64,000 bases of DNA from an uncultured Nitrospira sp. (GCA_902500805.1 CABVSA010000002.1:1-64000), one strand, 5' to 3'. Numbered from the stretch's first letter, positions 1-64,000 are shown. Notes: generated by a model from the letters alone, not told the origin. Numbers and translations are program-made.

Positions 1-147
1 ATTCATACGCTTCTTTCAGATGAAAACCTGTGCAAACAATGGGGGGAACTTCAGGTCGTTATTGAAGGGTTGGGATCAGGTGAGCGGATAATCAGCTTCA
101 GTGCTGGGATATTTTATTGGTCAAGTTGTAAAAGCCTGACCCCATAA
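1..147 (+). other. Open frame entering from left edge (possible gene 3' end)
   Basis: Reading frame 1 is open from the first base to a TAA at 145-147, giving 48 codons. The translation resembles no family I recognise, and such a length is not improbable by chance. It may be the last part of a gene that begins outside the window. Confidence 0.15.
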
Positions 148-437
148 TGCTATTCCTGGGAAGCCTTGGAGACGGCGCGTCGAGCCTTGCTCTCTGATCT
201 CCGGCAGGCGCATGCGCGCAGAGCGCTATCAGGCTACGCCACAAAACGCTCGCTAATGTTTAAGAACGGTGAATGATCCCTACGTGTTTAATAAGAACAG
301 AGGCATCCACTTTAGAACATCACTCACAGACTTGGATATACGCAAGCAGTACCTCGACCGATTGTGTTGGGCTCATCATGAATAATCTCGGCTAGACGTG
401 TACGGGTTTGTTGTCTTCTTAATTAAAAGGAGCCGTT

Positions 438-515
438 ATGGATATTCTGCCGCTGTTCGCATTGGTGTCGGTTGTAATCATCCTCGGTGCGTGGTTCGTG
501 TACAATCGGTTCTAA
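438..515 (+). CDS. Small single-pass membrane peptide (25 aa)
   Basis: The ATG at 438 follows a good Shine-Dalgarno (AAAAGGAG at 425-432, five bases before the start). The frame encodes MDILPLFALVSVVIILGAWF followed by VYNRF and TAA. Almost the whole peptide is one hydrophobic helix with a short basic tail, as in small inner-membrane proteins. The segment coding for its last third is duplicated immediately downstream in another frame (475-505 and 513-543). No function can be assigned. Coding status rests on the ribosome binding site and composition only. Confidence 0.4.
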   Translation: MDILPLFALVSVVIILGAWFVYNRF

Positions 516-543
516 TCATCATCGGTGGGTGGTTCGTGTACAA
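475..543. repeat. 38-bp-period tandem duplication of the peptide's 3' end
   Basis: Bases 475-505 and 513-543 match at 29 of 31 positions. The offset of 38 is not a multiple of three, so the second copy falls out of frame behind the stop at 513-515. Read in its own frame, the second copy still encodes IIIGGWFVYKMSE before a stop. A small slip could therefore join the two. Confidence 0.7.
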
Positions 544-835
544 AATGAGTGAGTAGGTTGCCGGCCCAGAATTGGGCATCCTCCCTGGAGCAGGCCTCAT
601 CTTCCTGAGAAGTACTCTTGTGCGGTAGATGATCCGGTCTGGTGGTGTCAGCGCCGATGCGATAAGTCCTCGAAGCACCGAACTGTGAGAGAGATAGGAG
701 GCGGATACCTTTGCTTTATGGCTTGTCTTCCCATGGGCTCTCTTGCTGAGGTTAACTCGGCACAATTAAAGCAAGTCTCATGTGGCAGGACCAAGGTACG
801 GAAAGGCTCATCAATGACGAGCAGCAAGGATGGTG

Positions 836-1534
836 CTAGCTGAGGAGCCAATTCCAGAATGTGGTGAGCCAGCTGAGAATTATGCTGATCCATGAGTCGT
901 TCGTCTCAACGGGTTCTGGATTCATCGATGGTGCTGGGGGTGATAGATTCGGCGTAGGCGCCGCTGGCGCTGGTTGCTGAGCTACGATGGGTGCTTTCGA
1001 CGGTGGTTCAGCCAGCGCGGGTGGTTCAGCAACAGTGGCTTGAGCTACGCGTAGCTCTTCTTCATCCGCTGCCACCGGCTCAGCAGCCTGGGCTTCCTCC
1101 ATCTCCTGCTTGTACTGTTCGGCTGTACTCTGTAAGGAGGCGCTTTCATGCCGAAGGTCTGCAATCTTGCGAGCGAGGTTCCAGCTTTGGTTCATCAATG
1201 CGGTAACCTGTCCCTTGAGCGAGGTGAGGCTCGCCTCCGCCCGCTCTCTCATGATCGGCAACTGTTCTTCCTCATGTTGTAGAGCCAGACGTAGCTCAAC
1301 CGTCGTCGCATCGTCTTGCCGATTGGCGGCCTGCAGTCCAACGATTTGCTGATCAAGTTCCTTCACCTCGTTTCGAACCACCTCAAGTGTTTGCGTGTCT
1401 TCTTGGATCTGGGCTTTGAGCCGTTCATAGGCACTCTGGCTGACACAGCCAACCTCAATCGGGAGCATGCCTGCGAGCACGCACACCGTGATCCGTCGAA
1501 GGGTTCTTAGAACTCTGGTGGTAGGAGGTGTCAT
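836..1534 (-). CDS. Coiled-coil envelope lipoprotein-like protein
   Basis: About 232 residues. I chose the ATG at 1534 over the one at 1570 because a GAGG lies eight bases before it. Residues 1-30 form a basic-hydrophobic signal ending in a lipobox-like VGC, although position -3 is Glu rather than an aliphatic residue, so lipidation is uncertain. Then follow about 120 residues of charged, Leu/Gln/Glu-rich predicted coiled coil, an Ala/Pro-rich linker and a Trp-rich amphipathic C-terminus (residues such as SWLTTFWNWLLS). The layout suggests a periplasmic, possibly membrane-contacting structural protein. I do not recognise the family. Confidence 0.55.
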   Translation of the reverse strand: MTPPTTRVLRTLRRITVCVLAGMLPIEVGCVSQSAYERLKAQIQEDTQTLEVVRNEVKELDQQIVGLQAANRQDDATTVELRLALQHEEEQLPIMRERAEASLTSLKGQVTALMNQSWNLARKIADLRHESASLQSTAEQYKQEMEEAQAAEPVAADEEELRVAQATVAEPPALAEPPSKAPIVAQQPAPAAPTPNLSPPAPSMNPEPVETNDSWISIILSWLTTFWNWLLS

Positions 1535-2459
1535 GGATCTCGCCTCATGGGTTAGGTGCGAAGAAGGCACGTGTGTCGTGAACTGCTATTGGATCGATGA
1601 GGACCTGAGCGTAGTGTCTCAAGAACCCGTGAATTGCTCAACATACTTACGAAAGTTTACCTGGCTCGATATCGTTTCCAGGACAAGCCGCGTTGCTGTG
1701 TGGACCGTGATCGTCGTTCCGGCAGGCTGACGATAATGTTCCGGTCACCTGTCTTTGATGATGCAAAGCAGCCGCTTGAAGTGGAGATCCTATCGGGATC
1801 GCGCGGATAGTGTGTGGGATTTTCTGAAACTTCGACGTCGCTCAATTGGATGGACAACTGCTGCCGCGTCCGCGGGACCAATGTTTCCAACTACAGGTTG
1901 ATTGGGTAGGAGTATACGGACGACAAGACGTTTCCGGACGGCACGGTCGCCCGTGTGGGGCCGAAGAAAATCATCGCAAGAGTGGGGAGCGTGCTTCTCG
2001 TGTGGGAAACCAAACTCGGCGCCCTTTCTGTCGACGAACTCTAGTCGGTTGTCAGCCACAGTATTGATCGTGCTTGTGTCAAGAGTCGGCCGTAGAAGAG
2101 GGTCTCGTACCCTCGCCACAGGCTGCGGGTTGGGTGGGAACGTGTGGATAGACCTCCGTGGGCCTTGTGCACGAGGACGCGTCAGCCCGCCAGCGCCAGT
2201 CGACTATGGGCGGCTCGCCGGAACCAGCGAGCGAAGCACGTCTGAGCCGCGCCGCAGTACGTGTAGTCCCAACACTGAAGGCATTGACTTGATGATGAGC
2301 GGTGTGTAGTTTCTGCCCCAAGGCCTGCTGGCGTCGGGCTTGCTGGAATGTAATCTTATGTCCTCTTGCTCGATTACCGAGGGCTTTGGCCCGCGATAGG
2401 TTCTTGCTGATGCTTGCCTTCAACTCTTGTGAGTCCGACTCTTGACCTCGGAGAACGAG
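1535..2459. other. Gene-poor gap with degenerate repeat
   Basis: There are 925 bases between the lipoprotein gene and the OmpA-like gene. Open frames exist on both strands (for example 2079-2468 minus and 1902-2309 plus), but they are Arg/Ser/Pro-rich, mutually overlapping and resemble no family. The only structure I can support is copy A of the dispersed repeat at about 1752-1900. Confidence 0.5.
1752..1900 (+). repeat. Dispersed degenerate repeat, copy A
   Basis: Shares with copy C the stretches CAGCCGCTTGA, GGATCGCGCG, TAGTG, GGGA and TTTCTGAAAC in the same order and spacing. It then shares CTGCCGC and TGTTTCCA with copies B and/or C. The frame that is open in copy C is broken here. Confidence 0.6.
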
Positions 2460-3365
2460 ATGCGCCACATCATTTTCGGGTTTGCCGTTGTGAGTGTACT
2501 TCTGTCGTCACCGGTTGATGCGGCTGAGTTCAAAAGTCATCCTGCATTTACGCCGTATGCGGGGAGCGTTGCCACGCGGCGCGACGACGACGGGTTCAAA
2601 TCCTATTCCCTGGTAACCGCAGTCAATGAGAAGGGCAAAACGGATGAGGAAGTTCTTCGAACATTGGAGCTTAAAGGCAACGTCATCCGGTTCGCCTACG
2701 AGAACCCGAAGGATCGATCCGCGAACGAGATCTACGCCAACTATCGCCAAGCATTCGAGAAGGGCGGTTTTAAGGTTTTGTTCGCCTGCGTGGCGGATGA
2801 GTGCGGTCCCAGCCATGCGACGAGCCGATGGGGCCGGGTGACGGGCATGAAATACTTCACACCGGGGATGCGCTATCTGGCCGCGAAAGGTTCGAGGGAC
2901 GGGAAAGATGTTTACATCGCGGTGCTGGTGGCGAAGGCGCGCCACCAAGTGGAGATTGTAGAAATCAGTCAAATGGAGACAGGTCTCGTCACGGCTGAGT
3001 CAATCGGTGAAGGCCTGAAGGCGGAGGGGCGTGTCGTCCTCGACGGTATTTTCTTCGATACCGACAAGGCGACGATCAAGGCGGAGTCGACTCCCGCACT
3101 CGATGCGATTGCGACCTTTCTCCGGGACAACGCCGCGCTGAACGCTTACATCGTCGGGCACACCGATGGTACCGGCGAGTTCGAGCACAACATGCGACTG
3201 TCCAACGACCGTGCCGCAGCTGTGCTGGCGGCGCTCGTCAACGACTACAAGATCGCACCGGAACGTTTGGTCTCGCAGGGAGTTGGTCCCCTTGCTCCTG
3301 CCAGGACGAATAGGACCGATGCCGGGCGGACGAAAAACCGCCGTGTTGAGCTGGTGGAGCGGTAA
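2460..3365 (+). CDS. OmpA-family periplasmic/outer-membrane protein
   Basis: About 301 residues. The ATG at 2460 is preferred to a TTG at 2442, because GGAG at 2450-2453 lies six bases before it and it opens a clean signal peptide (cleavage near VDA-AEF). The middle, about residues 20-170, resembles the DUF4892-type domain that often precedes OmpA domains. Residues about 180-301 form an OmpA-like peptidoglycan-binding domain, with the hallmarks FFDTDKATIKAES, VGHTDGTGEFEHNMRLSNDR and a final NRRVEL. Family knowledge: such proteins tether the envelope to peptidoglycan non-covalently. It stands alone, followed by a small lipoprotein gene. Confidence 0.85.
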   Translation: MRHIIFGFAVVSVLLSSPVDAAEFKSHPAFTPYAGSVATRRDDDGFKSYSLVTAVNEKGKTDEEVLRTLELKGNVIRFAYENPKDRSANEIYANYRQAFEKGGFKVLFACVADECGPSHATSRWGRVTGMKYFTPGMRYLAAKGSRDGKDVYIAVLVAKARHQVEIVEISQMETGLVTAESIGEGLKAEGRVVLDGIFFDTDKATIKAESTPALDAIATFLRDNAALNAYIVGHTDGTGEFEHNMRLSNDRAAAVLAALVNDYKIAPERLVSQGVGPLAPARTNRTDAGRTKNRRVELVER

Positions 3366-3409
3366 CCGGGGCGATGAGGGAATGATGGTGGCCACGCCGC
3401 CGCGGAGCG

Positions 3410-3664
3410 ATGACGGTCCATTGGAACGCAAGACAGTATCGGCTCCTGCTGGGTCCGTTCGGCGTGTTGTTGATGCTGACCGCCTGCTCGGGGAACGATC
3501 CGGACAAACTCTGTGTCTGGAAAGATTCCGGATCTTCGGCCACGCACGACTGTCGGATGAGAGGTTTTTGTCTTGGTCCGTCTACTGCCCACACGGAAGG
3601 ACGATGGACTATGAAATTGGAACGGTTTATTAGACTCGCACGGGTAGTGGGTGGGATTTGCTGA
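3410..3664 (+). CDS. Small lipoprotein, C-terminus derived from a repeat
   Basis: Encodes 84 residues. The N-terminus is a convincing lipoprotein signal (hydrophobic stretch then LMLTAC, Cys at about residue 26) followed by a Cys-containing mature part. The ATG at 3410 is the first in frame after a stop, though the GGAG at 3404-3407 is only two bases away. The last 14 or so residues (ERFIRLARVVGGIC) are encoded by repeat copy B; copy C encodes a similar ending, QRLVRIARVVGGTF. The natural end of the lipoprotein may therefore have been replaced by the repeat. Function unknown. Confidence 0.45.
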   Translation: MTVHWNARQYRLLLGPFGVLLMLTACSGNDPDKLCVWKDSGSSATHDCRMRGFCLGPSTAHTEGRWTMKLERFIRLARVVGGIC

Positions 3665-3732
3665 GCGACCCCGCTCAATAGAATGGACAGTTTCTGCCGC
3701 ATGTGAGGAACGACAGTTTCAAATTTAGCGGG
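3618..3732 (+). repeat. Dispersed degenerate repeat, copy B
   Basis: Matches copy C through the segment encoding RxARVVGG plus stop, and copy A through CGCTCAAT-GAATGGACA and CTGCCGC. It overlaps the 3' end of the small lipoprotein gene. Confidence 0.55.
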
Positions 3733-3763
3733 TTTCCAAGGGGTTTCATAGCCTCAGCTTACA

Positions 3764-3790
3764 GCGTGCACGCTATCTAATGGCAAGTCC
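3764..3790. promoter_or_regulatory. Upstream copy of the fic operator-like sequence
   Basis: GCGTGCACGCTATCTAATGG followed by CAAGTCC closely follows the sequence of the site at 3835-3861 (GCGTGACGTGCTATTAATGG, then CACGTC), with two small gaps. It lies 71 bases upstream in the same orientation. A second binding site for the same regulator is a reasonable inference. Confidence 0.35.
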
Positions 3791-3822
3791 ATTGTGTTTC
3801 CTCACGATGAACGTATTGAGTT

Positions 3823-3861
3823 TTGTACAATCGAGCGTGACGTGCTATTAATGGCACGTCA
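3823..3861 (+). promoter_or_regulatory. Putative fic promoter with palindromic operator at the start codon
   Basis: A -35-like TTGTAC (3823-3828) and a -10-like TATTAA (3846-3851) are separated by exactly 17 bases. The -10 lies in the loop of a perfect inverted repeat, TGACGTGC (3838-3845) and GCACGTCA (3854-3861). The right arm runs into the ATG of fic. Transcription would start at or next to the ATG, giving a leaderless message, consistent with the absence of any Shine-Dalgarno. Confidence 0.5.
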
Positions 3862-4622
3862 TGAATGAACTCCTGACCTCTATCGCCACCAAGAAGATGC
3901 AACTCGACGCGTTGCGTCCCGTGTCACATTCCGCGTTGTTGGCCTTGCAGAAATCCTATGATGTGGACTTGACCTATACGTCCAACGCCATTGAAGGCAA
4001 CACACTGACCTTGCGAGAAACAGCAGAGCTGATCGAACATGGGATTACCGTTGGAGGGAAACCCTTACGCGATCATCTTGAAGCGGTCGACCACTACGAC
4101 GCGGTGTTATGGGTGCGCGAACTTGCGGCCAAGACGACACCGATTACTGAGGGCACCGTGTGTGAGTTGCATCGACGGATTGTGTCCCGCAGTCAGCCTG
4201 AGATCGGAGGGGTATATAGTATCCTTCCCCGCCGAATTGCTGGTTCTCCCGTTGTCTTTCCCAACGCGGTGAAGATTCCTGAGCTGATGCGAGCCTATGG
4301 GACATGGATTTCACAGGTGGCGCCTGAACCGACAACCAGCTTTGATGCGCATTACCGACTTGTGGCTATCCATCCGTTTTCAGATGGCAACGGACGTACG
4401 GCACGGCTTGTCATGAATATCCTACTCCTGCGTGGCGGGTATCCACCGGTTGCCGTACGACCGGAAGACCGAAAAGCCTACCTTGATACACTTGAGCATG
4501 CGTCAATCAAGGAAGATCTAACGCCTTTTCAGACGTTCATGCACCAGAGACTGGACGCGACCCTAGAGGAGTACCTAAAGGTCTTGCGAGAGGCACAGCC
4601 TTCACGAAGTGAAACGACCTGA
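3861..4622 (+). CDS. Fic-family protein (AMPylator/adenylyltransferase fold)
   Basis: Encodes 253 residues, a full-length single-domain Fic protein. The catalytic motif HPFSDGNGRTAR lies at residues 171-182, with catalytic His171. An N-terminal inhibitory motif SNAIEGN at 41-47, with Glu45, marks a class II Fic protein held inactive until the helix is displaced. Family knowledge: such enzymes transfer AMP or related groups to protein hydroxyls. The substrate here is unknown. There is no recognisable partner antitoxin gene next to it. The start codon overlaps an inverted repeat, suggesting repression of its own transcription, possibly by itself or by a distant regulator. Confidence 0.92.
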   Translation: MNELLTSIATKKMQLDALRPVSHSALLALQKSYDVDLTYTSNAIEGNTLTLRETAELIEHGITVGGKPLRDHLEAVDHYDAVLWVRELAAKTTPITEGTVCELHRRIVSRSQPEIGGVYSILPRRIAGSPVVFPNAVKIPELMRAYGTWISQVAPEPTTSFDAHYRLVAIHPFSDGNGRTARLVMNILLLRGGYPPVAVRPEDRKAYLDTLEHASIKEDLTPFQTFMHQRLDATLEEYLKVLREAQPSRSETT

Positions 4623-5127
4623 CCCTGGCGATAGTCAGCTGGACAATGAAAGAGTCCTGCCGCGTTTTCTCAGTACACAATAGCCGGCCGTTTGCCTTTG
4701 ACGATCAAGAGCAGCCGCTTGAGTTGCAAAGGCTTGTCAGGATCGCGCGTGTAGTGGGCGGGACTTTCTGAAACCCGGACCTCACTCTATGAGATCAATA
4801 ATTTCTGCCGCAATGAGGCAGGGGTGTTTCCAGCTCCGGATAACAACGTGAGCCCCGAAACAGCCATCATGCGTGTCCCAGAATCACCATCTCTGCCCTT
4901 CCTTCTACTCGTATAAATCCGCGTTAACTGAGCGATTACGCATGTCCTATGCCGTTGTCCCACAGAGACCAGGAGGTTGACTCAGGCGAGTGGAAGGGGA
5001 TCAAGTGTGTCGGTGAAGTAACCGATACAGTCTTGTATGTGTAGAGGAAGCAAGAGATTTTGAGGGAGCTTCACATCGGACAATCCTGGTTGGTGCTGAT
5101 CTCAAACAACAAGGCGGGAGCGTGCTG
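4623..5127. other. Intergenic gap with repeat copy C
   Basis: There are 505 bases without a supportable gene. They contain repeat copy C (about 4692-4845) and, just before it at 4633-4670, a shorter sequence reminiscent of the repeat's tail (CTGGACAATGAAAGAG then CCTGCCGCG). I see no clear promoter or terminator in the rest. Confidence 0.5.
4692..4845 (+). repeat. Dispersed degenerate repeat, copy C
   Basis: This is the best preserved copy. One frame is open through FDDQEQPLELQRLVRIARVV, then GGTF and a stop, and looks like the tail of a former protein-coding element. After the stop the copy continues through a hairpin, CTGCC-GCAATGA-GGCAG (4805-4821), and GTTTCCAG. Confidence 0.6.
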
Positions 5128-5895
5128 ATGTTTGACGGGTTTGAGTTTCCGGACGTGACGGTTTATGCGGTGGCCATTCTTGGCCTACTGGTCCTCTGGC
5201 AGTATTACCAACTGCAAATCCTGTCGGGGCGCATTCTGGCCGTGGATATTTTTGATCGCTCCGGCACTCGAATGTATATCTATGTTGCGCCTGATGACGA
5301 TCATGTGTGCGACGTCTGTGAGGCCGCGCATGGTCGCGTGTTTTTGCCATCTCAGGTTGCAAAGAAACACTTTTCTCCTCTCATCGGAGACTGTACTCGT
5401 CCGACTCCCTGCAATGGAGTCCTGCTTGGTTTGTACGGTGCGTGGCTGGAGGCCAGAGGCGTGTTGGAAAATCTTCGCACGAACGTCAAGAAAGGCGGGA
5501 TCCAGCTCTCAGCCGAAGAAGTTCGCGCATTGGTGAACGGGCAGTGGGAGCGTTGCATCAGCGCAGAAACCGATCGAGTGTCGGTCTATTTGATCGAGGC
5601 CATGGTGTCCGAACGAGGCAGTCCGGAGGTCTCGATCGAGGGCTATCGCTACGTAGTCAATGAAGCGAAGGAAGTCCGGCACCTCATGCTCCTTGTTCCC
5701 GCGTATCTCCGGCTCGTACAACTATTGCTTCAGGCAGGAGAGGAGGCAGAGGCGCTTGAGATCATCGAACAGTTCGAGCGTCGGTTCCCACGGTCGAAGC
5801 GCGGTTCGCATTTTCCGTTAGAGCCCCAACGGGACTTCATGACAAGTAAGAAATCCCAATTGATGAAGAGTCTTCCGCTCAAGATGGCGGCGTAG
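5128..5895 (+). CDS. Unknown membrane-anchored protein with Cys motifs
   Basis: About 255 residues. The ATG at 5128 has GGCGGGAG seven bases upstream and is preferred to the GTG at 5122. Residues 10-30 form one transmembrane helix. A region with HVCDVCEAAHGRVF (CxxC) followed by DCTRPTPCNG could bind a metal or form a disulfide, and recalls the small zinc knots of phage Mu F-like minor head proteins. The C-terminal part (about 170-225) is helical with a TPR-like repeat (LLQAGEEAEALEIIEQFERR). It stands alone, convergent with the HD-hydrolase gene. No function is recognised. Confidence 0.6.
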   Translation: MFDGFEFPDVTVYAVAILGLLVLWQYYQLQILSGRILAVDIFDRSGTRMYIYVAPDDDHVCDVCEAAHGRVFLPSQVAKKHFSPLIGDCTRPTPCNGVLLGLYGAWLEARGVLENLRTNVKKGGIQLSAEEVRALVNGQWERCISAETDRVSVYLIEAMVSERGSPEVSIEGYRYVVNEAKEVRHLMLLVPAYLRLVQLLLQAGEEAEALEIIEQFERRFPRSKRGSHFPLEPQRDFMTSKKSQLMKSLPLKMAA

Positions 5896-5971
5896 AGACG
5901 GGTGTGCTATGCCACGTGCCTTCTTGATCGCCCCTGCCTCTCACCACTTCCTACGAGTCGACGAACGGCGT

Positions 5972-7390
5972 TCAGTAGTGTGACTCTAGACTGGTCGGTG
6001 TTTTGTTCAGCACAGTTGCGGCGGCTTGCGAGAGCGCGGCGTCGTGGGCATGGTCCGGCGCGTAAATCCGAAACTGGACCAATCTCGTGGGGAGCAGATC
6101 CAGGCACTCTTCCAACAGCTCGGTCGAAACGTGGCCTGTACCGGGATCATAGACGTAGAGGGGATTGCCCCGTGAATCCTTCGGGTCTGGCCGTGGATCC
6201 AACAGGGCCATGTCCACTCGAAACGGATACCGCTTCAGCCGAGCCGGTAACTCCTTGATAATTTGCTGCTCAAAGTGGCGATGGCTGGGGAAGGCCATCC
6301 CGCGTTCCTGCCCCTTTTCTTTCAAGGTCGTACTGTAGGCCATCTTCCATTTGATATCGCGGCCCAGAATTCTCGTCCATTCCTGTCCCAACTGACGGCG
6401 CGATTTGCTGCGGCTCTGCACCCATCCTCGGACCTCTTCCAAGAGCGACCAATCGGTCAGAGTTTGGTAGCCGCCCATGTTCTTTCGCGGATCGCGAGGA
6501 CAGATGAGCTTCATCGTGTCTCCGAAAATATCGCGAAGGTGAATATCGATGGATCTGGTTGTGCGATGGAAATACACATTTGAATAGAGATACATCCGGG
6601 TGTTGAGGAACATCTGGAGCGCGGGGAGCCCGGTCTTATGAATGGTGAATCCCTTCTCCGTCACGATGGTGTAATGAATCAACCGTGTGAGATCGACCGG
6701 TCCCACCGCGACGCCGCACATATAGGAGTCCCGCAAGACGTAGTCCAAGTTGTCCCCGGTATAGCTTCCGGAGATGACTGGTTGAAGCATATTCAGCCAG
6801 CGAGGGAGCCGGGAGTTGTCCTTGCCTTTTTCTTTGAGGATCAGATGGGCGATCTGGTCCGGGTTCAACTCTTCACCTTTGGCGAAGGGGCCGGAAGGAC
6901 TCCGGCGGATCTTTTTAATCAAAGGGGCGAGATGGTCTCGGATGATAATTTGTCCCAATCGTTCATGGGTCAGGCCGAATCCATGGAGAAAATTGTCGTC
7001 GAAGAAGTGGCAGAAGGGTCCGTGTCCGATGTCGTGCACCAAGGCCGTGATGCGCAAGAGCTCCTCAATATAATTGGCCGAGGGCACGTCTTTGACGGTC
7101 TTTTTCAGAAAGGGGTACAAGTGTCGAGCAAATCGTCCGGCCACATGCATGGTCCCTAAGGAGTGGACGAATCTGGTGTGTTCGGCGGACGGATAGACCC
7201 AACGGGCGCTTTGCAACTGATAGATGTACCGCAGTCGTTGCACCCAGGGGGAATCGATCAGGTCCTTCTCGGTATGTTCATGCGGGTCGGGGTTTGCAAA
7301 TGGAACGGTAAAGGTGACGTACTTGTGAATCGGATCGGCGATGAGTGCAGAGCCATCGTAGGGGGCATCAGGACGGTCTACGGGTTCCAT
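5972..7390 (-). CDS. HD-domain phosphohydrolase (dGTPase/SAMHD1-like, COG1078)
   Basis: Encodes 472 residues. The HD-domain metal ligands are visible: RFVHS with His76, LVHDIGHGPFCHFF with His119-Asp120, and a later Asp in SYTGDNLDYVLRD. The N-terminal IHKYVTF and the stretch ending QLQSARWVYPSAEHTRFVHS are typical of the COG1078 family. Relatives are dNTP triphosphohydrolases or act on other nucleotides, so the exact substrate here is unproven. It follows the DUF2062 gene after a 14-base gap on the same strand, so it is probably the last gene of a lon-thiL-DUF2062-HD unit. Confidence 0.88.
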   Translation of the reverse strand: MEPVDRPDAPYDGSALIADPIHKYVTFTVPFANPDPHEHTEKDLIDSPWVQRLRYIYQLQSARWVYPSAEHTRFVHSLGTMHVAGRFARHLYPFLKKTVKDVPSANYIEELLRITALVHDIGHGPFCHFFDDNFLHGFGLTHERLGQIIIRDHLAPLIKKIRRSPSGPFAKGEELNPDQIAHLILKEKGKDNSRLPRWLNMLQPVISGSYTGDNLDYVLRDSYMCGVAVGPVDLTRLIHYTIVTEKGFTIHKTGLPALQMFLNTRMYLYSNVYFHRTTRSIDIHLRDIFGDTMKLICPRDPRKNMGGYQTLTDWSLLEEVRGWVQSRSKSRRQLGQEWTRILGRDIKWKMAYSTTLKEKGQERGMAFPSHRHFEQQIIKELPARLKRYPFRVDMALLDPRPDPKDSRGNPLYVYDPGTGHVSTELLEECLDLLPTRLVQFRIYAPDHAHDAALSQAAATVLNKTPTSLESHY

Positions 7391-7404
7391 AGGTAGCGGA
7401 TATC

Positions 7405-7917
7405 TTAGCCCACCCGGTCGGAGGGCGGCAATGGTTTGTCCACGTCGGACACCGACTCAGGCCGGTACTTCGTAATAAAGAAATACGCGGCGGGGTATGA
7501 GAGCATGGTGCCGAGTATACTGAGAATGAACCCTCCCAGCACAAACGGGCCGGCATAGGGGAGGACTTGCTCATAGATGCCGTTGAAGCTCAAGTCGTGC
7601 CAATCGAAGGTCGGGGTATCGGTGCGTCCGAGCAGGAACGCCCCGGTCCAATAGGTTGCGCCTAAGATCGGAATAATGGTCCAGGGGTTGTTGATCAGCG
7701 CCCCGGCCAACAACGCCACAAAGTTGAGACCGAACAGCCAGGTGCACAGCGCCACCATGGCCGTATGCAGGCCATAGGCCGGTGAAAATGCAATAAAGAC
7801 GCCCAAGGCGAAGGCCAAGGCTGTGCGGCGAGGAGACTCCCGTAGATGAAGAACTTGGCGTAAGAGTGCACGGAAGGATCGGCTGCGTTTCACCGGCTGT
7901 GTGCTGAGTTCAGACAT
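7405..7917 (-). CDS. DUF2062-family membrane protein
   Basis: Encodes 170 residues. The pattern is characteristic of DUF2062: a basic N-terminus, then ESPRRTALAFALGVFIAFSP and YGLHTAMVALCTWLFGLN, then NNPWTIIPILGATYWTGAFL, giving three to four transmembrane helices. The biochemical role of the family is not established. Its ATG overlaps the last base of the thiL stop (TGATG), so the two genes are translationally coupled. Confidence 0.85.
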   Translation of the reverse strand: MSELSTQPVKRSRSFRALLRQVLHLRESPRRTALAFALGVFIAFSPAYGLHTAMVALCTWLFGLNFVALLAGALINNPWTIIPILGATYWTGAFLLGRTDTPTFDWHDLSFNGIYEQVLPYAGPFVLGGFILSILGTMLSYPAAYFFITKYRPESVSDVDKPLPPSDRVG

Positions 7918-8960
7918 CAGTGAAAATGCTCGTAGCTGGTGACCGGCAGCGGTTGTCTTTTTCCGCCGGATGACATCTGTATTCCAAATCGCTTCGGGCG
8001 AATCGTGCCGATGCAGGTCACGCGATAGCCGCGGGCGTGGGCTTGTTGTTCAATCGTACTTCGGGAGCCTGGAGCGGCGGTGAAGAGCAGTTCATAGTCC
8101 TCGCCCCCGCTGAGCGCGAGCTGAACCGGTGAGCGGCCAGCTGCTTTGCCGTAGGCCTGGCAGGCTGCCGAGATCGGGAGTTTCTCGAGTTCTACTTCGG
8201 CGCCTACCTGACTCGCTTCACAGAGATGACGAAGATCTCCCGATAGGCCATCGGAGAGATCGATGGCGGAAGTGGCCAGCCACTTCTGATTCAGCCACTG
8301 TCCTTCTGACACTCTCGCCGTTGGGCGCAGGTGGCGGTCGATCAGAAATCGTTGATGTGAGGCAGGGAGGGCTAGCCTGTTCTTGCTTGAGCGGTGAGCC
8401 CTGTGGAGCGGCATCAAGAGGCGAAGTCCTGCGAGAGAATCTCCGAGCGTACCGGTGACGTAGATCAGGTCATCGACTTGAGCTCCGTGACGAAAGAGAG
8501 CCCTTCGCGTGGGCGTGGTGCCGATGAGCGTGATGTTGAGAAAGAGCCCAGCCTTGGAGGCGGAGGTATCGCCACCGATAAGTGCGACGCGATCACTTCG
8601 GCATGCGCTCATTAGGCCGCTGTAGAGTTTGAAGATGTGTGATGACGCCAGTGTCCTTGGGATGGCGAGTGAAATGAGCAAGTAGCGTGGAGTGGCCCCC
8701 ATGGCGGCAAGATCGCTGAGGTTGGCCATGGCGGCGCGATATCCGATGGACTCTGGGGTCGCAGACTTGAAGCTGAAATGGACGCCTTCCGCGAGCAGGT
8801 CTGTCGTGACATGCCACCAGGACCGTGAGGTGGGTTCAACGACCGCGGCATCGTCACCGATGCCCTGGATCAAGCCAGGCGTGTGGCGAGCGAACCGGTG
8901 GGCGAGCCCTCGGATCAGAGGGAATTCCTGAATGACTGGCTTGGCCTTGCGACTGGCCAC
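7917..8960 (-). CDS. thiL: Thiamine-monophosphate kinase
   Basis: Encodes 347 residues. ThiL phosphorylates thiamine monophosphate with ATP to give thiamine diphosphate, the last step of cofactor synthesis in the cytoplasm. Evidence: the N-terminal EFPLIRGLAHRF and GIGDDAAVV (ATP/Mg site), DLSDLAAMGATPRYLLISLA, IGGDTSAS, and the C-terminal LALSGGEDYELLFTA, all typical of the family. The start at 8960 is nine bases downstream of the lon stop, and the end overlaps the DUF2062 start. The cell also carries a thiamine-diphosphate-dependent E1-like pair in this window. Confidence 0.95.
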   Translation of the reverse strand: MASRKAKPVIQEFPLIRGLAHRFARHTPGLIQGIGDDAAVVEPTSRSWWHVTTDLLAEGVHFSFKSATPESIGYRAAMANLSDLAAMGATPRYLLISLAIPRTLASSHIFKLYSGLMSACRSDRVALIGGDTSASKAGLFLNITLIGTTPTRRALFRHGAQVDDLIYVTGTLGDSLAGLRLLMPLHRAHRSSKNRLALPASHQRFLIDRHLRPTARVSEGQWLNQKWLATSAIDLSDGLSGDLRHLCEASQVGAEVELEKLPISAACQAYGKAAGRSPVQLALSGGEDYELLFTAAPGSRSTIEQQAHARGYRVTCIGTIRPKRFGIQMSSGGKRQPLPVTSYEHFH

Positions 8961-8969
8961 AAGGCGATC

Positions 8970-11468
8970 CTATGAACGTACCGGGAGCCGGTCGGGCTTC
9001 ATCGTGGCCGGGAGTTCGTGCGACCGCCGCCCTTTGCCTGACCGTAGGGGACGGATGCGGGCCAGCACCGGTGAGGCTGGTTGTTTGTTTGAGGTCGGCC
9101 GCGTCTTCCCGCGTCGACGGAGGGCGATCTTTATGACGTCATCCATGGTATCGACAAATGCCAGCTGGATGCCTTTCAGAAGATGCTTGGGAATTTCTTC
9201 GAGATCCTTCTTGTTCCGGCGAGGCAGGATGACGGTCGTCAGCTTGGCCCGTTTGGCCGCTAGGATCTTTTCTTTCAACCCTCCGATTGGAAGGACACGG
9301 CCGCGCAAGGTGATCTCCCCAGTCATGGCCAGGTCCCGTCTGGTGGGAATCCCGGAGAACGCCGAAGCAATCGCCGTGGCCATCGTGATGCCGGCGGAGG
9401 GCCCATCCTTGGGAATGGCACCGGCGGGGACATGGATATGCAGGTCTTGCCTGCTGAACATGCTGGGGTCAATGTTCAGGCTTTTCTCTCTTGAACGGAC
9501 ATAGCTGAGGGCTGCTTGGGCGGACTCTTTCATCACATCCCCGAGGTGTCCGGTAAGGGTCAACTGGCCCTTGCCTTTCATGACGGTCGCCTCGATGTAC
9601 AGCACATCGCCACCCGCCTCGGTCCAGGCCAGACCAGTGGCGACGCCGGTCTCGTCTTGTTCGAGCTCAGCTTCCGGAACGTACTTTGAGACACCGAGAT
9701 ATTTATTCAGATTTGATGGGTCGATGGAGAATCCCTGCCCCTTGCCCTCGGCCACTTTCTTGGCGACCTTGCGCATGACGTTGGCAATCTCGCGCTCGAG
9801 ATTCCTGACGCCGGCTTCCCTGGTGTAGTGCGAGATGACTTGTCTGATGGCAGGTTCCGTGAGCTGTACGTGTTTGTTGGTGATGCCGTGTTCCTCGAGT
9901 TGGCGAGGAATTAAGTAGCGCTGGGCGATGCCGAGTTTCTCCTCCTCCGTGTATCCTGGGATTTCGATGACCTCCATCCGATCGCGCAGTGCAGGCAGAA
10001 TCGGATCGATCAAATTGGCCGTGGTGATGAACATCACTTCGGTCAAATCGAAGGGGACTCCGAGGTAGTGGTCGGTGAAAGCCGTGTTCTGTTCAGGGTC
10101 AAGCACTTCCAGCAAGGCGGCAGAAGGATCGCCTCGAAAATCCATTCCCACCTTATCCACCTCGTCCAGCATGAACACGGGATTGCTGGTCCCCGCCTGC
10201 TTCATGCCTTGGATGATACGGCCTGGCAAGGCTCCGACGTAGGTGCGGCGATGGCCACGGATTTCTGCCTCATCCCGGACACCGCCTAAGCTGATCCGCA
10301 CGAATTCGCGACCTAAGGCTTTGGCAATCGATTTGCCCAACGAGGTTTTGCCGACTCCGGGCGGACCGACGAAGCACAAGATCGGTCCCTTCATTTTCTC
10401 TTTCAGTTTTCGCACCGCCAGATATTCCAGGATCCGTTCTTTGACCTTTTCAAGATCGTAGTGATCTTCGTTCAGCACCTTGGCCGCGGCTTTCAGCTCA
10501 AGGGTGTCCTTCGACCGTTTCGACCAGGGTAACTCGACCATCCATTCCAGATAGGTACGGACAGTGGCGGACTCAGCGGTGTCGGGATGCATTTTTTCGA
10601 GGCGCTTGAGCTGTTTCTCTGCTTCTTTCAGCACCTTCTCTGGCATCTTGGCGTCTTTGATACGTTTGCGGAATTCCGTGATCTCTTCCGCTCGTTCGTC
10701 CAGTTCACCCAACTCCTTCTGAATCGCCTTCAGCTGTTCCCGGAGAAAGTATTCGCGCTGTGTTTTGTCCATCTCGCCTTTGGCTTGCGCCTGGATCTTC
10801 TGCTGCATGGAGAGGACTTCAATTTCTTTCCCCAGAATCTCGCTCACTTGTCGGAGTCGTTGAATCGGGTCGGCAATTTCCAAGGCGGCCTGGGTTATGT
10901 CGACTTTGAGGCCAAGATTGGAGGCGACCATGTCGGCTAAGCGCCCCGGCTCCTCGAGATTTTCGATGACGACCATGACATCGGGGATCAGGACTTTGCC
11001 TAGACTGACGATCCGCTCGATCTGTTCCTTTACGGTCCGCATCACGGCTTCGGCTTCCAGTGGCGTGGCCGCCGGTTTCGTGTCGGGAACTTTGTCGATG
11101 CGAACGGAGTAGTAGGGATCGGTTTGGATGTATTTGTTGATCTTGGCCTTCGCGATGCCTTGGACCAAGATCTTGATGCGCTCATCCGGCAGCTTGAGCA
11201 TCCGCATGATGATGCCGACGGTCCCAACGGTGTGGATGTCCTTGGGGGATGGGTTCTCGACATCCAGCGCTTTTTGGGTGGCAAGGAAAATCATCCGGTT
11301 GCCGGCCAAGGCGGCTTCGATCGCTTTGATCGACATGTCGCGCCCAACGAACAGCGGCAGGACCATGTAGGGAAAGACGACAATGTCTCGGACCGGCAAC
11401 AGCGGGAGCTGGCTGGGGACCTCAATGTTTTGGGGGGGCTGGATATCCTGCTCGTTTAAGTCGGTCAT
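8970..11468 (-). CDS. lon: ATP-dependent Lon protease
   Basis: Encodes 832 residues, slightly longer than the usual 780-820 because of a basic C-terminal tail of about 45 residues. Order: N-terminal LON substrate-binding domain (about 20-215), coiled coil, AAA+ module with Walker [10 protein letters not shown] at 368-376, then the S16 protease domain. The catalytic Ser691 lies in KDGPSAGIT and Lys734 in GGLKEK. Lon degrades misfolded and regulatory proteins in the cytoplasm. The 217-base gap behind galU must hold its promoter. I see a TTGACT on the minus strand at 11575-11580 but no convincing -10. Confidence 0.97.
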
Positions 11469-11685
11469 GTCTATGGGCCTGTTCTGTTTATTGATACATG
11501 GAACTTCGGTTCAATGGACCAGAAGGCGGTTGCCGCTCTCTCATATTGTCGTATGTTACTTTCAGAAAGAAGAGTCAATTGAGATTGCGCGATGTACTGA
11601 GCGAACACTTCGTTCACCGTACGATCTCGTGCAAAATCGGTGTTGCCGAGATCCTTGTGACAGACTCCCCATCAGGCCGACAGGA

Positions 11686-12582
11686 TCATCCGCGACGATT
11701 ATTCGATGTGGTGTGCGTTCTGGTCGAGAGGTAGTCGCGGAATTCTGCTCCCAATGCCGGGTTCTTTAAGGCAAACTCCACGGTGGCGATCAAAAAGCCC
11801 AGCTTGTCTCCAGCGTCGTGGCGCTGGCCCTCGACCTCGAGCGCATACATCGGAGATTTCTTTGCCAGCGTCTTGAGCGCATCGGTCAACTGAATTTCTC
11901 CGTTCTTTCCCGGAGCTGTTTTTCTCAGGATGGGAAAGATTTCAGGAGGAAGAATATAGCGGCCGATCACAGCGAGCGTAGAAGGCGCATCGGCGGGCGA
12001 CGGTTTTTCAACCAAGTCCTCAACTCGATGCAACCCGTGAGAGAGGCGTTTCGGAGTGACGATGCCGTATCGACTGACATCCGCTTTGGGAACATCCTGC
12101 ACTCCCAGGACTGCCCCGTGTCGTTTCTTATAGACGTGGATGAGTTGCGCGAGCCCGGGCACGTCGGCGTCGATGATTTCGTCCCCCAGAATCACGGCAA
12201 ATGGCTCGTCTCCGATCAGGTGTTGGGCACATAAGACGGCATGTCCCAAACCCAATGCCTCTGATTGACGGACATAACAGAAATTCGCGAGATTGGAAAT
12301 CTGTCGAATCTGATGGAGGACTTGGCTTTTCCCTGTTCCCTTTAAATTCTCTTCTAACTCGACGGAACGATCAAAGTGATCTTCGATGGCACGTTTGCCG
12401 CGCCCTGTGATCACGATGATATCTTCGATGCCTGAGGCGACCGCTTCTTCAACCGTATATTGAATCAGCGGCTTGTCGACCAGTGGCAACATCTCCTTAG
12501 GAGAGGCCTTGGTCGCAGGAAGGAACCGTGTGCCCAAACCAGCTGCAGGGATAACGGCTTTTCTGACCGCAAGGCGAGACAT
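11686..12582 (-). CDS. galU: UTP-glucose-1-phosphate uridylyltransferase
   Basis: Encodes 298 residues, the normal family length. GalU makes UDP-glucose from UTP and glucose-1-phosphate, feeding LPS core and exopolysaccharide synthesis. The nucleotide-binding signature PAAGLGTRFLPATKASPKEM is at residues 12-31, followed by KPLIQYTVEEAVASGI and later GLGHAVLCAQ and VILGDEI. No Shine-Dalgarno is obvious before the ATG at 12582. The gene is divergent from bamA across a gap of about 525 bases. Confidence 0.96.
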   Translation of the reverse strand: MSRLAVRKAVIPAAGLGTRFLPATKASPKEMLPLVDKPLIQYTVEEAVASGIEDIIVITGRGKRAIEDHFDRSVELEENLKGTGKSQVLHQIRQISNLANFCYVRQSEALGLGHAVLCAQHLIGDEPFAVILGDEIIDADVPGLAQLIHVYKKRHGAVLGVQDVPKADVSRYGIVTPKRLSHGLHRVEDLVEKPSPADAPSTLAVIGRYILPPEIFPILRKTAPGKNGEIQLTDALKTLAKKSPMYALEVEGQRHDAGDKLGFLIATVEFALKNPALGAEFRDYLSTRTHTTSNNRRG

Positions 12583-13108
12583 GTGAGGATAGTATGTGAT
12601 GGATTGAGCGAAGTCAAGAAACAGACGAACTGATTGCAGGGAATCTCAATTGAGTGGATGGACCACGTGGATGATTGTTGAGTCCTTTGTCTTGATACTG
12701 TGGCGGTCCAACTTCCAGCCCGCATTCTCCATTGGATGCTGGTGGGTTGGTCGCCGAGCAACCGGTCGAGCGTAAGCCGTACGGGTCGGCAATTCGATGC
12801 GCGGGGTTTGTATAGATAAGGAGTACAGGACACCGGCGAATCTCAAAATGAAGGTCGGATCGCTGCTTTACAATGTGTGGCGACCTCAATATAATCCGGA
12901 AGTTTTGCGAGCCGGTGTCTCGTCAAGAGGCATACATGAGAGCTGTCTCGAGCGATGGATCTCCCGTGAGCACGCTGCCAACTGAGGATTGGTTTGTTAT
13001 TTGTGTGCGCTCGCAATCAGCCGGGTTTGCTACGTATTGTGTGAGACCTATGATCATGATGTCGCCTCTACCCTCCACATCCACCTTGCGTCAGAGGAAC
13101 CCTCATTG
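12583..13108. other. Divergent intergenic region galU/bamA
   Basis: There are 526 bases without a supportable gene. A short plus-strand frame at 12797-12985 and several minus-strand frames overlap one another and look random. The useful element is a promoter candidate for bamA at 13027-13054. No clear hairpin was seen. Confidence 0.5.
13027..13054 (+). promoter_or_regulatory. Candidate sigma70-type promoter for the bamA operon
   Basis: TTGCTA (13027-13032, 4/6 to the -35 consensus) and TATGAT (13049-13054, 5/6 to the -10 consensus) are separated by 16 bases. They lie 55 bases before the bamA start at 13109. If real, translation cannot begin at the upstream in-frame start at 12989. Confidence 0.45.
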
Positions 13109-15430
13109 GTGACCGGGCATCCCGTCTACAGATCCCGATTACTGATGGTTGTGGCACTGGCGGCTTCTGTCTTCTGGAGTGGGCTCGATAGTTATGGGCA
13201 GGGGGTCGAGCCGAAGGTGACCTCGATCGACATCCGGGGGGCCAAGCGGATTGAGGTAGCGGCGATTGTTGGTCGTCTCACCCTCAAGCCGGATGATCCG
13301 TATACATCGGAACATGTGCGTGGCCAGATTCGGATTCTGTACGACACCGGATTTTTCGAGGATGTGCAGGTGGAAACTGAGTCGGTTCAAGCCGGTATGG
13401 CGGTGACGTTTGTTGTGCGGGAAAAACCCTTCATCAGTGAGGTCGTTTTTGACGGAAACGAGCATCTGAGCGACGAGAAGTTGAAAGAGAAAACGACCAT
13501 CAAAAGCCAGACGTTTCTCGATCAGCAACAGGTGAAAGAGAGTGCCGAGCGGCTGCGTCTTGTCTACCAGCAGGACGGATATTTCAGTGCGCAAGTCACC
13601 CCGGTGATTCAGGCGATTGATGACGATCGGATGCGCCTGATCTTTCACGTGACAGAAGGAGAGAAAGCACGGGTCAAAACGGTGGTGTTTGAGGGGCTGA
13701 CTGGGACCGGTAAGGCAGAGTTGCTCAATGTGATGGCGACCAGAGAGTGGATCCCGTGGCACGGCCTGTTCACAAAATTGAAACTCCCCTCTTTTTTCTC
13801 CGATGCTGGTCTGCTGAAACGTGAGGAGATGGACAATGATGTGGAGCGGATCAGGGAGGTGTTGCTCAATAAAGGATATTTCAATGCGCGAGTCGGTCAG
13901 CCGTCGGTTGAACTGACCGAAGACAAAAAATGGTTCATCGTCAGCTACCCCGTCTCCGAGGGAGAACCGTTTACCGTCAGTGAAGTCGGGTTTCGCGGGT
14001 ATACGGTGTTCGAGGACCCTGAGCTTCGTCAAGGATTGAAAATCAAGGATGGAGAGATCTTTCAACGAGCTAAAATCCGGGATGAGATCACTCGGCTGAC
14101 GGATCTCTACGGCAGCAAGGGATATTCCTTTGCAGAAGTGGTTCCCAGCGTCAATCCGAACAATGAGGAACGAACCGTCGCGATCATCTTCAGTCTGAAA
14201 GAAGGCGAGATGATGCGGATCCGACAGATCAATATCCACGGAAACGACAAAACGCGCGACAACGTCATTCGACGAGAAATACGAGTCGATGAGCAAGATG
14301 TGATCGACACCGCCTCGCTGAAACGCAGTTTTCAGCGTTTGAATAATCTGAACTTTTTCGAGACGGTCGAGATTCTGCCGAATCAGGTTGCGCCGGACAA
14401 GGTGGATTTGAATGTACGAGTGAAGGAAAAGCCGACCGGCATGTTTAGTCTTGGCGGAGGCTTTAGCACCCTCGACCGGCTCGTGGCGATCGCCGACATT
14501 ACGCAGGGGAATTTGGGCGGGTATGGGTATCTCGGTCGCATCCGGGGGCAGCTGGGGCAGCGCCGAAGTCTTGGGTCCATCACCTTCCGGAACCCCTATC
14601 TCTATGATTCGTTGACGTCGCTCCAGGTAGACGGTTATCGCAGTATGACGAATTATCTTTCCTATTTCGAAGAGCGAACCGGTGGAAATGTCACATTGGG
14701 TCGATGGCTCTCCGAGTATGTGACGGGGAGCGTCAGCATCTTTGGCGAGCAAATCACATTCCGAGATCCTCAGCTCGGTGTCTGTCCGGATCTGGTGCCG
14801 ATTGTCTGTCGCCAGTTGGGAACACAGTCGTCGACGGGATTTCGTTTCGCGCTCTTTCGGGATACCAGAGACTATTACCTCGACCCCAGAACCGGTTGGC
14901 GGGTCGGCGGTGGGTTTGATATCGGGACGCCTCTGATGGGCGGGACCAATAATTTCATTAAATATCATGTTGATGTGATCAAGGTCACTCCGTTGCCGTT
15001 CGACATGAGAGTGTCGCTGAGGGCTCGCTACGGAGAGGTTCAAGCGCTTGGCGGAACGCGAATCCCACTCAGTGAGCGATTCTTCGTGGGCGGAATCAAC
15101 ACCATGCGTGGATTTGCATTCGGGCGCGCCGGCCCCGTCGTTCCGACGACTCGTGCGCCTTTCGGCGCTGCCAAGCAGTTGATTTTCAGCAGCGAGTTGA
15201 TCTTCACGATTTCTGCGGAAGCCAAATTGAACGGTGTCATTTTTTTCGACTATGGCAAAGGGTTTGATGACGATGAGCCGTTGTCGATCAACTTGAGGCC
15301 CGCTGCGGGTCTTGAGGGCCGGTGGATTTCTCCCTTCGGTCCCTTGCGCGTGGCCTATGGGATCAATCTCGACGCACGAACCGGTGAACGAGCCGGCGTG
15401 TTCGAGTTTACGATCGGAACCTTGTTCTAA
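13109..15430 (+). CDS. bamA: Outer-membrane protein assembly factor BamA
   Basis: About 773 residues. The frame is open from 12989, but the GTG at 13109 (AGAGG about ten bases upstream) gives a normal signal peptide (LLMVVALAASVFWSGLDSYG) and lies downstream of the promoter candidate. Five POTRA repeats occupy about 25-430, each ending in the usual YFxA/YSFAEV-type strand. The Omp85 beta-barrel follows, with conserved RFFVGGINTMRGFAFGRAGP (lid/L6 region) and a terminal Phe (FTIGTLF). BamA folds and inserts outer-membrane proteins. It heads the skp-like, fabZ and lpx genes. Confidence 0.95.
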   Translation: MTGHPVYRSRLLMVVALAASVFWSGLDSYGQGVEPKVTSIDIRGAKRIEVAAIVGRLTLKPDDPYTSEHVRGQIRILYDTGFFEDVQVETESVQAGMAVTFVVREKPFISEVVFDGNEHLSDEKLKEKTTIKSQTFLDQQQVKESAERLRLVYQQDGYFSAQVTPVIQAIDDDRMRLIFHVTEGEKARVKTVVFEGLTGTGKAELLNVMATREWIPWHGLFTKLKLPSFFSDAGLLKREEMDNDVERIREVLLNKGYFNARVGQPSVELTEDKKWFIVSYPVSEGEPFTVSEVGFRGYTVFEDPELRQGLKIKDGEIFQRAKIRDEITRLTDLYGSKGYSFAEVVPSVNPNNEERTVAIIFSLKEGEMMRIRQINIHGNDKTRDNVIRREIRVDEQDVIDTASLKRSFQRLNNLNFFETVEILPNQVAPDKVDLNVRVKEKPTGMFSLGGGFSTLDRLVAIADITQGNLGGYGYLGRIRGQLGQRRSLGSITFRNPYLYDSLTSLQVDGYRSMTNYLSYFEERTGGNVTLGRWLSEYVTGSVSIFGEQITFRDPQLGVCPDLVPIVCRQLGTQSSTGFRFALFRDTRDYYLDPRTGWRVGGGFDIGTPLMGGTNNFIKYHVDVIKVTPLPFDMRVSLRARYGEVQALGGTRIPLSERFFVGGINTMRGFAFGRAGPVVPTTRAPFGAAKQLIFSSELIFTISAEAKLNGVIFFDYGKGFDDDEPLSINLRPAAGLEGRWISPFGPLRVAYGINLDARTGERAGVFEFTIGTLF

Positions 15431-15441
15431 GGGGTGTTGTT

Positions 15442-16017
15442 GTGACGGAGCTGAGTCTGGATGGGATGTGGTCACGGTGCTTGGTATGGCGGCTTGGTTG
15501 GCTGTCGGGAGTATTGGGGCTTGTACTGTTTGCCGGGGGATGTGCGAGTTCGGGAGCCAAGCTTGAAAGCAAGGTAGGGGTGATCAATGCCCAGCGCCTC
15601 CTGAACGAGACGAATGCGGGGAAGCGGGCGAAGGATATTCTGGCCTCCTTCTCCAAGAATCGACAGGCGTTGATGGAGTCGGAGGAGCGGGATTTGCGTC
15701 GGATGGAGGAGGATTTTGCACGACAAGCGTCCATCCTGAGTCCCACGGCGAAACGGGAGCGGGAGGAACAATTCCGTCGACGCATGCAGGAGTATCAACA
15801 AAAGGCTGCGGAATTGAACCGTGAAGTGCAAGAAAAACAGAAGGATGTCTTGGAAGGGTTTCGTGACAAGGTCGAAGCGGTGGTCGCCAAGGTGGCGAAG
15901 GGTTTGGGGGTTCAGGTGGTTGTTGATAAGAGCAAGGGGGGGGCAACCATCTATCATGAAGACGGGTTGGATATTTCAAACCAAGTGATCGAAGCGTTCA
16001 ACCGCGAATATCCATAG
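15442..16017 (+). CDS. OmpH/Skp-like periplasmic chaperone, lipoprotein form
   Basis: Encodes 191 residues from a GTG at 15442 with AAGGGG eight bases upstream, 11 bases after bamA. The signal ends in LFAGGC, so this copy is probably lipidated, unlike typical soluble Skp. Residues about 45-60 (VGVINAQRLLNETNAGKRA) match the OmpH N-terminus. A long charged coiled coil follows, then a beta strand region (VQVVVDKSKGGATIY) as in Skp's body. Family role: holding unfolded outer-membrane proteins for BamA. A second OmpH-like gene follows immediately. Confidence 0.88.
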   Translation: MTELSLDGMWSRCLVWRLGWLSGVLGLVLFAGGCASSGAKLESKVGVINAQRLLNETNAGKRAKDILASFSKNRQALMESEERDLRRMEEDFARQASILSPTAKREREEQFRRRMQEYQQKAAELNREVQEKQKDVLEGFRDKVEAVVAKVAKGLGVQVVVDKSKGGATIYHEDGLDISNQVIEAFNREYP

Positions 16018-16036
16018 TGTCTGCGGGAGGTAGGTC

Positions 16037-16579
16037 ATGATGAATCGTACGAAAATGATCGTGCTGGCCGTTCTGTGGTCTGTGGTTCAATGGGCGGGGC
16101 CCCTTTATGCGGGAGATCCGCTTAAGGTAGGGGTCATGGATCAACAGCTCGTCTTTGAGCGAAGCAAGTCGGGGAAGGCGGCGTTGGAAGATATGGCGGG
16201 CTATGCCCAGACCAGACAGAAGATCATCAATTCTGATGAGCAGGAACTCAAAGAATTGCAGCAATCGCTGGAAGACCCGAATACCAAGCTTGCCGATGCG
16301 ATCAGGCAAGAGAAGGAAGAACAGTTGAGGGGCAAGGTGGAGGCCTATCAGCATCGGGTGCAAGAGTTCAATCGTGAGGTTCAGCAGAAGCGAGGTGAAA
16401 TGGTCGCCGAATATTCAAAAAGGATCGCGGCAGCCGCGCAAGCCGTCGCTCAAAAAGAAGGCTATGCGGCCATTCTCGACAAGGGCAATGACTCGGTGCT
16501 CCGCGTCGTGCTCTATCACCAGGCTGCGTTGGATGTGACGGAGTTGGTCGTCAAAGAATTTGATCGGCAAAACCCTTAG
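16037..16579 (+). CDS. OmpH/Skp-like periplasmic chaperone, soluble form
   Basis: Encodes 180 residues with a strong GGGAGG upstream of the ATG. A cleavable signal (about residues 1-26, ending near YAG-DP) has no lipobox Cys. The mature part reads VGVMDQQLVFERSKSGKAAL, then a coiled coil with REVQQKRGEMVAEYS, then the C-terminal body (YAAILDKGNDSVLRVVLY), matching OmpH/Skp. It is paralogous to the preceding gene. The pair occupies the place where skp and lpxD normally lie between bamA and fabZ. Confidence 0.9.
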   Translation: MMNRTKMIVLAVLWSVVQWAGPLYAGDPLKVGVMDQQLVFERSKSGKAALEDMAGYAQTRQKIINSDEQELKELQQSLEDPNTKLADAIRQEKEEQLRGKVEAYQHRVQEFNREVQQKRGEMVAEYSKRIAAAAQAVAQKEGYAAILDKGNDSVLRVVLYHQAALDVTELVVKEFDRQNP

Positions 16580-16605
16580 GTCAGAGGCAGAGAGGAGGCA
16601 GGTCA

Positions 16606-17058
16606 ATGGCATTGGTCGAGCAGGCTGAAATTCAAACATTACTCCCCCACCGGTACCCCTTCCTGTTGGTGGATCGGGTCACCGAGTTTGAACCACATAA
16701 GCGAATCATCGGGATCAAGAATGTCACGATCAATGAGCCGTTTTTTCAAGGTCATTTTCCGGGGCGCCCGGTCATGCCGGGGGTGCTGCTGATCGAGGCC
16801 ATGGCGCAGGTGGGAGGGGTGCTGGTTTTCAAGTCGGGCGGGACGGTCGGCAAAACCATCATGTATTTGACGGGGGTTGAGGAAGCAAAGTTCAGGAAAC
16901 CGGTCGTGCCGGGTGATCAGCTTCGGTTGGAGATCGATGTGATCAAGAAGCGTCCGCCGTTCTGGAAGATGCAGGGGAAGGCCTTTGTAGACAATGAGGT
17001 GGTGTGCGAGGCTATCGTGACGGCGATGGTGATGGAAGAAAAGACCGAAACGCAATAA
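16606..17058 (+). CDS. fabZ: 3-hydroxyacyl-ACP dehydratase FabZ
   Basis: Encodes 150 residues with an excellent AGGAGG upstream. FabZ dehydrates beta-hydroxyacyl-ACP in fatty-acid elongation and competes with LpxA for the same substrate, which explains its place in lpx operons. The hot-dog fold signature is complete: PHRYPFLLVDR, FFQGHFPGRPVMPGVLLIEA with the catalytic His and Glu, and GVEEAKFRKPVVPGDQL. Confidence 0.96.
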   Translation: MALVEQAEIQTLLPHRYPFLLVDRVTEFEPHKRIIGIKNVTINEPFFQGHFPGRPVMPGVLLIEAMAQVGGVLVFKSGGTVGKTIMYLTGVEEAKFRKPVVPGDQLRLEIDVIKKRPPFWKMQGKAFVDNEVVCEAIVTAMVMEEKTETQ

Positions 17059-17157
17059 TCAATCATCGTCACGTGTCAACCTCCACGCCGCAAGGTCGGA
17101 TGCGTATATGGCCGGGAGAGCGTGGTTCAAGGCTGACCAATTTTAAAGGGGGCAGGT

Positions 17158-17976
17158 GTGAAGATACATCCATCAGCGATTGTCCATCCCAAGGCCACGC
17201 TCGATACTGATGTCGAGGTCGGGCCCTTCTGTGTCGTTGGAGAACACGTGGTCATTGGAAAGGGGAGCCGCCTCCACTCTCACGTGAATGTCGAGGGGTG
17301 GACGGAGATTGGAGAGCGAAACGAAGTGCACCCCTTTGCATCCATCGGAGGGCCTCCTCAGCACCTCGCCTATAAAGGGGAGCCGACCAAGGTGACGATC
17401 GGCCATGACAACCTCATCCGAGAATACGTCACGATCAACAGGGGAACCGTCCAAGGCGGGGGAGTGACCTCTCTCGGGTCCAAGGGCATTCTCATGGCCT
17501 ATGTGCATGTGGCGCACGATTGCCGGCTCGGCAACCACATTATCATGGCCAACGCGGCGAGCTTGGCCGGACATATCACGATCGGAGATCATTCCGTCAT
17601 CGGAGGGTTGACCGGTGTGCTTCAGTTTGTGCGCATCGGAGACTATGTCATGGTCGGAGGGTGTTGTGCGATCGGTCAGGATATCCCGCCGTTTGCGTTC
17701 GCGGCCGGGGGATATCGTGCGCATTTGTACGGCCTCAACACGGTTGGTTTGCAACGACATGGCTTCTCCGTAGACCGCATCGCCTTGTTAAGGAAGGCGT
17801 TTGATCTGCTCTTTCGAACAGGTCATCGAACGGCCGAGGCGATCAAGTTGGCGAAAAAGGAGTTCAAGGGACAGGAGGACGTGGCCAAGATTCTTGCGTT
17901 TATGGAGGGGACGAAACGAGGAATCTCGAGGGCCGTCAGCTCCGACCTTGAACGTGAATTCGATCAACCAGTGTGA
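17158..17976 (+). CDS. lpxA: UDP-N-acetylglucosamine acyltransferase LpxA
   Basis: Encodes 272 residues. LpxA catalyses the first step of lipid A synthesis, moving a hydroxyacyl chain from ACP to the 3-OH of UDP-GlcNAc. It is a left-handed beta-helix of hexapeptide repeats (HPSAIVHPKATLDTDVEVGP onward). The catalytic His is in MAYVHVAHDCRLGNH, and a helical C-terminus is present. The GTG start at 17158 lies behind GGGGG. The stop overlaps the next start by four bases (GTGA). Confidence 0.96.
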   Translation: MKIHPSAIVHPKATLDTDVEVGPFCVVGEHVVIGKGSRLHSHVNVEGWTEIGERNEVHPFASIGGPPQHLAYKGEPTKVTIGHDNLIREYVTINRGTVQGGGVTSLGSKGILMAYVHVAHDCRLGNHIIMANAASLAGHITIGDHSVIGGLTGVLQFVRIGDYVMVGGCCAIGQDIPPFAFAAGGYRAHLYGLNTVGLQRHGFSVDRIALLRKAFDLLFRTGHRTAEAIKLAKKEFKGQEDVAKILAFMEGTKRGISRAVSSDLEREFDQPV

Positions 17977-18842
17977 CATCGAGCACGATGGGTCTGCCCA
18001 TGCCTATAGTGGACGGTCGAATCGGGGTGATCGCCGGGAATGGGCGATTTCCGATCATCTTTTCCGATAACGCTCGCAAAATGGGTCTTCAAGTCATTGC
18101 TGTGGCTCATGAAGGTGAAACAGAACCGGAGCTCGAGCAGCATGTCGACCGGATTCATTGGGTCAAAATCGGCCAACTGAACAAGTTGATTAGTGCCTTC
18201 AAGGCCGACGGGGTACGCCATGTCGTGATGCTGGGAGGGGTTAAGAAGACCCACATCTACAGCAACGCCCGTCCTGACTTTCGGGTGTTGGCCTTGGCCA
18301 CGAAATTGGTCCTCTGGAAGGATGATGATATTCTCCGTGCATTGGCGGCAGAACTCGAAAAGGACGGTATCACGATTTGTGAGTCGACATTCGGCCTTGA
18401 CGGCATTTTGGTCACGGAAGGCACGCTGACTTCTCGCCAGCCCACGAAAAAGGAATGGGGCGATATCCGATATGGCTGGGATGTTGCCAGAGAGACCGGA
18501 CGTCTCGACATCGGTCAATGCGTGGTCGTCAAGGATCGTACAATTGTAGCAGTTGAGGCGGTTGAAGGAACCGATGAGGCGATCAAGCGTGGAGGCGCAC
18601 TCGCTAAGGATGGAGTGGTCGTCGTGAAGCGGTGTAAGCCGCAACAGGACCTCCGATTTGATTTGCCTGCTGTCGGGCCAAGAACCATTGAGGTCATGCG
18701 CTCCGTCAAGGCGTCCGTACTGGCCGTTGAGGCAGGTCGGTCGGTGATGCTGGATCGAGAGGAGCTCCTTCGCCATGCAGAGGATGCAGGAATCGCCGTT
18801 GTCGGCGTGGCTCGTGAAGAAGAGTTGAGCACAGGGACCTGA
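17973..18842 (+). CDS. lpxI: UDP-2,3-diacylglucosamine pyrophosphatase LpxI
   Basis: Encodes 289 residues from a GTG that overlaps the lpxA stop. LpxI replaces LpxH in many alpha-proteobacteria and other phyla. It hydrolyses UDP-2,3-diacylglucosamine to lipid X. Family features (DUF1009): N-terminal RIGVIAGNGRFPIIFSDNAR, IGQLNKLISAFKADGVRHVV, MLGGVKKTH, and a C-terminal domain with KRCKPQQDLRFDLPAVGP and ML(D)REELLRHAEDAGI. No lpxH-like gene is in the window, so this is the expected enzyme for the step before LpxB. Confidence 0.95.
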   Translation: MTSSTMGLPMPIVDGRIGVIAGNGRFPIIFSDNARKMGLQVIAVAHEGETEPELEQHVDRIHWVKIGQLNKLISAFKADGVRHVVMLGGVKKTHIYSNARPDFRVLALATKLVLWKDDDILRALAAELEKDGITICESTFGLDGILVTEGTLTSRQPTKKEWGDIRYGWDVARETGRLDIGQCVVVKDRTIVAVEAVEGTDEAIKRGGALAKDGVVVVKRCKPQQDLRFDLPAVGPRTIEVMRSVKASVLAVEAGRSVMLDREELLRHAEDAGIAVVGVAREEELSTGT

Positions 18843-18855
18843 GTCAACGGAGACG

Positions 18856-18896
18856 TTTCAGAATCTGAAGATCTGTTGATCTATTGATTTCTGAAA
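18856..18896. other. Nested stem-loop between lpxI and the Gfo/Idh gene
   Basis: Outer arms TTTCAGAATC (18856-18865) and GATTTCTGAAA (18886-18896) enclose a perfect inner stem AGATC-TGTT-GATCT (18869-18882). No run of T follows, so it is not a standard intrinsic terminator. An RNA-processing or attenuation role is possible. Confidence 0.4.
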
Positions 18897-18942
18897 TTCA
18901 CCAACTCAATCAAGAGATTTTCCCATTCAGTTCAAGAGGTGT

Positions 18943-19878
18943 ATGGCCAAACTTCGTGCGGGTGTGATTGGAGTCGGACATCTCGGGCAACATCATGCGC
19001 GTCTCTATGCCTCATCACCGGATACGACGTTGGTTGGTGTCATGGATCAAGATGGCACACGGGCTTTCGCCATCGCTGAGAAGTTCGGGACACAGCCATT
19101 CAGTGGTCTGGCGGAGTTTTTGAAACAGGTTGAGGTCGTCAGTATTGCCGTGCCTACCTCCGGTCATTATGCTGTTGCAAAGGCCTGCCTCGAAGCAAAA
19201 AAACATGTTCTTGTAGAAAAGCCGATCGCGGTGTCGCCGAGTGAGGCGCGGGACCTTGTCGGATTGGCCGATCGTCACGGATGTACATTGCAAGTGGGGC
19301 ACAGTGAGCGGTTCAATCCCATCATGCCGCTCATGCGACCTCATATCCACACTCCGATGTTGTTCGAATGTCATCGATTGGGCACGTATAGTGAACGGGG
19401 TACCGACGTCGACGTCGTGCTTGATCTCATGATTCATGACATTGATCTCCTGCTTTCCTGCAACCCTGGCCCTGTCGAGGCGGTCTGGGCTACCGGTGGA
19501 CTTTTGCTTTCTCCGACCCATGATGTCGCCAATGCGCGCATCCAGTTTAAGAAAGGCTGTGTTGCACAGCTGACCGCCAGTCGGATCTCCCCCAAGGCCA
19601 TGCGTCAATGGCGAGTATTCCAACCCGATGGGTGTGTCACAATTGATTTTCAGTCTCGGCAAGGAGTCGTCGGGCGCCGATCGGTTGCTGCTGATGGCAA
19701 ACGGACGATGGCAATGGAAGAGGCTCAGGCCGGCGATGCAGAGCCGCTCAAATTGCAGCTGGAGTCGTTTCTCCATGCCGTTCGTGTGCGATCTCGCCCC
19801 GTCGTGTCCGGCGAAGATGGAGCAGCGGCCGTGGAGCTCGCGCATCGCGTGCTCGCTGCGATGAAGATGCCTGGGTAA
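18943..19878 (+). CDS. Gfo/Idh/MocA-family NAD(P)-dependent oxidoreductase
   Basis: Encodes 311 residues. The N-terminal Rossmann fold has AGVIGVGHLGQHHARLYASS, the family EKP motif appears in HVLVEKPIAVSPSEA, and the substrate domain carries VVLDLMIHDIDLLLS. Members oxidise or reduce sugars or sugar nucleotides, and close relatives sit in lpx operons between lpxA/lpxI and lpxB in several phyla. In some bacteria GnnA of this family oxidises UDP-GlcNAc to allow an amide-linked lipid A. The GnnB partner is not adjacent here, so that role is only a possibility. Confidence 0.88.
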   Translation: MAKLRAGVIGVGHLGQHHARLYASSPDTTLVGVMDQDGTRAFAIAEKFGTQPFSGLAEFLKQVEVVSIAVPTSGHYAVAKACLEAKKHVLVEKPIAVSPSEARDLVGLADRHGCTLQVGHSERFNPIMPLMRPHIHTPMLFECHRLGTYSERGTDVDVVLDLMIHDIDLLLSCNPGPVEAVWATGGLLLSPTHDVANARIQFKKGCVAQLTASRISPKAMRQWRVFQPDGCVTIDFQSRQGVVGRRSVAADGKRTMAMEEAQAGDAEPLKLQLESFLHAVRVRSRPVVSGEDGAAAVELAHRVLAAMKMPG

Positions 19879-19982
19879 CAGAAGGGGCTCGAGCATCTTT
19901 AGCCGAACCGGTCGCGTCAGGGGCTTCCGTCCGGATTCAACGAGAATAGCTGAATCATATCGATCATGGGTGATTGGCCATC

Positions 19983-21113
19983 ATGGCACGCATTCTAATT
20001 GTCACGGGCGAAGCCTCTGGTGATCTCCATGGGGCGAATCTTGCCAAGGCCCTTAGGGCCAACGATCCTCAGGTCTCGCTGGCTGGGATCGGTGGGGCGG
20101 CGATGGAGGCGGCCGGTGTGCAATTAGTCTGCAAGATGGGGCAGTTCGACGTGATGGGCATGGTCGGGCCCTTGGCGTTATTATCCATCTTTCGACGGTT
20201 TTTCTTCATGCGGCGATTGTTCAGGTCGGAACCATGGGATGCGGTTGTCTTTGTCGATAATCCAGGATTGAACCTGCGGTACGCTTACTTCGCCAAAGGC
20301 GCGGGGTTGCGCGTGTTTTACTATGTCGCGCCGCAGATCTGGGCCTGGGGGGCCTGGCGGATGTACTGGATTAAGAGGCGAGTCGATCAGGTGTTGGTTA
20401 TTCTACCTTTTGAGAAGCCCCTGTATGACGAAGCGGGTATGCGGTGTACGTTTGTCGGCCATCCCATCCTGGATGCAGTCGACGCATCCTACGATCGGAG
20501 AGCGCTACGCGCCAGGTTTGGTTTCTCTCATGATGAGCGTGTGATTGCCTTGTTGCCGGGGAGTCGGACACATGAAGTCCACACTCTGTTGCCGATACTG
20601 GTTGCAGCCGCAGAGAAGTTGGCCCACCGGGAGCCCAAAACGAAGTTTATCTTGGCGCAGGCTCCCACAATTCAGGATAATCTGTTGCAGCCGCTCTTGC
20701 GGCAAAGTTCGGTGCCTATCACCCTGGTCAGAGAACAAGCCAGTGAAGTGATGGCGGTCGCCGATGTGGTGCTGGTGGCGTCGGGTACTGCGACGTTGCA
20801 AGCGGCTGTCGTGGGCACTCCAATGGTATTATGTTATCGAACAACGGCATGGGAGTTTTGGATCGCGAGCTTCTTTATTCGGGTCAAATGGATCGGGCTT
20901 GTGAATTTGGTCGCAGGTCGATCCGTCGTGCCGGAGTTGTTGCAGGATGAGGCTACCGGTCAACGGCTCTATGAAGAGGCACTGCGGATTTTAGAAGATC
21001 CAATAGCCTATGCGGATATGAAGCGGAGCTTGGCGCAAGTACGAGACGCGTTAGGTGCACCCGGAGCGTCAACCAGAGCAGCGGAGAAGGTGTTGGCAGT
21101 ATGTCGGGCCTAG
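19983..21113 (+). CDS. lpxB: Lipid-A-disaccharide synthase LpxB
   Basis: About 376 residues from the ATG at 19983 (a TTG nine bases earlier is also in frame). LpxB joins lipid X and UDP-diacylglucosamine to the tetra-acyl disaccharide at the inner membrane. Signatures: ILIVTGEASGDLHGANLAKA, the DNPGLNLR loop, YYVAPQIWAWGAWR, FVGHPILDAV, LLPGSRTHEV and the C-terminal QAAVVGTPMVLCYRT. It overlaps msbA by 13 bases. Confidence 0.96.
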   Translation: MARILIVTGEASGDLHGANLAKALRANDPQVSLAGIGGAAMEAAGVQLVCKMGQFDVMGMVGPLALLSIFRRFFFMRRLFRSEPWDAVVFVDNPGLNLRYAYFAKGAGLRVFYYVAPQIWAWGAWRMYWIKRRVDQVLVILPFEKPLYDEAGMRCTFVGHPILDAVDASYDRRALRARFGFSHDERVIALLPGSRTHEVHTLLPILVAAAEKLAHREPKTKFILAQAPTIQDNLLQPLLRQSSVPITLVREQASEVMAVADVVLVASGTATLQAAVVGTPMVLCYRTTAWEFWIASFFIRVKWIGLVNLVAGRSVVPELLQDEATGQRLYEEALRILEDPIAYADMKRSLAQVRDALGAPGASTRAAEKVLAVCRA

Positions 21114-22849
21114 AGCGGTTTAAACGGCTCATGCAGTATGTCCGTCCGTATCGGGCGAGATTTGTGGGCGGGTTTGTCTGTTCCGGCCTCGTGGCACTCT
21201 CCACCGGAGTGTATGCATGGCTGGCCCGCCCGGTACTAGATGGCATCTTTATTGAAAAAAATGAACGGCTGCTGTTGGTGTTGCCTTTAGCCCTGTTAGG
21301 GGTCGTGGCTGTGAAGGCGGTGTTCAGCTATGGAGTGAACTATCTCATGGCCTATGTCGGCAATCAGGTGGTGGCCGATATTCGCCAAGAGTTGTTTCAG
21401 CGGCTCATGCGGTTGCCGGTTGGGTTTCATGATTCGAACACCTCCGGCCGTTTGGTCTCCCGAGTCGTCAACGATGTGGGATTGATGGCGAATGCGGCCT
21501 CGAATGTCGTCAAAGACATGTTCCAGAATGCGCTCACGTTTCTCGCCATGGTCGGTGTCATTCTCTATCAGGATTGGAGATTGGCCGGCATCTCACTCAT
21601 TGTGCTTCCACTGGCCGGCCTGACGATGGTGCGTGTGGGTAAGCGGTTGAAGAAATTGGCCGCCAGCGGACAAGAGCAGATGGGGGACATGTCGTCGACG
21701 TTACAAGAAATCTTTGCCGGCATCCGAGTCGTGAAAGCCTTCGGCCGTGAAGATGAAGAAGGGGAGCGATTCCGAGCACGGAACCGGGCCTATCTCTCCA
21801 CGACGCTCAAAACGAATCAAGTGTGGGCGATCGGCCATTCCCACATGGAAATTATCGGCGTGATCAGCATCGCCACGCTGATCTGGTATGGCGGCTATCT
21901 CGTGATCAACGGGACGATGACTCCCGGGGCGTTCTTTTCCTTCATGGCGGCTATGATATTGGCCTATACGCCGATTCGAAAGTTGTCGGGATCCAACAAT
22001 TTGATCCAGCAGGCACTGGCAGCAGCGGAACGCGTGTTTGATGTGTTGGACATGAACACGGAGCAGGCGCGCGATCATGGCACCGCCCCATTGATGGGTA
22101 TCAAGCAAGCCATTGAGTTTCAGGGTGTGTCATTACGCTATGAGAACCACACGGTCTCTGCCCTCACCGATATTGATCTGGTCATCAAGCCGGGTGAAGT
22201 GATTGCGCTCGTGGGAAGCAGTGGGAGTGGAAAGACTTCGTTGGTGAGTCTACTGCCGCGGTTTTATGAGCCGACGGCTGGGCGGATCCTCATTAATGGT
22301 TTGCCATTGTCCTCATATGAACTGCATTCGCTGCGCGCACACATTGGTATCGTCTCGCAAGAGATCGTCTTGTTCGATGATACCATCCAACGGAACATTG
22401 CGTTTGGGCGGACTGGTGCGAGCCTAGCCGATGTGGAGCAGGCGGCCAAACTGGCCTATGCCCAGGATTTCATTCTTCGTCTCCCGGAGGGCTATCAATC
22501 GATCATCGGAGAGCGTGGGCTGAAGTTATCCGGAGGCGAGCGCCAACGTCTGGCCATTGCGCGGGCCATTCTTCGGGATCCGCCGCTGTTGATTTTGGAT
22601 GAGGCCACCTCCGCATTGGATACGGAGTCTGAACGGATCGTGCAATTAGCGCTTACGAATTTGATGAAGAATCGGACGACCTTGGTGATTGCGCATCGAC
22701 TCTCCACGATCCAAAATGCCGATCGCATTGTGGTCTTGGAACGCGGAGCCATTGTTGAGATTGGGACGCATGAGGAACTACTCAGGAAGGGTGGGACGTA
22801 TCACCGTCTCCATGCCTTGCAGTTTCAATCCGAAGAAGTGCCCCACTGA
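21101..22849 (+). CDS. msbA: Lipid A export ABC transporter MsbA
   Basis: Encodes 582 residues with fused membrane and ATPase domains. Six transmembrane helices lie in about 15-310, and the nucleotide-binding domain in 340-580. That domain has Walker A GSSGSGKTS, signature LSGGERQRLAIARAILRDPP, Walker B LLILDEATSALD and the switch His in IAHRLS. MsbA flips core-lipid A across the inner membrane. Overlap with lpxB and the surrounding lpx/waa genes support this over a general multidrug exporter. Confidence 0.94.
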   Translation: MSGLERFKRLMQYVRPYRARFVGGFVCSGLVALSTGVYAWLARPVLDGIFIEKNERLLLVLPLALLGVVAVKAVFSYGVNYLMAYVGNQVVADIRQELFQRLMRLPVGFHDSNTSGRLVSRVVNDVGLMANAASNVVKDMFQNALTFLAMVGVILYQDWRLAGISLIVLPLAGLTMVRVGKRLKKLAASGQEQMGDMSSTLQEIFAGIRVVKAFGREDEEGERFRARNRAYLSTTLKTNQVWAIGHSHMEIIGVISIATLIWYGGYLVINGTMTPGAFFSFMAAMILAYTPIRKLSGSNNLIQQALAAAERVFDVLDMNTEQARDHGTAPLMGIKQAIEFQGVSLRYENHTVSALTDIDLVIKPGEVIALVGSSGSGKTSLVSLLPRFYEPTAGRILINGLPLSSYELHSLRAHIGIVSQEIVLFDDTIQRNIAFGRTGASLADVEQAAKLAYAQDFILRLPEGYQSIIGERGLKLSGGERQRLAIARAILRDPPLLILDEATSALDTESERIVQLALTNLMKNRTTLVIAHRLSTIQNADRIVVLERGAIVEIGTHEELLRKGGTYHRLHALQFQSEEVPH

Positions 22850-22853
22850 CTCG

Positions 22854-23524
22854 ATGAAACATTCGCCCCTCATGAAATGGTTGAAGCTTTCTGTGCTGCC
22901 TCCGGTGGGGGCGGCCCTTATTCGAGGAGTGGCTCGGACGATGCGGTGCGAGACCCGTGGGCACGAAGCAGTCGATGCGTTGTATCGTGAAGGACACCAC
23001 GCGATTTTAGCGTTTTGGCATGCGCAGCAGCTGATGATGCTGCACGGGTATCGTGGTGCCGGTACTCAGATGCTGATCAGTCAGCATGGCGACGGTGAGA
23101 TTATCGCACGGATTATTGCGCGATTTGGGCACCAGACTGTGCGTGGGTCAAGTACGAGGGGCGGGGCGACGGCCTTGCGGGCGTTGATCAGGTTGGGACG
23201 GTCTGGTTGGGATCTTGGTGTGACACCGGATGGTCCGAAGGGACCGCGCCAGGTAGCCAAGCTTGGGGTGGTGCAGTTGGCCAAGGCGACGGGGCTTCCT
23301 ATCGTGCCCATGGTGTTTGCCTGCTCAAAAAAAAACTCTTTGCGAGCTGGGATCGCTACATGATCCCGTATCCATTCTCCAAGGGCCTCTTCCTCTTTGG
23401 GACCCCACTCTGGGTCTCACGTGAAGCTGATGATGCGAGGCTTGAAGCCATTCGCCTGGAGCTCGAGACGGTGCTCAACCGGTTGACCGATCAGGCGGAA
23501 GAAGAAGTGAAACGTGAAAAGTGA
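22854..23524 (+). CDS. DUF374/LpxL-like lysophospholipid acyltransferase, interrupted by -1 frameshift
   Basis: Frame 0 starts at the ATG at 22854 and gives MKHSPLMKWLKLS onward. It carries the acyltransferase features AILAFWHAQQLMML and GVTPDGPKGPRQVAKLGVVQ, but meets a TGA at 23361-23363 soon after an A9 run (23327-23335). The -1 frame continues with LFASWDRYMIPYPFSKGLFL and runs to the stop at 23522-23524, which is the expected C-terminal half of the family. Zero-frame codons over the run end in A-AAA-AAC, a classic slippery heptamer. The full product would be about 223 residues, normal for DUF374, which places acyl chains on lipid A in some bacteria. A sequencing error cannot be excluded. 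Confidence 0.75.
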
Positions 23525-23584
23525 GATGTGAAGCGTAGGAGGCTCGGAAACTTTGCGGTACGTTTCACCTTTTACCTCTTACGT
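23512..23584. repeat. Imperfect 26-bp inverted repeat (intergenic palindrome)
   Basis: Arms 23512-23537 and 23559-23584 pair at 19 of 26 positions, and most mismatches are G/A exchanges that would form G-U pairs in RNA. The loop is 21 bases. The left arm includes the last codons and stop of the acyltransferase gene. The sequence is built from repeated GTGAAA/CGT-type words, as in mobile palindromic elements. Confidence 0.6.
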
Positions 23585-23598
23585 CAAACTTCGTCCCC

Positions 23599-24936
23599 AT
23601 GTGGAAGCTGCTCTATAACATTGGCCTGCTGATCGCTGCTCCTGTGGTTATTGGAGTACTGTGGGCCAAGCCTCGTTGCCGCCCGGGTTTTTCCCAAAGA
23701 ATGGGGTGGCGCCTTCCTGCAGCTGAAAACGCCCAGCCAGCTAGACCGGTCATATGGGTGCATGCGGTGTCGTTAGGGGAAGTGGTGGCAGTGGCACCTC
23801 TGGTGAAGGCCTTGCATCAGCGGCATCCTGAATTCCGGTATCTCGTCTCGACCGTGACCGAAACCGGCCGTGAGGCGGTTGAACAGCGGCTCGGCGGCAT
23901 GACCGAACATTGCTATGCTCCACTTGATTTCCCATGGGCGGTGGCTCGGATGGTCGGCCGTGTGAAGCCAGCCCTCTATCTTTTCGTTGAAACGGAACTG
24001 TGGCCCAATATTCTGTGGACCTTGCGTGCGCACGGGGTGCCGGCGGTGCTCGTGAATGGACGCTTATCATCTCGATCATTTGGCAGGCAAAACATTTTTG
24101 GTATCCGTTCCTTCTGGCGTTCGGTGCTTGCCACGTTAGCACTTTGCCTGATGCAATCTGATCGGGATCGACAGCGGATTGTCACGTTAGGGGCGGAACC
24201 AGAACGTGTGCAAGTGACCGGCAATATCAAGTTTGATCAGCCGTTACCTTCTGTTCAGCCTGACGAGTCGCAGCGCCGGAGTCTTGGGCTCAATGAGCAC
24301 GAGCAGTTGATCCTTGCCGGCAGCACCCATGCAGGAGAAGAAGAACTTCTGGTTGCAGCCTATGGAACAATCGCGAAGTCATTTCCTTCGACGGTGCTCA
24401 TGCTTGCCCCTCGCCATATCGAGCGAGCTGATCAAGTTGAGAGGATGATTCAAGCGGCTGGATTTGTGGCGCAGCGTAAGAGCCGCCTCCGAGAAACACT
24501 CACCGGCCCGCGCGTCATCATTTTGGACACGCGAGGAGAATTGTCCCGTGCGTATCGGGAAGCCGTCGTGGCGTATGTCGGTGGGACGCTGGTTCCCGTC
24601 GGAGGGCACAATTTGCTCGAACCTGCCGTGTGGGGGACGCCGGTGATGTTTGGACCCTATACAGACCATTGTGCCGAGATTGCGACACTGTTGTCAGAAT
24701 CCGGAGGAGGGCGTCGGGTGATGGGAGTGCAGGACCTCGTCGTCTCAATGGAAGAATGGATACGGCAGCCTGACAGACGGAATCAAGATGGGCAGGTGGC
24801 GAAACAGGTGGTGTGTGACAACCAAGGTGCTCTCATGCGGAGTGTGGAGCAGATAGAGCGCTGTCTCCATACTGGCCACTTGGACCCCAACCACTCTGTG
24901 GCAAAAGAGGTAGGGCCTCTGGTGGTCAAGCCCTGA
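23599..24936 (+). CDS. waaA: 3-deoxy-D-manno-octulosonic acid transferase WaaA (KdtA)
   Basis: Encodes 445 residues. WaaA transfers Kdo from CMP-Kdo to lipid IVA at the inner membrane. It has an N-terminal anchor (LLYNIGLLIAAPVVIGVLW), then IWVHAVSLGEVVAVAPLVKA, VSTVTETGREA, YAPLDFPWAV and VETELWPNILW, all hallmarks of the family. The C-terminal half has LAGSTHAGEEE, VYVGG-type AYVGGTLVPVGGHNLLEPAV and MFGPYTDHCAEIA. The N-terminal FxERxG motif, whose Glu is the proposed base in Aquifex WaaA, reads FSQRMG here. One stop-to-start base separates it from lpxK. Confidence 0.95.
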   Translation: MWKLLYNIGLLIAAPVVIGVLWAKPRCRPGFSQRMGWRLPAAENAQPARPVIWVHAVSLGEVVAVAPLVKALHQRHPEFRYLVSTVTETGREAVEQRLGGMTEHCYAPLDFPWAVARMVGRVKPALYLFVETELWPNILWTLRAHGVPAVLVNGRLSSRSFGRQNIFGIRSFWRSVLATLALCLMQSDRDRQRIVTLGAEPERVQVTGNIKFDQPLPSVQPDESQRRSLGLNEHEQLILAGSTHAGEEELLVAAYGTIAKSFPSTVLMLAPRHIERADQVERMIQAAGFVAQRKSRLRETLTGPRVIILDTRGELSRAYREAVVAYVGGTLVPVGGHNLLEPAVWGTPVMFGPYTDHCAEIATLLSESGGGRRVMGVQDLVVSMEEWIRQPDRRNQDGQVAKQVVCDNQGALMRSVEQIERCLHTGHLDPNHSVAKEVGPLVVKP

Positions 24937-24937
24937 T

Positions 24938-26026
24938 ATGTCATTTTTGTCGCCAGGACAACCGGTCCGTACAGGGCTCTACTGGGTGGCTGGCTTGTAC
25001 GGTCTCATCGCCCACATTCGGCGATGGTGTTATCGGCATGGTTGGCTGCTCACCACACGATTACCTTGTCCGGTCATTAGCGTAGGAAACCTGACGGTCG
25101 GAGGAACAGGAAAGACTCCGTTCGTTATCTTTCTGGCTCAACGATTAATGGCGAAGGGACGGCGAGTCGCGATCTTGAGCCGAGGCTATAAGCGGACGAG
25201 TCACGCACCGCATGTGCTGGTATCGGATGGAGTGCATCTCTTGTCCGACTCATCGGAATCGGGGGACGAACCGTTCTTAATGGCTCAGCGCTGTCCCCAC
25301 ACCGTCGTGGCAGTGGGCACAAACCGTGTGGCACTCGGTCGCTGGGTCTTAGAGCAACATCTAGTCGATTGTATGATTTTGGATGATGGGTTTCAGCATC
25401 TCGCGCTTCATCGAGACGTGGATTTAGTACTGCTGGATGCCACTGATGCGGTCGGACTCGACGCACTGCTTCCGGCGGGAAGATTGAGAGAGCCGTTGCA
25501 TGGGTTGGATCGGGCGAGCGCGGTTGTGATCACGCGAGCCGATTCTCGCCACGACGTCGATGCCGTTCGGAGCCGATTGTGCACGATGCCTTGTCTTTCC
25601 GACGGTGCCATTGAAGTGGTGTTCCGGCCAGAGTCTTTCATCGCGATCAGGTCGGGAGCGTCACAGTCAATTGAGTGGGGGGAGGGGAAAAAGGCTTGGT
25701 TGGTGAGCGGAATCGGAAATAGTCTCTCCTTCCGACGATCGGCTGAATCTGTTGGAATAGAGATCGTGGGCGAAACCATGTTTGAAGATCATCATCGCTA
25801 CAGTCTTCGTGAGGTTGAGGCGGTTCGTACCAAGGTACAGGGGAGCGGGAGTGACATCATCTTGACGACTGAAAAGGATGGCGGGAAACTGGCGTCCCTG
25901 CTCAGGGTCAATGATGCGTGGTGGATGCTCCGTCTTGAAACAGACGTGGTTCGAGGAGAAGATCGGTTGTCCCGCTTGATAGATGAGGCGCTATCGCAAA
26001 GCAGCCCATCGGAGCGTCATGCTTAA
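24938..26026 (+). CDS. lpxK: Tetraacyldisaccharide 4'-kinase LpxK
   Basis: Encodes 362 residues. LpxK phosphorylates the 4' position of the lipid A disaccharide. It shows the P-loop VGNLTVGGTGKTPFVIFLAQ near residue 50, SRGYKR, GDEPFLMAQR, a DDGFQHLALHRDVDLVLLDA segment with the family DDGFQ motif, and the C-terminal DHHRYS and LTTEKDGGKL. The gene begins two bases after waaA and overlaps the next gene's likely start at 26019. Confidence 0.96.
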   Translation: MSFLSPGQPVRTGLYWVAGLYGLIAHIRRWCYRHGWLLTTRLPCPVISVGNLTVGGTGKTPFVIFLAQRLMAKGRRVAILSRGYKRTSHAPHVLVSDGVHLLSDSSESGDEPFLMAQRCPHTVVAVGTNRVALGRWVLEQHLVDCMILDDGFQHLALHRDVDLVLLDATDAVGLDALLPAGRLREPLHGLDRASAVVITRADSRHDVDAVRSRLCTMPCLSDGAIEVVFRPESFIAIRSGASQSIEWGEGKKAWLVSGIGNSLSFRRSAESVGIEIVGETMFEDHHRYSLREVEAVRTKVQGSGSDIILTTEKDGGKLASLLRVNDAWWMLRLETDVVRGEDRLSRLIDEALSQSSPSERHA

Positions 26027-27725
26027 GGAGCAGCCTCGAAACATTTTGCTGCGGGCGCCGAATTGGATCGGCGATGCCGTCATGTGCGAGCCTGCGCTTC
26101 GAGGTCTCAGGTCGCTGTTCCCGGAAGCGGACATCACGATGTTGGCCAAATCAACGGTTGCCGAGCTGTTCCGTGCCGCTCCAGAACTGAATCGGGTACT
26201 GGTCTACGAGGACAGGGGGACTCATGCCGGGCTTTCGGGGAAATGGGCGCTCGCGGGCTTGTTGCGGCGTCATGGCTTCGATCTCGCGGTGCTGTTTCAG
26301 AACGCTTTTGAGGCCGCGTTTATTGCGTGGCTTGCCGGCATTCCGCAGCGGTATGGGTATGCAACTGATGGACGTGTGTTCTTCCTGACCACGCCTGTTG
26401 CTGTGCCTGAACGTAGCCAATCCGTTCATCAAGTCGAGTATTACTGGAATTTACTGAAGCCGTTAGGCCTGTCCGGCAGTGCTCCATTCCCGACCTTGTG
26501 CGTGACTGCGGAGGAGAGCCATGCGTTGGATATGAGGCTTGCTGCTCTCGGAAACGGTGCGTCGGATGTCGTGATCGGCATTAATCCTGGATCAACCTAT
26601 GGCAGCGCGAAGCGATGGTTGCCTGAGCGGTTTGCTGAAGTCGCGAGCAGGCTTGCAGAACAGGTAGAGCGTGATGAGGGCAGGGCGGTAGTCGTGGCTA
26701 TTCTTGGGGCGAAGGGCGAAGAGTCCTTGGGGGAGGACATCGCCTCTCGAATCAATGGGCCATCGGTGGTGTTGTCCGGCGCCACGACGATTCGCGAATT
26801 GATGGCAGCGGTGAAGCGATGTCGTATCCTCGTCACGAATGATACAGGGCCGATGCATATGGCCGCTGCGTGCGGAGTGCCGGTCGTTGCCGTATTCGGT
26901 CCGACAGATTCACGTACGACGGCTCCCTATGGTCAGGAGCAGTCGGTTGTTCGAGAGGTGATTGATTGTGCTCCCTGCCTGCTTCGGGAATGCCCCATCG
27001 ATCACCGGTGCATGACTCGCATTTCGGCGGACCAAGTGTACGAGGTGGCAGTGCAACAAGTGAGCGGGTTAAGGGGTAAGGGTGAGGGGCAAGGGGAGAA
27101 AAACTCATCTGCGCCTCACGCCTTACGCCGCACACCTGACAGGGTCTTGGAAGGCTACACCATCTTTCTGGACCGCGATGGTACCCTCAATCCGGACCCT
27201 GGGTACATCAAATCCCCGGATCAGTTTGAATTGTTTCCTGGGGTAGCGGAGGCGCTTGCACGATTGAAACTGGCCGGTGCTCGATTGATCCTGATCACGA
27301 ATCAATCGGGGATCGCGCGGGGACTCCTCTCTCGCCACAATCTTGAGGCCATCCACAAGAAGCTCAGACATTTGCTTGGTCAAGCCGGCGCGACGTTGGA
27401 CGGGATCTACTTCTGCCCCCATCATCCGGATGACGGGTGTGGGTGTCGAAAGCCAAACCGTGGGATGATTGACCAGGCGATCCAAGAACTGGGGGTGGAT
27501 CTGGAGCGGTCGTATGTGATCGGCGATCATCTGCGTGATATCGGGTTGGCCAAACGGGTTGGAGCACGGAGTGTTCTAGTAACCACCGGGGTAACCCGGT
27601 GGCAAGAGTTGGAAGGTTTGACGGACACTCATTTGATTCCGGACAGCGTTGAAGCCTCCCTGACCGAGGCTGTGGACTGGTTGCTGTCCGACGTGAACCG
27701 GGGAGCCTTATCACGGCATGAATAG
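26019..27725 (+). CDS. Heptosyltransferase II fused to D,D-heptose-1,7-bisphosphate phosphatase (WaaF-GmhB)
   Basis: About 568 residues from the ATG at 26019 (GGAG at 26011-26014). Residues 1-347 are a GT9 heptosyltransferase: ILLRAPNWIGDAVMCEPALR, GINPGSTYGSAKRW and NDTGPMHMAAACGVPVVAVF. Residues about 348-378 are a Gly/Lys/Glu-rich linker, encoded by an imperfect palindrome. Residues about 380-568 are a HAD-IIIA phosphatase with the nucleophile motif FLDRDGT, ITNQSGIARG and the zinc ligands CPHHPDDGCGCRKP of GmhB. The fusion joins a step of ADP/GDP-heptose synthesis to a heptose transfer step. Whether it is one chain or an accidental in-frame junction is open. Confidence 0.9.
   Translation: MLKEQPRNILLRAPNWIGDAVMCEPALRGLRSLFPEADITMLAKSTVAELFRAAPELNRVLVYEDRGTHAGLSGKWALAGLLRRHGFDLAVLFQNAFEAAFIAWLAGIPQRYGYATDGRVFFLTTPVAVPERSQSVHQVEYYWNLLKPLGLSGSAPFPTLCVTAEESHALDMRLAALGNGASDVVIGINPGSTYGSAKRWLPERFAEVASRLAEQVERDEGRAVVVAILGAKGEESLGEDIASRINGPSVVLSGATTIRELMAAVKRCRILVTNDTGPMHMAAACGVPVVAVFGPTDSRTTAPYGQEQSVVREVIDCAPCLLRECPIDHRCMTRISADQVYEVAVQQVSGLRGKGEGQGEKNSSAPHALRRTPDRVLEGYTIFLDRDGTLNPDPGYIKSPDQFELFPGVAEALARLKLAGARLILITNQSGIARGLLSRHNLEAIHKKLRHLLGQAGATLDGIYFCPHHPDDGCGCRKPNRGMIDQAIQELGVDLERSYVIGDHLRDIGLAKRVGARSVLVTTGVTRWQELEGLTDTHLIPDSVEASLTEAVDWLLSDVNRGALSRHE
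27073..27129. repeat. Imperfect palindrome inside the waaF-gmhB junction
   Basis: GGGGTAAGGGTGAGGGGC (27073-27090) pairs with GCGCCTCACGCCTTACGCC (27111-27129) with two mismatches and one bulge. It lies exactly in the low-complexity linker between the two enzymatic domains. Confidence 0.6.
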
Positions 27726-27826
27726 TACGGGGCAGGGCGAGCGTATTCTCTGCCGAATGTACGGCCCGCCGGCCGAGGCTGGGCTTGTGTTGGCTACACA
27801 GCGAGAGTAAGTTGTCTAGGGCTACG

Positions 27827-28855
27827 ATGCCCACGACTCGGAGAGAAATGGCGATGGCCGTGGACCAGGGTACGAAGGATTGTTCCATCCCTTGTAATCT
27901 CTGTGGCGGGACCGAGGTTTCGATTCTTTCAACCAGAAGTCGAAGCGGGAACCCGTTACGGACTGTCATCTGCCGAGCCTGTGGGCTCGTATGGTCGGAT
28001 CCTCGTCCACATGACGCCAGGCAGTTTTATGAAGAACAGTATCGTCTCGCGTATAAGAATACCTACAGCCCGAAACCCAAACATATTGTGCGTGCGGGCA
28101 AGGTCGCGCTGTCACGGTTGGGGAAGATCGAGCAGTTGTTGTCGAGTCGGAAAACGGTGCTCGATGTCGGCACCGGGGGTGGAGAGTTTGCCTACTTGCT
28201 CCAATCGTTGGGTCATGTTGTCAACGGGATTGAGCCGAATCGAGGGTATGCCGACCATTCGATCCAGCAATATGGGCTGACGGTTCAAGTCGGATTCGTG
28301 CAGGACGCGACGTGTGCTCCGGCCTCCTTCGATATCGTGACAATTTGGCATGTCCTTGAACATACGGAAGACCCGGGTCTCATTCTGGCACGCCTCCGCT
28401 CCTGGTTAAAGCCGGACGGGGTGCTCGTCGTAGAGGTCCCGAATGTGGAAGCGACCTGCCAGGCGCCTCGCAGTACATTCCACGAAGCCCACCTCTACAA
28501 TTTCAATGTGGTGTCATTGCGCCGGTTGGCCAAAAAGCAGGGGTTGTACGAAACCTCTCATCTGATCTCCCAGGATGGTGGGAATATCACGATGTTGTTC
28601 ACCCCTAAGGAGCCCCTGATTGCCGATCCATTCTCCGCCGTGATTCCAGGAAATTGCGAGTGGATCTCAAGAATTGTGCGCCAACATAGTGTCTTGCGGC
28701 ATCACCTCAGCCCTGCTCCGTATGTGCGTGCGTGGCAACGTCTCTGTCGATCACTCGAAGAGCGACGCGAAACGGCAGCTTTGGGCAGCGGTAAGGCGAT
28801 ACTTGATGGTCTCTATGCTCCCCATGTGCAGGCCCATGTCCTTACGTGTGTATGA
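27827..28855 (+). CDS. Class I SAM-dependent methyltransferase with zinc-ribbon N-terminus
   Basis: About 342 residues. I chose the ATG at 27827 (AGGG five bases upstream); ATGs at 27848 and 27854 are also plausible. The N-terminus has a CNLCGG...CRACGLVW four-Cys zinc-ribbon-like element, seen in sugar-directed methyltransferases. A Rossmann methyltransferase domain follows (VLDVGTGGGEFAYLLQSLGH, IVTIWHVLEHTEDPG, LKPDGVLVVEVPN). It sits between heptosyltransferase genes, so the target is probably an LPS or surface glycan sugar. This is inference. Confidence 0.85.
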   Translation: MPTTRREMAMAVDQGTKDCSIPCNLCGGTEVSILSTRSRSGNPLRTVICRACGLVWSDPRPHDARQFYEEQYRLAYKNTYSPKPKHIVRAGKVALSRLGKIEQLLSSRKTVLDVGTGGGEFAYLLQSLGHVVNGIEPNRGYADHSIQQYGLTVQVGFVQDATCAPASFDIVTIWHVLEHTEDPGLILARLRSWLKPDGVLVVEVPNVEATCQAPRSTFHEAHLYNFNVVSLRRLAKKQGLYETSHLISQDGGNITMLFTPKEPLIADPFSAVIPGNCEWISRIVRQHSVLRHHLSPAPYVRAWQRLCRSLEERRETAALGSGKAILDGLYAPHVQAHVLTCV

Positions 28856-28944
28856 AGAGGGGGGAGCTAGGCACGGATGAGCGACCTGCATCGTGATTGA
28901 GTATCCCGATGCTGCGCCAGCGGCGTAGGCAGGAAGGTTGTCTG

Positions 28945-30018
28945 GTGTCATCTGTTACATCTTTCGATGTGTCTTCTTCGGCCCGTTGGGATGCCGCCCG
29001 TCTTCTTCTGATCAAGCCGAGTTCACTGGGAGATATCGTCCATACGTTTCCGGTGGTGTCTGCCATCAAGGAGCAGTGGCCCGGGGTGCACCTGACATGG
29101 GTGGTGAAGCGCCAGTGGGCTGAGCTCGTTGAACGAGCGGAGGGAGTTGATCGTGTCTGGCCGGTCGACATGACGGTCAGCAATTGGGTGCGGGAGGGTG
29201 TGGCGCTTAGAGCTCAGCGGTTTGACCTTGCGCTTGATTTGCAAGGGTTGTTTCGAAGCGGTCTCTTGGCTTGGTTGAGTGGTGCGCCGACACGACTTGG
29301 TTTTGCGAACGCACGGGAGGGAAGTCCTTGGTTCTATACCCACCGTGTTCCGGTCACACACCTGAATGTTCACGCAGTCGATCGATATCTTTCCCTATTG
29401 GGTGCCTTGGGGGGGAGACCCCCTGAGAGACCGCAGTTTCGGTTCAAGCTCCTGGAAGAGGATAGCGCCACAGTTCGAACGATCTGCCACCGTCAAGGTT
29501 TTGCAGTCGATCGGCCATGGATTGCGATGAATATTGGGGCACGGTGGCCGACAAAACGATGGCCGCTGACGGCATTTGCGGCGGTTCTCGATCAACTGCA
29601 TGCTGCGCAGCTTGGGCCGGTTGTGGTCATAGGAAGTTCGGACGAGCGGCGTTCCACGAATCAGCTCAGGACGCTGACTTCAAGTCCGTTTATCGATTTG
29701 TGTGGGGAGCTTCCGTTGAAATATCTCCCGGCACTGCTTTCATCCGCATCCGCCATGGTGACAAACGACTCCGGCCCGATGCATATCGCGTCGGCACTGG
29801 GGGTTCCTGTCGTTGCGTTGTTTGGACCGACCAGTGCGATTCGGACCGGACCCTATGGCGATGGCCATCAGATCCTGAGTGGGCCGGTTCCATGTAGCCC
29901 CTGTTTCAGCCGTGTCTGCCGACATATTCCAGAATTGGAATGTCTTCACGTAATTACACCGGCTCACGTGGTTGATGCCATTCGTCTGCGGTTGGCGGCT
30001 CACGCCCCATGTCAATGA
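28945..30018 (+). CDS. GT9 heptosyltransferase (WaaC-like)
   Basis: About 357 residues. The GTG at 28945 is chosen because AGGAAGG (28931-28937) lies seven bases before it; in-frame starts at 28897 and 28909 lack this. GT9 features: LLLIKPSSLGDIVHTFPVVS at the N-terminus, DLQGLFRSGLLAWLSGA and the C-terminal MVTNDSGPMHIASALGVPVV. The SLGD and DLQGL patterns favour heptosyltransferase I, which adds the first heptose to Kdo. Its 3' end has been tandemly duplicated downstream. Confidence 0.88.
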   Translation: MSSVTSFDVSSSARWDAARLLLIKPSSLGDIVHTFPVVSAIKEQWPGVHLTWVVKRQWAELVERAEGVDRVWPVDMTVSNWVREGVALRAQRFDLALDLQGLFRSGLLAWLSGAPTRLGFANAREGSPWFYTHRVPVTHLNVHAVDRYLSLLGALGGRPPERPQFRFKLLEEDSATVRTICHRQGFAVDRPWIAMNIGARWPTKRWPLTAFAAVLDQLHAAQLGPVVVIGSSDERRSTNQLRTLTSSPFIDLCGELPLKYLPALLSSASAMVTNDSGPMHIASALGVPVVALFGPTSAIRTGPYGDGHQILSGPVPCSPCFSRVCRHIPELECLHVITPAHVVDAIRLRLAAHAPCQ

Positions 30019-30204
30019 ACGTCTTGATCGCTTGTCCTAAAGCGTATCGGCGATGTGCTCCGTTCAGCCGGGTCTGTCGATACGCTCCCGAATTGGAAGG
30101 TCTTCACCTCGATAGGCTGACCCCCGTGGGTGATATTATTCGGCCAAGGTTAACGGCTCACGCCCCATGTCAATGAATGTCTTGATCGTTCGCCCAGATG
30201 GTAT
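29905..30204 (+). repeat. 158-bp tandem duplication of a gene junction
   Basis: The end of the WaaC-like gene plus the start of the next gene occurs twice with a period of 158 bases. Matching landmarks are TTCAGCCG-GTCTG at about 29907 and 30063, GAATTGGAA-GTCTTCAC at 29933 and 30091, GGCTCACGCCCCATGTCAATG at 29997 and 30155, and TATCGGCGATGTGCT. The first copy of the downstream gene start (ATG at 30009) is broken by a one-base insertion, and the second copy of the upstream gene end is decayed. Confidence 0.75.
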
Positions 30205-31192
30205 CGGCGATGTGCTTCTCTCGCTCCCCGTGGCAACCCAACTGCGGGAACTCGTACCAGGCGTCAGAGTCGAGTTCTTAACCAGTCCCACCGTGGCGCC
30301 GCTGCTTGAGCATCATCCTGATGTGGATGCTGTCCGCACCATTCGTCTGACAGATCCGTTGGCAGAATTGCGTCGTGCTTTTTTACACGGAGTTGAGGTG
30401 GCGGTGTTTCTCAAGCCGTTTCGCCGCTTGATGTGGGCGGCCTGGCTGGCACGGGTGCCGATTCGAATCGCGACGGGCTATCGCTGGTATAGTCCCTTGT
30501 CGAATCGACGGATCTATGAACATCGCAGTGAGTTTTCCAAACATGAATCAGAGTACAACGTCGAGATGTTGAGAGGCCTGGGATTGAGTCCCCGAAAGGT
30601 TCAACCTCCAACTCTGTTCGTCACTGAGCACGAGCGAACTATCGGGACATCGCTGTGGGCGAGTCTGCCCGGTCCACGAGTCGTCGTTCATCCGGGAGGC
30701 CTTTCGGCACGACGATGGCGACCGGAGTCTTACCGGGATTTGGCTTTTGAGTTGGCACAAGCCGGTTATGGGGTGATATTGACCGGCAGCGAGTCAGAAA
30801 AGAAACAGTTTGAAGCCAGTGCCCCACCACCTACACCGATCCCAACCCAGATCATGAATTGCATGGGGCAATTGTCGCTTCGCCAGCTCATGGCTGTGAT
30901 CGCGAACGCCCATGTGGTCGTTTCTGGAGCCACAGGGCCGGCCCACATGGCGGCAGCGCTGGGCATCCCCACGGTCAGCCTGTTTGATCCTCGCCGGAAC
31001 AATTTGCCGGTGAGATGGAAGCCACTAGGAACGGGAGTCGTGCTCCGCCCAGATGTTCCTACCTGTGACAAATGTATCGGTGATGCCTGTTCATATTGGG
31101 ATTGCCTCGACCATTTCACGGTCGACAAAGTGGCAGCCGCCGTTAGGCAGGTGATCGCTACCCCTTCAGCTCTCGTCATACACCACATCTAA
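30167..31192 (+). CDS. GT9-family glycosyltransferase (third heptosyltransferase-like)
   Basis: Encodes 341 residues from the ATG at 30167 (a second ATG at 30173). It has the GT9 pattern VLIVRPDGIGDVLLSLPVAT, VVVHPGGLSARRW and a C-terminal SGATGPAHMAAALGIPTVSL. A C-terminal pair CDKCIGDACSYWDC is usual in this subfamily. It probably adds a further heptose or related sugar to the LPS core. The junction with the preceding gene is a tandem duplication. It is the last gene before the polysaccharide island. Confidence 0.85.
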   Translation: MSMNVLIVRPDGIGDVLLSLPVATQLRELVPGVRVEFLTSPTVAPLLEHHPDVDAVRTIRLTDPLAELRRAFLHGVEVAVFLKPFRRLMWAAWLARVPIRIATGYRWYSPLSNRRIYEHRSEFSKHESEYNVEMLRGLGLSPRKVQPPTLFVTEHERTIGTSLWASLPGPRVVVHPGGLSARRWRPESYRDLAFELAQAGYGVILTGSESEKKQFEASAPPPTPIPTQIMNCMGQLSLRQLMAVIANAHVVVSGATGPAHMAAALGIPTVSLFDPRRNNLPVRWKPLGTGVVLRPDVPTCDKCIGDACSYWDCLDHFTVDKVAAAVRQVIATPSALVIHHI

Positions 31193-31253
31193 CATTGAGT
31201 GTTAGCAGGATATACGATGGGCTCGCGCTATTGGCCTTGACTCCATCTCACGT

Positions 31254-31276
31254 ATATGTTCATATCCTGAACGTAT
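31254..31276. promoter_or_regulatory. Palindrome upstream of the winged-helix gene
   Basis: ATATGTTCA (31254-31262) and TGAACGTAT (31268-31276) form a 9-bp inverted repeat with one T-G mismatch and a 5-base spacer. It is 21 bases before the start of the winged-helix gene and 3' of a TTGACT at 31237-31242. This is a plausible operator for self-regulation. Confidence 0.4.
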
Positions 31277-31297
31277 CGGTGGAGACCTCACAACTCC

Positions 31298-31885
31298 ATG
31301 AATCTGCAAGGCCAACGAGATCTGCTCTTGCTGACTGAGGTGGAGCGAGATGGCGGGGTGACACAGCGATCCCTTGCGGCCAAGCTCGGGGTGGCCTTGG
31401 GGCTTGCCAATCTGTACCTGAAGCGATTGGTCCGAAACGGGTATATCGCCATTACCACGATCCCCTCCCGCCGTATTCGCTACGTATTGACGCCGGAAGG
31501 GTCTGCTGAGAAGTCGAGGCTGACGTCCCTTCGCCTGGAGTATGCGCTATCTCATTATCGCGAGCTACGTGCTCGACTCCGGGAAGCCCTGTCTCAGATG
31601 GCTCGGAATGGAATGAACCGAGTCGTCATTTATGGAACCAGTGAACTTGCGGAGATGACCTATTTGTCGCTCCGTGAGATGCAGATGACATTGGTGGGAT
31701 TTGTGGATGATGGACGGCAGGAATCGTTTCTGTCGTATCCCGTGCGGTCGTTGGACGTATTGCGGGAATGGCAGTTTGATGCGGTGCTGCTGGCAAACTT
31801 CGATCAGCAGACTGGGGTCCGTACCAAACTGGAGCATCATCAGGTTCCAGACAGCAAGATTATTGCGCTGACATTGTTGGTGTAA
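31298..31885 (+). CDS. Winged-helix regulator with C-terminal Rossmann-like domain
   Basis: Encodes 195 residues. Residues 1-70 are a MarR-like winged helix (ERDGGVTQRSLAAKLGVALG, LVRNGYIAI, RRIRYVLTPEG). Residues about 105-195 form a short nucleotide-binding-like domain (RVVIYGTSELAEMTYLSLRE, LVGFVDDGR, DAVLLANFD), as in PglD/CoA-binding proteins. Such proteins are common at the head of exopolysaccharide clusters. The arrangement suggests it senses a nucleotide sugar and sets expression of the island. It is preceded by a palindrome and followed by a NusG-like gene. Confidence 0.8.
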   Translation: MNLQGQRDLLLLTEVERDGGVTQRSLAAKLGVALGLANLYLKRLVRNGYIAITTIPSRRIRYVLTPEGSAEKSRLTSLRLEYALSHYRELRARLREALSQMARNGMNRVVIYGTSELAEMTYLSLREMQMTLVGFVDDGRQESFLSYPVRSLDVLREWQFDAVLLANFDQQTGVRTKLEHHQVPDSKIIALTLLV

Positions 31886-32040
31886 GCGCGCAAGACACCG
31901 GTTTTTTATTCACTGTAAGTGAGAGGGCGAAGCTATATCAAAAAGGTCTTTCTGGTTGGAGATGCCTTTCGTGTCTTTCTTATGAGGACAGGTCATGTAT
32001 CTCAGGTAGAACAGGTATACAGACACACGAGATAAATCGG

Positions 32041-32544
32041 ATGGAACAGACAGACAATCTCAGCTGGTATGCCCTGAGAACGAAGTCTCGCCACGAGAAG
32101 TTGGTGCGAGATCAATTGGATAAGCAGGGAATTGAGCCGCTGCTTCCGACGGTCAAACGGCTGAGCCAGTGGAAGGATAGGAAAAAAGAGATCGAGGTTC
32201 CGTTGTTTTCCGGCTATTGCTTTGTGCGGTTCGGTCAGCACGAAAAGACGCCGGTACAAAAGACGATCGGCGTCGTTGAAATTGTCGGGAGTGGAAGTCG
32301 GCCTGAACCGATTCCAGAGCCTGAGATCGACGCATTGCGCCGTCTCATGATAAGCGTCCTTCCTTATGATCCTCATCCCTATCTACACGAAGGGATGAAG
32401 GTGGAAGTGGTTCGTGGTCCACTGCAGGGAATTCATGGGATTCTCTTACGGAAAGAGAAGCGACATCGGTTAGTGATCGGAGTACATCTGATCCAACAAG
32501 CGGCAGCGGTCGAAATCGATGTCAATGATGTGGTGGGAGTATAA
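32041..32544 (+). CDS. NusG/RfaH-family transcription antiterminator (UpxY-like)
   Basis: Encodes 167 residues, matching NusG paralogues of polysaccharide loci. The NGN domain (WYALRTKSRHEKLVRDQLDK, EVPLFSGYCFVRF) is followed by a KOW region (YLHEGMKVEVVRGPLQGIHG). RfaH and UpxY proteins bind the elongating polymerase early in long capsule or O-antigen operons and suppress termination. Its place at the head of a 30-kb unidirectional cluster fits. I found no RfaH-type ops sequence in the preceding 155 bases. Confidence 0.92.
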   Translation: MEQTDNLSWYALRTKSRHEKLVRDQLDKQGIEPLLPTVKRLSQWKDRKKEIEVPLFSGYCFVRFGQHEKTPVQKTIGVVEIVGSGSRPEPIPEPEIDALRRLMISVLPYDPHPYLHEGMKVEVVRGPLQGIHGILLRKEKRHRLVIGVHLIQQAAAVEIDVNDVVGV

Positions 32545-32665
32545 GCGGTCTGGAATTGGACATGAGCCACATTCCCCATTCATACAGTGCCAATGCCGAA
32601 GGTTGTTCGAAACTTCCTGCGAACTCGAACGAATTGCTCCGGAGCGTGGGCTTGGGGGAGTCGAT

Positions 32666-33142
32666 ATGAATGCGTTCGAGATTTTTTCCATGTACGGGAG
32701 CACCGTCGTGGAAGGGATGAACGTGCGCGCGGGAGTTGGAGTGGTCGTTCGCGGACACGGTGACACCATACTTCTGGAAAAGCGTCGTGATTGTGGTTGG
32801 TGGGGATTGCCCGGAGGGAGAGTGGAGCCAGGGGAGTCACTTGTTGAGGCGGCCGTACGGGAAGTGCATGAAGAGACAGGCCTCACCGTGGAAGTGACGC
32901 ATCTCGTTGGTGTGTATTCAAACCCAGAAGGTCGTATCGTCACGTATCCGGATAATGGTGATGTTGTTCAACTCATCGATATAGTTGTTGGCGCGCGAAT
33001 ACTATCTGGTCAAGTTACCTGTAGTCAGGAGAGTGAAGAAGTCCGCTTTTTTTCTCCATCTCAATTGCCAGAACAGATTGTGCCTCCCGCTCGCCAACCA
33101 CTTGGGGATGCGTTGGAAGGCCGATGCGGAGTCCTAAAATAG
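32666..33142 (+). CDS. Nudix hydrolase
   Basis: About 158 residues. The frame is open from 32519 (overlapping the NusG-like gene), but GGGGGAG five bases before the ATG at 32666 marks the real start. The complete Nudix box GGRVEPGESLVEAAVREVHE followed by ETGL is present, preceded by the usual beta strands (RAGVGVVVRGHG). Nudix enzymes cleave nucleoside diphosphates linked to another moiety. In a sugar-nucleotide cluster it may hydrolyse GDP- or ADP-sugars, or act as housekeeping. The substrate is not predictable. Confidence 0.92.
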   Translation: MNAFEIFSMYGSTVVEGMNVRAGVGVVVRGHGDTILLEKRRDCGWWGLPGGRVEPGESLVEAAVREVHEETGLTVEVTHLVGVYSNPEGRIVTYPDNGDVVQLIDIVVGARILSGQVTCSQESEEVRFFSPSQLPEQIVPPARQPLGDALEGRCGVLK

Positions 33143-33151
33143 GATCGATTC

Positions 33152-34645
33152 GTGATAACACCATTCCGTGACATTATCGTTCTTAGTCTGGGAAGAAGCC
33201 TCCAAGTTCTCGCAGGACTTCTTACCATCAAGACCGCAACAACGGTGTTAACCCCAGGCGAAGTGGGAAGTATGAACCAGCTGATGAGCCTTGCCATCAT
33301 AGGCACATCGGCCTTATTGATGCCGATGACAGCATATATTGGCCGTGGATGCCTGGAGTGGATGGACGCTGGCGTCCTCAGTCGACGGCTGAGCTACTAC
33401 CTAATGATTATCGTGGCTGTTGCCCTGGGATGCGGTTCGACTGTCTGGGCGATTCAAACTCAGCTGAAAATAGTTTCCGGAATGGCTCCCGCTTGGGCTG
33501 CCGGTCTCGTCGCACTATATACCATTGGTTTTGCACTTCACACGATGGGGAGCTCCGGGCTGAACCTCATTGGCCATCGATTTCTCTATATCTTGTTCAT
33601 GAATGTTGCGGCATGGGGAGGGTTGCTGCTGGCAATTTGGTGGTCAAAGCAGGAAGCAAGTCCTGAGATATGGTTGCTAGGAACCTTTTGCGGGTTCCTG
33701 CTTTCGTCAGTTTCCTATGTGATTCTAGACTGGTATGCGAGGGCGACGGTTCCAGTGAACACATCTTTCACGGTGGCGGTACTCCCCTTCAATTGGCAAA
33801 CAGTGGTCCTGTTTGTGGGACCACAGGCAATCGCGTTTCTATTCTTCTGGATTCAGACACAAAGCTATCGGTTTGTGCTTAGCTGGGTGGCTGACATTAC
33901 TACGGTCGGGTTGTTTGCAGCAGGATACATGATCTGCTCTGTACCCATGCAGACATTTGAAAGCCTATTTAATGAGTTTTACAGCCCGACGTTGTTTCGC
34001 GCGCTCAAGGGCCAAGACAGGGAAGGGATGGCTCGGGCATGGAACGATTATGCTGCGGCCTATATCCCTGCCATCATACTATTTGGTGCATTCTTGATTG
34101 GGAATGCAACATTTATGGTGAAACTCCTTTTGGGAGAACAGTTTCAAGCAATCGCGTCAATCCTCGTATGGCCTGCATTGACCGAGACATTTCGGGCGAT
34201 TTCCTCGACGCTCCACCATCTCGGATTGGCGAAGGTCGACATGACGGTCAATATCGTGCCCCTAGCACTCGGTGCGTTTGTCGCGCCTGCGCTCGTATAC
34301 GTTCTTGCTCCCACTGAACCCCTGATGGGGACGGCATTGGCACTTTTAGTTGCTGCGATAGTTGCATTCGCCGCAGTTATCCCCATCAGTTATCGAGCCT
34401 TGCCGATCGAGTGGCCGGTTCGGAGAATCATATATGCGGCGGCATTAGCCGTTCCCTTATGGGTTTTAGGGCGCGCCATGGGTGTGGGGTTCGGTGAACT
34501 ATCCGAAAGCAAAGCGGTGATCGCACTGGTTATCTCCGGGGCTGCCATGGTGTTCCTGCAGTATGTCATGGCAAAGGAATGGATTCGCCGGATTCGCCCA
34601 GCTATACAGAGCGCCTATGGAGGCACTCAGACTTGTTCCGAGTAG
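33152..34645 (+). CDS. Wzx-like polysaccharide flippase (MOP superfamily)
   Basis: Encodes 497 residues from a GTG at 33152. There are about 12-14 hydrophobic helices along the whole length, with the N-terminal pattern FRDIIVLSLGRSLQVLAGLL and LTPGEVGSMNQLMSLA of O-antigen flippases. Short charged loops lie between the helices. A Wzx moves undecaprenyl-linked repeat units to the periplasm. No Wzy polymerase or Wzz/Wzc was recognised nearby, while an ABC exporter is encoded 11 kb downstream. Similarity is by topology and general sequence feel only. Confidence 0.7.
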   Translation: MITPFRDIIVLSLGRSLQVLAGLLTIKTATTVLTPGEVGSMNQLMSLAIIGTSALLMPMTAYIGRGCLEWMDAGVLSRRLSYYLMIIVAVALGCGSTVWAIQTQLKIVSGMAPAWAAGLVALYTIGFALHTMGSSGLNLIGHRFLYILFMNVAAWGGLLLAIWWSKQEASPEIWLLGTFCGFLLSSVSYVILDWYARATVPVNTSFTVAVLPFNWQTVVLFVGPQAIAFLFFWIQTQSYRFVLSWVADITTVGLFAAGYMICSVPMQTFESLFNEFYSPTLFRALKGQDREGMARAWNDYAAAYIPAIILFGAFLIGNATFMVKLLLGEQFQAIASILVWPALTETFRAISSTLHHLGLAKVDMTVNIVPLALGAFVAPALVYVLAPTEPLMGTALALLVAAIVAFAAVIPISYRALPIEWPVRRIIYAAALAVPLWVLGRAMGVGFGELSESKAVIALVISGAAMVFLQYVMAKEWIRRIRPAIQSAYGGTQTCSE

Positions 34646-34732
34646 CGGACGGGATCGCAACGGTGAAGCCTTCAGGCCACTGATGCCGAAGGTTGCTTCT
34701 CAGGAATCGCATGCCGAGATGGTCAATCAGTT

Positions 34733-35725
34733 GTGGTTACGGAATTAGTTGGAAAATCTGAGTCTGTTAAAGCGATCATGCACGCCAAGGTTAGAGTGGA
34801 TCTACAAGACGTCACTGATCCAGTGATCTCGATTGTGACTCCGTCACTCAATCATGGTCGCTTTTTGCGGCAAACGATCGAAAGCGTCGCGGCGCAGACC
34901 TTTCGAAGCTTTGAGCACATCGTTGTCGACGGGGGGTCTACGGATGATACTGTGAAGATTCTCAGCGAATTTCCCCATATCCGATGGGTATCTGAACGAG
35001 AGGAACACATTGTAGAGGCGTATGCAAAGGGCTTTGCCATGGCGCGAGGGCGGTACATCATTCAATGTTGCGTCTCCGATGGATTTCTCGATCCGAACTG
35101 GTTCAGAAAATGCGTGGAGATTCTTGAAAAGGATGATGAGGTATCGCTCGTATGGGGGTTTGCTCAAACCATGTCGGAGGACGGGGATTTATTGAATGTC
35201 TGCTTTCAGGATTTTTTTACGGACCCGCCTCCCCAGAAGCAAGACTTCCTGGCCTATTGGCTTGTAAGCGGATTTCCATTACCTGAAGGCAATTATTGTG
35301 TAAGAAACGAGGTGCTGAGATCGTGGTTTCCGGATGCACGGTCGACCGATTGGTTTCGAACCTGCCCCCATCTGGGGTTTATGTACCGATTTTTTACGCA
35401 AGGGTACAGCCCATACTTTATTCCGGTGGTGGCGAATTTCGGTCGCTTCCACCACGATCAGCGCAGCCGGCGCTTGAGCCACGTCGAGAAGCCTGCGGAA
35501 ACCGCTTACAGCAAGGCTGTAAAAGAGTACTGTGGTAGTGTCTTGCGCGGAAGAACGGCTCATCACTTTCGTAACGGCACGTCGCAGGTGATCGGGCAGA
35601 TTCAGTCGCATCAACTTCACGCATTGCGGAGGAAAATGTGGCGACATCGCTTGCTTCGGTCTCCTCTGCTCCGTCTCGACCCCTATACGCTCGTGACAAA
35701 ACTCAAAGGGCGCATGTTTCCTTGA
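34733..35725 (+). CDS. GT2-family glycosyltransferase
   Basis: Encodes 330 residues from a GTG at 34733; the ATG at 34778 is an alternative closer to the domain. The GT-A fold starts at SIVTPSLNHGRFLRQTIESV, with HIVVDGGSTDDTVKIL and a DxD-like SDGF in CCVSDGFLDPNWF. Likely it transfers a sugar from a nucleotide donor to a lipid-linked glycan at the cytoplasmic membrane face. The C-terminal 130 residues are basic and lack recognisable features. Confidence 0.88.
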   Translation: MVTELVGKSESVKAIMHAKVRVDLQDVTDPVISIVTPSLNHGRFLRQTIESVAAQTFRSFEHIVVDGGSTDDTVKILSEFPHIRWVSEREEHIVEAYAKGFAMARGRYIIQCCVSDGFLDPNWFRKCVEILEKDDEVSLVWGFAQTMSEDGDLLNVCFQDFFTDPPPQKQDFLAYWLVSGFPLPEGNYCVRNEVLRSWFPDARSTDWFRTCPHLGFMYRFFTQGYSPYFIPVVANFGRFHHDQRSRRLSHVEKPAETAYSKAVKEYCGSVLRGRTAHHFRNGTSQVIGQIQSHQLHALRRKMWRHRLLRSPLLRLDPYTLVTKLKGRMFP

Positions 35726-35876
35726 TACCGCTAAGGAGGAATGCTCCCAAAATTTTGAGATATATGGACTCCGTTTATGTTTTCATGTTTGCAGTCGCGG
35801 GATCAGCCTGGCATGATAAGAAAACCATCTTGGCGAGAAATATTTTGACGAAAGTTGAGGGGTGCGAACAGTAGCA

Positions 35877-37433
35877 ATGGCAACGTCACACCTGCCGTGC
35901 AAAAGATTGGATGTGCTTTTTGTTAACGCCGATTCTTCCTTGCAGGCCTATCAAGGACTAGCGAAGACCTATTCGGCGATTGAGCCCCCTACATGGGCGT
36001 TGTTGTTGGCCCAGTCATGTCGGGCCAAGAATTTTGGCGCGGCGATTTTAGATTGTGACGCAGAGAAGCTGTCATTACCTGAGTCGGTGAGTCGGATTCA
36101 GGATGCGAATCCGCGCCTGGTGGTGTTTGTCGTCTATGGGCAAAACCCCAATTCGGGGACGACCGGAATGATCGGTGCCAGCGCCCTCGCGAAGGAGGTC
36201 AAGCAACAGCATCCACATTTCCCGATCTGTTTCGTGGGATCTCATACTAGCGCGTTGCCCACGGAAGTCCTGCAACTTCCGTTCGTCGACATCGTGCTCC
36301 TGAATGAGGGAGTGTATGCACTGCATAATCTTTTGCAGACAGATCTCTGTTCCGGGCTGCAAGCCGTGAAGGGCATCGGATACAAAATCATCGAGTCCGA
36401 TGGAAAGAGTCGCCCGATCCTGAATGAGCCGCAATCGGTGGTTCCACAAGATCGTATGGATGTCGACATGCCTGGCTATGCATGGGATCTCCTGCCGTAC
36501 CGATCCCGACCGCTTGACTTATATCGGGCGCACTTTTGGCATGCCGAGTTCGACCATGAGAAACGTACTCCCTTTGCGGCCATCTATACATCGCTCGGAT
36601 GCACGTTTGCCTGTGATTTTTGCATGATCAACATTGTCAACCGGGTGGATAACAGCAATGGGGTTGATGCATCCCATTCGCGCGGGATGCGGTTTTGGAG
36701 CGCGAAGTTGATCACGGCTGAGCTCGAAAAGCTCGCAAAGCTGGGGGTGCAGACCATCCGGATCAGCGACGAAATGTTCTTCTTGAATCGGAAGTACTAC
36801 GAGCCTCTCTTACGGGACATCATCGAACGAGATTTGCGATTGAGGATGTGGGCCTACGCGCGAGTCGATACCGTACGACATGAGTATGTCAATTTGTTTA
36901 GACAGGCCGGTATCAATTGGTTGGCGCTTGGGATAGAAGCCGGTAACCAAACCGTGAGGCAGGAGGTTTCGAAGGGCTCTTTCCAGGAGGTCAACATCCG
37001 AGCCGTCTGCGATAAGGTACGGGCCGAGGGAATGAATATCATCAGTAACTACATTTTCGGATTCCCTGACGATACGTTGGCGACGATGAGGGAAACCCTG
37101 AATTTAGCGCTTGAGCTAAATACCGAGATGGCGAATATGTATCCCTGTCAGGCCTTGCCGGGAAGTCCGATGCATCATCTGGCCAAGCAGCAGGGCTGGA
37201 AATTGCCGGATAACTATAGCGGGTATGCGTTCTTGTCCTACGACAGTCAGCCGCTTCCCACCAAGCACGTCACGGCAGCGGACGTGTTGCGGTTTCGTGA
37301 TGACGCGTGGCAGCAATACTTTTCGAGCGCAGCATATCTCACGCTGGTTGAGACGAAGTTCGGTCAGAAGGAACGGGCAAATGTTGAAGCCATGGCCAAG
37401 GTGCCGTTGCGCCGGAAACTGCTCGGAGATTGA
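35877..37433 (+). CDS. B12-binding-domain radical SAM protein
   Basis: About 518 residues (a GTG at 35862 is also in frame; neither start has ideal SD spacing). The N-terminal 170 residues look like a cobalamin-binding Rossmann domain (VLFVNADSSLQAY, PPTWALLLAQSCRAKNFGAA, FPICFVGSHTSALPTEVL, VDIVLLNEG). The radical SAM cluster motif is canonical CTFACDFC (Cys242, 246, 249), followed by IRISDEMFFLN and an LGIEAGNQ strand. B12/radical-SAM enzymes often methylate unactivated carbons or phosphinates. Between a glycosyltransferase and a heptose kinase it may C-methylate or otherwise remodel a sugar (inference). Confidence 0.85.
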   Translation: MATSHLPCKRLDVLFVNADSSLQAYQGLAKTYSAIEPPTWALLLAQSCRAKNFGAAILDCDAEKLSLPESVSRIQDANPRLVVFVVYGQNPNSGTTGMIGASALAKEVKQQHPHFPICFVGSHTSALPTEVLQLPFVDIVLLNEGVYALHNLLQTDLCSGLQAVKGIGYKIIESDGKSRPILNEPQSVVPQDRMDVDMPGYAWDLLPYRSRPLDLYRAHFWHAEFDHEKRTPFAAIYTSLGCTFACDFCMINIVNRVDNSNGVDASHSRGMRFWSAKLITAELEKLAKLGVQTIRISDEMFFLNRKYYEPLLRDIIERDLRLRMWAYARVDTVRHEYVNLFRQAGINWLALGIEAGNQTVRQEVSKGSFQEVNIRAVCDKVRAEGMNIISNYIFGFPDDTLATMRETLNLALELNTEMANMYPCQALPGSPMHHLAKQQGWKLPDNYSGYAFLSYDSQPLPTKHVTAADVLRFRDDAWQQYFSSAAYLTLVETKFGQKERANVEAMAKVPLRRKLLGD

Positions 37434-37475
37434 CGTGACCACGATTCTTATGGCGGAGCGGGTGAGGCGCGAGGG

Positions 37476-38477
37476 ATGATCATTACGCGAACTCCGTTCC
37501 GCATTTCATTTTTTGGCGGCGGGACCGACTATCCGGCTTGGTATCAGGATCACGGCGGAGTAGTATTGGCGACCTCGATTGATAAATATTGCCATATCAG
37601 TTGCCGGTACCTCCCACCTTTTTTCGAGCACAAGCACCGTATCGTCTATTCAATCATCGAGAATGTGCGCCGAGTTGAGGAGATCAAGCACCCGGCTGTC
37701 CGTGCCATTCTTGCATGGGCGGGGTGCGATGATCGGGGGCTTGAGATTCACCACGACGGAGATCTGCCGGCACGATCGGGGCTCGGTTCTAGTTCGTCGT
37801 TTACGGTTGGCTTGATTCATGCGTTAGCGGCTTTGCGGGGCAGATACATTCCAAAAGACGAGCTCGCTGCCCAAGCGATCAATATGGAGCAGGACATCAT
37901 CAAGGAGAATGTCGGATCGCAGGATCAGATCTCAGCTGCATTCGGAGGATTCAATCGAATTGATTTCAAGCGTAACGATACCTTTCAGGTCTCACCTATC
38001 ATCCTGGCAAAGGACCGATTGCATGAGTTTCAATCGCATCTGATGCTGTGTTTTACGGGATTCTCACGGATCGCATCTGAGGTCGCCAAATCAAAGATTG
38101 AGAACTTCAAGAGCCGGGAGGCAGAGCTCCATCGCATGAAGGAGATGGTCGATGAAGCGATCATGATTCTTCAGAACCCCAGGACCTCGATCGACGAAGT
38201 TGGCCGATTGCTTCACGAGAGCTGGCTCTGTAAACGCAGTCTTTCCGACAGGGTCTCGACGCCGGAAATTGATCAGTTGTACGAAGAGGCGGTACGCGTC
38301 GGCGCGCTAGGCGGGAAGATTCTCGGAGCAGGCGGCGGAGGTTTTCTGCTGTTGTTTGTGAAGCCGGAGTTGCAATCAAAAGTTCAAGAGCGACTGAAGC
38401 ATTTGGTGCATGTGCCGTTCCGGTTTGAGAATTCAGGGAGTCGCGTGGTCTTGTACCAACCGAACGGGCTTTCTTGA
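37476..38477 (+). CDS. GHMP kinase, HddA-like (D-glycero-D-manno-heptose 7-phosphate kinase)
   Basis: Encodes 333 residues. The N-terminal TRTPFRISFFGGGTDYPAWY, the ATP loop PARSGLGSSSSFTVGLIHAL and the C-terminal GKILGAGGGGFLLLF are those of the HddA/sugar-kinase group of GHMP kinases. HddA phosphorylates C1 of the 7-phosphate in the GDP-D,D-heptose pathway. The HddC-like gene at 42037 and the GmhB domain at about 27.2 kb supply neighbouring steps. A GmhA isomerase is not seen in this window. Confidence 0.88.
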   Translation: MIITRTPFRISFFGGGTDYPAWYQDHGGVVLATSIDKYCHISCRYLPPFFEHKHRIVYSIIENVRRVEEIKHPAVRAILAWAGCDDRGLEIHHDGDLPARSGLGSSSSFTVGLIHALAALRGRYIPKDELAAQAINMEQDIIKENVGSQDQISAAFGGFNRIDFKRNDTFQVSPIILAKDRLHEFQSHLMLCFTGFSRIASEVAKSKIENFKSREAELHRMKEMVDEAIMILQNPRTSIDEVGRLLHESWLCKRSLSDRVSTPEIDQLYEEAVRVGALGGKILGAGGGGFLLLFVKPELQSKVQERLKHLVHVPFRFENSGSRVVLYQPNGLS

Positions 38478-38478
38478 A

Positions 38479-39456
38479 ATGGGGATGAAGCGGGATGCCG
38501 TCATCTATGTCGCGGGACATGCTGGTCTTATCGGCTCAGCGCTTGTTCGTCGCTTGGAGCGGGATGGGTATCGATCTCCCATCACGAGACGGCGGAACGA
38601 GTTAGACCTGCAGGATACCAGGGCGGTCAATGAATTTTTCGAGGAGGTTCATCCGGAGTATGTGATGCTTGCCGCAGGGCGAGTCGGCGGGATCATGGAA
38701 AATCAGTCATTTCCCGCTGACTTCATGGACGAGAATGTCGCCATTCAACTGAATGTGCTGAAGGCGGCCCGGAAAACTGGGGTGCGGAGGCTCATTCTGT
38801 TCGGCTCCTCCTGCATGTATCCCAGGGAATGTTCTCAGCCGATGGCCGAAACTGCGCTCTTGTCCGGCAATCCTGAACCGACCAGTTTGCCCTATGCCGT
38901 TTCCAAGCTCCTCGGAACGTACATGTGTCTTGCGTATAACAAACAAGACCATGATGTTCGATTTATCCCGGTGATTCCGAACAGCGCCTATGGGCCTCAT
39001 GACAATTTTGATCCGAAGTCAGCCCATGTTTTATCAGCCCTTCTGGCGCGCTTTCATGAGGCAAAATTGACCGGCGCTGAATCGGTTGGCTTGTGGGGCA
39101 GCGGCTCGCCCAGACGGGAGTTCGTTCACGCCGATGATATCGCAGATGCCTGTGTCCATCTCTTAGCGGAGGAAGATCTTACGGTCGAATTCCCCATCAA
39201 CATTGGGATTGGGCAGGATGTCTCGATCAAAGAGTTGGCAGAGTTGATAGCCGGTGTTGTGGGTTACCGGGGGGAACTGAATTGGGATTCGACTAAACCC
39301 GATGGTGCTCCTCGAAAACTCCTTGATAGTGCTCGGATCAGGTCCTTAGGCTGGAAGCCCTCCATCGGGCTTCGTGAGGGACTCACGGAGACGTACCGAT
39401 GGTATGGGGAGCATCTCAAAGCCGTGCGTGCTCCGATGCATGTGGAACAGCGGTAG
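38479..39456 (+). CDS. GDP-L-fucose synthase-like NAD(P)-dependent epimerase/reductase
   Basis: About 325 residues from the ATG at 38479 (ATG at 38485 also possible). The Rossmann motif is VAGHAGLIGSALVRRL. Fcl-family landmarks follow: LAAGRVGGIMENQSFPADFM, FGSSCMYPRECSQPM, the catalytic Tyr-Lys in PYAVSKLLG, and SPRREFVHADDIADACVHLL. Fcl epimerises and reduces GDP-4-keto-6-deoxymannose to GDP-fucose. In heptose clusters relatives act on GDP-4-keto-6-deoxyheptose. The HddA/HddC neighbours favour the latter, but no GMD-type 4,6-dehydratase is visible. Confidence 0.88.
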   Translation: MGMKRDAVIYVAGHAGLIGSALVRRLERDGYRSPITRRRNELDLQDTRAVNEFFEEVHPEYVMLAAGRVGGIMENQSFPADFMDENVAIQLNVLKAARKTGVRRLILFGSSCMYPRECSQPMAETALLSGNPEPTSLPYAVSKLLGTYMCLAYNKQDHDVRFIPVIPNSAYGPHDNFDPKSAHVLSALLARFHEAKLTGAESVGLWGSGSPRREFVHADDIADACVHLLAEEDLTVEFPINIGIGQDVSIKELAELIAGVVGYRGELNWDSTKPDGAPRKLLDSARIRSLGWKPSIGLREGLTETYRWYGEHLKAVRAPMHVEQR

Positions 39457-39558
39457 TCGGACTGGCACCGTGATGTTGCGATTGATCTGAGTGGGGTGAT
39501 TGGGTTTCAGGCAATAGCTGCCTCGCTTCATGCGTGTGGCATACGAAGGAATAGGACG

Positions 39559-40158
39559 ATGACAAAAGAAGAGTTGATTGAATTTGAAGAAGAAATCGCC
39601 ACGTTATTCAACGCGGGGAAAATTCGTGCCCCCATTCATCTGTATTATGGGAATGAAGAGGCGATCATCCAAGTCTTCCGCGCCATTCGGGCTCAGGACT
39701 GGGTGTTCTGTTCATGGCGGTCACATTATCAGTGCCTGCTCAAGGGCGTTCCCAAGAATCGGGTCCGTGATGAGATTCTGGCCGGACGGTCGATCTCCCT
39801 GTGTTTTCCTGAGCAACGTGTTTTCTCTTCTGCCATCGTCGGCGGGGTCTTGCCGATCGCCGTCGGGGCGGCCATGTCGATCAAACAGCGTGGGGAGGAT
39901 GCCATGGTCTACTGCTTCATGGGAGATATGACGGCTGAGACGGGTATTGCGCATGAATCAATCAAATACAGCCGAAACCACCGGTTGCCGATCCGCTTTA
40001 TCATCGAGGACAACGCAAAATCGGTCTGTACCGATACCAGGGAGACGTGGAATCAGCCTCGACTGACTTATGAAGAAGTCAATGATGAGTACATCAGCTA
40101 CTACCGCTACGAAACGAAGTATCCGCATGCCGGTGCCGGCGTGCGGGTCCAGTTTTAA
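39559..40158 (+). CDS. Short thiamine-diphosphate E1-alpha-like subunit
   Basis: About 199 residues from the ATG at 39559 (AAGGA eight bases upstream). The thiamine-diphosphate motif is recognisable as MGDMTAETGIAHESIKYSRN ending in FIIEDN, the GDG-x-N motif of transketolase/E1-alpha proteins. RSHYQCLLKG resembles the E1-alpha substrate region. At 199 residues it is well short of the usual 330-400. It forms a pair with the next gene, nine bases away. The context suggests ketol or acyl transfer to a nucleotide sugar rather than a 2-oxoacid dehydrogenase, since no E2/E3 genes are present. Confidence 0.82.
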   Translation: MTKEELIEFEEEIATLFNAGKIRAPIHLYYGNEEAIIQVFRAIRAQDWVFCSWRSHYQCLLKGVPKNRVRDEILAGRSISLCFPEQRVFSSAIVGGVLPIAVGAAMSIKQRGEDAMVYCFMGDMTAETGIAHESIKYSRNHRLPIRFIIEDNAKSVCTDTRETWNQPRLTYEEVNDEYISYYRYETKYPHAGAGVRVQF

Positions 40159-40166
40159 GGTGACCT

Positions 40167-40703
40167 ATGAAATATTTTGATGAGCTGAAGCGGTCGATGA
40201 ATTTCTTGGCACAAGATCCACGGACGGTGTTTCTGGGCCAGGCGGTGGCCGTTCCGGGAACAGGCATGAGCAACACGCTCAAGGAGGTGCCTGCCCATCG
40301 ATTGATCGAGCTGCCGGTGGCCGAGGAAATGCAAATGGGGATGACGACGGGTCTTGCACTCACCGGACTCATACCCGTCAGTGTTTTCCCGAGATGGAAT
40401 TTTCTGATCTTGGCGATCAACCAGTTGGTCAATCACCTGGACAAGATTCACCTGATGTCCAACGGAGGATACAAGACGAAGGCCATTATCCGGACGGGAA
40501 TCGGATCTCAGCGTCCGCTCCATCCGCAGCATCAGCATGTCGGAGACTTTACGGAGGCGATCCGCATGATGTGCAGCACGGTAGAAATCATTCGTTTGGA
40601 AGAACCCAAAGATGTCTTCCCGGCCTATGAGTGGGCGTTGCAGCGTGAGGATGGACACAGCACGATCATTGTTGAGTACGGAGACTATTACAACGAGAAA
40701 TAA
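40167..40703 (+). CDS. Short E1-beta/transketolase pyrimidine-domain subunit
   Basis: Encodes 178 residues. It matches the pyrimidine-binding domain of E1-beta: RTVFLGQAVAVPGTGMSNTL and ELPVAEEMQMGMTTGLALTG, including the conserved Glu that activates thiamine diphosphate, then LIPVSVFPRWNFLILAINQL. The C-terminal transketolase domain of ordinary E1-beta (about 320 residues) is absent. With the preceding gene it makes a complete minimal active site split over two polypeptides. Confidence 0.85.
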   Translation: MKYFDELKRSMNFLAQDPRTVFLGQAVAVPGTGMSNTLKEVPAHRLIELPVAEEMQMGMTTGLALTGLIPVSVFPRWNFLILAINQLVNHLDKIHLMSNGGYKTKAIIRTGIGSQRPLHPQHQHVGDFTEAIRMMCSTVEIIRLEEPKDVFPAYEWALQREDGHSTIIVEYGDYYNEK

Positions 40704-40859
40704 CAGGGCAGTGAAACAACCAGCCGGATTCGTTCTCGTAGTACTAGTCAGCACCTAAAATCTTAGCAGGGCGGCATTCTTGAGCCGTCTAAATTGTCCG
40801 ACCACAACTTGGAGCGGCGAAATTGGATCGATGGCTCCCATGAATGTGAATAGGTCGTT

Positions 40860-42029
40860 ATGAAATATCCTCTCATGCGGAACAACATTCTCCGTGAAGA
40901 TTTGGATGCAGTGATTGAGCATCTCAAACAGGACGATCCGATCCTGACGCATGGCCAGAATGTGCGGGATTTTGAGGCTGAATGGTCCGCGTGGTTGGGC
41001 GTGAAACACAGTGTGTTCGTCAATTCCGGAGCGTCCGCGAATCTCCTGACGATGGCGATTCTAAAAGTCCGCTATCCCGAGGGCGGCGAAGTGATCGTTC
41101 CACCATTGGCGTGGATCTCCGATATCGCTTCAGTATTGCAGAATGGATTCACTCCAGTCTTCGTCGACATCGATCCTAGAACCCTAGGGATGGATCCCAA
41201 GAGGATTTGCGCGGCCATCACAGACCGAACCCGCGCGGTATTCTTGACCCATGTGCAAGGGTTCGATGCATTGGACGATGCGCTGTTGACTGAGTTGCAA
41301 CAGCGAAGGGTTCCACTAATCGAAGACGTCTGTGAATCTCATGGGGCTACGCATCAAGGCCGGAAGTTGGGAGGTTTCGGCTGGATATCGAATTTCTCCT
41401 TCTACTACGCGCATCACATGAGTACGATCGAGGGAGGGATGGTTTGCACGAATGACCAGGAGGTGTATCAGCAGGTGCGCATGTTGCGCTCGCACGGGAT
41501 GGTTCGAGAGGCCAATGATCCGGCTGTGCTTGCGGCGTACCGGTCAACGTATCCGGAATTGAACCCCGATTTCATTTTTGCATTTCCCGCCTATAACACA
41601 CGCAACACGGAAATCGGCGGCATCCTGGGCCGAAGCCAGCTCAGGCGTCTGGATCGTAATGTGAAACGACGGACAGACAACCTGTTGCGGTTTATGAAAC
41701 AACTTGATGCAAGCAAGTACCGTACTGATTTCAAGGTTGAAGGGTCCAGTAATTATGCTTTCAATCTTATCTTGAAACGTCCGGACAAGGTCTTGGTTGA
41801 GCGTGTGATGAAGGTGATGCGTGAGGCCGGGGTCGAGTTCCGACGAGGGAGCGCGGGTGGTGGTAATCAGATTCGCCAGCCGTATCTGAAAGGCGTTGTT
41901 CCCAAGGATCACCATCTGGGGTTCCCCGAAACCGAACATATCCACTTTTATGGTTTCTACATCGGCAACTATCCGGATTTGCGTGATGAAGAGATCGATG
42001 AGCTGTGCCAAATTCTGAACTCCGCATGA
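40860..42029 (+). CDS. DegT/DnrJ/EryC1-family PLP enzyme with His for Lys (ColD-like 3-dehydratase candidate)
   Basis: Encodes 389 residues with the fold-type I sugar aminotransferase pattern: VFVNSGASANLLTM, PPLAWISDIASVLQNGFTPV, HVQGFDALDD, EDVCESHGA. Where aminotransferases have the internal-aldimine lysine, this protein has YYAHHMSTIEGGM, with His185-His186. ColD (GDP-4-keto-6-deoxymannose 3-dehydratase) and RfbH-type enzymes carry such a His and remove the 3-hydroxyl instead of transaminating. I therefore infer a 3-deoxygenation step on a 4-keto sugar nucleotide. Neighbours are a thiamine-diphosphate pair and an HddC-like gene. Confidence 0.85.
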   Translation: MKYPLMRNNILREDLDAVIEHLKQDDPILTHGQNVRDFEAEWSAWLGVKHSVFVNSGASANLLTMAILKVRYPEGGEVIVPPLAWISDIASVLQNGFTPVFVDIDPRTLGMDPKRICAAITDRTRAVFLTHVQGFDALDDALLTELQQRRVPLIEDVCESHGATHQGRKLGGFGWISNFSFYYAHHMSTIEGGMVCTNDQEVYQQVRMLRSHGMVREANDPAVLAAYRSTYPELNPDFIFAFPAYNTRNTEIGGILGRSQLRRLDRNVKRRTDNLLRFMKQLDASKYRTDFKVEGSSNYAFNLILKRPDKVLVERVMKVMREAGVEFRRGSAGGGNQIRQPYLKGVVPKDHHLGFPETEHIHFYGFYIGNYPDLRDEEIDELCQILNSA

Positions 42030-42036
42030 GAGTGCC

Positions 42037-42738
42037 ATGCCTTCGGCTGTGATTCTTGCCGGCGGGCTCGGGACCAGGTTGCGCAGCGCCGTGCCGGACC
42101 TTCCCAAGCCCATGGCCCCGATCAACGGCCGTCCCTTTCTTGAACATCAGCTCGATTATTGGATCAACCAGGGGGTCAGCCGGTTTGTGTTGTCCGTAGG
42201 ATACCGGCATGAAGCTATTACCGGTCATTTCGGGGCTCACTATAAAGGTGTTGAGATCGAGTATGCTATTGAGGATCAACCGTTAGGAACCGGTGGTGGG
42301 TTGTTACTTGCTGTGGAGAAACTCGATCAGGATAAGCCGTTCTTGCTCTTGAACGGAGATACGTACTTCGAGGCGGACTGGAATGCATTGGATGTCTTTG
42401 CCGTGGAGCATGAGGCGGACTGGTGTTTTTCATTGTTCGAGACGAGCGAGAGGGGACGGTATATGGGCATCGAGATGTCCGCTCAGGGACGGATCACCTT
42501 GTTGAAGTCCGGGGTTGAGCAGGGGCCTCGTCTTGCCAATGGGGGAGTGTATTGGGTACATCCGCGTGCGTTGTCCGGGACTTGGAGGCTGGGTGAAAAA
42601 TTATCGTTGGAAGACGATTTGTTTCCTCACGCACTCACGGCCGGACGTCGGTTATGTGGGATAGAGTTTGGTGGGACCTTTATCGATATTGGGGTCCCTG
42701 ATGACTATCATCGAGCCTCAAGCTTGTTGGTAGGTTAG
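42037..42738 (+). CDS. HddC-like sugar-1-phosphate guanylyltransferase
   Basis: Encodes 233 residues of nucleotidyltransferase fold: VILAGGLGTRLRSAVPDLPK, PMAPINGRPFLEHQLDYWIN, LGTGGGLL and LLNGDTYFEADW. The length and the DLPKPMAPI pattern match HddC (D-glycero-alpha-D-manno-heptose-1-phosphate guanylyltransferase) better than the larger RfbA/GalU types. Start is eight bases after the DegT-family gene's stop. With HddA and GmhB it would give GDP-D-glycero-D-manno-heptose. Confidence 0.88.
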   Translation: MPSAVILAGGLGTRLRSAVPDLPKPMAPINGRPFLEHQLDYWINQGVSRFVLSVGYRHEAITGHFGAHYKGVEIEYAIEDQPLGTGGGLLLAVEKLDQDKPFLLLNGDTYFEADWNALDVFAVEHEADWCFSLFETSERGRYMGIEMSAQGRITLLKSGVEQGPRLANGGVYWVHPRALSGTWRLGEKLSLEDDLFPHALTAGRRLCGIEFGGTFIDIGVPDDYHRASSLLVG

Positions 42739-42777
42739 TGCTGGCATGAGCGATCAATCAACGGAGAGGACACGACG

Positions 42778-43716
42778 ATGAGCTATAACATTCTTGTGAC
42801 CGGTGGCGCAGGCTATCTCGGCTCTACTTTGGTGCCGGATCTCCTTCAACAAGGCCACAATGTCACGGTGCTGGATAACTTTATGTACAAGCAGGCCAGC
42901 CTGAATCATGTATGTCATCATCCCAAGTTTTCAGTCGTGAAAGGTGATATCCGTATCGAAAGCGTGATGGCTCCGTTGATCAAGAAGGCCGACGTTGTGA
43001 TTCCATTAGCCGCGCTGGTGGGAGCTCCGATGTGCAGCCAGGACCCGGTGGGCGCAACTACCGTCAATCATGACGCCATACTGTTGATGTTGAAACTGTT
43101 GTCGAAGCAGCAGATGGTTCTGATGCCTACTACCAACAGTGCCTACGGTACTGGGGATCAGAACAATTTTTGCACGGAAGAATCTCCATTGAATCCTATT
43201 TCTCTCTACGCCAAGGAGAAGGTCGGCATTGAAAAGGAGCTGATGCAGCGGGAGAACGCCATCAGTTTTCGTCTGGCGACCGTATTTGGGATGTCGCCGC
43301 GCATGCGGATCGATTTGTTGGTAAACGATTTTACCTATCGGGCTGTGTACGATCGCTTTGTGGTGTTGTTTGAGAGTTCCTTTAAGCGAAACTATGTGCA
43401 TGTGCGTGATATTTCACGCGTCTTTCAGCACGGCATTGAACATTTCGGCAAGATGAAAGGTCAGATCTACAATGTCGGTCTGTCTGATGCCAATGTGTCG
43501 AAAAGAGAGTTGTGCGAGCATATCCAGAAACAGGTTCCAGACTTCGTGTTCGTCGATGCTCCGGTCGGTAAGGATCCGGATCAGCGAAACTACATTGTTT
43601 CTAACGCCAAAATCGAATCGACCGGATTTAAGCCGCTCTACTCACTTGATATAGGGATCAGCGACTTGATTAAGGGATACGCAATGATCAAGAACACGCG
43701 CTATGGGAATGTGTGA
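42778..43716 (+). CDS. NAD-dependent epimerase/dehydratase (extended SDR)
   Basis: Encodes 312 residues behind a good GGAGAGGA. Rossmann motif ILVTGGAGYLGSTLVPDLLQ, Tyr-Lys pair in ISLYAKEKVGIE, and NYVHVRDISRVF typical of the family. Unlike the Fcl-like gene it cannot be assigned a specific reaction. Epimerisation or reduction of a 4-keto nucleotide sugar is likely. It probably belongs to the same sugar pathway as its four upstream neighbours. Confidence 0.88.
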   Translation: MSYNILVTGGAGYLGSTLVPDLLQQGHNVTVLDNFMYKQASLNHVCHHPKFSVVKGDIRIESVMAPLIKKADVVIPLAALVGAPMCSQDPVGATTVNHDAILLMLKLLSKQQMVLMPTTNSAYGTGDQNNFCTEESPLNPISLYAKEKVGIEKELMQRENAISFRLATVFGMSPRMRIDLLVNDFTYRAVYDRFVVLFESSFKRNYVHVRDISRVFQHGIEHFGKMKGQIYNVGLSDANVSKRELCEHIQKQVPDFVFVDAPVGKDPDQRNYIVSNAKIESTGFKPLYSLDIGISDLIKGYAMIKNTRYGNV

Positions 43717-43746
43717 AAATATAGTTCCTCAACATAACTAATAGTT

Positions 43747-44394
43747 ATGATGCCCTCAGGCATGAGCGCTCCATCTAAGGTCAATCCGAATATTATTCGA
43801 CATCCTGTGCTGGTTACACGGGCTCATCGAGAAGCGAAACATGGGCATAGAGGTGTGATTGTATGGCTGACAGGATTGTCAGGGTCCGGTAAATCAACGC
43901 TGGCATATTCGGTCGAAAATGTACTTCATGCGAACGGCTGTCAGACTGTAGTACTGGATGGAGACCATGTCCGCCACGGTTTGTGCCGCGATCTTGGATT
44001 TTCTCCGGAAGACCGACGGGAAAACATTCGCCGCGTCGGCGAGGTGGCTAAATTATTCATGGAGACCGGGGTTATTGTACTAACAGCATTTATTTCGCCA
44101 TACCGTGCTGATCGTGAAGACGTACGCAAGTTGGTCGGGGCCGAAGACTTCATTGAAGTGTATTGTGACGCGCCCCTCGAAGTATGCGAATCTCGTGACC
44201 CCAAGGGGCACTATAAGAAGGCCCGTCTGGGCCAGATTATGGAATTTACCGGTGTCTCATCCCCGTATGAAGTCCCCAAGAATGCAGAGATGGTTGTAAA
44301 TAGCGGTACTTTGTCGGTAGGCGAGTGTGTGCGACAGATTATTGAAAAGATATCAAAGTGTGGCGTTTTCAAGGTTTCACTGAATTTAAGATGA
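43747..44394 (+). CDS. cysC: Adenylylsulfate (APS) kinase
   Basis: Encodes 215 residues (ATGs at 43747, 43750 and 43762 are possible). CysC phosphorylates APS to PAPS, the universal sulfate donor. P-loop VWLTGLSGSGKSTLAYSVEN, LDGDHVRHGLCRDLGFSPED, NIRRVGEVAKLFMETG and FISPYRADREDVRKLV are all diagnostic. The reductive assimilation genes are not here, while two sulfotransferases lie just downstream. This copy is therefore probably dedicated to glycan sulfation. Confidence 0.95.
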   Translation: MMPSGMSAPSKVNPNIIRHPVLVTRAHREAKHGHRGVIVWLTGLSGSGKSTLAYSVENVLHANGCQTVVLDGDHVRHGLCRDLGFSPEDRRENIRRVGEVAKLFMETGVIVLTAFISPYRADREDVRKLVGAEDFIEVYCDAPLEVCESRDPKGHYKKARLGQIMEFTGVSSPYEVPKNAEMVVNSGTLSVGECVRQIIEKISKCGVFKVSLNLR

Positions 44395-44533
44395 TGTGTA
44401 AGGGGGGCAGCCTGCTTCCCAATCATGAATAGAAACTCTCCGGCTAGGTAGACTTCTTTGATAGTCTGGTCAAATCGCGCAACCTCGAATATCTGGTAGG
44501 GCAAAGGTTGCGCTGGCAGCAAGAAACATAATA

Positions 44534-45331
44534 GTGCTTACTCTAAGGCTGTTTCTAAACCTGTATCGCCATCGGACAATGATCTTTGCTCTAGCAGCAC
44601 GGGATTTGCGAAGCCGATACGTAGGGACTTTAGGTGGAATTCTTTGGACGGTTGCGCATCCAGTGGCCGTGATAGCCGTCTTTTATTTCGTGTTCACCAT
44701 TGGGTTCAAATCGCATGGGCCAGATGGAGCTCCGTTCCTGCTTTGGTTTATGTGCGGAATAGTGCCATGGTTTTTTTTTAATGAAACACTATCGGCAGCG
44801 AGTGACTCGGTAACTCGGCATACCCACTTTATAAAAAAAATCGTCTTTCCATCAGAGGTTCTTCCGGTGGTGAGCATTTTGGTAGGGTTGGTCCCGCACA
44901 CTGTTTTTCTGTTCATTGTGGCCGGTTTGCTTGCCTGGTTTGAGGTGCCATTTGTTGTCGGCCGCTTGCTTGTACTGTACTTCTTCTTTTGCAGTTGCGT
45001 ACTGGTTCTTGGTCTCGGCTGGTTGCTCTCTGCGATACAGGTGTTCTATCGCGATATCTCGCATGGGCTGTCAATCATTCTCAATTTGTGGTTTTGGGCG
45101 ACGCCTATTGTGTGGCCACCGGAAAATGTGCCTGAGGCATATCGTGAGTTACTGTACTACAATCCTATCTATTATATTGTGGATGGCTACCGGGGTCTTC
45201 TTGTTTTTCACACGCTAGCATGGCCGAATCTCCTGCAGACAATCTATTTTTGGGGCATGACAGGAGTGACTCTTCTAGTCGGTGCCTATGTATTCAGTCA
45301 GCTCAAACCTGAGTTTCCAGACGTTATATAG
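44534..45331 (+). CDS. wzm: Polysaccharide ABC exporter permease (Wzm-like)
   Basis: Encodes 265 residues from GTG at 44534 with six hydrophobic helices. Family landmarks: LAARDLRSRYVGTLGGILWT, VVIPFLLWF-type APFLLWFMCGIVPWFFFNET, HFIKKIVFPSEVLPVVSILV, IQVFYRDISHGLSIIL and a C-terminal YYNPIYYIVDGYR. It forms the channel of the O-antigen/teichoic-type ABC exporter with the ATPase encoded eight bases downstream. Confidence 0.92.
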   Translation: MLTLRLFLNLYRHRTMIFALAARDLRSRYVGTLGGILWTVAHPVAVIAVFYFVFTIGFKSHGPDGAPFLLWFMCGIVPWFFFNETLSAASDSVTRHTHFIKKIVFPSEVLPVVSILVGLVPHTVFLFIVAGLLAWFEVPFVVGRLLVLYFFFCSCVLVLGLGWLLSAIQVFYRDISHGLSIILNLWFWATPIVWPPENVPEAYRELLYYNPIYYIVDGYRGLLVFHTLAWPNLLQTIYFWGMTGVTLLVGAYVFSQLKPEFPDVI

Positions 45332-45339
45332 TCGATCGC

Positions 45340-46695
45340 ATGCCTCCGGAAACCGTAATTTCCGTTCGAAATGTAACAAAAAAGTTCAAGCTGTTCTCGT
45401 CAGCCAAAGAACGGCTTATCGAAGCGTTGCATCCATTTGGACGACGCCTTCACCATGAGTTCTGGGCACTGCGAGAGGTTTCCTTCGATGTCCATCGGGG
45501 GCAAGTTGTCGGCATTATGGGACGGAACGGGTCAGGAAAGTCGACGCTTTTGCAGATAATCTGTTCTGTTATGCAACCGACTATAGGGCAAGTCCAAGTC
45601 AATGGTCGTATTTCTGCTCTGCTGGAGCTTGGAGCAGGATTCAATCCTGAATTTTCAGGCCGGGATAACGTGCTCCTTAATGGCGCGATCTTGGGGCTCT
45701 CGCGTAAGGAGATGCTCGATAGAGTTCCGGACATAGAAGCCTTCGCTGATATAGGAAAGTTTTTTGATCAGCCAATGAAGATCTACTCCTCTGGGATGTT
45801 TGCGCGGGTTGCCTTTGCCAGCGCGATTCACGTGAATCCGGAAGTTCTTGTCGTGGATGAAATCCTCGGCGTGGGTGACGCCAAATTTCAGGAAAAGTGT
45901 TACAACCGGATCCGATCCATGTGTGAGAAGGGCGTATGCATTCTTTTTGTCAGCCACAGCACCGAGGCCATCCAACGCAACTGCGATGTGGCGCTGCTGC
46001 TCGATAACGGGCAGATTGTTGCCCATAACTCTGTAGATGCGGTCATTGCAGCTTATCATGATCTGCTTTATGGATCTGGCCACATGGGTAAGTGTGATCG
46101 GAGTACGCTGGAGACGGAGCAGAAGGGCACGGTCGATGTCCCTAACAGAAGTCAAGGTCACCGAATTGAATTGCAGGAATTTGTAGAAGGACGTGAAAGC
46201 CCTGTCTATACGAAGTTTCAGTATTACAATTCGCATGAACGGCGCTTTGGAAGTCGTGAGGCCGAGATTGTGGATTTTCTTGTTACCGCTAATGAACAAA
46301 TAGATTTTGACGTTCTGTCAGGCAATGAGGAGATAGGACTTTACATTAAGGTTCGTTTCTCGAGGGATGTTGATCAACCTGAGATTGGCTGGGCTATCGC
46401 GAGTCCGGAGGGAATTGTGATAGCGGGGTCAAATACGGCAATGAGCCAAATCATTCTCCCTCAAGCGCGGGGTGGTGAAACCTGGGTATATCTCATTTCG
46501 GTTCAACCTGTTCTTTGTGGAGGAAATTATTTTCTCAATTTTGGCGTTGGTGAGATTGTCAATGGAACGTGGTCCTTCTTGGACAATAGGAGGGCAGCGG
46601 TTCATCTGTCTGTAGCCGATACGAGCACGGTGATGGGGTTTTTCAAGCCTCCCTTCACATATAAAGTCATATCGGAGCCATATCATCGTGGATAA
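45340..46695 (+). CDS. wzt: Polysaccharide ABC exporter ATPase with glycan-recognition domain (Wzt-like)
   Basis: Encodes 451 residues. The ATPase domain (about 1-245) has Walker A GIMGRNGSGKSTLLQI, the Wzt-type signature MKIYSSGMFARVAFAS and Walker B VLVVDEILGVGD. After a linker, residues about 285-450 form a Wzt C-terminal beta-sandwich (FGSREAEIVDFLV, EIGLYIKVRFSRDVDQPEIG). That domain in Escherichia coli O8/O9a binds the modified non-reducing end of the glycan before export. Here the terminal signal could be a sulfate or methyl group (inference). The gene overlaps the first sulfotransferase by eight bases. Confidence 0.93.
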   Translation: MPPETVISVRNVTKKFKLFSSAKERLIEALHPFGRRLHHEFWALREVSFDVHRGQVVGIMGRNGSGKSTLLQIICSVMQPTIGQVQVNGRISALLELGAGFNPEFSGRDNVLLNGAILGLSRKEMLDRVPDIEAFADIGKFFDQPMKIYSSGMFARVAFASAIHVNPEVLVVDEILGVGDAKFQEKCYNRIRSMCEKGVCILFVSHSTEAIQRNCDVALLLDNGQIVAHNSVDAVIAAYHDLLYGSGHMGKCDRSTLETEQKGTVDVPNRSQGHRIELQEFVEGRESPVYTKFQYYNSHERRFGSREAEIVDFLVTANEQIDFDVLSGNEEIGLYIKVRFSRDVDQPEIGWAIASPEGIVIAGSNTAMSQIILPQARGGETWVYLISVQPVLCGGNYFLNFGVGEIVNGTWSFLDNRRAAVHLSVADTSTVMGFFKPPFTYKVISEPYHRG

Positions 46696-48241
46696 TCATG
46701 CAAATGCATCCAGATTTTTGGTTGTCGGGCCTCCACGAGGTGGATTCACCTTACTTCTGTCAGTGTTGTCGCTCCTCAATCGTGATCGTGGCAACGCCAA
46801 GCCTCACGCCCAAGAAATTGCAGATCCGTACATCGCCATCGCTGGAGAATATTTAGATGCTGCAATACGAGACTGGTTTTGCACACAGGTCGGTGAGGAG
46901 AGGCTGTTCTTTAATAAGGAATTCTCCATCCTCGTGGGTGGGCCGAAATGGATTTGTACAGAAGACAAAGATACCGTCTGCGTTCGCAAGTACCTCGGCG
47001 TCAAGAGGTCGGGGGATTTCACCTTTCTGCTGTATTTGCCTCGATGGGTATTGGCTTTCGACGAAATTATTCACTCGCACAGCCATCCGGCGCTCTGGTT
47101 GGCAATGTCCGACTATTCGCAGTTCAAGAAGTTTGCTTCGATCCGCAATCCCATCGACATCATTCATTCCTCCGTTTTCTCCATCAATGCATTGGCTAGT
47201 GAGTTCATCCAGCGTGAATTGAGGATGGACGAACACCAAATTCGACGCGAGCTTGCGTTGAACAAGCTCACCAACCCTGAGTTTATTTCAGGCTTGATCG
47301 TCTTTCTTAAGAAATATCTTGATGAATTTATCACCGTGGTCGATCGATTTGATTATGTAATGCGCTGGGAAGATCTGATCCAGCACCCAAGTGAGGAAAT
47401 CGGGCGCATTGCACAGGCGACCGGTGAGCCTGCCAGCGCGGCATATGCTAGCCGCGTCTGGAGCGAGTTGGATCATAGGAACTTGACCCGCTATCACAGG
47501 CATAGTTTTCGCCGTGGGTTGTTGTACGATTGGCAGTTCAATATTACCAATACCCACCTCAAATTATTTGAAGAGGCCGGTTTTGGAGAGTATCTGCAAC
47601 GATTTGGCTACGATCCGATTGTTTATTTTAAAGAGAGTGATTATACCGCTGACCAGGTGTTGATCGAGGAGCATATTCGTCGGGGGCAGCCGTATGTAGA
47701 GAGTCTTGATGACGACTTGATAACTTTCGCATTTAATAAGACCAACTTTACGCCGTCACCTCGATTTATATTCAAGCACTATCCTCGTCAAGGCGCTATC
47801 GAGATTGAGAAGTCTACCATGCGAGATGAAGTTCTCGAGGTGGGATTCATGGCGCGTATGGCGCCTGTATCAGAAGTTGTTTTCCGCTACCTTTTGGAAT
47901 TACGGAAGGTTGCTGAAGAGGCGGCAGCCGGTAATGATGAGCCTCTCGCTAATTTGCGGGTGCGGTACACCAGAGTGTTCTCTGAATGGCTTGGCGATCG
48001 TTCTGCATCCATGTTTTCTGCATTAGAACAGCCTAGTGTTTCCATAGCTCCACCCCGGCTTGTTGGGACTGCTGCGGGATACAACATTGTGTGGTTGAAG
48101 GGCTATCATTATTCTGTCCCACAATCGCTGGGTCCTATGGATCTAGGCCAGCTTGACTTGTCCTCCCTGGCATCTACGATCCTGGTCACTCGCACATATG
48201 AAGAAGCGCTTCAAGCTATCGCAATGAGGGCCGAGACGTGA
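46688..48241 (+). CDS. Sulfotransferase-like protein with one C-terminal YNIV module
   Basis: Encodes 517 residues from a GTG inside the end of wzt. The PAPS 5'-phosphate loop is FLVVGPPRGGFTLLLSVL at the N-terminus, and the 3'-phosphate site appears as ASIRNPIDIIHSSVFS (RxPxDxxxS). Both are modified relative to the classical PKSGTTW form, so catalytic activity is likely but unproven. Residues 456-517 are the recurring module GYNIVWLKGYHYSVPQSLGP plus MDL. It ends in a GTGA overlap with the next sulfotransferase. Predicted to sulfate the exported glycan in the cytoplasm. Confidence 0.8.
   Translation: MDNHANASRFLVVGPPRGGFTLLLSVLSLLNRDRGNAKPHAQEIADPYIAIAGEYLDAAIRDWFCTQVGEERLFFNKEFSILVGGPKWICTEDKDTVCVRKYLGVKRSGDFTFLLYLPRWVLAFDEIIHSHSHPALWLAMSDYSQFKKFASIRNPIDIIHSSVFSINALASEFIQRELRMDEHQIRRELALNKLTNPEFISGLIVFLKKYLDEFITVVDRFDYVMRWEDLIQHPSEEIGRIAQATGEPASAAYASRVWSELDHRNLTRYHRHSFRRGLLYDWQFNITNTHLKLFEEAGFGEYLQRFGYDPIVYFKESDYTADQVLIEEHIRRGQPYVESLDDDLITFAFNKTNFTPSPRFIFKHYPRQGAIEIEKSTMRDEVLEVGFMARMAPVSEVVFRYLLELRKVAEEAAAGNDEPLANLRVRYTRVFSEWLGDRSASMFSALEQPSVSIAPPRLVGTAAGYNIVWLKGYHYSVPQSLGPMDLGQLDLSSLASTILVTRTYEEALQAIAMRAET
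48053..48238 (+). other. YNIV module copy 1
   Basis: Residues 456-517 of the first sulfotransferase: PRLVG, GYNIV, YHYSVPQSLGPMDL, then YEEALQAI near the end. It is the clearest copy in the window. Confidence 0.7.
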
Positions 48242-49794
48242 ACCGGTATTTGGAGTTTTTTCCCCCTGAAACTAACGGTGCGATTGGGAAATCGCTTGAA
48301 CACGCTTTTGAAAGGGGAGCCCGCAAGGCCGTGGTGATCGGGCCGAAGCCTTGTGACCGCGAATTGGTCAATATTCTGAACAAATTCGGAATCTTATGGA
48401 TTGAGGAACAGCTGGCAACATTTCAGAATCTGGATATCGCCGATACAGATATTGTTCTTGTGACCGGCGGCGGTGGTAGAGATGTTTCACGTGTGCTCCA
48501 TGGCTGTATCGACCGGAATGTTGCAGTTATTGCTCCGGTGACTCAACATCACTCCAGTAAACGCACGGTGTTCCTGCTTTCTCTCCCCAAAGCGGGAACT
48601 CATATGATGATCCGGCTTTTTGATTTGATGGGGATAGGTCGGTCACCGGAACGAGCACCGCAGCCAGGTACATGGTGTACTCCCGTCGGGTATCACTATC
48701 ACGCGCCGTGCAGAGATATGATGCGTGGTGATTGGTTCGATCCTATGGGGCGTCACTTGTTGTTTCGCTCGCCGGCGATTTTTGTTTACCGTCATCCACT
48801 GGATATTGTTGTTTCCGAGTTGGACTGGTTTGTGAGGCCTGAGCACACGTTCTCAGGGTATCTGAATTGCTGTGCAAACAGATCCGAACAGCTGGATCGG
48901 CTGATTGCGGATAGTGCCGTTATGGGCACCATCCGAGAGCGCATCAATGGGTACGTCGGATGGATGAATTTTAACAACGTGATTCCCGTAAGCTACGAAG
49001 AATTAGTGGGTGAACGAGGAGGCGGAAGTGATACCGATCAGCTGGAAACAATATGGGCCCTGCAGCTAAAACTACATATCCCTGGAAACCCTCGTGAATA
49101 CGGCTCGCGGCTTTACGATCCTTCTAGCGCCACGTTCTCGAGAGGGCGTATTGGACGACACATGGAGTATTTTGAAGAACGTCATTTCGCGCTCGTGAAT
49201 TCACTGCCGCAGGACTTCATGCAGAGGCTCGGATATTCGATCGGCTCGACGATTTCTTCGAACACAAAGAAACTACGGCTGCGCCACCTTGATGTAAAGG
49301 AGCTGCCACCAGTTACTCTTTACACTCCCCGATTGGTACGGGAAGGCCCGCGTGACTGGAACATTGTGGAGATCGCGGGAAAGTATTTCCCAGTTCGGCA
49401 TGGGGTCGTTGTCAGGTCTGTTGATGATGCCCAACTCGTTTCGGCTGGACAAGAGGGGTTCGCGGGCTTGCGTGATGCCGTTGATGCCGTGGTGCATGAC
49501 GACGCCGTGATGCCTTATCCGGCGGCTGTCCAGGAATTCGCAGGCACGGAATTGGTATGCGAAGGCTATTGCGGATTCAATATTGTTCGACACAACGGCG
49601 GTTGGTATGGTTTCGACCAAGCATTAGGACCGACAGATGTCGGATCGCTTGTCGATCAAGCAATAGAAGACCTCAAGTGGAAAGGAAGTTGTGTATCTGG
49701 TATCAGTATGGAGGATGTCAAGATGGAGATCCTCCGCATTGTGATGGAACAACAGGAAAGGAAGATTAAATCTTTGCGGAAAGGAAGTATATGA
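48238..49794 (+). CDS. Sulfotransferase with N-terminal Rossmann-like domain and two YNIV modules
   Basis: Encodes 518 residues from GTG at 48238, translationally coupled to the preceding gene. Residues 1-105 are a Rossmann-like domain of unknown role (KAVVIGPKPCDRELV, DIVLVTGGGGRDVSRV). The sulfotransferase core has the 5'-loop LLSLPKAGTHMMIRL, the 3'-site FVYRHPLDIVVSELDW and the late loop FSRGRIGRHMEYF, all in canonical form. The C-terminus holds a diverged module (from residue 364, WNIV...YFPVRHG) and a better one (from about 437, GFNIVRHNGGWYGFDQALGP). PAPS would come from the CysC encoded upstream. Confidence 0.87.
   Translation: MNRYLEFFPPETNGAIGKSLEHAFERGARKAVVIGPKPCDRELVNILNKFGILWIEEQLATFQNLDIADTDIVLVTGGGGRDVSRVLHGCIDRNVAVIAPVTQHHSSKRTVFLLSLPKAGTHMMIRLFDLMGIGRSPERAPQPGTWCTPVGYHYHAPCRDMMRGDWFDPMGRHLLFRSPAIFVYRHPLDIVVSELDWFVRPEHTFSGYLNCCANRSEQLDRLIADSAVMGTIRERINGYVGWMNFNNVIPVSYEELVGERGGGSDTDQLETIWALQLKLHIPGNPREYGSRLYDPSSATFSRGRIGRHMEYFEERHFALVNSLPQDFMQRLGYSIGSTISSNTKKLRLRHLDVKELPPVTLYTPRLVREGPRDWNIVEIAGKYFPVRHGVVVRSVDDAQLVSAGQEGFAGLRDAVDAVVHDDAVMPYPAAVQEFAGTELVCEGYCGFNIVRHNGGWYGFDQALGPTDVGSLVDQAIEDLKWKGSCVSGISMEDVKMEILRIVMEQQERKIKSLRKGSI
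49327..49494 (+). other. YNIV module copy 2 (diverged)
   Basis: PRLVREGPRDWNIVEIAGKY then FPVRHG. The first half follows the consensus; the PQSLGPxDL part is replaced. Confidence 0.55.
49546..49743 (+). other. YNIV module copy 3
   Basis: TELVCEGYCGFNIVRHNGGW, then YGFDQALGPTDV, with a helical tail (SMEDVKMEIL). Confidence 0.65.
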
Positions 49795-49869
49795 TCTTAA
49801 TCGTGCTTTTCGCGCGATGTTCCCTAAAGCTGGTTTTGGCTGGCTCCTTAACAAGAACGAGCTTAAATC

Positions 49870-51147
49870 ATGACGGCTTTAGTTCATAAGAATACATCGC
49901 CATGGTCACCTCGTCTGTCCATTATTTTGTTGGACTGGAATTGTCGCGAGCGGTTCACCACTCTCGACTGGCTGCTACGGCAAGATGTGCCGAAGGATCA
50001 GTATGAGCTCATCTGGGTGGAGGTTTATGACCGTGTCGTTGATGAAGTGATGGAAAAAGCTGATGTCGTCATCACGTGCAATCAGCAAGGCATGTATCAC
50101 AAGCACATGGGCTATAACACGGGATTGTTGCATGCGCGCGGTGAATTGATCTGTGTGTGTGACAGCGATGCGGTGTTCCCTCCTAATTTTGTGCGTTCGG
50201 TACTTCACGCGTTTCACATGGAAGATGGGAGACCTGCTGTTCCATTGGTACTCATGCACTACGAATGGCGCACGTCTCTCCTCTATCCGGATGGGTTAAC
50301 TGATACTGCGATACTCAAAGACCATGCTCGTTGGAAATGGTGGCCTCTCATTGTGAACGAAGGCGCTTGCATGACTGTGCGTAGGGCTGACGCAATCCGG
50401 TTTGGAGGTTTTGACGAACATCCCAGTTACAAGGGGTATTTGTGCGGCCCATATGATTTGGGCTGGCGCCTGATTAACGCCGGTTGGCCGGAAGTGTGGC
50501 ACGATGAGTCTGTAGCGTTGTGGCACTTCGCGCATCCCGACCCAATTGGTACGAATGGCCAGCGAGCCTCATTGAAGCAGTTGCTGGAAAAGGCCCACCC
50601 TCATATTAATGGCCATGCGTTGACGGCCGTGGAAGCGTTTTCAACGGGGCGATTCCAGCCTCTTCAGGAAAACGTAGACATCTGGAAATTACGGATGAAG
50701 GATCGACGAATCGGATCCGAACTTGAAACTCGGTATGCCGATTTGACCGGACCAGGTGGATATTCTCCCCGCGCTGTATTGTTCTTGTGGATGTCTCTGG
50801 TGAAAGAGATTGTCGGGCGGTATCTTGCGGATCGCTGGTGGCATCCTATCCGTGAGGTCTTAGTCTCCTTGATGGGACCACGCATTGCGTCAAAACTTCG
50901 TGCGGTTATCAGAGATCACGTTGCTCCGCGCAGAGTCAATCATGAGGTGGCGGCTGACCATCCGACACTGCTCTGTTCTCTACGAGGATATAACATTGTG
51001 AAGGTGAAGAATGAGTACTATGCTGCTCCTCAGAGTGTCGGAGATTTGGATCTGTCGACGGAAGAGGGAAAGGTTCATCCTGATCTAATAGTTGCCGAAG
51101 ACTACGAAGGGCTTCTGGAAAAAGTCCATATAGCATCAAGGGGATAG
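49870..51147 (+). CDS. GT2-family glycosyltransferase with one C-terminal YNIV module
   Basis: Encodes 425 residues. The GT-A domain begins at LSIILLDWNCRERFTTLDWL and has the metal-binding DxD in LICVCDSDAVFPPNFV, a GACMTVRRADAIRFGGFDE segment and GPYDLGWRLINAG, as in GT2 enzymes with an acceptor ED-like motif. About 100 basic residues follow. Residues 365-425 are the recurring module (LRGYNIVKVKNEYYAAPQSV, then GDLDL). A 75-base gap separates it from the sulfotransferase, and a 32-base gap from the TIR-like gene. Confidence 0.88.
   Translation: MTALVHKNTSPWSPRLSIILLDWNCRERFTTLDWLLRQDVPKDQYELIWVEVYDRVVDEVMEKADVVITCNQQGMYHKHMGYNTGLLHARGELICVCDSDAVFPPNFVRSVLHAFHMEDGRPAVPLVLMHYEWRTSLLYPDGLTDTAILKDHARWKWWPLIVNEGACMTVRRADAIRFGGFDEHPSYKGYLCGPYDLGWRLINAGWPEVWHDESVALWHFAHPDPIGTNGQRASLKQLLEKAHPHINGHALTAVEAFSTGRFQPLQENVDIWKLRMKDRRIGSELETRYADLTGPGGYSPRAVLFLWMSLVKEIVGRYLADRWWHPIREVLVSLMGPRIASKLRAVIRDHVAPRRVNHEVAADHPTLLCSLRGYNIVKVKNEYYAAPQSVGDLDLSTEEGKVHPDLIVAEDYEGLLEKVHIASRG
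50962..51144 (+). other. YNIV module copy 4
   Basis: Residues 365-425: PTLLCSLRGYNIVKVKNEYY, AAPQSVGDLDL, ending with YEGLLEKV. Near-perfect agreement with copy 1 in a different enzyme class. Confidence 0.7.
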
Positions 51148-51179
51148 ATCAGGTATGTATCGAATCAGAGAAGCTTAAG

Positions 51180-51641
51180 ATGGGAACCTTGAGAAATTAT
51201 GATCTTTTCGTGACTCATGCGTGGCGTTTTCATGAGGACTGGACAAAGTTTACGGAACTCATGGACAAGGTGCCGGGAATTTTGTGGCGTAACTTCAGTC
51301 TCCCTTGGCATGATCCTGCAATAAGCCCCAATACGGAAGCTGGGGGACGATTTATTCGAAGCTCCTTGGAAAGCCAGATCATTCCCGTGCATGTCGTGGT
51401 TCTGCTTGCCGGGGTATATGAGACTAGGAGTGCCCGAGTGTGGGTCGATATGGAAGTAGAAATGGCAAAGAAGCACCACAAACCCATTATCGGCATGCCT
51501 CCTATCAATAAAGAGTCAATCCCTGATGGACTGCTGGCACTGTGCGACGCGAGCAGTACGTGGGAGGCGACAAGGTTGCTTGCCATCATTGACGAAGTGC
51601 AGTCCCTCCCAAGGTTTGCATCGAAGCTTTCCGGCGGATAA
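51180..51641 (+). CDS. TIR-like protein, ThsB/MTH538 type (DUF1863)
   Basis: Encodes 153 residues. The pattern YDLFVTHAWRFHEDW, WRNFSLPWHDPA, LESQIIPVHVVVLLAGVYE, WVDMEVEMAKKHHKPIIGMP corresponds to the MTH538/ThsB TIR-like domain. Family members include the TIR signal generators of Thoeris phage defence and others of unknown role. It is single-domain, with no ThsA-like effector next to it. It lies between a glycosyltransferase and a radical SAM gene on the same strand. Function here is unknown; the family call is from sequence pattern recall. Confidence 0.78.
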   Translation: MGTLRNYDLFVTHAWRFHEDWTKFTELMDKVPGILWRNFSLPWHDPAISPNTEAGGRFIRSSLESQIIPVHVVVLLAGVYETRSARVWVDMEVEMAKKHHKPIIGMPPINKESIPDGLLALCDASSTWEATRLLAIIDEVQSLPRFASKLSGG

Positions 51642-51820
51642 TTTGGCCATGGCTGCGGTGAAGCCGGCCTAGCCTGATCAGATGCAATTAGTTGATCAAT
51701 GTGGCACATGGGCTTAGAAGTAATTATCCCGTCATCATTTCTGACTCTGACGGAAGAATCCTGCAGAGAAGCGCATAACAGTTGGTGTGCCTATTCATTA
51801 ACTTGGACATGAGGTGAGTG
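51642..51820. other. Short intergenic region before the radical SAM gene
   Basis: About 180 bases, the longest gap in this part of the cluster. No promoter of quality was seen. A good GAGG at 51811-51814 serves the following gene. Confidence 0.4.
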
Positions 51821-54800
51821 ATGACCGATACAGCCGTCGTTCTGACTCTTAGGAGAGAGCACGCAACTTCCAAGGTGGAGGGGACACGCGTCACATTCAA
51901 TCCTCATCAATGCTTCGCGTTTGACGATGGGCCAGAGGATGTCGCCTGTCTGCGTGCTCTTGGGGCGTATCTTTTAACATTGCCGGGCCTCGCCTTGGTC
52001 GGCTCGAAGAGATTTGCCGATTATCTCTTGCGGCATGTTCCTGATCTTGGGGGCAGGATTGTCGGCACGGTCTCATATGAGAATCTACCGGAGATGCATT
52101 CTCTGCATGGTCTGGCGAGTGTCAAGCTTGGAGCACTGCCCATCGAAACACAAAGCGCCTTCCTCTGTGAAACGTTGGCGTTCCCACGCATGCAGATGGT
52201 AAAGCAATTGTCTCAATCAGTCACTATCATTGACCTCACGGTTTTGGCCGAAATTGCGCCTGACCTCATTCCTGCCCGCGGCTGGACCCCGTTACCACGC
52301 AATATTTATCCAATCGACATTCCAGAGATCCAATTCAGGAAGGAGCTGGATGTAGCCATTGTCGATTGTCCTTCGAGAAATTTATCTCTGATGCCCAATG
52401 GATTGGGATATTTGAATAATGCGCTGAAGAAGACGTCGGTGTCCTTTCAAATTGTCGATCTCGATATCATTTCCTATCATCGGTTTCATGTTCATCGGCT
52501 GCTCGACATGGGTGGCTGCATCACGTTACCCGGCAATTTAGTTTTGCCGGAGGATCCTTGGCAGGCAGAGCACTACGATCTGTGGACCGCAACTGGTGGA
52601 GGAGCTTCGGGCTCAACGGGGCGCAACGAAGTACTAGAGTTCTTCAGACCCCTCATCGACGAGACAATAGCAGCGTTGGTTGCAGCGCGACCCAAGGTTC
52701 TGGGGCTCTCTATCCAAGGATGTAATGAGGCTGCGGCGCGCGAGGTTGCGCTCGGCGTGAAGGCTCAATTGCCGGATATCACGATCGTGGTGGGTGGGTT
52801 CAGTTGTTACAATGCGGATGTCGGCCGCCGTGCATTCCCGGAATGCGACTACATGTGCATCGGCGAATCTGACCTCACCGCTGGTCCATTATTAGAGGCC
52901 TTGGCCAGAGGCGAGCGACCATTCAATCAGCCGGGTGTACTGTCCCGTTTTGATACGCCAGATTATTCTTATATTCCCGCGCCTATGATTCATAACCTTG
53001 ATCAGATCGAATTCCCCAAATATGAATGGTGTGATCTGAGCGTGTACAGAAACTTCAATGACTACCAGCTGACGCCCATTATTGCCAGCCGGGGTTGTCG
53101 CTGGTCCCGTTGCACGTTCTGTGCTGAGCGGTTCTATTGGCGTATTCGTACCAAAGAGAATTTTGTTGATGAGCTGGAGTGGTTGGTCGGACAGGGGTGC
53201 CATCTGTTCATGTTCAATGAGAGCGATCTTGGTGGTATGCCTGAACGTGTTATGGAGATTTGTGATGAGATTATTCGCCGTGGCCTTCATCGCAAGGTAA
53301 AGCTTACCGGCCAGCTACGTGTGAATAAGAAACAAAATCGGGCCTTCTTTGAAAAGCTGCGAGAGGCCAACTTCGTTGCGCTTCGTTTCGGGATCGACGC
53401 TTTTTCGGAGCGTACGTTACGGCTACAGATGAAGGGGTACACGGTTGACATGATTACCCAGAACCTGAAGGACTGCTGGGAGGTAGGAATCTTTACGGAG
53501 GTCAACTGGGTTATTGGTGTTCCAGGAGAATCCGATCAAGATGTCGATGAGGGAATCGAGCTTATCCTGAAGAACCGAAAGTATATCGGCCGCTTGGCAA
53601 ACATCAATCCACTCATATTAGTAAACGGCAGCGTCTACTGGATCGATCCACCATCTCACAACATTGTGCTCAAGGAATCGAAGGAAATCATGTACGAGAA
53701 GTATCCGCGAGCCCTTCCTGCAGACCAGTGGTACAGCACCGATCCCTATATTGATGCACAGGTTCGCAAGGAGCGATTTGAGCGCATTGTGCTTGCGCTA
53801 CACGACGCGGGATTTCATGTTGGAGCGTGGGCCAACCGTGTGATTGAAGATGTCAAACTCAATCGTGACAAGGCACGGACCGGGACGTCTGGCCAGTCGG
53901 TCAGCGCCGGTGAATTCGAAATTGCCGGCGGAGAAAAGGTCTGTGCTGCTTCCCTAGATTCCGAAGAACAAACGGCCCTGGAAGCCTCAAGCCAGCGCGC
54001 CCCTATTACCGACCTTAAACCATCACGGAGTACTAAGTTACTGCCGATGCTTCAGGAAGCGGACATCGAATCGGAGGATGCAGTCGGACCTTCTGCAGAG
54101 CCACCATTGTTTCAGGTTGCTGGTCAGCCGCCGCGCATGGTTCGTGGGATGGATACGCATACGATCATTTTCTACAATGGCTGGTACTACGGCGTTCCCG
54201 CCGCATTGGACAGTATTGACGTGACAAGTCCAGAGTCAACCGCAATTGCAGGGCTTCTTCGGTACCCAACTGAAGAGGAAGTCGTTGCGGCTATAGAGGA
54301 GAGCGCCAGATGGGCGAATTCCCGCGGCCAATATGATGATCAGAAGAAACAGCGAACCTCCGGATCCTACATGCGAGCGGATAGTGTTGGTGAAATATCT
54401 GGCCCCGTCGCGATCGTCACTAAGCCTCGTATTCTTCGGTTCGGCAAGATGTATATCGCCGTGGATCAGGATGTCCTCAAGAATTCGTTCCGTCGGAGAT
54501 CCCTTTTCGAGAGAAGGACCAACGAGGAAAATGGAAGCGATCAAGATATTAGTGTACTGCGCAGACTGATCAGATTGTTCCCCTCCTCATTTGAAGAGGA
54601 ACTACGTCGTCTCATCCGTCAGGAGCGTATTAACAGAGGGAACGGAGCACGCTTAAGCGATCTACATCTCGCCGTTATGCTGCCGCGTGCTGTTGCCATC
54701 GCGTATATCAAAGAACCACTCAAGCGTAGTATGCGCCTCCTGTCCAGCCGAGGCACCGGTAACGAGTGCAGGGTTGGGGTACAGGTGGAAGGGGAAGATT

Positions 54801-55300
54801 TCTCCATCATGTCCGTCGTAACGAAGAACGCTCAACCGGAGTTGTTGTGGACTATCGATAAGTACAATCTTGTGAGGTTTGACGGCCTGTTCTACGGAGT
54901 TCCACATGGAGCCTATGTAGAATGGGATTCAGGCTTAATCGCCTCGGTTCCCGGCATGTTCGTCGGTGACAGCATCGCCGAAGTGGATGGTATGATCCGA
55001 AACATCAGAGGGGAAGTGGGCGAGGTCTCCGTCACCGCAACAGAGGATTGTTCCCCCGCATCGGGGTTTACCAAAAAGCCAATCTTGCTTCGTAGTATGC
55101 CAGAGGAAGGATACGACGTTATTTCTTATGAGGGATGGATCTATGGTATGCCGCATGCCTTAGGACCCATTGATCTGACCGAGATTGACGTCTTGGAGAT
55201 GCCAGGTGTTATTCGAGATGTGTCTCGCGATGCGGTAGAAAATGAAATTCTTGCTCTGGCCGGAAACAATAGCCCGTCGTGCAGTATCGTGGAGGCATGA
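51821..55300 (+). CDS. Giant B12-type radical SAM protein with multiple C-terminal YNIV modules
   Basis: About 1159 residues (ATG 51821 with GAGG six bases upstream; a GTG at 51818 also exists). Residues 1-170 form an N-terminal Rossmann-like domain (LALVGSKRFADYLL, FLCETLAFPRMQM, IIDLTVLAEIAPDLIPARGW). Residues about 185-400 form a cobalamin-binding-like domain (LDVAIVDCPSRNLSLMPNGL, IVVGGFSCYNADVGRR). The radical SAM core has Cys426, 431 and 434 (CRWSRCTFC), a Cx4Cx2C variant of the usual Cx3Cx2C. After about residue 690 comes a low-complexity linker, then three good modules and one degenerate one interspersed with helical segments. It ends in an ATGA overlap with the SDR gene. Substrate unknown. 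Confidence 0.85.
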   Translation: MTDTAVVLTLRREHATSKVEGTRVTFNPHQCFAFDDGPEDVACLRALGAYLLTLPGLALVGSKRFADYLLRHVPDLGGRIVGTVSYENLPEMHSLHGLASVKLGALPIETQSAFLCETLAFPRMQMVKQLSQSVTIIDLTVLAEIAPDLIPARGWTPLPRNIYPIDIPEIQFRKELDVAIVDCPSRNLSLMPNGLGYLNNALKKTSVSFQIVDLDIISYHRFHVHRLLDMGGCITLPGNLVLPEDPWQAEHYDLWTATGGGASGSTGRNEVLEFFRPLIDETIAALVAARPKVLGLSIQGCNEAAAREVALGVKAQLPDITIVVGGFSCYNADVGRRAFPECDYMCIGESDLTAGPLLEALARGERPFNQPGVLSRFDTPDYSYIPAPMIHNLDQIEFPKYEWCDLSVYRNFNDYQLTPIIASRGCRWSRCTFCAERFYWRIRTKENFVDELEWLVGQGCHLFMFNESDLGGMPERVMEICDEIIRRGLHRKVKLTGQLRVNKKQNRAFFEKLREANFVALRFGIDAFSERTLRLQMKGYTVDMITQNLKDCWEVGIFTEVNWVIGVPGESDQDVDEGIELILKNRKYIGRLANINPLILVNGSVYWIDPPSHNIVLKESKEIMYEKYPRALPADQWYSTDPYIDAQVRKERFERIVLALHDAGFHVGAWANRVIEDVKLNRDKARTGTSGQSVSAGEFEIAGGEKVCAASLDSEEQTALEASSQRAPITDLKPSRSTKLLPMLQEADIESEDAVGPSAEPPLFQVAGQPPRMVRGMDTHTIIFYNGWYYGVPAALDSIDVTSPESTAIAGLLRYPTEEEVVAAIEESARWANSRGQYDDQKKQRTSGSYMRADSVGEISGPVAIVTKPRILRFGKMYIAVDQDVLKNSFRRRSLFERRTNEENGSDQDISVLRRLIRLFPSSFEEELRRLIRQERINRGNGARLSDLHLAVMLPRAVAIAYIKEPLKRSMRLLSSRGTGNECRVGVQVEGEDFSIMSVVTKNAQPELLWTIDKYNLVRFDGLFYGVPHGAYVEWDSGLIASVPGMFVGDSIAEVDGMIRNIRGEVGEVSVTATEDCSPASGFTKKPILLRSMPEEGYDVISYEGWIYGMPHALGPIDLTEIDVLEMPGVIRDVSRDAVENEILALAGNNSPSCSIVEA
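54131..54304 (+). other. YNIV module copy 5
   Basis: PRMVRGMDTHTIIFYNGWYY then GVPAALDSIDV, ending YPTEEEVVAAI. A decayed further copy follows at about 54425-54520 (PRILRFGKMYIAVDQ). Confidence 0.6.
54836..55006 (+). other. YNIV module copy 6
   Basis: PELLWTIDKYNLVRFDGLFY then GVPHGAYVEWD. The core agrees, while the LGPxDL part is altered. Confidence 0.65.
55079..55261 (+). other. YNIV module copy 7
   Basis: PILLRSMPEEGYDVISYEGW then IYGMPHALGPIDL, with a terminal helix (AVENEILAL). A good match to copies 1 and 4. Confidence 0.68.
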
Positions 55301-56175
55301 GATTGAGGTTATTTCAGAAAGACATTTCGACGACTGGTATCTTACAGAATGCCAATCCATCGGCTTGGCAAGAGCATCGGTTTGGTTTGCCGCAAGCCAG
55401 ATGGGAGCGGCTCACTGGTAGAGATTTTTGGATAACGGGCGCGGGAACGGGATACGGGCGGTGCATTGCACTGGCTCTTGCAGCAGCTGGTGCTCGAGTC
55501 TTTATTTCAGGACGACGAATCGAGAAATTACATGAAACGGTGGCCGAAGGTGCGGCACTTGGTATTGACGTACGGCAGTGTATCGCTGTCCCCGTGGATA
55601 TTCGATCGGAAGAGGATCTTGTCCGCGCACTGCAAAGCATTCAGCTTGTTACCCCAAGTCTCTATGGGCTTGTGAACAGCGCCGCTCTTCCTCAATCAGG
55701 AGGGGCTGCATTCCCGCTAACTGGTCAAAGTGCCATCGATTGGATGAACCTTCTTGCCACAAACGTAACCGGCCAATGGCTGACGTGTAAGGCGGCCATG
55801 CCTCTCTTAAGTCGTGGCGATGGATTTCGGATTCTCTTTCTGTCCTCATTCGCAGGCTGGGCATCGACGCCCGGATTTGGCCCATACAACATCAGTAAAT
55901 CGGCAGTCAATACGCTGGGAGCATCTCTCGCCGCCGAGTGTGGCGTCAGATATCCAGGAAAGGATGTGCAGATCAACGTGTTAGTGCCAGGAGAAGCACA
56001 TACTGAAATGAATGAAGGATCCACAGAGAGCCCTTATGCAGTGGTCAGCATGGTACTGGTTTTGTTGTCTCATCCGCCCGGAGGTCCCAACGGGTATTTT
56101 TTTAATCGAGATGGGCAACATCTCGCATTCTCCTATACTCCACCATATTCTCAACCGCTTTTGTCAGTGCACTGA
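55297..56175 (+). CDS. Short-chain dehydrogenase/reductase (SDR)
   Basis: About 292 residues from ATG 55297, which overlaps the preceding stop (ATGA) and has GGAGG upstream. Classical SDR: cofactor motif WITGAGTGYGRCIALALAAA, NSAA in GLVNSAALPQSGG, catalytic Ser in LFLSSFAGWAS and Tyr-Lys in FGPYNISKSAVN. About 45 residues precede the Rossmann fold, longer than usual. It probably reduces or oxidises a sugar or small hydroxyl compound serving the glycan pathway. The last base of its stop is the A of the next ATG. Confidence 0.9.
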   Translation: MRLRLFQKDISTTGILQNANPSAWQEHRFGLPQARWERLTGRDFWITGAGTGYGRCIALALAAAGARVFISGRRIEKLHETVAEGAALGIDVRQCIAVPVDIRSEEDLVRALQSIQLVTPSLYGLVNSAALPQSGGAAFPLTGQSAIDWMNLLATNVTGQWLTCKAAMPLLSRGDGFRILFLSSFAGWASTPGFGPYNISKSAVNTLGASLAAECGVRYPGKDVQINVLVPGEAHTEMNEGSTESPYAVVSMVLVLLSHPPGGPNGYFFNRDGQHLAFSYTPPYSQPLLSVH

Positions 56176-58403
56176 TGTCTGGTTCCTTCCTACACGTCGC
56201 GATTCCTTGGAGTCTTAGTCACTACATCCCGTTGGACGGTTTTCATCCGTTCTACCGGGCCTTGTTCGATCATGCTCCGGAAGATATCAGGCTGTTTGCT
56301 TGGGATAACGTCAAGCTGTATCGTAAGCTCCAGGATGATACGGCCATGCGCAAGGTGTTCGTAGATAAATTAAAAACGGAAGGGCATCGACACGGTCGAC
56401 TTCACGGGGAGTCTATTGCAAAGAGATATCAAGATTATTTTTGGCCTCCCGATCAGATTCTGACGTCCGCTCTGGAGGGCGACCTTGAATTTCATCATAC
56501 CGCTCCATTTCCTTCTCTCAAACGACCCTTCGTCTTTCACTGCGAGTCGTTTGTGCCGGTCTTATTCCCCCTTGCTCACCAAGGTCAGGACACTGTTGAA
56601 AACCTGGAAGAACTGAAAGATCATTATCGGAGTATTTTTGCCAATCCCCTGTGCCTTGGTATCTTTTCCCATGTGCCGGACACGCTTCGTGCGCTTAGCG
56701 CGTTCTTGTCAGACTCAACCGTCGATAGGAAGCTGTTTTCTTCAAGAACGGGATTATCCACCGAAGCATTCTCTGTACAGGAACCAGGGCAAAAGCCGTC
56801 GCTTTCGAGACCGCGGTTCCTGTTTATCAATTCTGCCAACCAGAATTCGGTGAACTTTTTTCATCGGGGCGGGCATCTCGTCTTACGTTTCTGGAAAGCA
56901 CTTGTGGGCGATGGTCGAGACGGCCTGCTGATGCTTCGCTGCGCAATGCCGCTCGAGAACGAGTTGCGTGAATATGGAGTGGATGTGTCATGGGTCAAAA
57001 ATGAGATCGGTCGAACCATTATCTGGGATCAAGGCTACTTGGCTAGTTACGAAGTAAAATCTTTGATGGAGGGCGCGCATTTCTTTCTGCTTCCTAGTAT
57101 GTCGCTGCACTCCACCTCGATCATGGAGGCGATGGCGGCGGGAACGATTCCTGTCGTGTCAGACGTTGTGGGCACCTCAGTGTATGTCACTGATGCAGAT
57201 ACTGGGATTATTTTGCGTGGCGCGCGGACAGAAGTGTGGCCGAGAAAACAGAGGACGGATCTTTTGTTGGACCGATACGGGCGATCGCAGAGGGTCGACA
57301 ATTTCCTTGTTGAGCAAATGACTAGCCGTGCATGTGCTTTGCTGGATCAGCCCGATCTCTATTGGGACATGCATCGACGGGCGCTTGCAGATGCCCGAGA
57401 ACGGTTTTCGGGACAGAGCTTTTCCCAAGAGTTCTGGAACTCAGTCTCGGGTTTGTATGCGCAGTTCCATTCGTCGGTTGGTGCTGGAAGGCGGGGCTCT
57501 GATCTCCCGGAGCATTCATTGAGGGAATGTACGATTCAGCGTGGAGGCTGGGCGGGAATGTTTGAGAGCCCTTCGCAGCCGATGTTACGGATCAAGACAG
57601 AGTTCGGCGCCGTATGGGAAATGGGCGGCGCTATGATCCACATCTACGGGAATCCTCGCATCGAATTAAATGACTGGTCCGTGTTGGCTCAATATTATAA
57701 AGTCGGCGTTCCGCAAGCGACTTATGCCGCTACTTTAGAAGAGCTGCAAGGGAAATACCTTCACCCGCTTGGTGGGCATCGAGAAGGAGTTCGGCGTAAG
57801 TTGGTTCGAGCGATTTCAAAAGTGCTCAGGCCGTTTCCTGCTTTGTATCATTATGCGGCCCGGGTTCTGGCGGTTTATCGGCGGCATGGAGGGCTCAAGT
57901 TCGCCAGGTCACCAATAGTACCAGAAATCGAGCTCGTACGTCAGGGGATCAACGGATACAATATTATACGTCATCGTGATCGGTACTATGCCATCCTCCA
58001 GTGCGAAGGGGAATTTTCTCCAGAAATGGCCGAGGCCGGTGGCTATTCGTTATGTTATCGGGGCCATTCTGCCGAGGAGGTGCTTAGAATTATCGCTGCA
58101 AGTACCCTGGCATTGAGGTCGCTACCCAGTGAGGAATGTGACGAACCTCCTCAAGTCATTGTGGAGGGCTTCCATCATTTCAATATAGTCCGCCAAGGCA
58201 ATGAATTTTATGCCGTTGTGCAAAGCGAGAATGAATGTGCACGACCAAATTTACTCTCAAAACAGTATGCGCCATCGTTTTCAGGCTTCTCTCTTGAAGA
58301 AGTCCAACGCAAGATCCTGAAGGAAGTAACTGCCAACCCGTGGCCTCAAGCCTGGAATAGTTCGGTTGATTCTGTTGAAGTGGCGAGACGAGGCACCCGC
58401 TGA
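56175..58403 (+). CDS. GT4-like glycosyltransferase with two C-terminal YNIV modules
   Basis: Encodes 742 residues. The GT-B part (about 1-430) shows FLFINSANQNSVNFFHRGGH and a donor-binding LHSTSIMEAMAAGTIPVVSD, with Glu-x7-type spacing as in GT1/GT4 enzymes. The N-terminal acceptor domain is unfamiliar. Residues about 445-560 are an unrecognised domain, and 583-650 and 659-720 are two copies of the shared module (NGYNIIRHRDRYYAILQ; FHHFNIVRQGNEFYAVVQSE). It is coupled to the SDR gene upstream by a one-base overlap and to the next gene by CTGA. Confidence 0.82.
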   Translation: MSGSFLHVAIPWSLSHYIPLDGFHPFYRALFDHAPEDIRLFAWDNVKLYRKLQDDTAMRKVFVDKLKTEGHRHGRLHGESIAKRYQDYFWPPDQILTSALEGDLEFHHTAPFPSLKRPFVFHCESFVPVLFPLAHQGQDTVENLEELKDHYRSIFANPLCLGIFSHVPDTLRALSAFLSDSTVDRKLFSSRTGLSTEAFSVQEPGQKPSLSRPRFLFINSANQNSVNFFHRGGHLVLRFWKALVGDGRDGLLMLRCAMPLENELREYGVDVSWVKNEIGRTIIWDQGYLASYEVKSLMEGAHFFLLPSMSLHSTSIMEAMAAGTIPVVSDVVGTSVYVTDADTGIILRGARTEVWPRKQRTDLLLDRYGRSQRVDNFLVEQMTSRACALLDQPDLYWDMHRRALADARERFSGQSFSQEFWNSVSGLYAQFHSSVGAGRRGSDLPEHSLRECTIQRGGWAGMFESPSQPMLRIKTEFGAVWEMGGAMIHIYGNPRIELNDWSVLAQYYKVGVPQATYAATLEELQGKYLHPLGGHREGVRRKLVRAISKVLRPFPALYHYAARVLAVYRRHGGLKFARSPIVPEIELVRQGINGYNIIRHRDRYYAILQCEGEFSPEMAEAGGYSLCYRGHSAEEVLRIIAASTLALRSLPSEECDEPPQVIVEGFHHFNIVRQGNEFYAVVQSENECARPNLLSKQYAPSFSGFSLEEVQRKILKEVTANPWPQAWNSSVDSVEVARRGTR
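57921..58110 (+). other. YNIV module copy 8
   Basis: IELVRQGINGYNIIRHRDRY then YAILQ, ending in an SAEEVLRIIA helix. The LGPxDL segment is not conserved. Confidence 0.62.
58149..58328 (+). other. YNIV module copy 9
   Basis: PQVIVEGFHHFNIVRQGNEF then YAVVQSE, ending in SLEEVQRKILKE. Tandem with copy 8 and most like it. Confidence 0.62.
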
Positions 58404-59362
58404 AGAAGCCTTCCGTCCATTGTTGGGTCTACAATCATCAGCTGTACGGAATCAGTGACCAAGTCAGCTTTGTGGTCACCGCCTTCCGGCAGCATGGCTA
58501 TCCGGTATCCGTCGGGAGACGGCCACGCCGTTCGTCTTTGAATGTCGTCATTGAGGGTTTCCATTCGGAAAACAGCAGAGATGTGTTACTGAACTTTTGT
58601 CGATCAACAGGGAAACGAGTCGCAGTGATCATGACCGAGCATTTGGATTTTCAGCATGGCCAGATCTATTTCCACGGAGCTCCGCTTGGCAGTCGCAACG
58701 ATTACATGCATTCGACGACAATCCTGACGCGGATGAAGCATCTATTGGAGTGTTTGCCCTATCTCCGCTGCTTCTTCGTCTTGGGAGATTTGCCTGAATT
58801 GCGAAATATATCGGCCATGTTGCCGGGTCTTGATGTGTGTGCCATCCCGTTTCCTACTCTTGAGGACAGTCCATGCGAATCCCTCAGCACTTCTGATACC
58901 GTTCACGACCTTGTGTTCACAGGAGCCGTGACGGAATATCGCGCCAAGCTGCTTGCGCTGTTGGAGAAAGCGGGGATATCAGTGGTCTGCCCCCGGAGGT
59001 TTGTGTCGAGGAGTCACCGCAACGCAATCAATAGGTTTGGAAAGATAATTCTAAATATTCCTCAGCGTGAAGGATGGCAGTGGTTATCGTTGATGCGGAT
59101 CATTGCAGGGCTTCAGACTGGTCGGGCCACAATTTCACTGGGAACACAGGATACTTCTCATATAGCCTCCTGCTGTACTCAGCTGGATATTCGGGAAGAC
59201 GACTGGGTGAGTAAGGTCAAGGAGTGCATCGGTGCCTGGAAGTCCCTCTATGTTAGAGACCTTTTGAGCTATTCCGCCATGACTCAGAGGTTTCAGCAGG
59301 AGAGACCTTTCCCCCATTATATCTTTGAATATTGGAGCGTAACGGATCGGGTCTACCACTAG
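58400..59362 (+). CDS. Glycosyltransferase-like protein of unknown family, probable CTG start
   Basis: About 320 residues if translation starts at CTG 58400. The first conventional start is GTG 58472, but the frame upstream of it encodes convincing protein (KKPSVHCWVYNHQLYGISDQ, then VSF). GAGG (58390-58393) lies six bases before the CTG, and the CTGA overlap mimics the ATGA/GTGA couplings of neighbouring genes. The body contains VAVIMTEHLDFQ, YLRCFFVLGDLPELRNI, HDLVFTGAVTEYRAKLLALL and GKIILNIPQREGWQWLSLMR. It looks like a GT-B C-terminal half similar to spore-protein CgeB types. The assignment is tentative. Confidence 0.65.
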   Translation: MKKPSVHCWVYNHQLYGISDQVSFVVTAFRQHGYPVSVGRRPRRSSLNVVIEGFHSENSRDVLLNFCRSTGKRVAVIMTEHLDFQHGQIYFHGAPLGSRNDYMHSTTILTRMKHLLECLPYLRCFFVLGDLPELRNISAMLPGLDVCAIPFPTLEDSPCESLSTSDTVHDLVFTGAVTEYRAKLLALLEKAGISVVCPRRFVSRSHRNAINRFGKIILNIPQREGWQWLSLMRIIAGLQTGRATISLGTQDTSHIASCCTQLDIREDDWVSKVKECIGAWKSLYVRDLLSYSAMTQRFQQERPFPHYIFEYWSVTDRVYH

Positions 59363-59747
59363 AAATTTTGTCTTCCTCTGTTCACAAAATCAGCAACAAG
59401 TATCTTGCCTCTATTGCTCGACGGATTCTTCCAGTATCTGAAATGAAGCGGCCATTGCAGTCTCTATACGGATTCCATATAGAAGAAGCGCAGCATGATG
59501 AGAAGTGGTGAGGATCATGAACCTCATGATATGAACAGATAAGGCGAGTGCATCCGGCAGGAACGCACAGCTCCCATCTTGTATGCTTGGCAGAAAAACA
59601 AGGACAAGGGCATACTTGGCAAGACGAGCGTGAATTGCAAACAGTAGCGATGACTTGCTCGCTAGAGATGTTGACGCCATCCGATTCATGAGCTGAATTG
59701 GACAGGATGTTCAGCGCAGTAACCGCTCTACCTATGAGAGTTTCATC
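59363..59747. other. Intergenic gap with palindromes
   Basis: There are 385 bases between two plus-strand genes. They hold a perfect inverted repeat ATCATGA-ACC-TCATGAT (59514-59530) and CTATA/TATAG arms around 59464-59482. A minus-strand frame at 59411-59689 (92 residues, hydrophobic, no visible RBS) could be a decayed gene, but I do not recognise it. No transcription terminator with a T-run was seen. Confidence 0.4.
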
Positions 59748-60509
59748 TTGAGGACTCTTTTCCGAAACAGCGTCGTTGCGAGGTGGGGTGCGGCTTTTCT
59801 GAGCCCACACTTCTTAACAACCGTTGGAGCATTGCCGCGCTATCTTTTAGATTGGGGTGCTTACAACAGAGCCGCGCCTCAAGCGATCTCTTTCCGTGAT
59901 TCCTATCCATGCCTTGCTGACCGTGTCCTCACCACACCGTTCGACCCGCACTATTTTTTCCAGGCTGCATGGCTTGCCCGGCGGTTATGCCGCACGACAC
60001 CTTCTTTGCACGTTGACGTTGGTTCGAGCGTCATGATGCTCAATGTGTTAAGTGCTGGTACAAGAATTGTCTTTGTGGATTACCGTCCGCTGAAGGTTCA
60101 ACTCTCAAACTTCAGCCCGCTTGGTGGAGACATCGTTCGACTGCCATTTCATACCGGAAGCATCACATCATTGTCATGTCTTCATGTGCTCGAGCATGTG
60201 GGCCTCGGTCGATACGGCGACCCGATAGATCCCCTCGGAAGCCAACTCGCGGCGGCAGAGCTTCAGCGTGTGCTCGCGACCGGTGGGAGGCTGTTTCTGT
60301 CGGTACCGGTCGGCCGTGAGCGGGTCTGCTTTAATGCACATCGGGTGTTTGATCCGAGTAGGGTTCCTAAGATCTTTCAAGGATTAGAGCTTGAGTCGTT
60401 CTCTCTTGTCGACGATGCTGGGCGGTTTCACGAGGAGATCTCACCTGAAGCAGGGGATCATCTTGACTATGGGTGCGGTTGCTTTGAGTTGGTGAAGGTG
60501 CGTGAATAG
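59748..60509 (+). CDS. DUF268-like / SAM methyltransferase-fold protein
   Basis: Encodes 253 residues from a TTG at 59748 (start uncertain). The pattern HVDVGSSVMMLNVLSAGTRI, FVDYRPLKVQ, DIVRLPFHTGSITSLSCLHV with LEHVGLGRYGDPID and GGRLFLSVPVGRERVCFNAH is that of DUF268-type proteins with a methyltransferase-like Rossmann fold. They are frequent in O-antigen loci. The typical glycine-rich SAM loop is reduced to VDVGSS. Its last bases overlap the GTG start of the next methyltransferase. Confidence 0.8.
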   Translation: MRTLFRNSVVARWGAAFLSPHFLTTVGALPRYLLDWGAYNRAAPQAISFRDSYPCLADRVLTTPFDPHYFFQAAWLARRLCRTTPSLHVDVGSSVMMLNVLSAGTRIVFVDYRPLKVQLSNFSPLGGDIVRLPFHTGSITSLSCLHVLEHVGLGRYGDPIDPLGSQLAAAELQRVLATGGRLFLSVPVGRERVCFNAHRVFDPSRVPKIFQGLELESFSLVDDAGRFHEEISPEAGDHLDYGCGCFELVKVRE

Positions 60510-61257
60510 GGGACTATGGGCCTGGCTGGCTCAGAGTGAGTTGTTCGCCTATAACGTTGTGCGGCGTGATCGTTGGATTGCGCGACAGGCGTCGCTTGTG
60601 CCGAGTGGGACGAAAGTCCTGGATGTCGGGGCAGGCTCCTGTCCCTATCGTGCGTTGTTCGCACATTGCGACTATCGTACTCAGGATCTCGCGCCGTTGC
60701 GAGGTGACCAGCTTCGAGATGGAGGTTATGGGGTACTTGACTTCGTGTCGGATGTAACGGCTATCCCAGTCCCTGACGGTAGCTTTGGCTTGGTGCTTTG
60801 TACTGAAGTGTTGGAGCATCATCCTGAGCCTATCCGGGTGGTTCATGAATTGGCGAGGATTCTTCAGCCTGGCGGAATACTCGTTCTCACCGCGCCGCTC
60901 GGGTCCGGAATTCATCAAGACCCCTACCATTATTACGGTGGCTATACTCCCTGGTGGTACCAGCGCTTCCTCCTGGCTGCCGGGTTTGAGCAGATTGAGA
61001 TTGAGGCGAACGAAGGGTCCTTCAGGTTTTTTGCGCAAGAATCCTTACGGTTCATTCAAGCGACTAGTCCGTGGAGCACGAGTCTGCCAGGGAGGGTTCG
61101 GTTCCTGTGCTTGCCGATGTGGATGGTGCTGGCCCCTCTCCTTGGGTTGATCATCCCTATATTGTGCAAGTGGCTGGATCAGTTCGACCGCGAACGGCGC
61201 TTCACTGTCGGCTATCATGTCACGGCGCGGCGTGCCACTGTGGGCTCTTCACGGTAG
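60502..61257 (+). CDS. Class I SAM-dependent methyltransferase
   Basis: Encodes 251 residues from GTG 60502, overlapping the preceding stop by eight bases. SAM-binding motif VLDVGAGSCPYRALF, acidic loop RTQDLAPLRGD, motif IV LVLCTEVLEHHPEPIRVVHE and LQPGGILVLTAPLGSGIHQD. A hydrophobic C-terminal segment (FLCLPMWMVLAPLLGLIIPI) suggests membrane association, consistent with a lipid-linked glycan acceptor. Confidence 0.9.
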   Translation: MNRGLWAWLAQSELFAYNVVRRDRWIARQASLVPSGTKVLDVGAGSCPYRALFAHCDYRTQDLAPLRGDQLRDGGYGVLDFVSDVTAIPVPDGSFGLVLCTEVLEHHPEPIRVVHELARILQPGGILVLTAPLGSGIHQDPYHYYGGYTPWWYQRFLLAAGFEQIEIEANEGSFRFFAQESLRFIQATSPWSTSLPGRVRFLCLPMWMVLAPLLGLIIPILCKWLDQFDRERRFTVGYHVTARRATVGSSR

Positions 61258-61389
61258 GAACTCAGTGGGTCGCTGTGGTGACTAAGTTGAGTCGGCTCGA
61301 TCTGGTGGATCTGTTGTTTCGGATCCATCACTGCTGGTGTATGAATGTCCGGGGAGATTGCCATGAAATGAAAAGGGAAGGTTTGGACT

Positions 61390-62133
61390 ATGGGGCTGGT
61401 TAGTCGGCTTAGGCGAAGGTTCAGTCATTTTGCGAGTCGAGCACTCGGAGATGAAAGAATCTCATACGCACAATGCGGCGAAGATCTCATTGTCGATTAC
61501 GTGTTGGCTATGCTCCATGTCGATACGGTCTCTTATCTGGACATCGGCGCACATCACCCACGGTATCTGAGCAATACCTACTATTTCTATAGACAGGGAG
61601 GTCGCGGTGTTTGCATTGAGCCTGACCCCAATGCGCTGAGCGCATTCCAGCAAGCTCGTCCCCGTGATGTCTATTTGCCGGTTGGGATTGGAGCGACCCC
61701 TGGGACTGCAGATCTTTTCTTGATGACTACGTCGACCCTCAATACCTTTTCTCGTGAAGAAGCTGAGCGGTATCAATCCTATGGGAAGGAACGGATTGAG
61801 CGTGTGATTTCGGTGGAGATCAGGACGGTCACTCAAGTTCTTGAAGAATACTTCGAGCTAGTGCCTGATTTTGTGTCAATTGATGTAGAAGGGATGGATC
61901 TATCGATCTTAAAAGGCTTCGATTTTGATCGGTTCAGGCCGAAAGTGTTTTGTCTTGAAACACTGACCTATGCCGAGGATGGCAGCGAGGAGAAAATAAG
62001 TGAGTTGCCGAGTATTTTAGAGCAGAACGGGTATTTAATTTATGCAGACACCTACATCAACACAATTGCCGTCGATCGTCAGGCCTGGAGTAATCGGAGA
62101 GTACGCCAGATGTGTAGGCGCGCTTCCGCCTGA
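61390..62133 (+). CDS. FkbM-family methyltransferase
   Basis: Encodes 247 residues. FkbM hallmarks: YAQCGEDLIVDYVLAMLHVD, SYLDIGAHHPRYLSNTYYFY, GRGVCIEPDPNALSAFQQAR and DFVSIDVEGMDLSILKGFDF. These enzymes O-methylate sugars and natural products. It is separated from the preceding methyltransferase by 132 bases with no gene. Confidence 0.92.
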   Translation: MGLVSRLRRRFSHFASRALGDERISYAQCGEDLIVDYVLAMLHVDTVSYLDIGAHHPRYLSNTYYFYRQGGRGVCIEPDPNALSAFQQARPRDVYLPVGIGATPGTADLFLMTTSTLNTFSREEAERYQSYGKERIERVISVEIRTVTQVLEEYFELVPDFVSIDVEGMDLSILKGFDFDRFRPKVFCLETLTYAEDGSEEKISELPSILEQNGYLIYADTYINTIAVDRQAWSNRRVRQMCRRASA

Positions 62134-62271
62134 TCGTAATGTCTTTGTGAATGAATATCGGCTACTGACTCGTGGTGCCGTTTATATGCACAGTGACCTT
62201 CTTCTTCATCAAGTTGGTGTGAGGCGAAGAGTTGCGTGCCGTGCGCGATTGTGGAATCGGGTATCCTCTTA

Positions 62272-63486
62272 ATGCGGATTTTCTGTGTCTTTGGTCGATA
62301 CAACTACGGGGATCCTAGCCGTGGGGACGGGTATGAATTTACGAATTTTTTACCTGTATTTCGTGAGCTTGGACATGAAGTGGCCTTATTTGATTCCTGG
62401 GATCGATCATCCTATCGTGACTTTGCCGACTTAAATCGAACATTTCTGCGCCGAGTTGATCAGGAGCAGCCGGACGTGATTTTCTGTGTGCTTTTGAGCT
62501 ACGAATTATGGCGAGAATCACTTGATATTATTCGGTCGAAGGGGTCTGCTGCCATTGTCAATTGGGGTACGGACGACTCATGGAAATATGAGCAGTTCTC
62601 GCGCTTTGTCGCTCCGCATGTTGACTGTTATGCGACGACCTATCCGAAGGCATTCAATAAAGCCCATGACCAGGGGCTAGACAACTTCGTGTTGACTCAG
62701 TGGGGGGCAAATCGCGACTCACTGGTTGAACCGTTGCCTGCTCAGCGGTGTACGTATCCTGTCACGTTTGTGGGCAGCGCATATGGAAACAGGAGAAAGT
62801 GGATTGAAGCCCTACGTCATCGAGGCATCCAGGTGGAATGCTTTGGGCACGGGTGGCCTGCGGGGCCGGTCTCTGGCAAGGATCTTCTGCGTATTTACCG
62901 CGAGTCTGTACTCACCTTGAATTTTGGAGATTCGGGCATTCAATTTCAAGGGCTGGTGCCCTACCGCAGCCGCCAAATCAAGGCGCGCGTATTCGAAGTG
63001 CCTGGCGCAGGTGGTTGCCTGCTCACTGAACCGGCTCAGTACCTTGAAGAGTATTTTCGTATCGGTGAGGAAATCGTGGTGTTCGATGGTCCGGATGTAC
63101 TCGCCGAGCGCATTCAGTATCTGTTGGCCAATCCGGAAAAGCGGGATGCCGTCGCACATCGAGGATTCGAGCGAGTCAGCAAGGACCATACGTATAATAG
63201 GCGATTTGAGGACTTGCTTGGAAAGCTGGCTCAACGGGTTACTCAGCGTCCAATCCGATCCATGGATTGGGTAGCCTTTGAACAGGCGGCTAGCCGACAC
63301 AGGATGGGACCATGGCTAGCTTTGCTCAGAACTCTCTGTGTTTCATGCACGAAGTTGGTATGGGGCAAACACCGAGGCCCTCGAGCTGCGCGTCGGCTGG
63401 CTTTTGAGCTGTCTTGGCGTTTGCGCGGGGCCTGGACATACAGTGCGGCCGGTTGGCCTGGTCGGATGTTTTACAGGGAAAGTTGA
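62272..63486 (+). CDS. CgeB/GT-B glycosyltransferase
   Basis: About 404 residues from ATG 62272 (the frame is open from a GTG at 62236, but homologous proteins start near MRIFCVFGRYNYG). It contains DVIFCVLLSYELW, CYATTYPKAFNKAHDQG, VTFVGSAYGNRRKWIEALRH and YRSRQIKARVFEVPGAGGCL with LLTEPAQYLEEYF. The last two are the CgeB-type glycosyltransferase core with its donor-site Glu. The C-terminal 90 residues are basic. The stop is directly followed by the next gene's SD and start. Confidence 0.87.
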   Translation: MRIFCVFGRYNYGDPSRGDGYEFTNFLPVFRELGHEVALFDSWDRSSYRDFADLNRTFLRRVDQEQPDVIFCVLLSYELWRESLDIIRSKGSAAIVNWGTDDSWKYEQFSRFVAPHVDCYATTYPKAFNKAHDQGLDNFVLTQWGANRDSLVEPLPAQRCTYPVTFVGSAYGNRRKWIEALRHRGIQVECFGHGWPAGPVSGKDLLRIYRESVLTLNFGDSGIQFQGLVPYRSRQIKARVFEVPGAGGCLLTEPAQYLEEYFRIGEEIVVFDGPDVLAERIQYLLANPEKRDAVAHRGFERVSKDHTYNRRFEDLLGKLAQRVTQRPIRSMDWVAFEQAASRHRMGPWLALLRTLCVSCTKLVWGKHRGPRAARRLAFELSWRLRGAWTYSAAGWPGRMFYRES

Positions 63487-64000
63487 TTGAGCGCCCAGGC
63501 TTTGGTCACTGTTGCGATGTCCGCGTACAACGCATCTGGGACGATCGATCTTGCCTTGCGATCGATCCTGGCCCAAACATATCAAAATTGGGAACTGATC
63601 GTCGTCGATGATGGCTCAACTGATCGAACTGCAGAGCGGGTGTTGCATGTGAAGGATTCTCGGATCCGATTCATTCAAGAGCCATTAGGAAACATGGGCT
63701 TGGCATCACGGTTGAATCAATGTGTGCGTCTTGCGAGGGGAGAGTATATCGCCAGAATGGATGCCGACGACGTAGCCTATCCGCAACGCTTTGAACGACA
63801 GGTTCAATTCCTGAACGAGCATCACGACATTGATTTGCTGGGAACCGGCGCCGTGATTTTCAGGGGAGAAGGCGAGATCATTGGCTGCTATCCCACGGCA
63901 CGCTCGCACGAAGCTATTTGTCGGAGACCATGGTGGGGATTTCCGCTTGCCCATCCGACCTGGATGGGCAAGCGGGCCTGGTTCGTGTCTCATCCCTATT
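63487..64000 (+). CDS. GT2-family glycosyltransferase (truncated by window edge)
   Basis: The first 171 residues are visible. TTG 63487 is taken as start because AGGGAA lies eight bases upstream and the frame begins directly after the previous stop; the ATG at 63517 is too far into the domain. GT-A motifs: VTVAMSAYNASGTIDLALRS, WELIVVDDGSTDRTAERV, LNQCVRLARGEYIARMDADD with the DxD. It continues beyond the right edge. Confidence 0.9.
   Translation, partial: MSAQALVTVAMSAYNASGTIDLALRSILAQTYQNWELIVVDDGSTDRTAERVLHVKDSRIRFIQEPLGNMGLASRLNQCVRLARGEYIARMDADDVAYPQRFERQVQFLNEHHDIDLLGTGAVIFRGEGEIIGCYPTARSHEAICRRPWWGFPLAHPTWMGKRAWFVSHPY

Follow-up and report, generated by a model that had tools for sequence, protein, structure and literature searches.

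The 1159-residue protein encoded at 51821..55300 on the plus strand is predicted, from its sequence and structure models, to have the fold of a class-1 cobalamin-dependent radical SAM enzyme, with candidate sites for both cofactors whose occupancy we infer. On balance, we favor the view that this enzyme, an NADPH-type SDR oxidoreductase, and a TIR-like protein together make or modify a sugar of a sulfated glycan that is exported by Wzm and Wzt. The window, the whole stretch of 64,000 nucleotides that was analyzed, is the first part of one contig of a 4.3-Mb draft genome, and its nearest relatives are Nitrospira MAGs.

The giant gene starts with an ATG at 51821, with an in-frame GTG immediately upstream at 51818, and the reading frame is open to its end. 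Homologues of nearly full length, with 52-91% identity, are found in at least 15 other genomes, and this conservation shows that it is a genuine gene. The sequence-only reading had described a single chain with an unfamiliar N-terminal Rossmann-like domain, a cobalamin-binding-like domain, a radical SAM core with Cx4Cx2C spacing, and three to four copies of a module with helical insertions, which it saw also on sulfotransferases and glycosyltransferases. This architecture stands. The order is the orphan Rossmann-like domain, the cobalamin-binding domain, the radical SAM core, and then three full modules and one half module. Structure prediction had been proposed as a check, and the AF2 model, made with 26 sequences (mean pLDDT 69), contains both the cobalamin Rossmann domain and the SAM barrel. 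Most ten-residue blocks of aa 1-670 are above 70 pLDDT; the linkers are low, and there are several low-confidence loops in aa 1-670, including the cluster loop at 421-429.

The orphan domain (aa 1-175, 51821..52345) is modeled with confidence (pLDDT mostly 80-94) as an alpha/beta fold, in which a hairpin is followed by beta-alpha repeats whose strands lie at aa 57-61, 82-85, 112-116, and 135-137. Sequence searches of Pfam and the PDB with this domain gave chance matches only. The cobalamin-binding Rossmann domain (aa 176-405, 52346..53035) was delineated from the Pfam B12-binding match, the alignments to OxsB and TokK, and the columns of the family alignment. The Pfam match has E 1e-6 and 29.0 bits, slightly under the gathering score of 32.1, and this is a point against our preferred explanation. 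Despite this score, the domain is assigned to the cobalamin type because class-1 cobalamin radical SAM enzymes head the list of PDB fold matches. The GG motif at 325-326 and S297 are conserved, and no DxHxxG motif was seen in aa 176-405 as read from the sequence. The radical SAM barrel with its C-terminal extension (aa 406-680, 53036..53860) follows, and region identities show it to be the best-conserved part of the protein; Pfam Radical_SAM matches aa 421-582 with E 8.5e-14. The [4Fe-4S] motif C426-x4-C431-x2-C434 (53096..53122) is invariant among all relatives whose sequences include it, and its spacing is identical to that of OxsB. A three-cysteine SAM barrel with a Rossmann domain lacking DxHxxG on its N-terminal side is the class-1 arrangement. 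In comparisons with the Methylomonas and Rhodocyclaceae proteins, which also have the modules, identity is 87-91% in the B12 and SAM core but about 48-69% in the modules, which suggests that selection acts mainly on catalysis.

A PDB fold search with the AF2 model matched TsrM, OxsB, TokK, MgmA, and CysS with E 1e-13 to 1e-10. AprD4 was matched at E 6e-10, with the methylases ranking higher; as AprD4 illustrates, an enzyme of related fold need not use cobalamin. TsrM, TokK, CysS, and MgmA are cobalamin radical SAM methylases, although they are only 14-16% identical to the giant protein in the fold alignments and act on other substrates. The family profile, searched against PDB sequences, matched OxsB at 1.1e-11, TsrM at 3.5e-7, and TokK at 2.1e-5. 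It also counts against the preferred explanation that OxsB, the nearest in sequence among the solved structures, is no methyltransferase. The best NCBIfam model is TIGR03975 rSAM_ocin_1, which describes RiPP C-methyltransferases; the score of 99.7 bits is under the curated cut-off of 281.85, so the protein cannot be filed in that family. Filing it as an AprD4 diol dehydratase (NF033070, cut-off 500) was likewise ruled out, since there was no match at E 0.1. We suggest C-methylation as the most likely reaction, at somewhat less than an even chance, because the matches to folds of cobalamin enzymes are mostly to methylases, the best NCBIfam model is one of C-methyltransferases, and one relative (L028) lies beside methionine-type genes. 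The gentamicin C-methyltransferases GenK and GenD1, which are cobalamin radical SAM enzymes, add methyl groups to carbons of sugars (PMC5461906), and they are likened to the giant protein by description, not by sequence.

The full modules of the giant protein are copy 1 (aa 769-830, 54125..54310), copy 3 (aa 994-1062, 54800..55006), and copy 4 (aa 1087-1148, 55079..55264), the last being the best conserved. Their HMM limits, in 1160-aa numbering, are aa 775-826, 1010-1060, and 1095-1144, with 60-66 bits each. The half module, the beta-hairpin RILRFGKMYIAVDQ at about aa 868-887 (54422..54481), was recognized from the AF2 secondary structure and a weak HMM score of 4 bits, and it is followed by a helical insertion at aa 912-974. 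A single module of about 57 residues is modeled with pLDDT 92.9 as three strands, a short strand, and a helix, and it has no match among Pfam, PDB sequences, PDB folds, or viral folds. The HMM, which was built from the window, matches five window proteins: the giant protein, both sulfotransferase-like proteins, a GT2 glycosyltransferase, and a GT4-like glycosyltransferase with two copies. The whole-genome search gave 8 copies, every one in this locus. The module is found in relatives on SPASM radical SAM proteins, a methyltransferase, acyltransferases, sulfotransferases, and small stand-alone proteins, and in the Nitrospirota genome G012, where the giant gene was not found, it is part of Wzt, after the ATPase and before the Wzt_C domain. 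Among 148 Nitrospirota and 299 Pseudomonadota genomes, the module is present in 7 and the radical SAM gene in 5, a co-occurrence that is partly circular since the radical SAM protein itself carries the module; the informative counts are those of modules on other proteins. Such modules are near the radical SAM gene in all five (about 10 kb away in G168), two of which, G148 and the genome that contains the window, were already known before the search. The best interpretation of the module is that it tethers enzymes to a shared ligand or links them in a complex, since it is found on unrelated enzymes, on an exporter, and alone. The C-terminal domain of Wzt serves in glycan recognition at export. 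The module resembles it in being placed at the same export step, and in L049 it is in the same chain, before Wzt_C; however, it is a separate fold.

The genes around the giant gene are those of a Wzm/Wzt-dependent polysaccharide locus, with an ABC exporter containing Wzt_C, glycosyltransferases, and nucleotide-sugar genes; those described here from the APS kinase to the GT4-like gene are on the plus strand. Wzm (44534-45331) was assigned because it is next to Wzt and is conserved in relatives, and Wzt (45340-46695) by the Pfam families ABC_tran and Wzt_C. An APS kinase (43747..44394; Pfam E 2.4e-68, NCBIfam apsK above cut-off), an enzyme that supplies the sulfate donor PAPS, precedes them. Two sulfotransferase-like proteins come next, at 46688..48241 (one module, 48053-48223; Pfam E 7.6e-4) and 48238..49794 (one full module, 49552-49737; Pfam E 0.015), both below cut-off. 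The two glycosyltransferases were identified by Pfam. The GT2 gene (49870..51147), with one C-terminal module (50962-51129), is upstream of the TIR and radical SAM genes in most relatives as well, and the GT4-like gene (56175..58403) has its modules at 57936-58097 and 58155-58319. Taken together, the APS kinase, the two sulfotransferase-like genes, Wzm and Wzt, the glycosyltransferases, and the nucleotide-sugar genes indicate that the product is probably a sulfated, exported glycan. The locus is mosaic. It also contains a second B12 radical SAM gene (35862-37433), which, like the TIR-like and SDR partners, was absent from the sequence-only reading.

The two partners flank the giant gene on the same strand. 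The classical SDR oxidoreductase (55297..56175; PF00106 E 4e-31) has its TGxxxGxG, Ser, and YxxxK motifs, and its ATG overlaps the stop codon of the radical SAM gene (ATGA). S190, Y203, K207, and R79/R80, an Arg pair of the NADPH type, are invariant in relatives. The TIR-like protein (51180..51641, 153 aa), of the ThsB_TIR/DUF1863 type, matches PF08937 with 25.9 bits against a cut-off of 21.2 and the PADLOC ThsB model with E 1e-5. Conservation, together with an alignment against a TIR protein of solved structure, places W88 and E92 at the positions of the Trp and the catalytic Glu of TIR NADases; E92 is substituted in L030. The TIR-like gene matches ThsB, but no ThsA-like effector was found among the scanned genes that flank it (glycan genes, radical SAM, SDR), and it was not filed as Thoeris. 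The family comprises 27 loci (the window, L007-L030, L048, and L067), and 25 are testable for each partner, the flank being cut off in L025 and L027 for the TIR gene and in L020 and L029 for the SDR. The TIR-like gene is beside the radical SAM gene in 22 of these 25, from several lineages, and the SDR in 20 of 25, frequencies that describe relatives of the radical SAM protein, through which the loci were ascertained, and not a random sample. In the genome of L020, the SDR is encoded on a second contig with modules, L053. The TIR-like protein and the SDR form one chain in L026, an Acidobacteria MAG (L026:9256-10641). L028, L048, and L067 have neither a TIR gene nor an SDR close to that of the window, so the two partners are not strictly required. 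Among the 148 Nitrospirota genomes, strong matches to the TIR-like protein occur in exactly the three with the radical SAM gene, and the two weaker relatives found elsewhere are TIR genes that stand alone.

In the proposed mechanism, the [4Fe-4S] cluster on C426, C431, and C434 would cleave SAM, and the 5'-deoxyadenosyl radical would abstract hydrogen from a sugar carbon, either of a nucleotide-bound sugar or of the growing chain. The methylcobalamin of the Rossmann domain would then hand over a methyl group. The SDR may reduce or oxidize the sugar, before or after this step. The C-terminal modules would keep the enzyme on a ligand or complex common to the sulfotransferases, the glycosyltransferases, and the exporter, so that modification takes place before export. 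The sequence-only reading had suggested a radical reaction on the exported glycan or its lipid carrier; a nucleotide-activated precursor sugar could equally well be the target.

The SDR could have another role. If the radical SAM enzyme transferred no methyl group but dehydrated a sugar at a vicinal diol, the SDR would reduce the resulting keto group to give a deoxy sugar. AprD4 and AprD3 provide the analogy, as this radical SAM enzyme and its reductase convert paromamine to a deoxy sugar by dehydration and reduction (PMC5461906). The recurrence of the SDR partner, with its invariant active site, keeps such chemistry in play, and AprD4 is among the fold matches and acts, with a reductase, on a sugar (PMC5461906). 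However, AprD4 is a smaller protein from an antibiotic pathway, and the methylases are above it in the fold search. Furthermore, its family model does not match the giant protein, whereas it does match the window's second B12 radical SAM protein, below cut-off. We consider this dehydration unlikely.

A chemistry like that of OxsB, the enzyme of oxetanocin A biosynthesis (PDB 5UL2-5UL4), is improbable. The TIR-like protein would free or rearrange a ribosyl or nucleotide unit, the radical SAM enzyme would oxidize or contract it, and the SDR would reduce it, giving an unusual pentose-type precursor. TIR folds bind nucleotides, and the TIR-SDR fusion in L026 is consistent with such a pathway. Among solved structures, OxsB is the best match in sequence; it has the same Cx4Cx2C spacing, and its cobalamin Rossmann domain comes before the SAM barrel. 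However, the sequence match is confined to profile aa 265-550, although the fold match spans about 600 columns; the N-terminal domains have no detectable sequence relation, OxsB has no modules, and the TIR activity is a prediction from sequence. In class-1 enzymes, the loop after the third Rossmann strand occupies the space under the cobalt (PMC13331322). The corresponding lower-face loop of the giant protein is Q299-G-C301-N302, and alignment of Q299 with N186 of OxsB would give a polar amide under the cobalt in both (PMC13331322). The alignment with TokK, in contrast, places W76 at C301, which makes the lower-face residue uncertain.

It is scarcely probable that the radical SAM core acts on a lipid carrier or lipid anchor and not on a sugar. 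The lipid enzymes HpnJ and HpnR and ladderane-type enzymes are among the weaker NCBIfam matches, but these are far under cut-off, and no lipid-synthesis genes were recognized beside the core genes. That the TIR-like protein, the radical SAM enzyme, and the SDR are a defense or signaling unit that just happens to lie within a variable surface-glycan locus is very improbable: the ThsB matches, the stand-alone character of the closest unlinked Nitrospirota TIR relatives, and the mosaic locus speak for it, but no ThsA-like effector was seen among the scanned neighbors, the radical SAM protein bears the module of the glycan enzymes, and one TIR-less member is within a glycan cluster.

The preferred reading, a sugar of the exported glycan made or modified by the three proteins, may be extended to an assembly line, in which the undescribed 57-aa module would mark the enzymes of one polymer (sulfotransferases, glycosyltransferases, radical SAM enzymes, methyl- and acyltransferases) and the exporter ATPase of one genome, and a TIR-fold protein from an immune-type family would be biosynthetic together with the radical SAM enzyme and the SDR. 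We regard this extension as possible but doubtful. To our knowledge, cobalamin radical SAM enzymes have come mostly from the biosynthesis of antibiotics, peptides, pigments, hopanoids, and archaeal proteins, and their range would be widened, if the reading is true, to the surface polysaccharide of nitrifiers and methanotrophs. The conserved TIR-radical SAM-SDR set offers a direct test case for a TIR domain in biosynthesis versus immunity, and the module, which occurs even within Wzt, gives a handle on the coupling between glycan modification and export. We found no literature on this gene set among open-licence papers.

The family is patchily distributed across several phyla, and its loci are mostly on MAG contigs. 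Proteins with 62-91% identity, nearly end to end, are found in Nitrospira, Rhodocyclaceae, and Methylococcaceae genomes, and more distant homologues in Rhodospirillales, an Acidobacteria MAG, Deltaproteobacteria, and an Alphaproteobacteria MAG. No relative was found in a plasmid collection. The plain identity of aa 1-690 between phyla is 79-81%. In the core tree, which has a midpoint root only, Nitrospira is sister to the methanotroph and Rhodocyclaceae group, within a larger Pseudomonadota group (support 99/95 and 100/99). This position and the high identity across phyla suggest that the gene probably reached Nitrospira from Pseudomonadota by transfer. The expectation that homologues would lie in glycan clusters is mostly borne out: most relatives with readable flanks have the gene in a glycan locus, but no recognizable glycan genes flank it in L026 and L030, which branch deepest among the relatives with a TIR gene. 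In L028, MetH and a fusion of homocysteine methyltransferase with MTHFR are followed by three tandem homologues; these methionine-type enzymes would provide methyl groups and SAM, and methionine genes are beside this one relative only. A module-less homologue in G673 is located among genes that read, from sequence, as nucleotide-sugar and glycosyltransferase-like.

The window is a mosaic relative to L007, a related locus of the giant radical SAM gene, in the region spanning 40552-63306. The DNA of the two is 98.6% identical over 40552-43714, at most 78% identical through the exporter-GT2-TIR stretch, and on average 89.8% identical from 51809 onward. Within this last part, the radical SAM and SDR proteins share 82-83% identity with their L007 counterparts, and the proteins past 56175 share 94-98%. 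This pattern of identity suggests that the middle cassette was swapped between Nitrospira strains.

The same locus encodes a second B12-binding radical SAM protein of 523 residues at 35862-37433 (B12-binding domain, E = 1.6e-12). Its nearest models are HpnJ, PhpK, BchE, and AprD4, every one scoring under the cut-off, and its gene neighbors those for a GHMP kinase, similar to heptose-7-phosphate kinase, and a GDP-fucose-synthase-like protein. At 39496-42735, TPP-dependent E1 alpha/beta-like genes adjoin those for an aminotransferase resembling RfbH and a guanylyltransferase resembling HddC; this set has the look of a pathway to a branched or deoxy sugar.

A Deltaproteobacterium (L028:1651-19260) carries three homologues of the giant protein in tandem, with MetH and a homocysteine methyltransferase-MTHFR fusion on the upstream side. 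A small module protein in this locus looks membrane-anchored and adjoins large membrane proteins. In L049, the orphan module lies inside the Wzt ATPase (6337-7902), between the ATPase and Wzt_C domains; the radical SAM gene was looked for in that Nitrospirota genome and was not found. The radical SAM protein of contig L017, labeled Nitrospira, is equal in length to that of L012 (Rhodocyclaceae) and nearly equal in identity pattern; the bin assignment may be wrong.

TIR and SDR are naturally fused in a single acidobacterial protein (L026:9256-10641). A stand-alone relative of the TIR-like partner gene (L073:1690-3039) has two small ORFs beside it, one also TIR-looking and the other resembling a membrane protein; this is possibly an immune locus.
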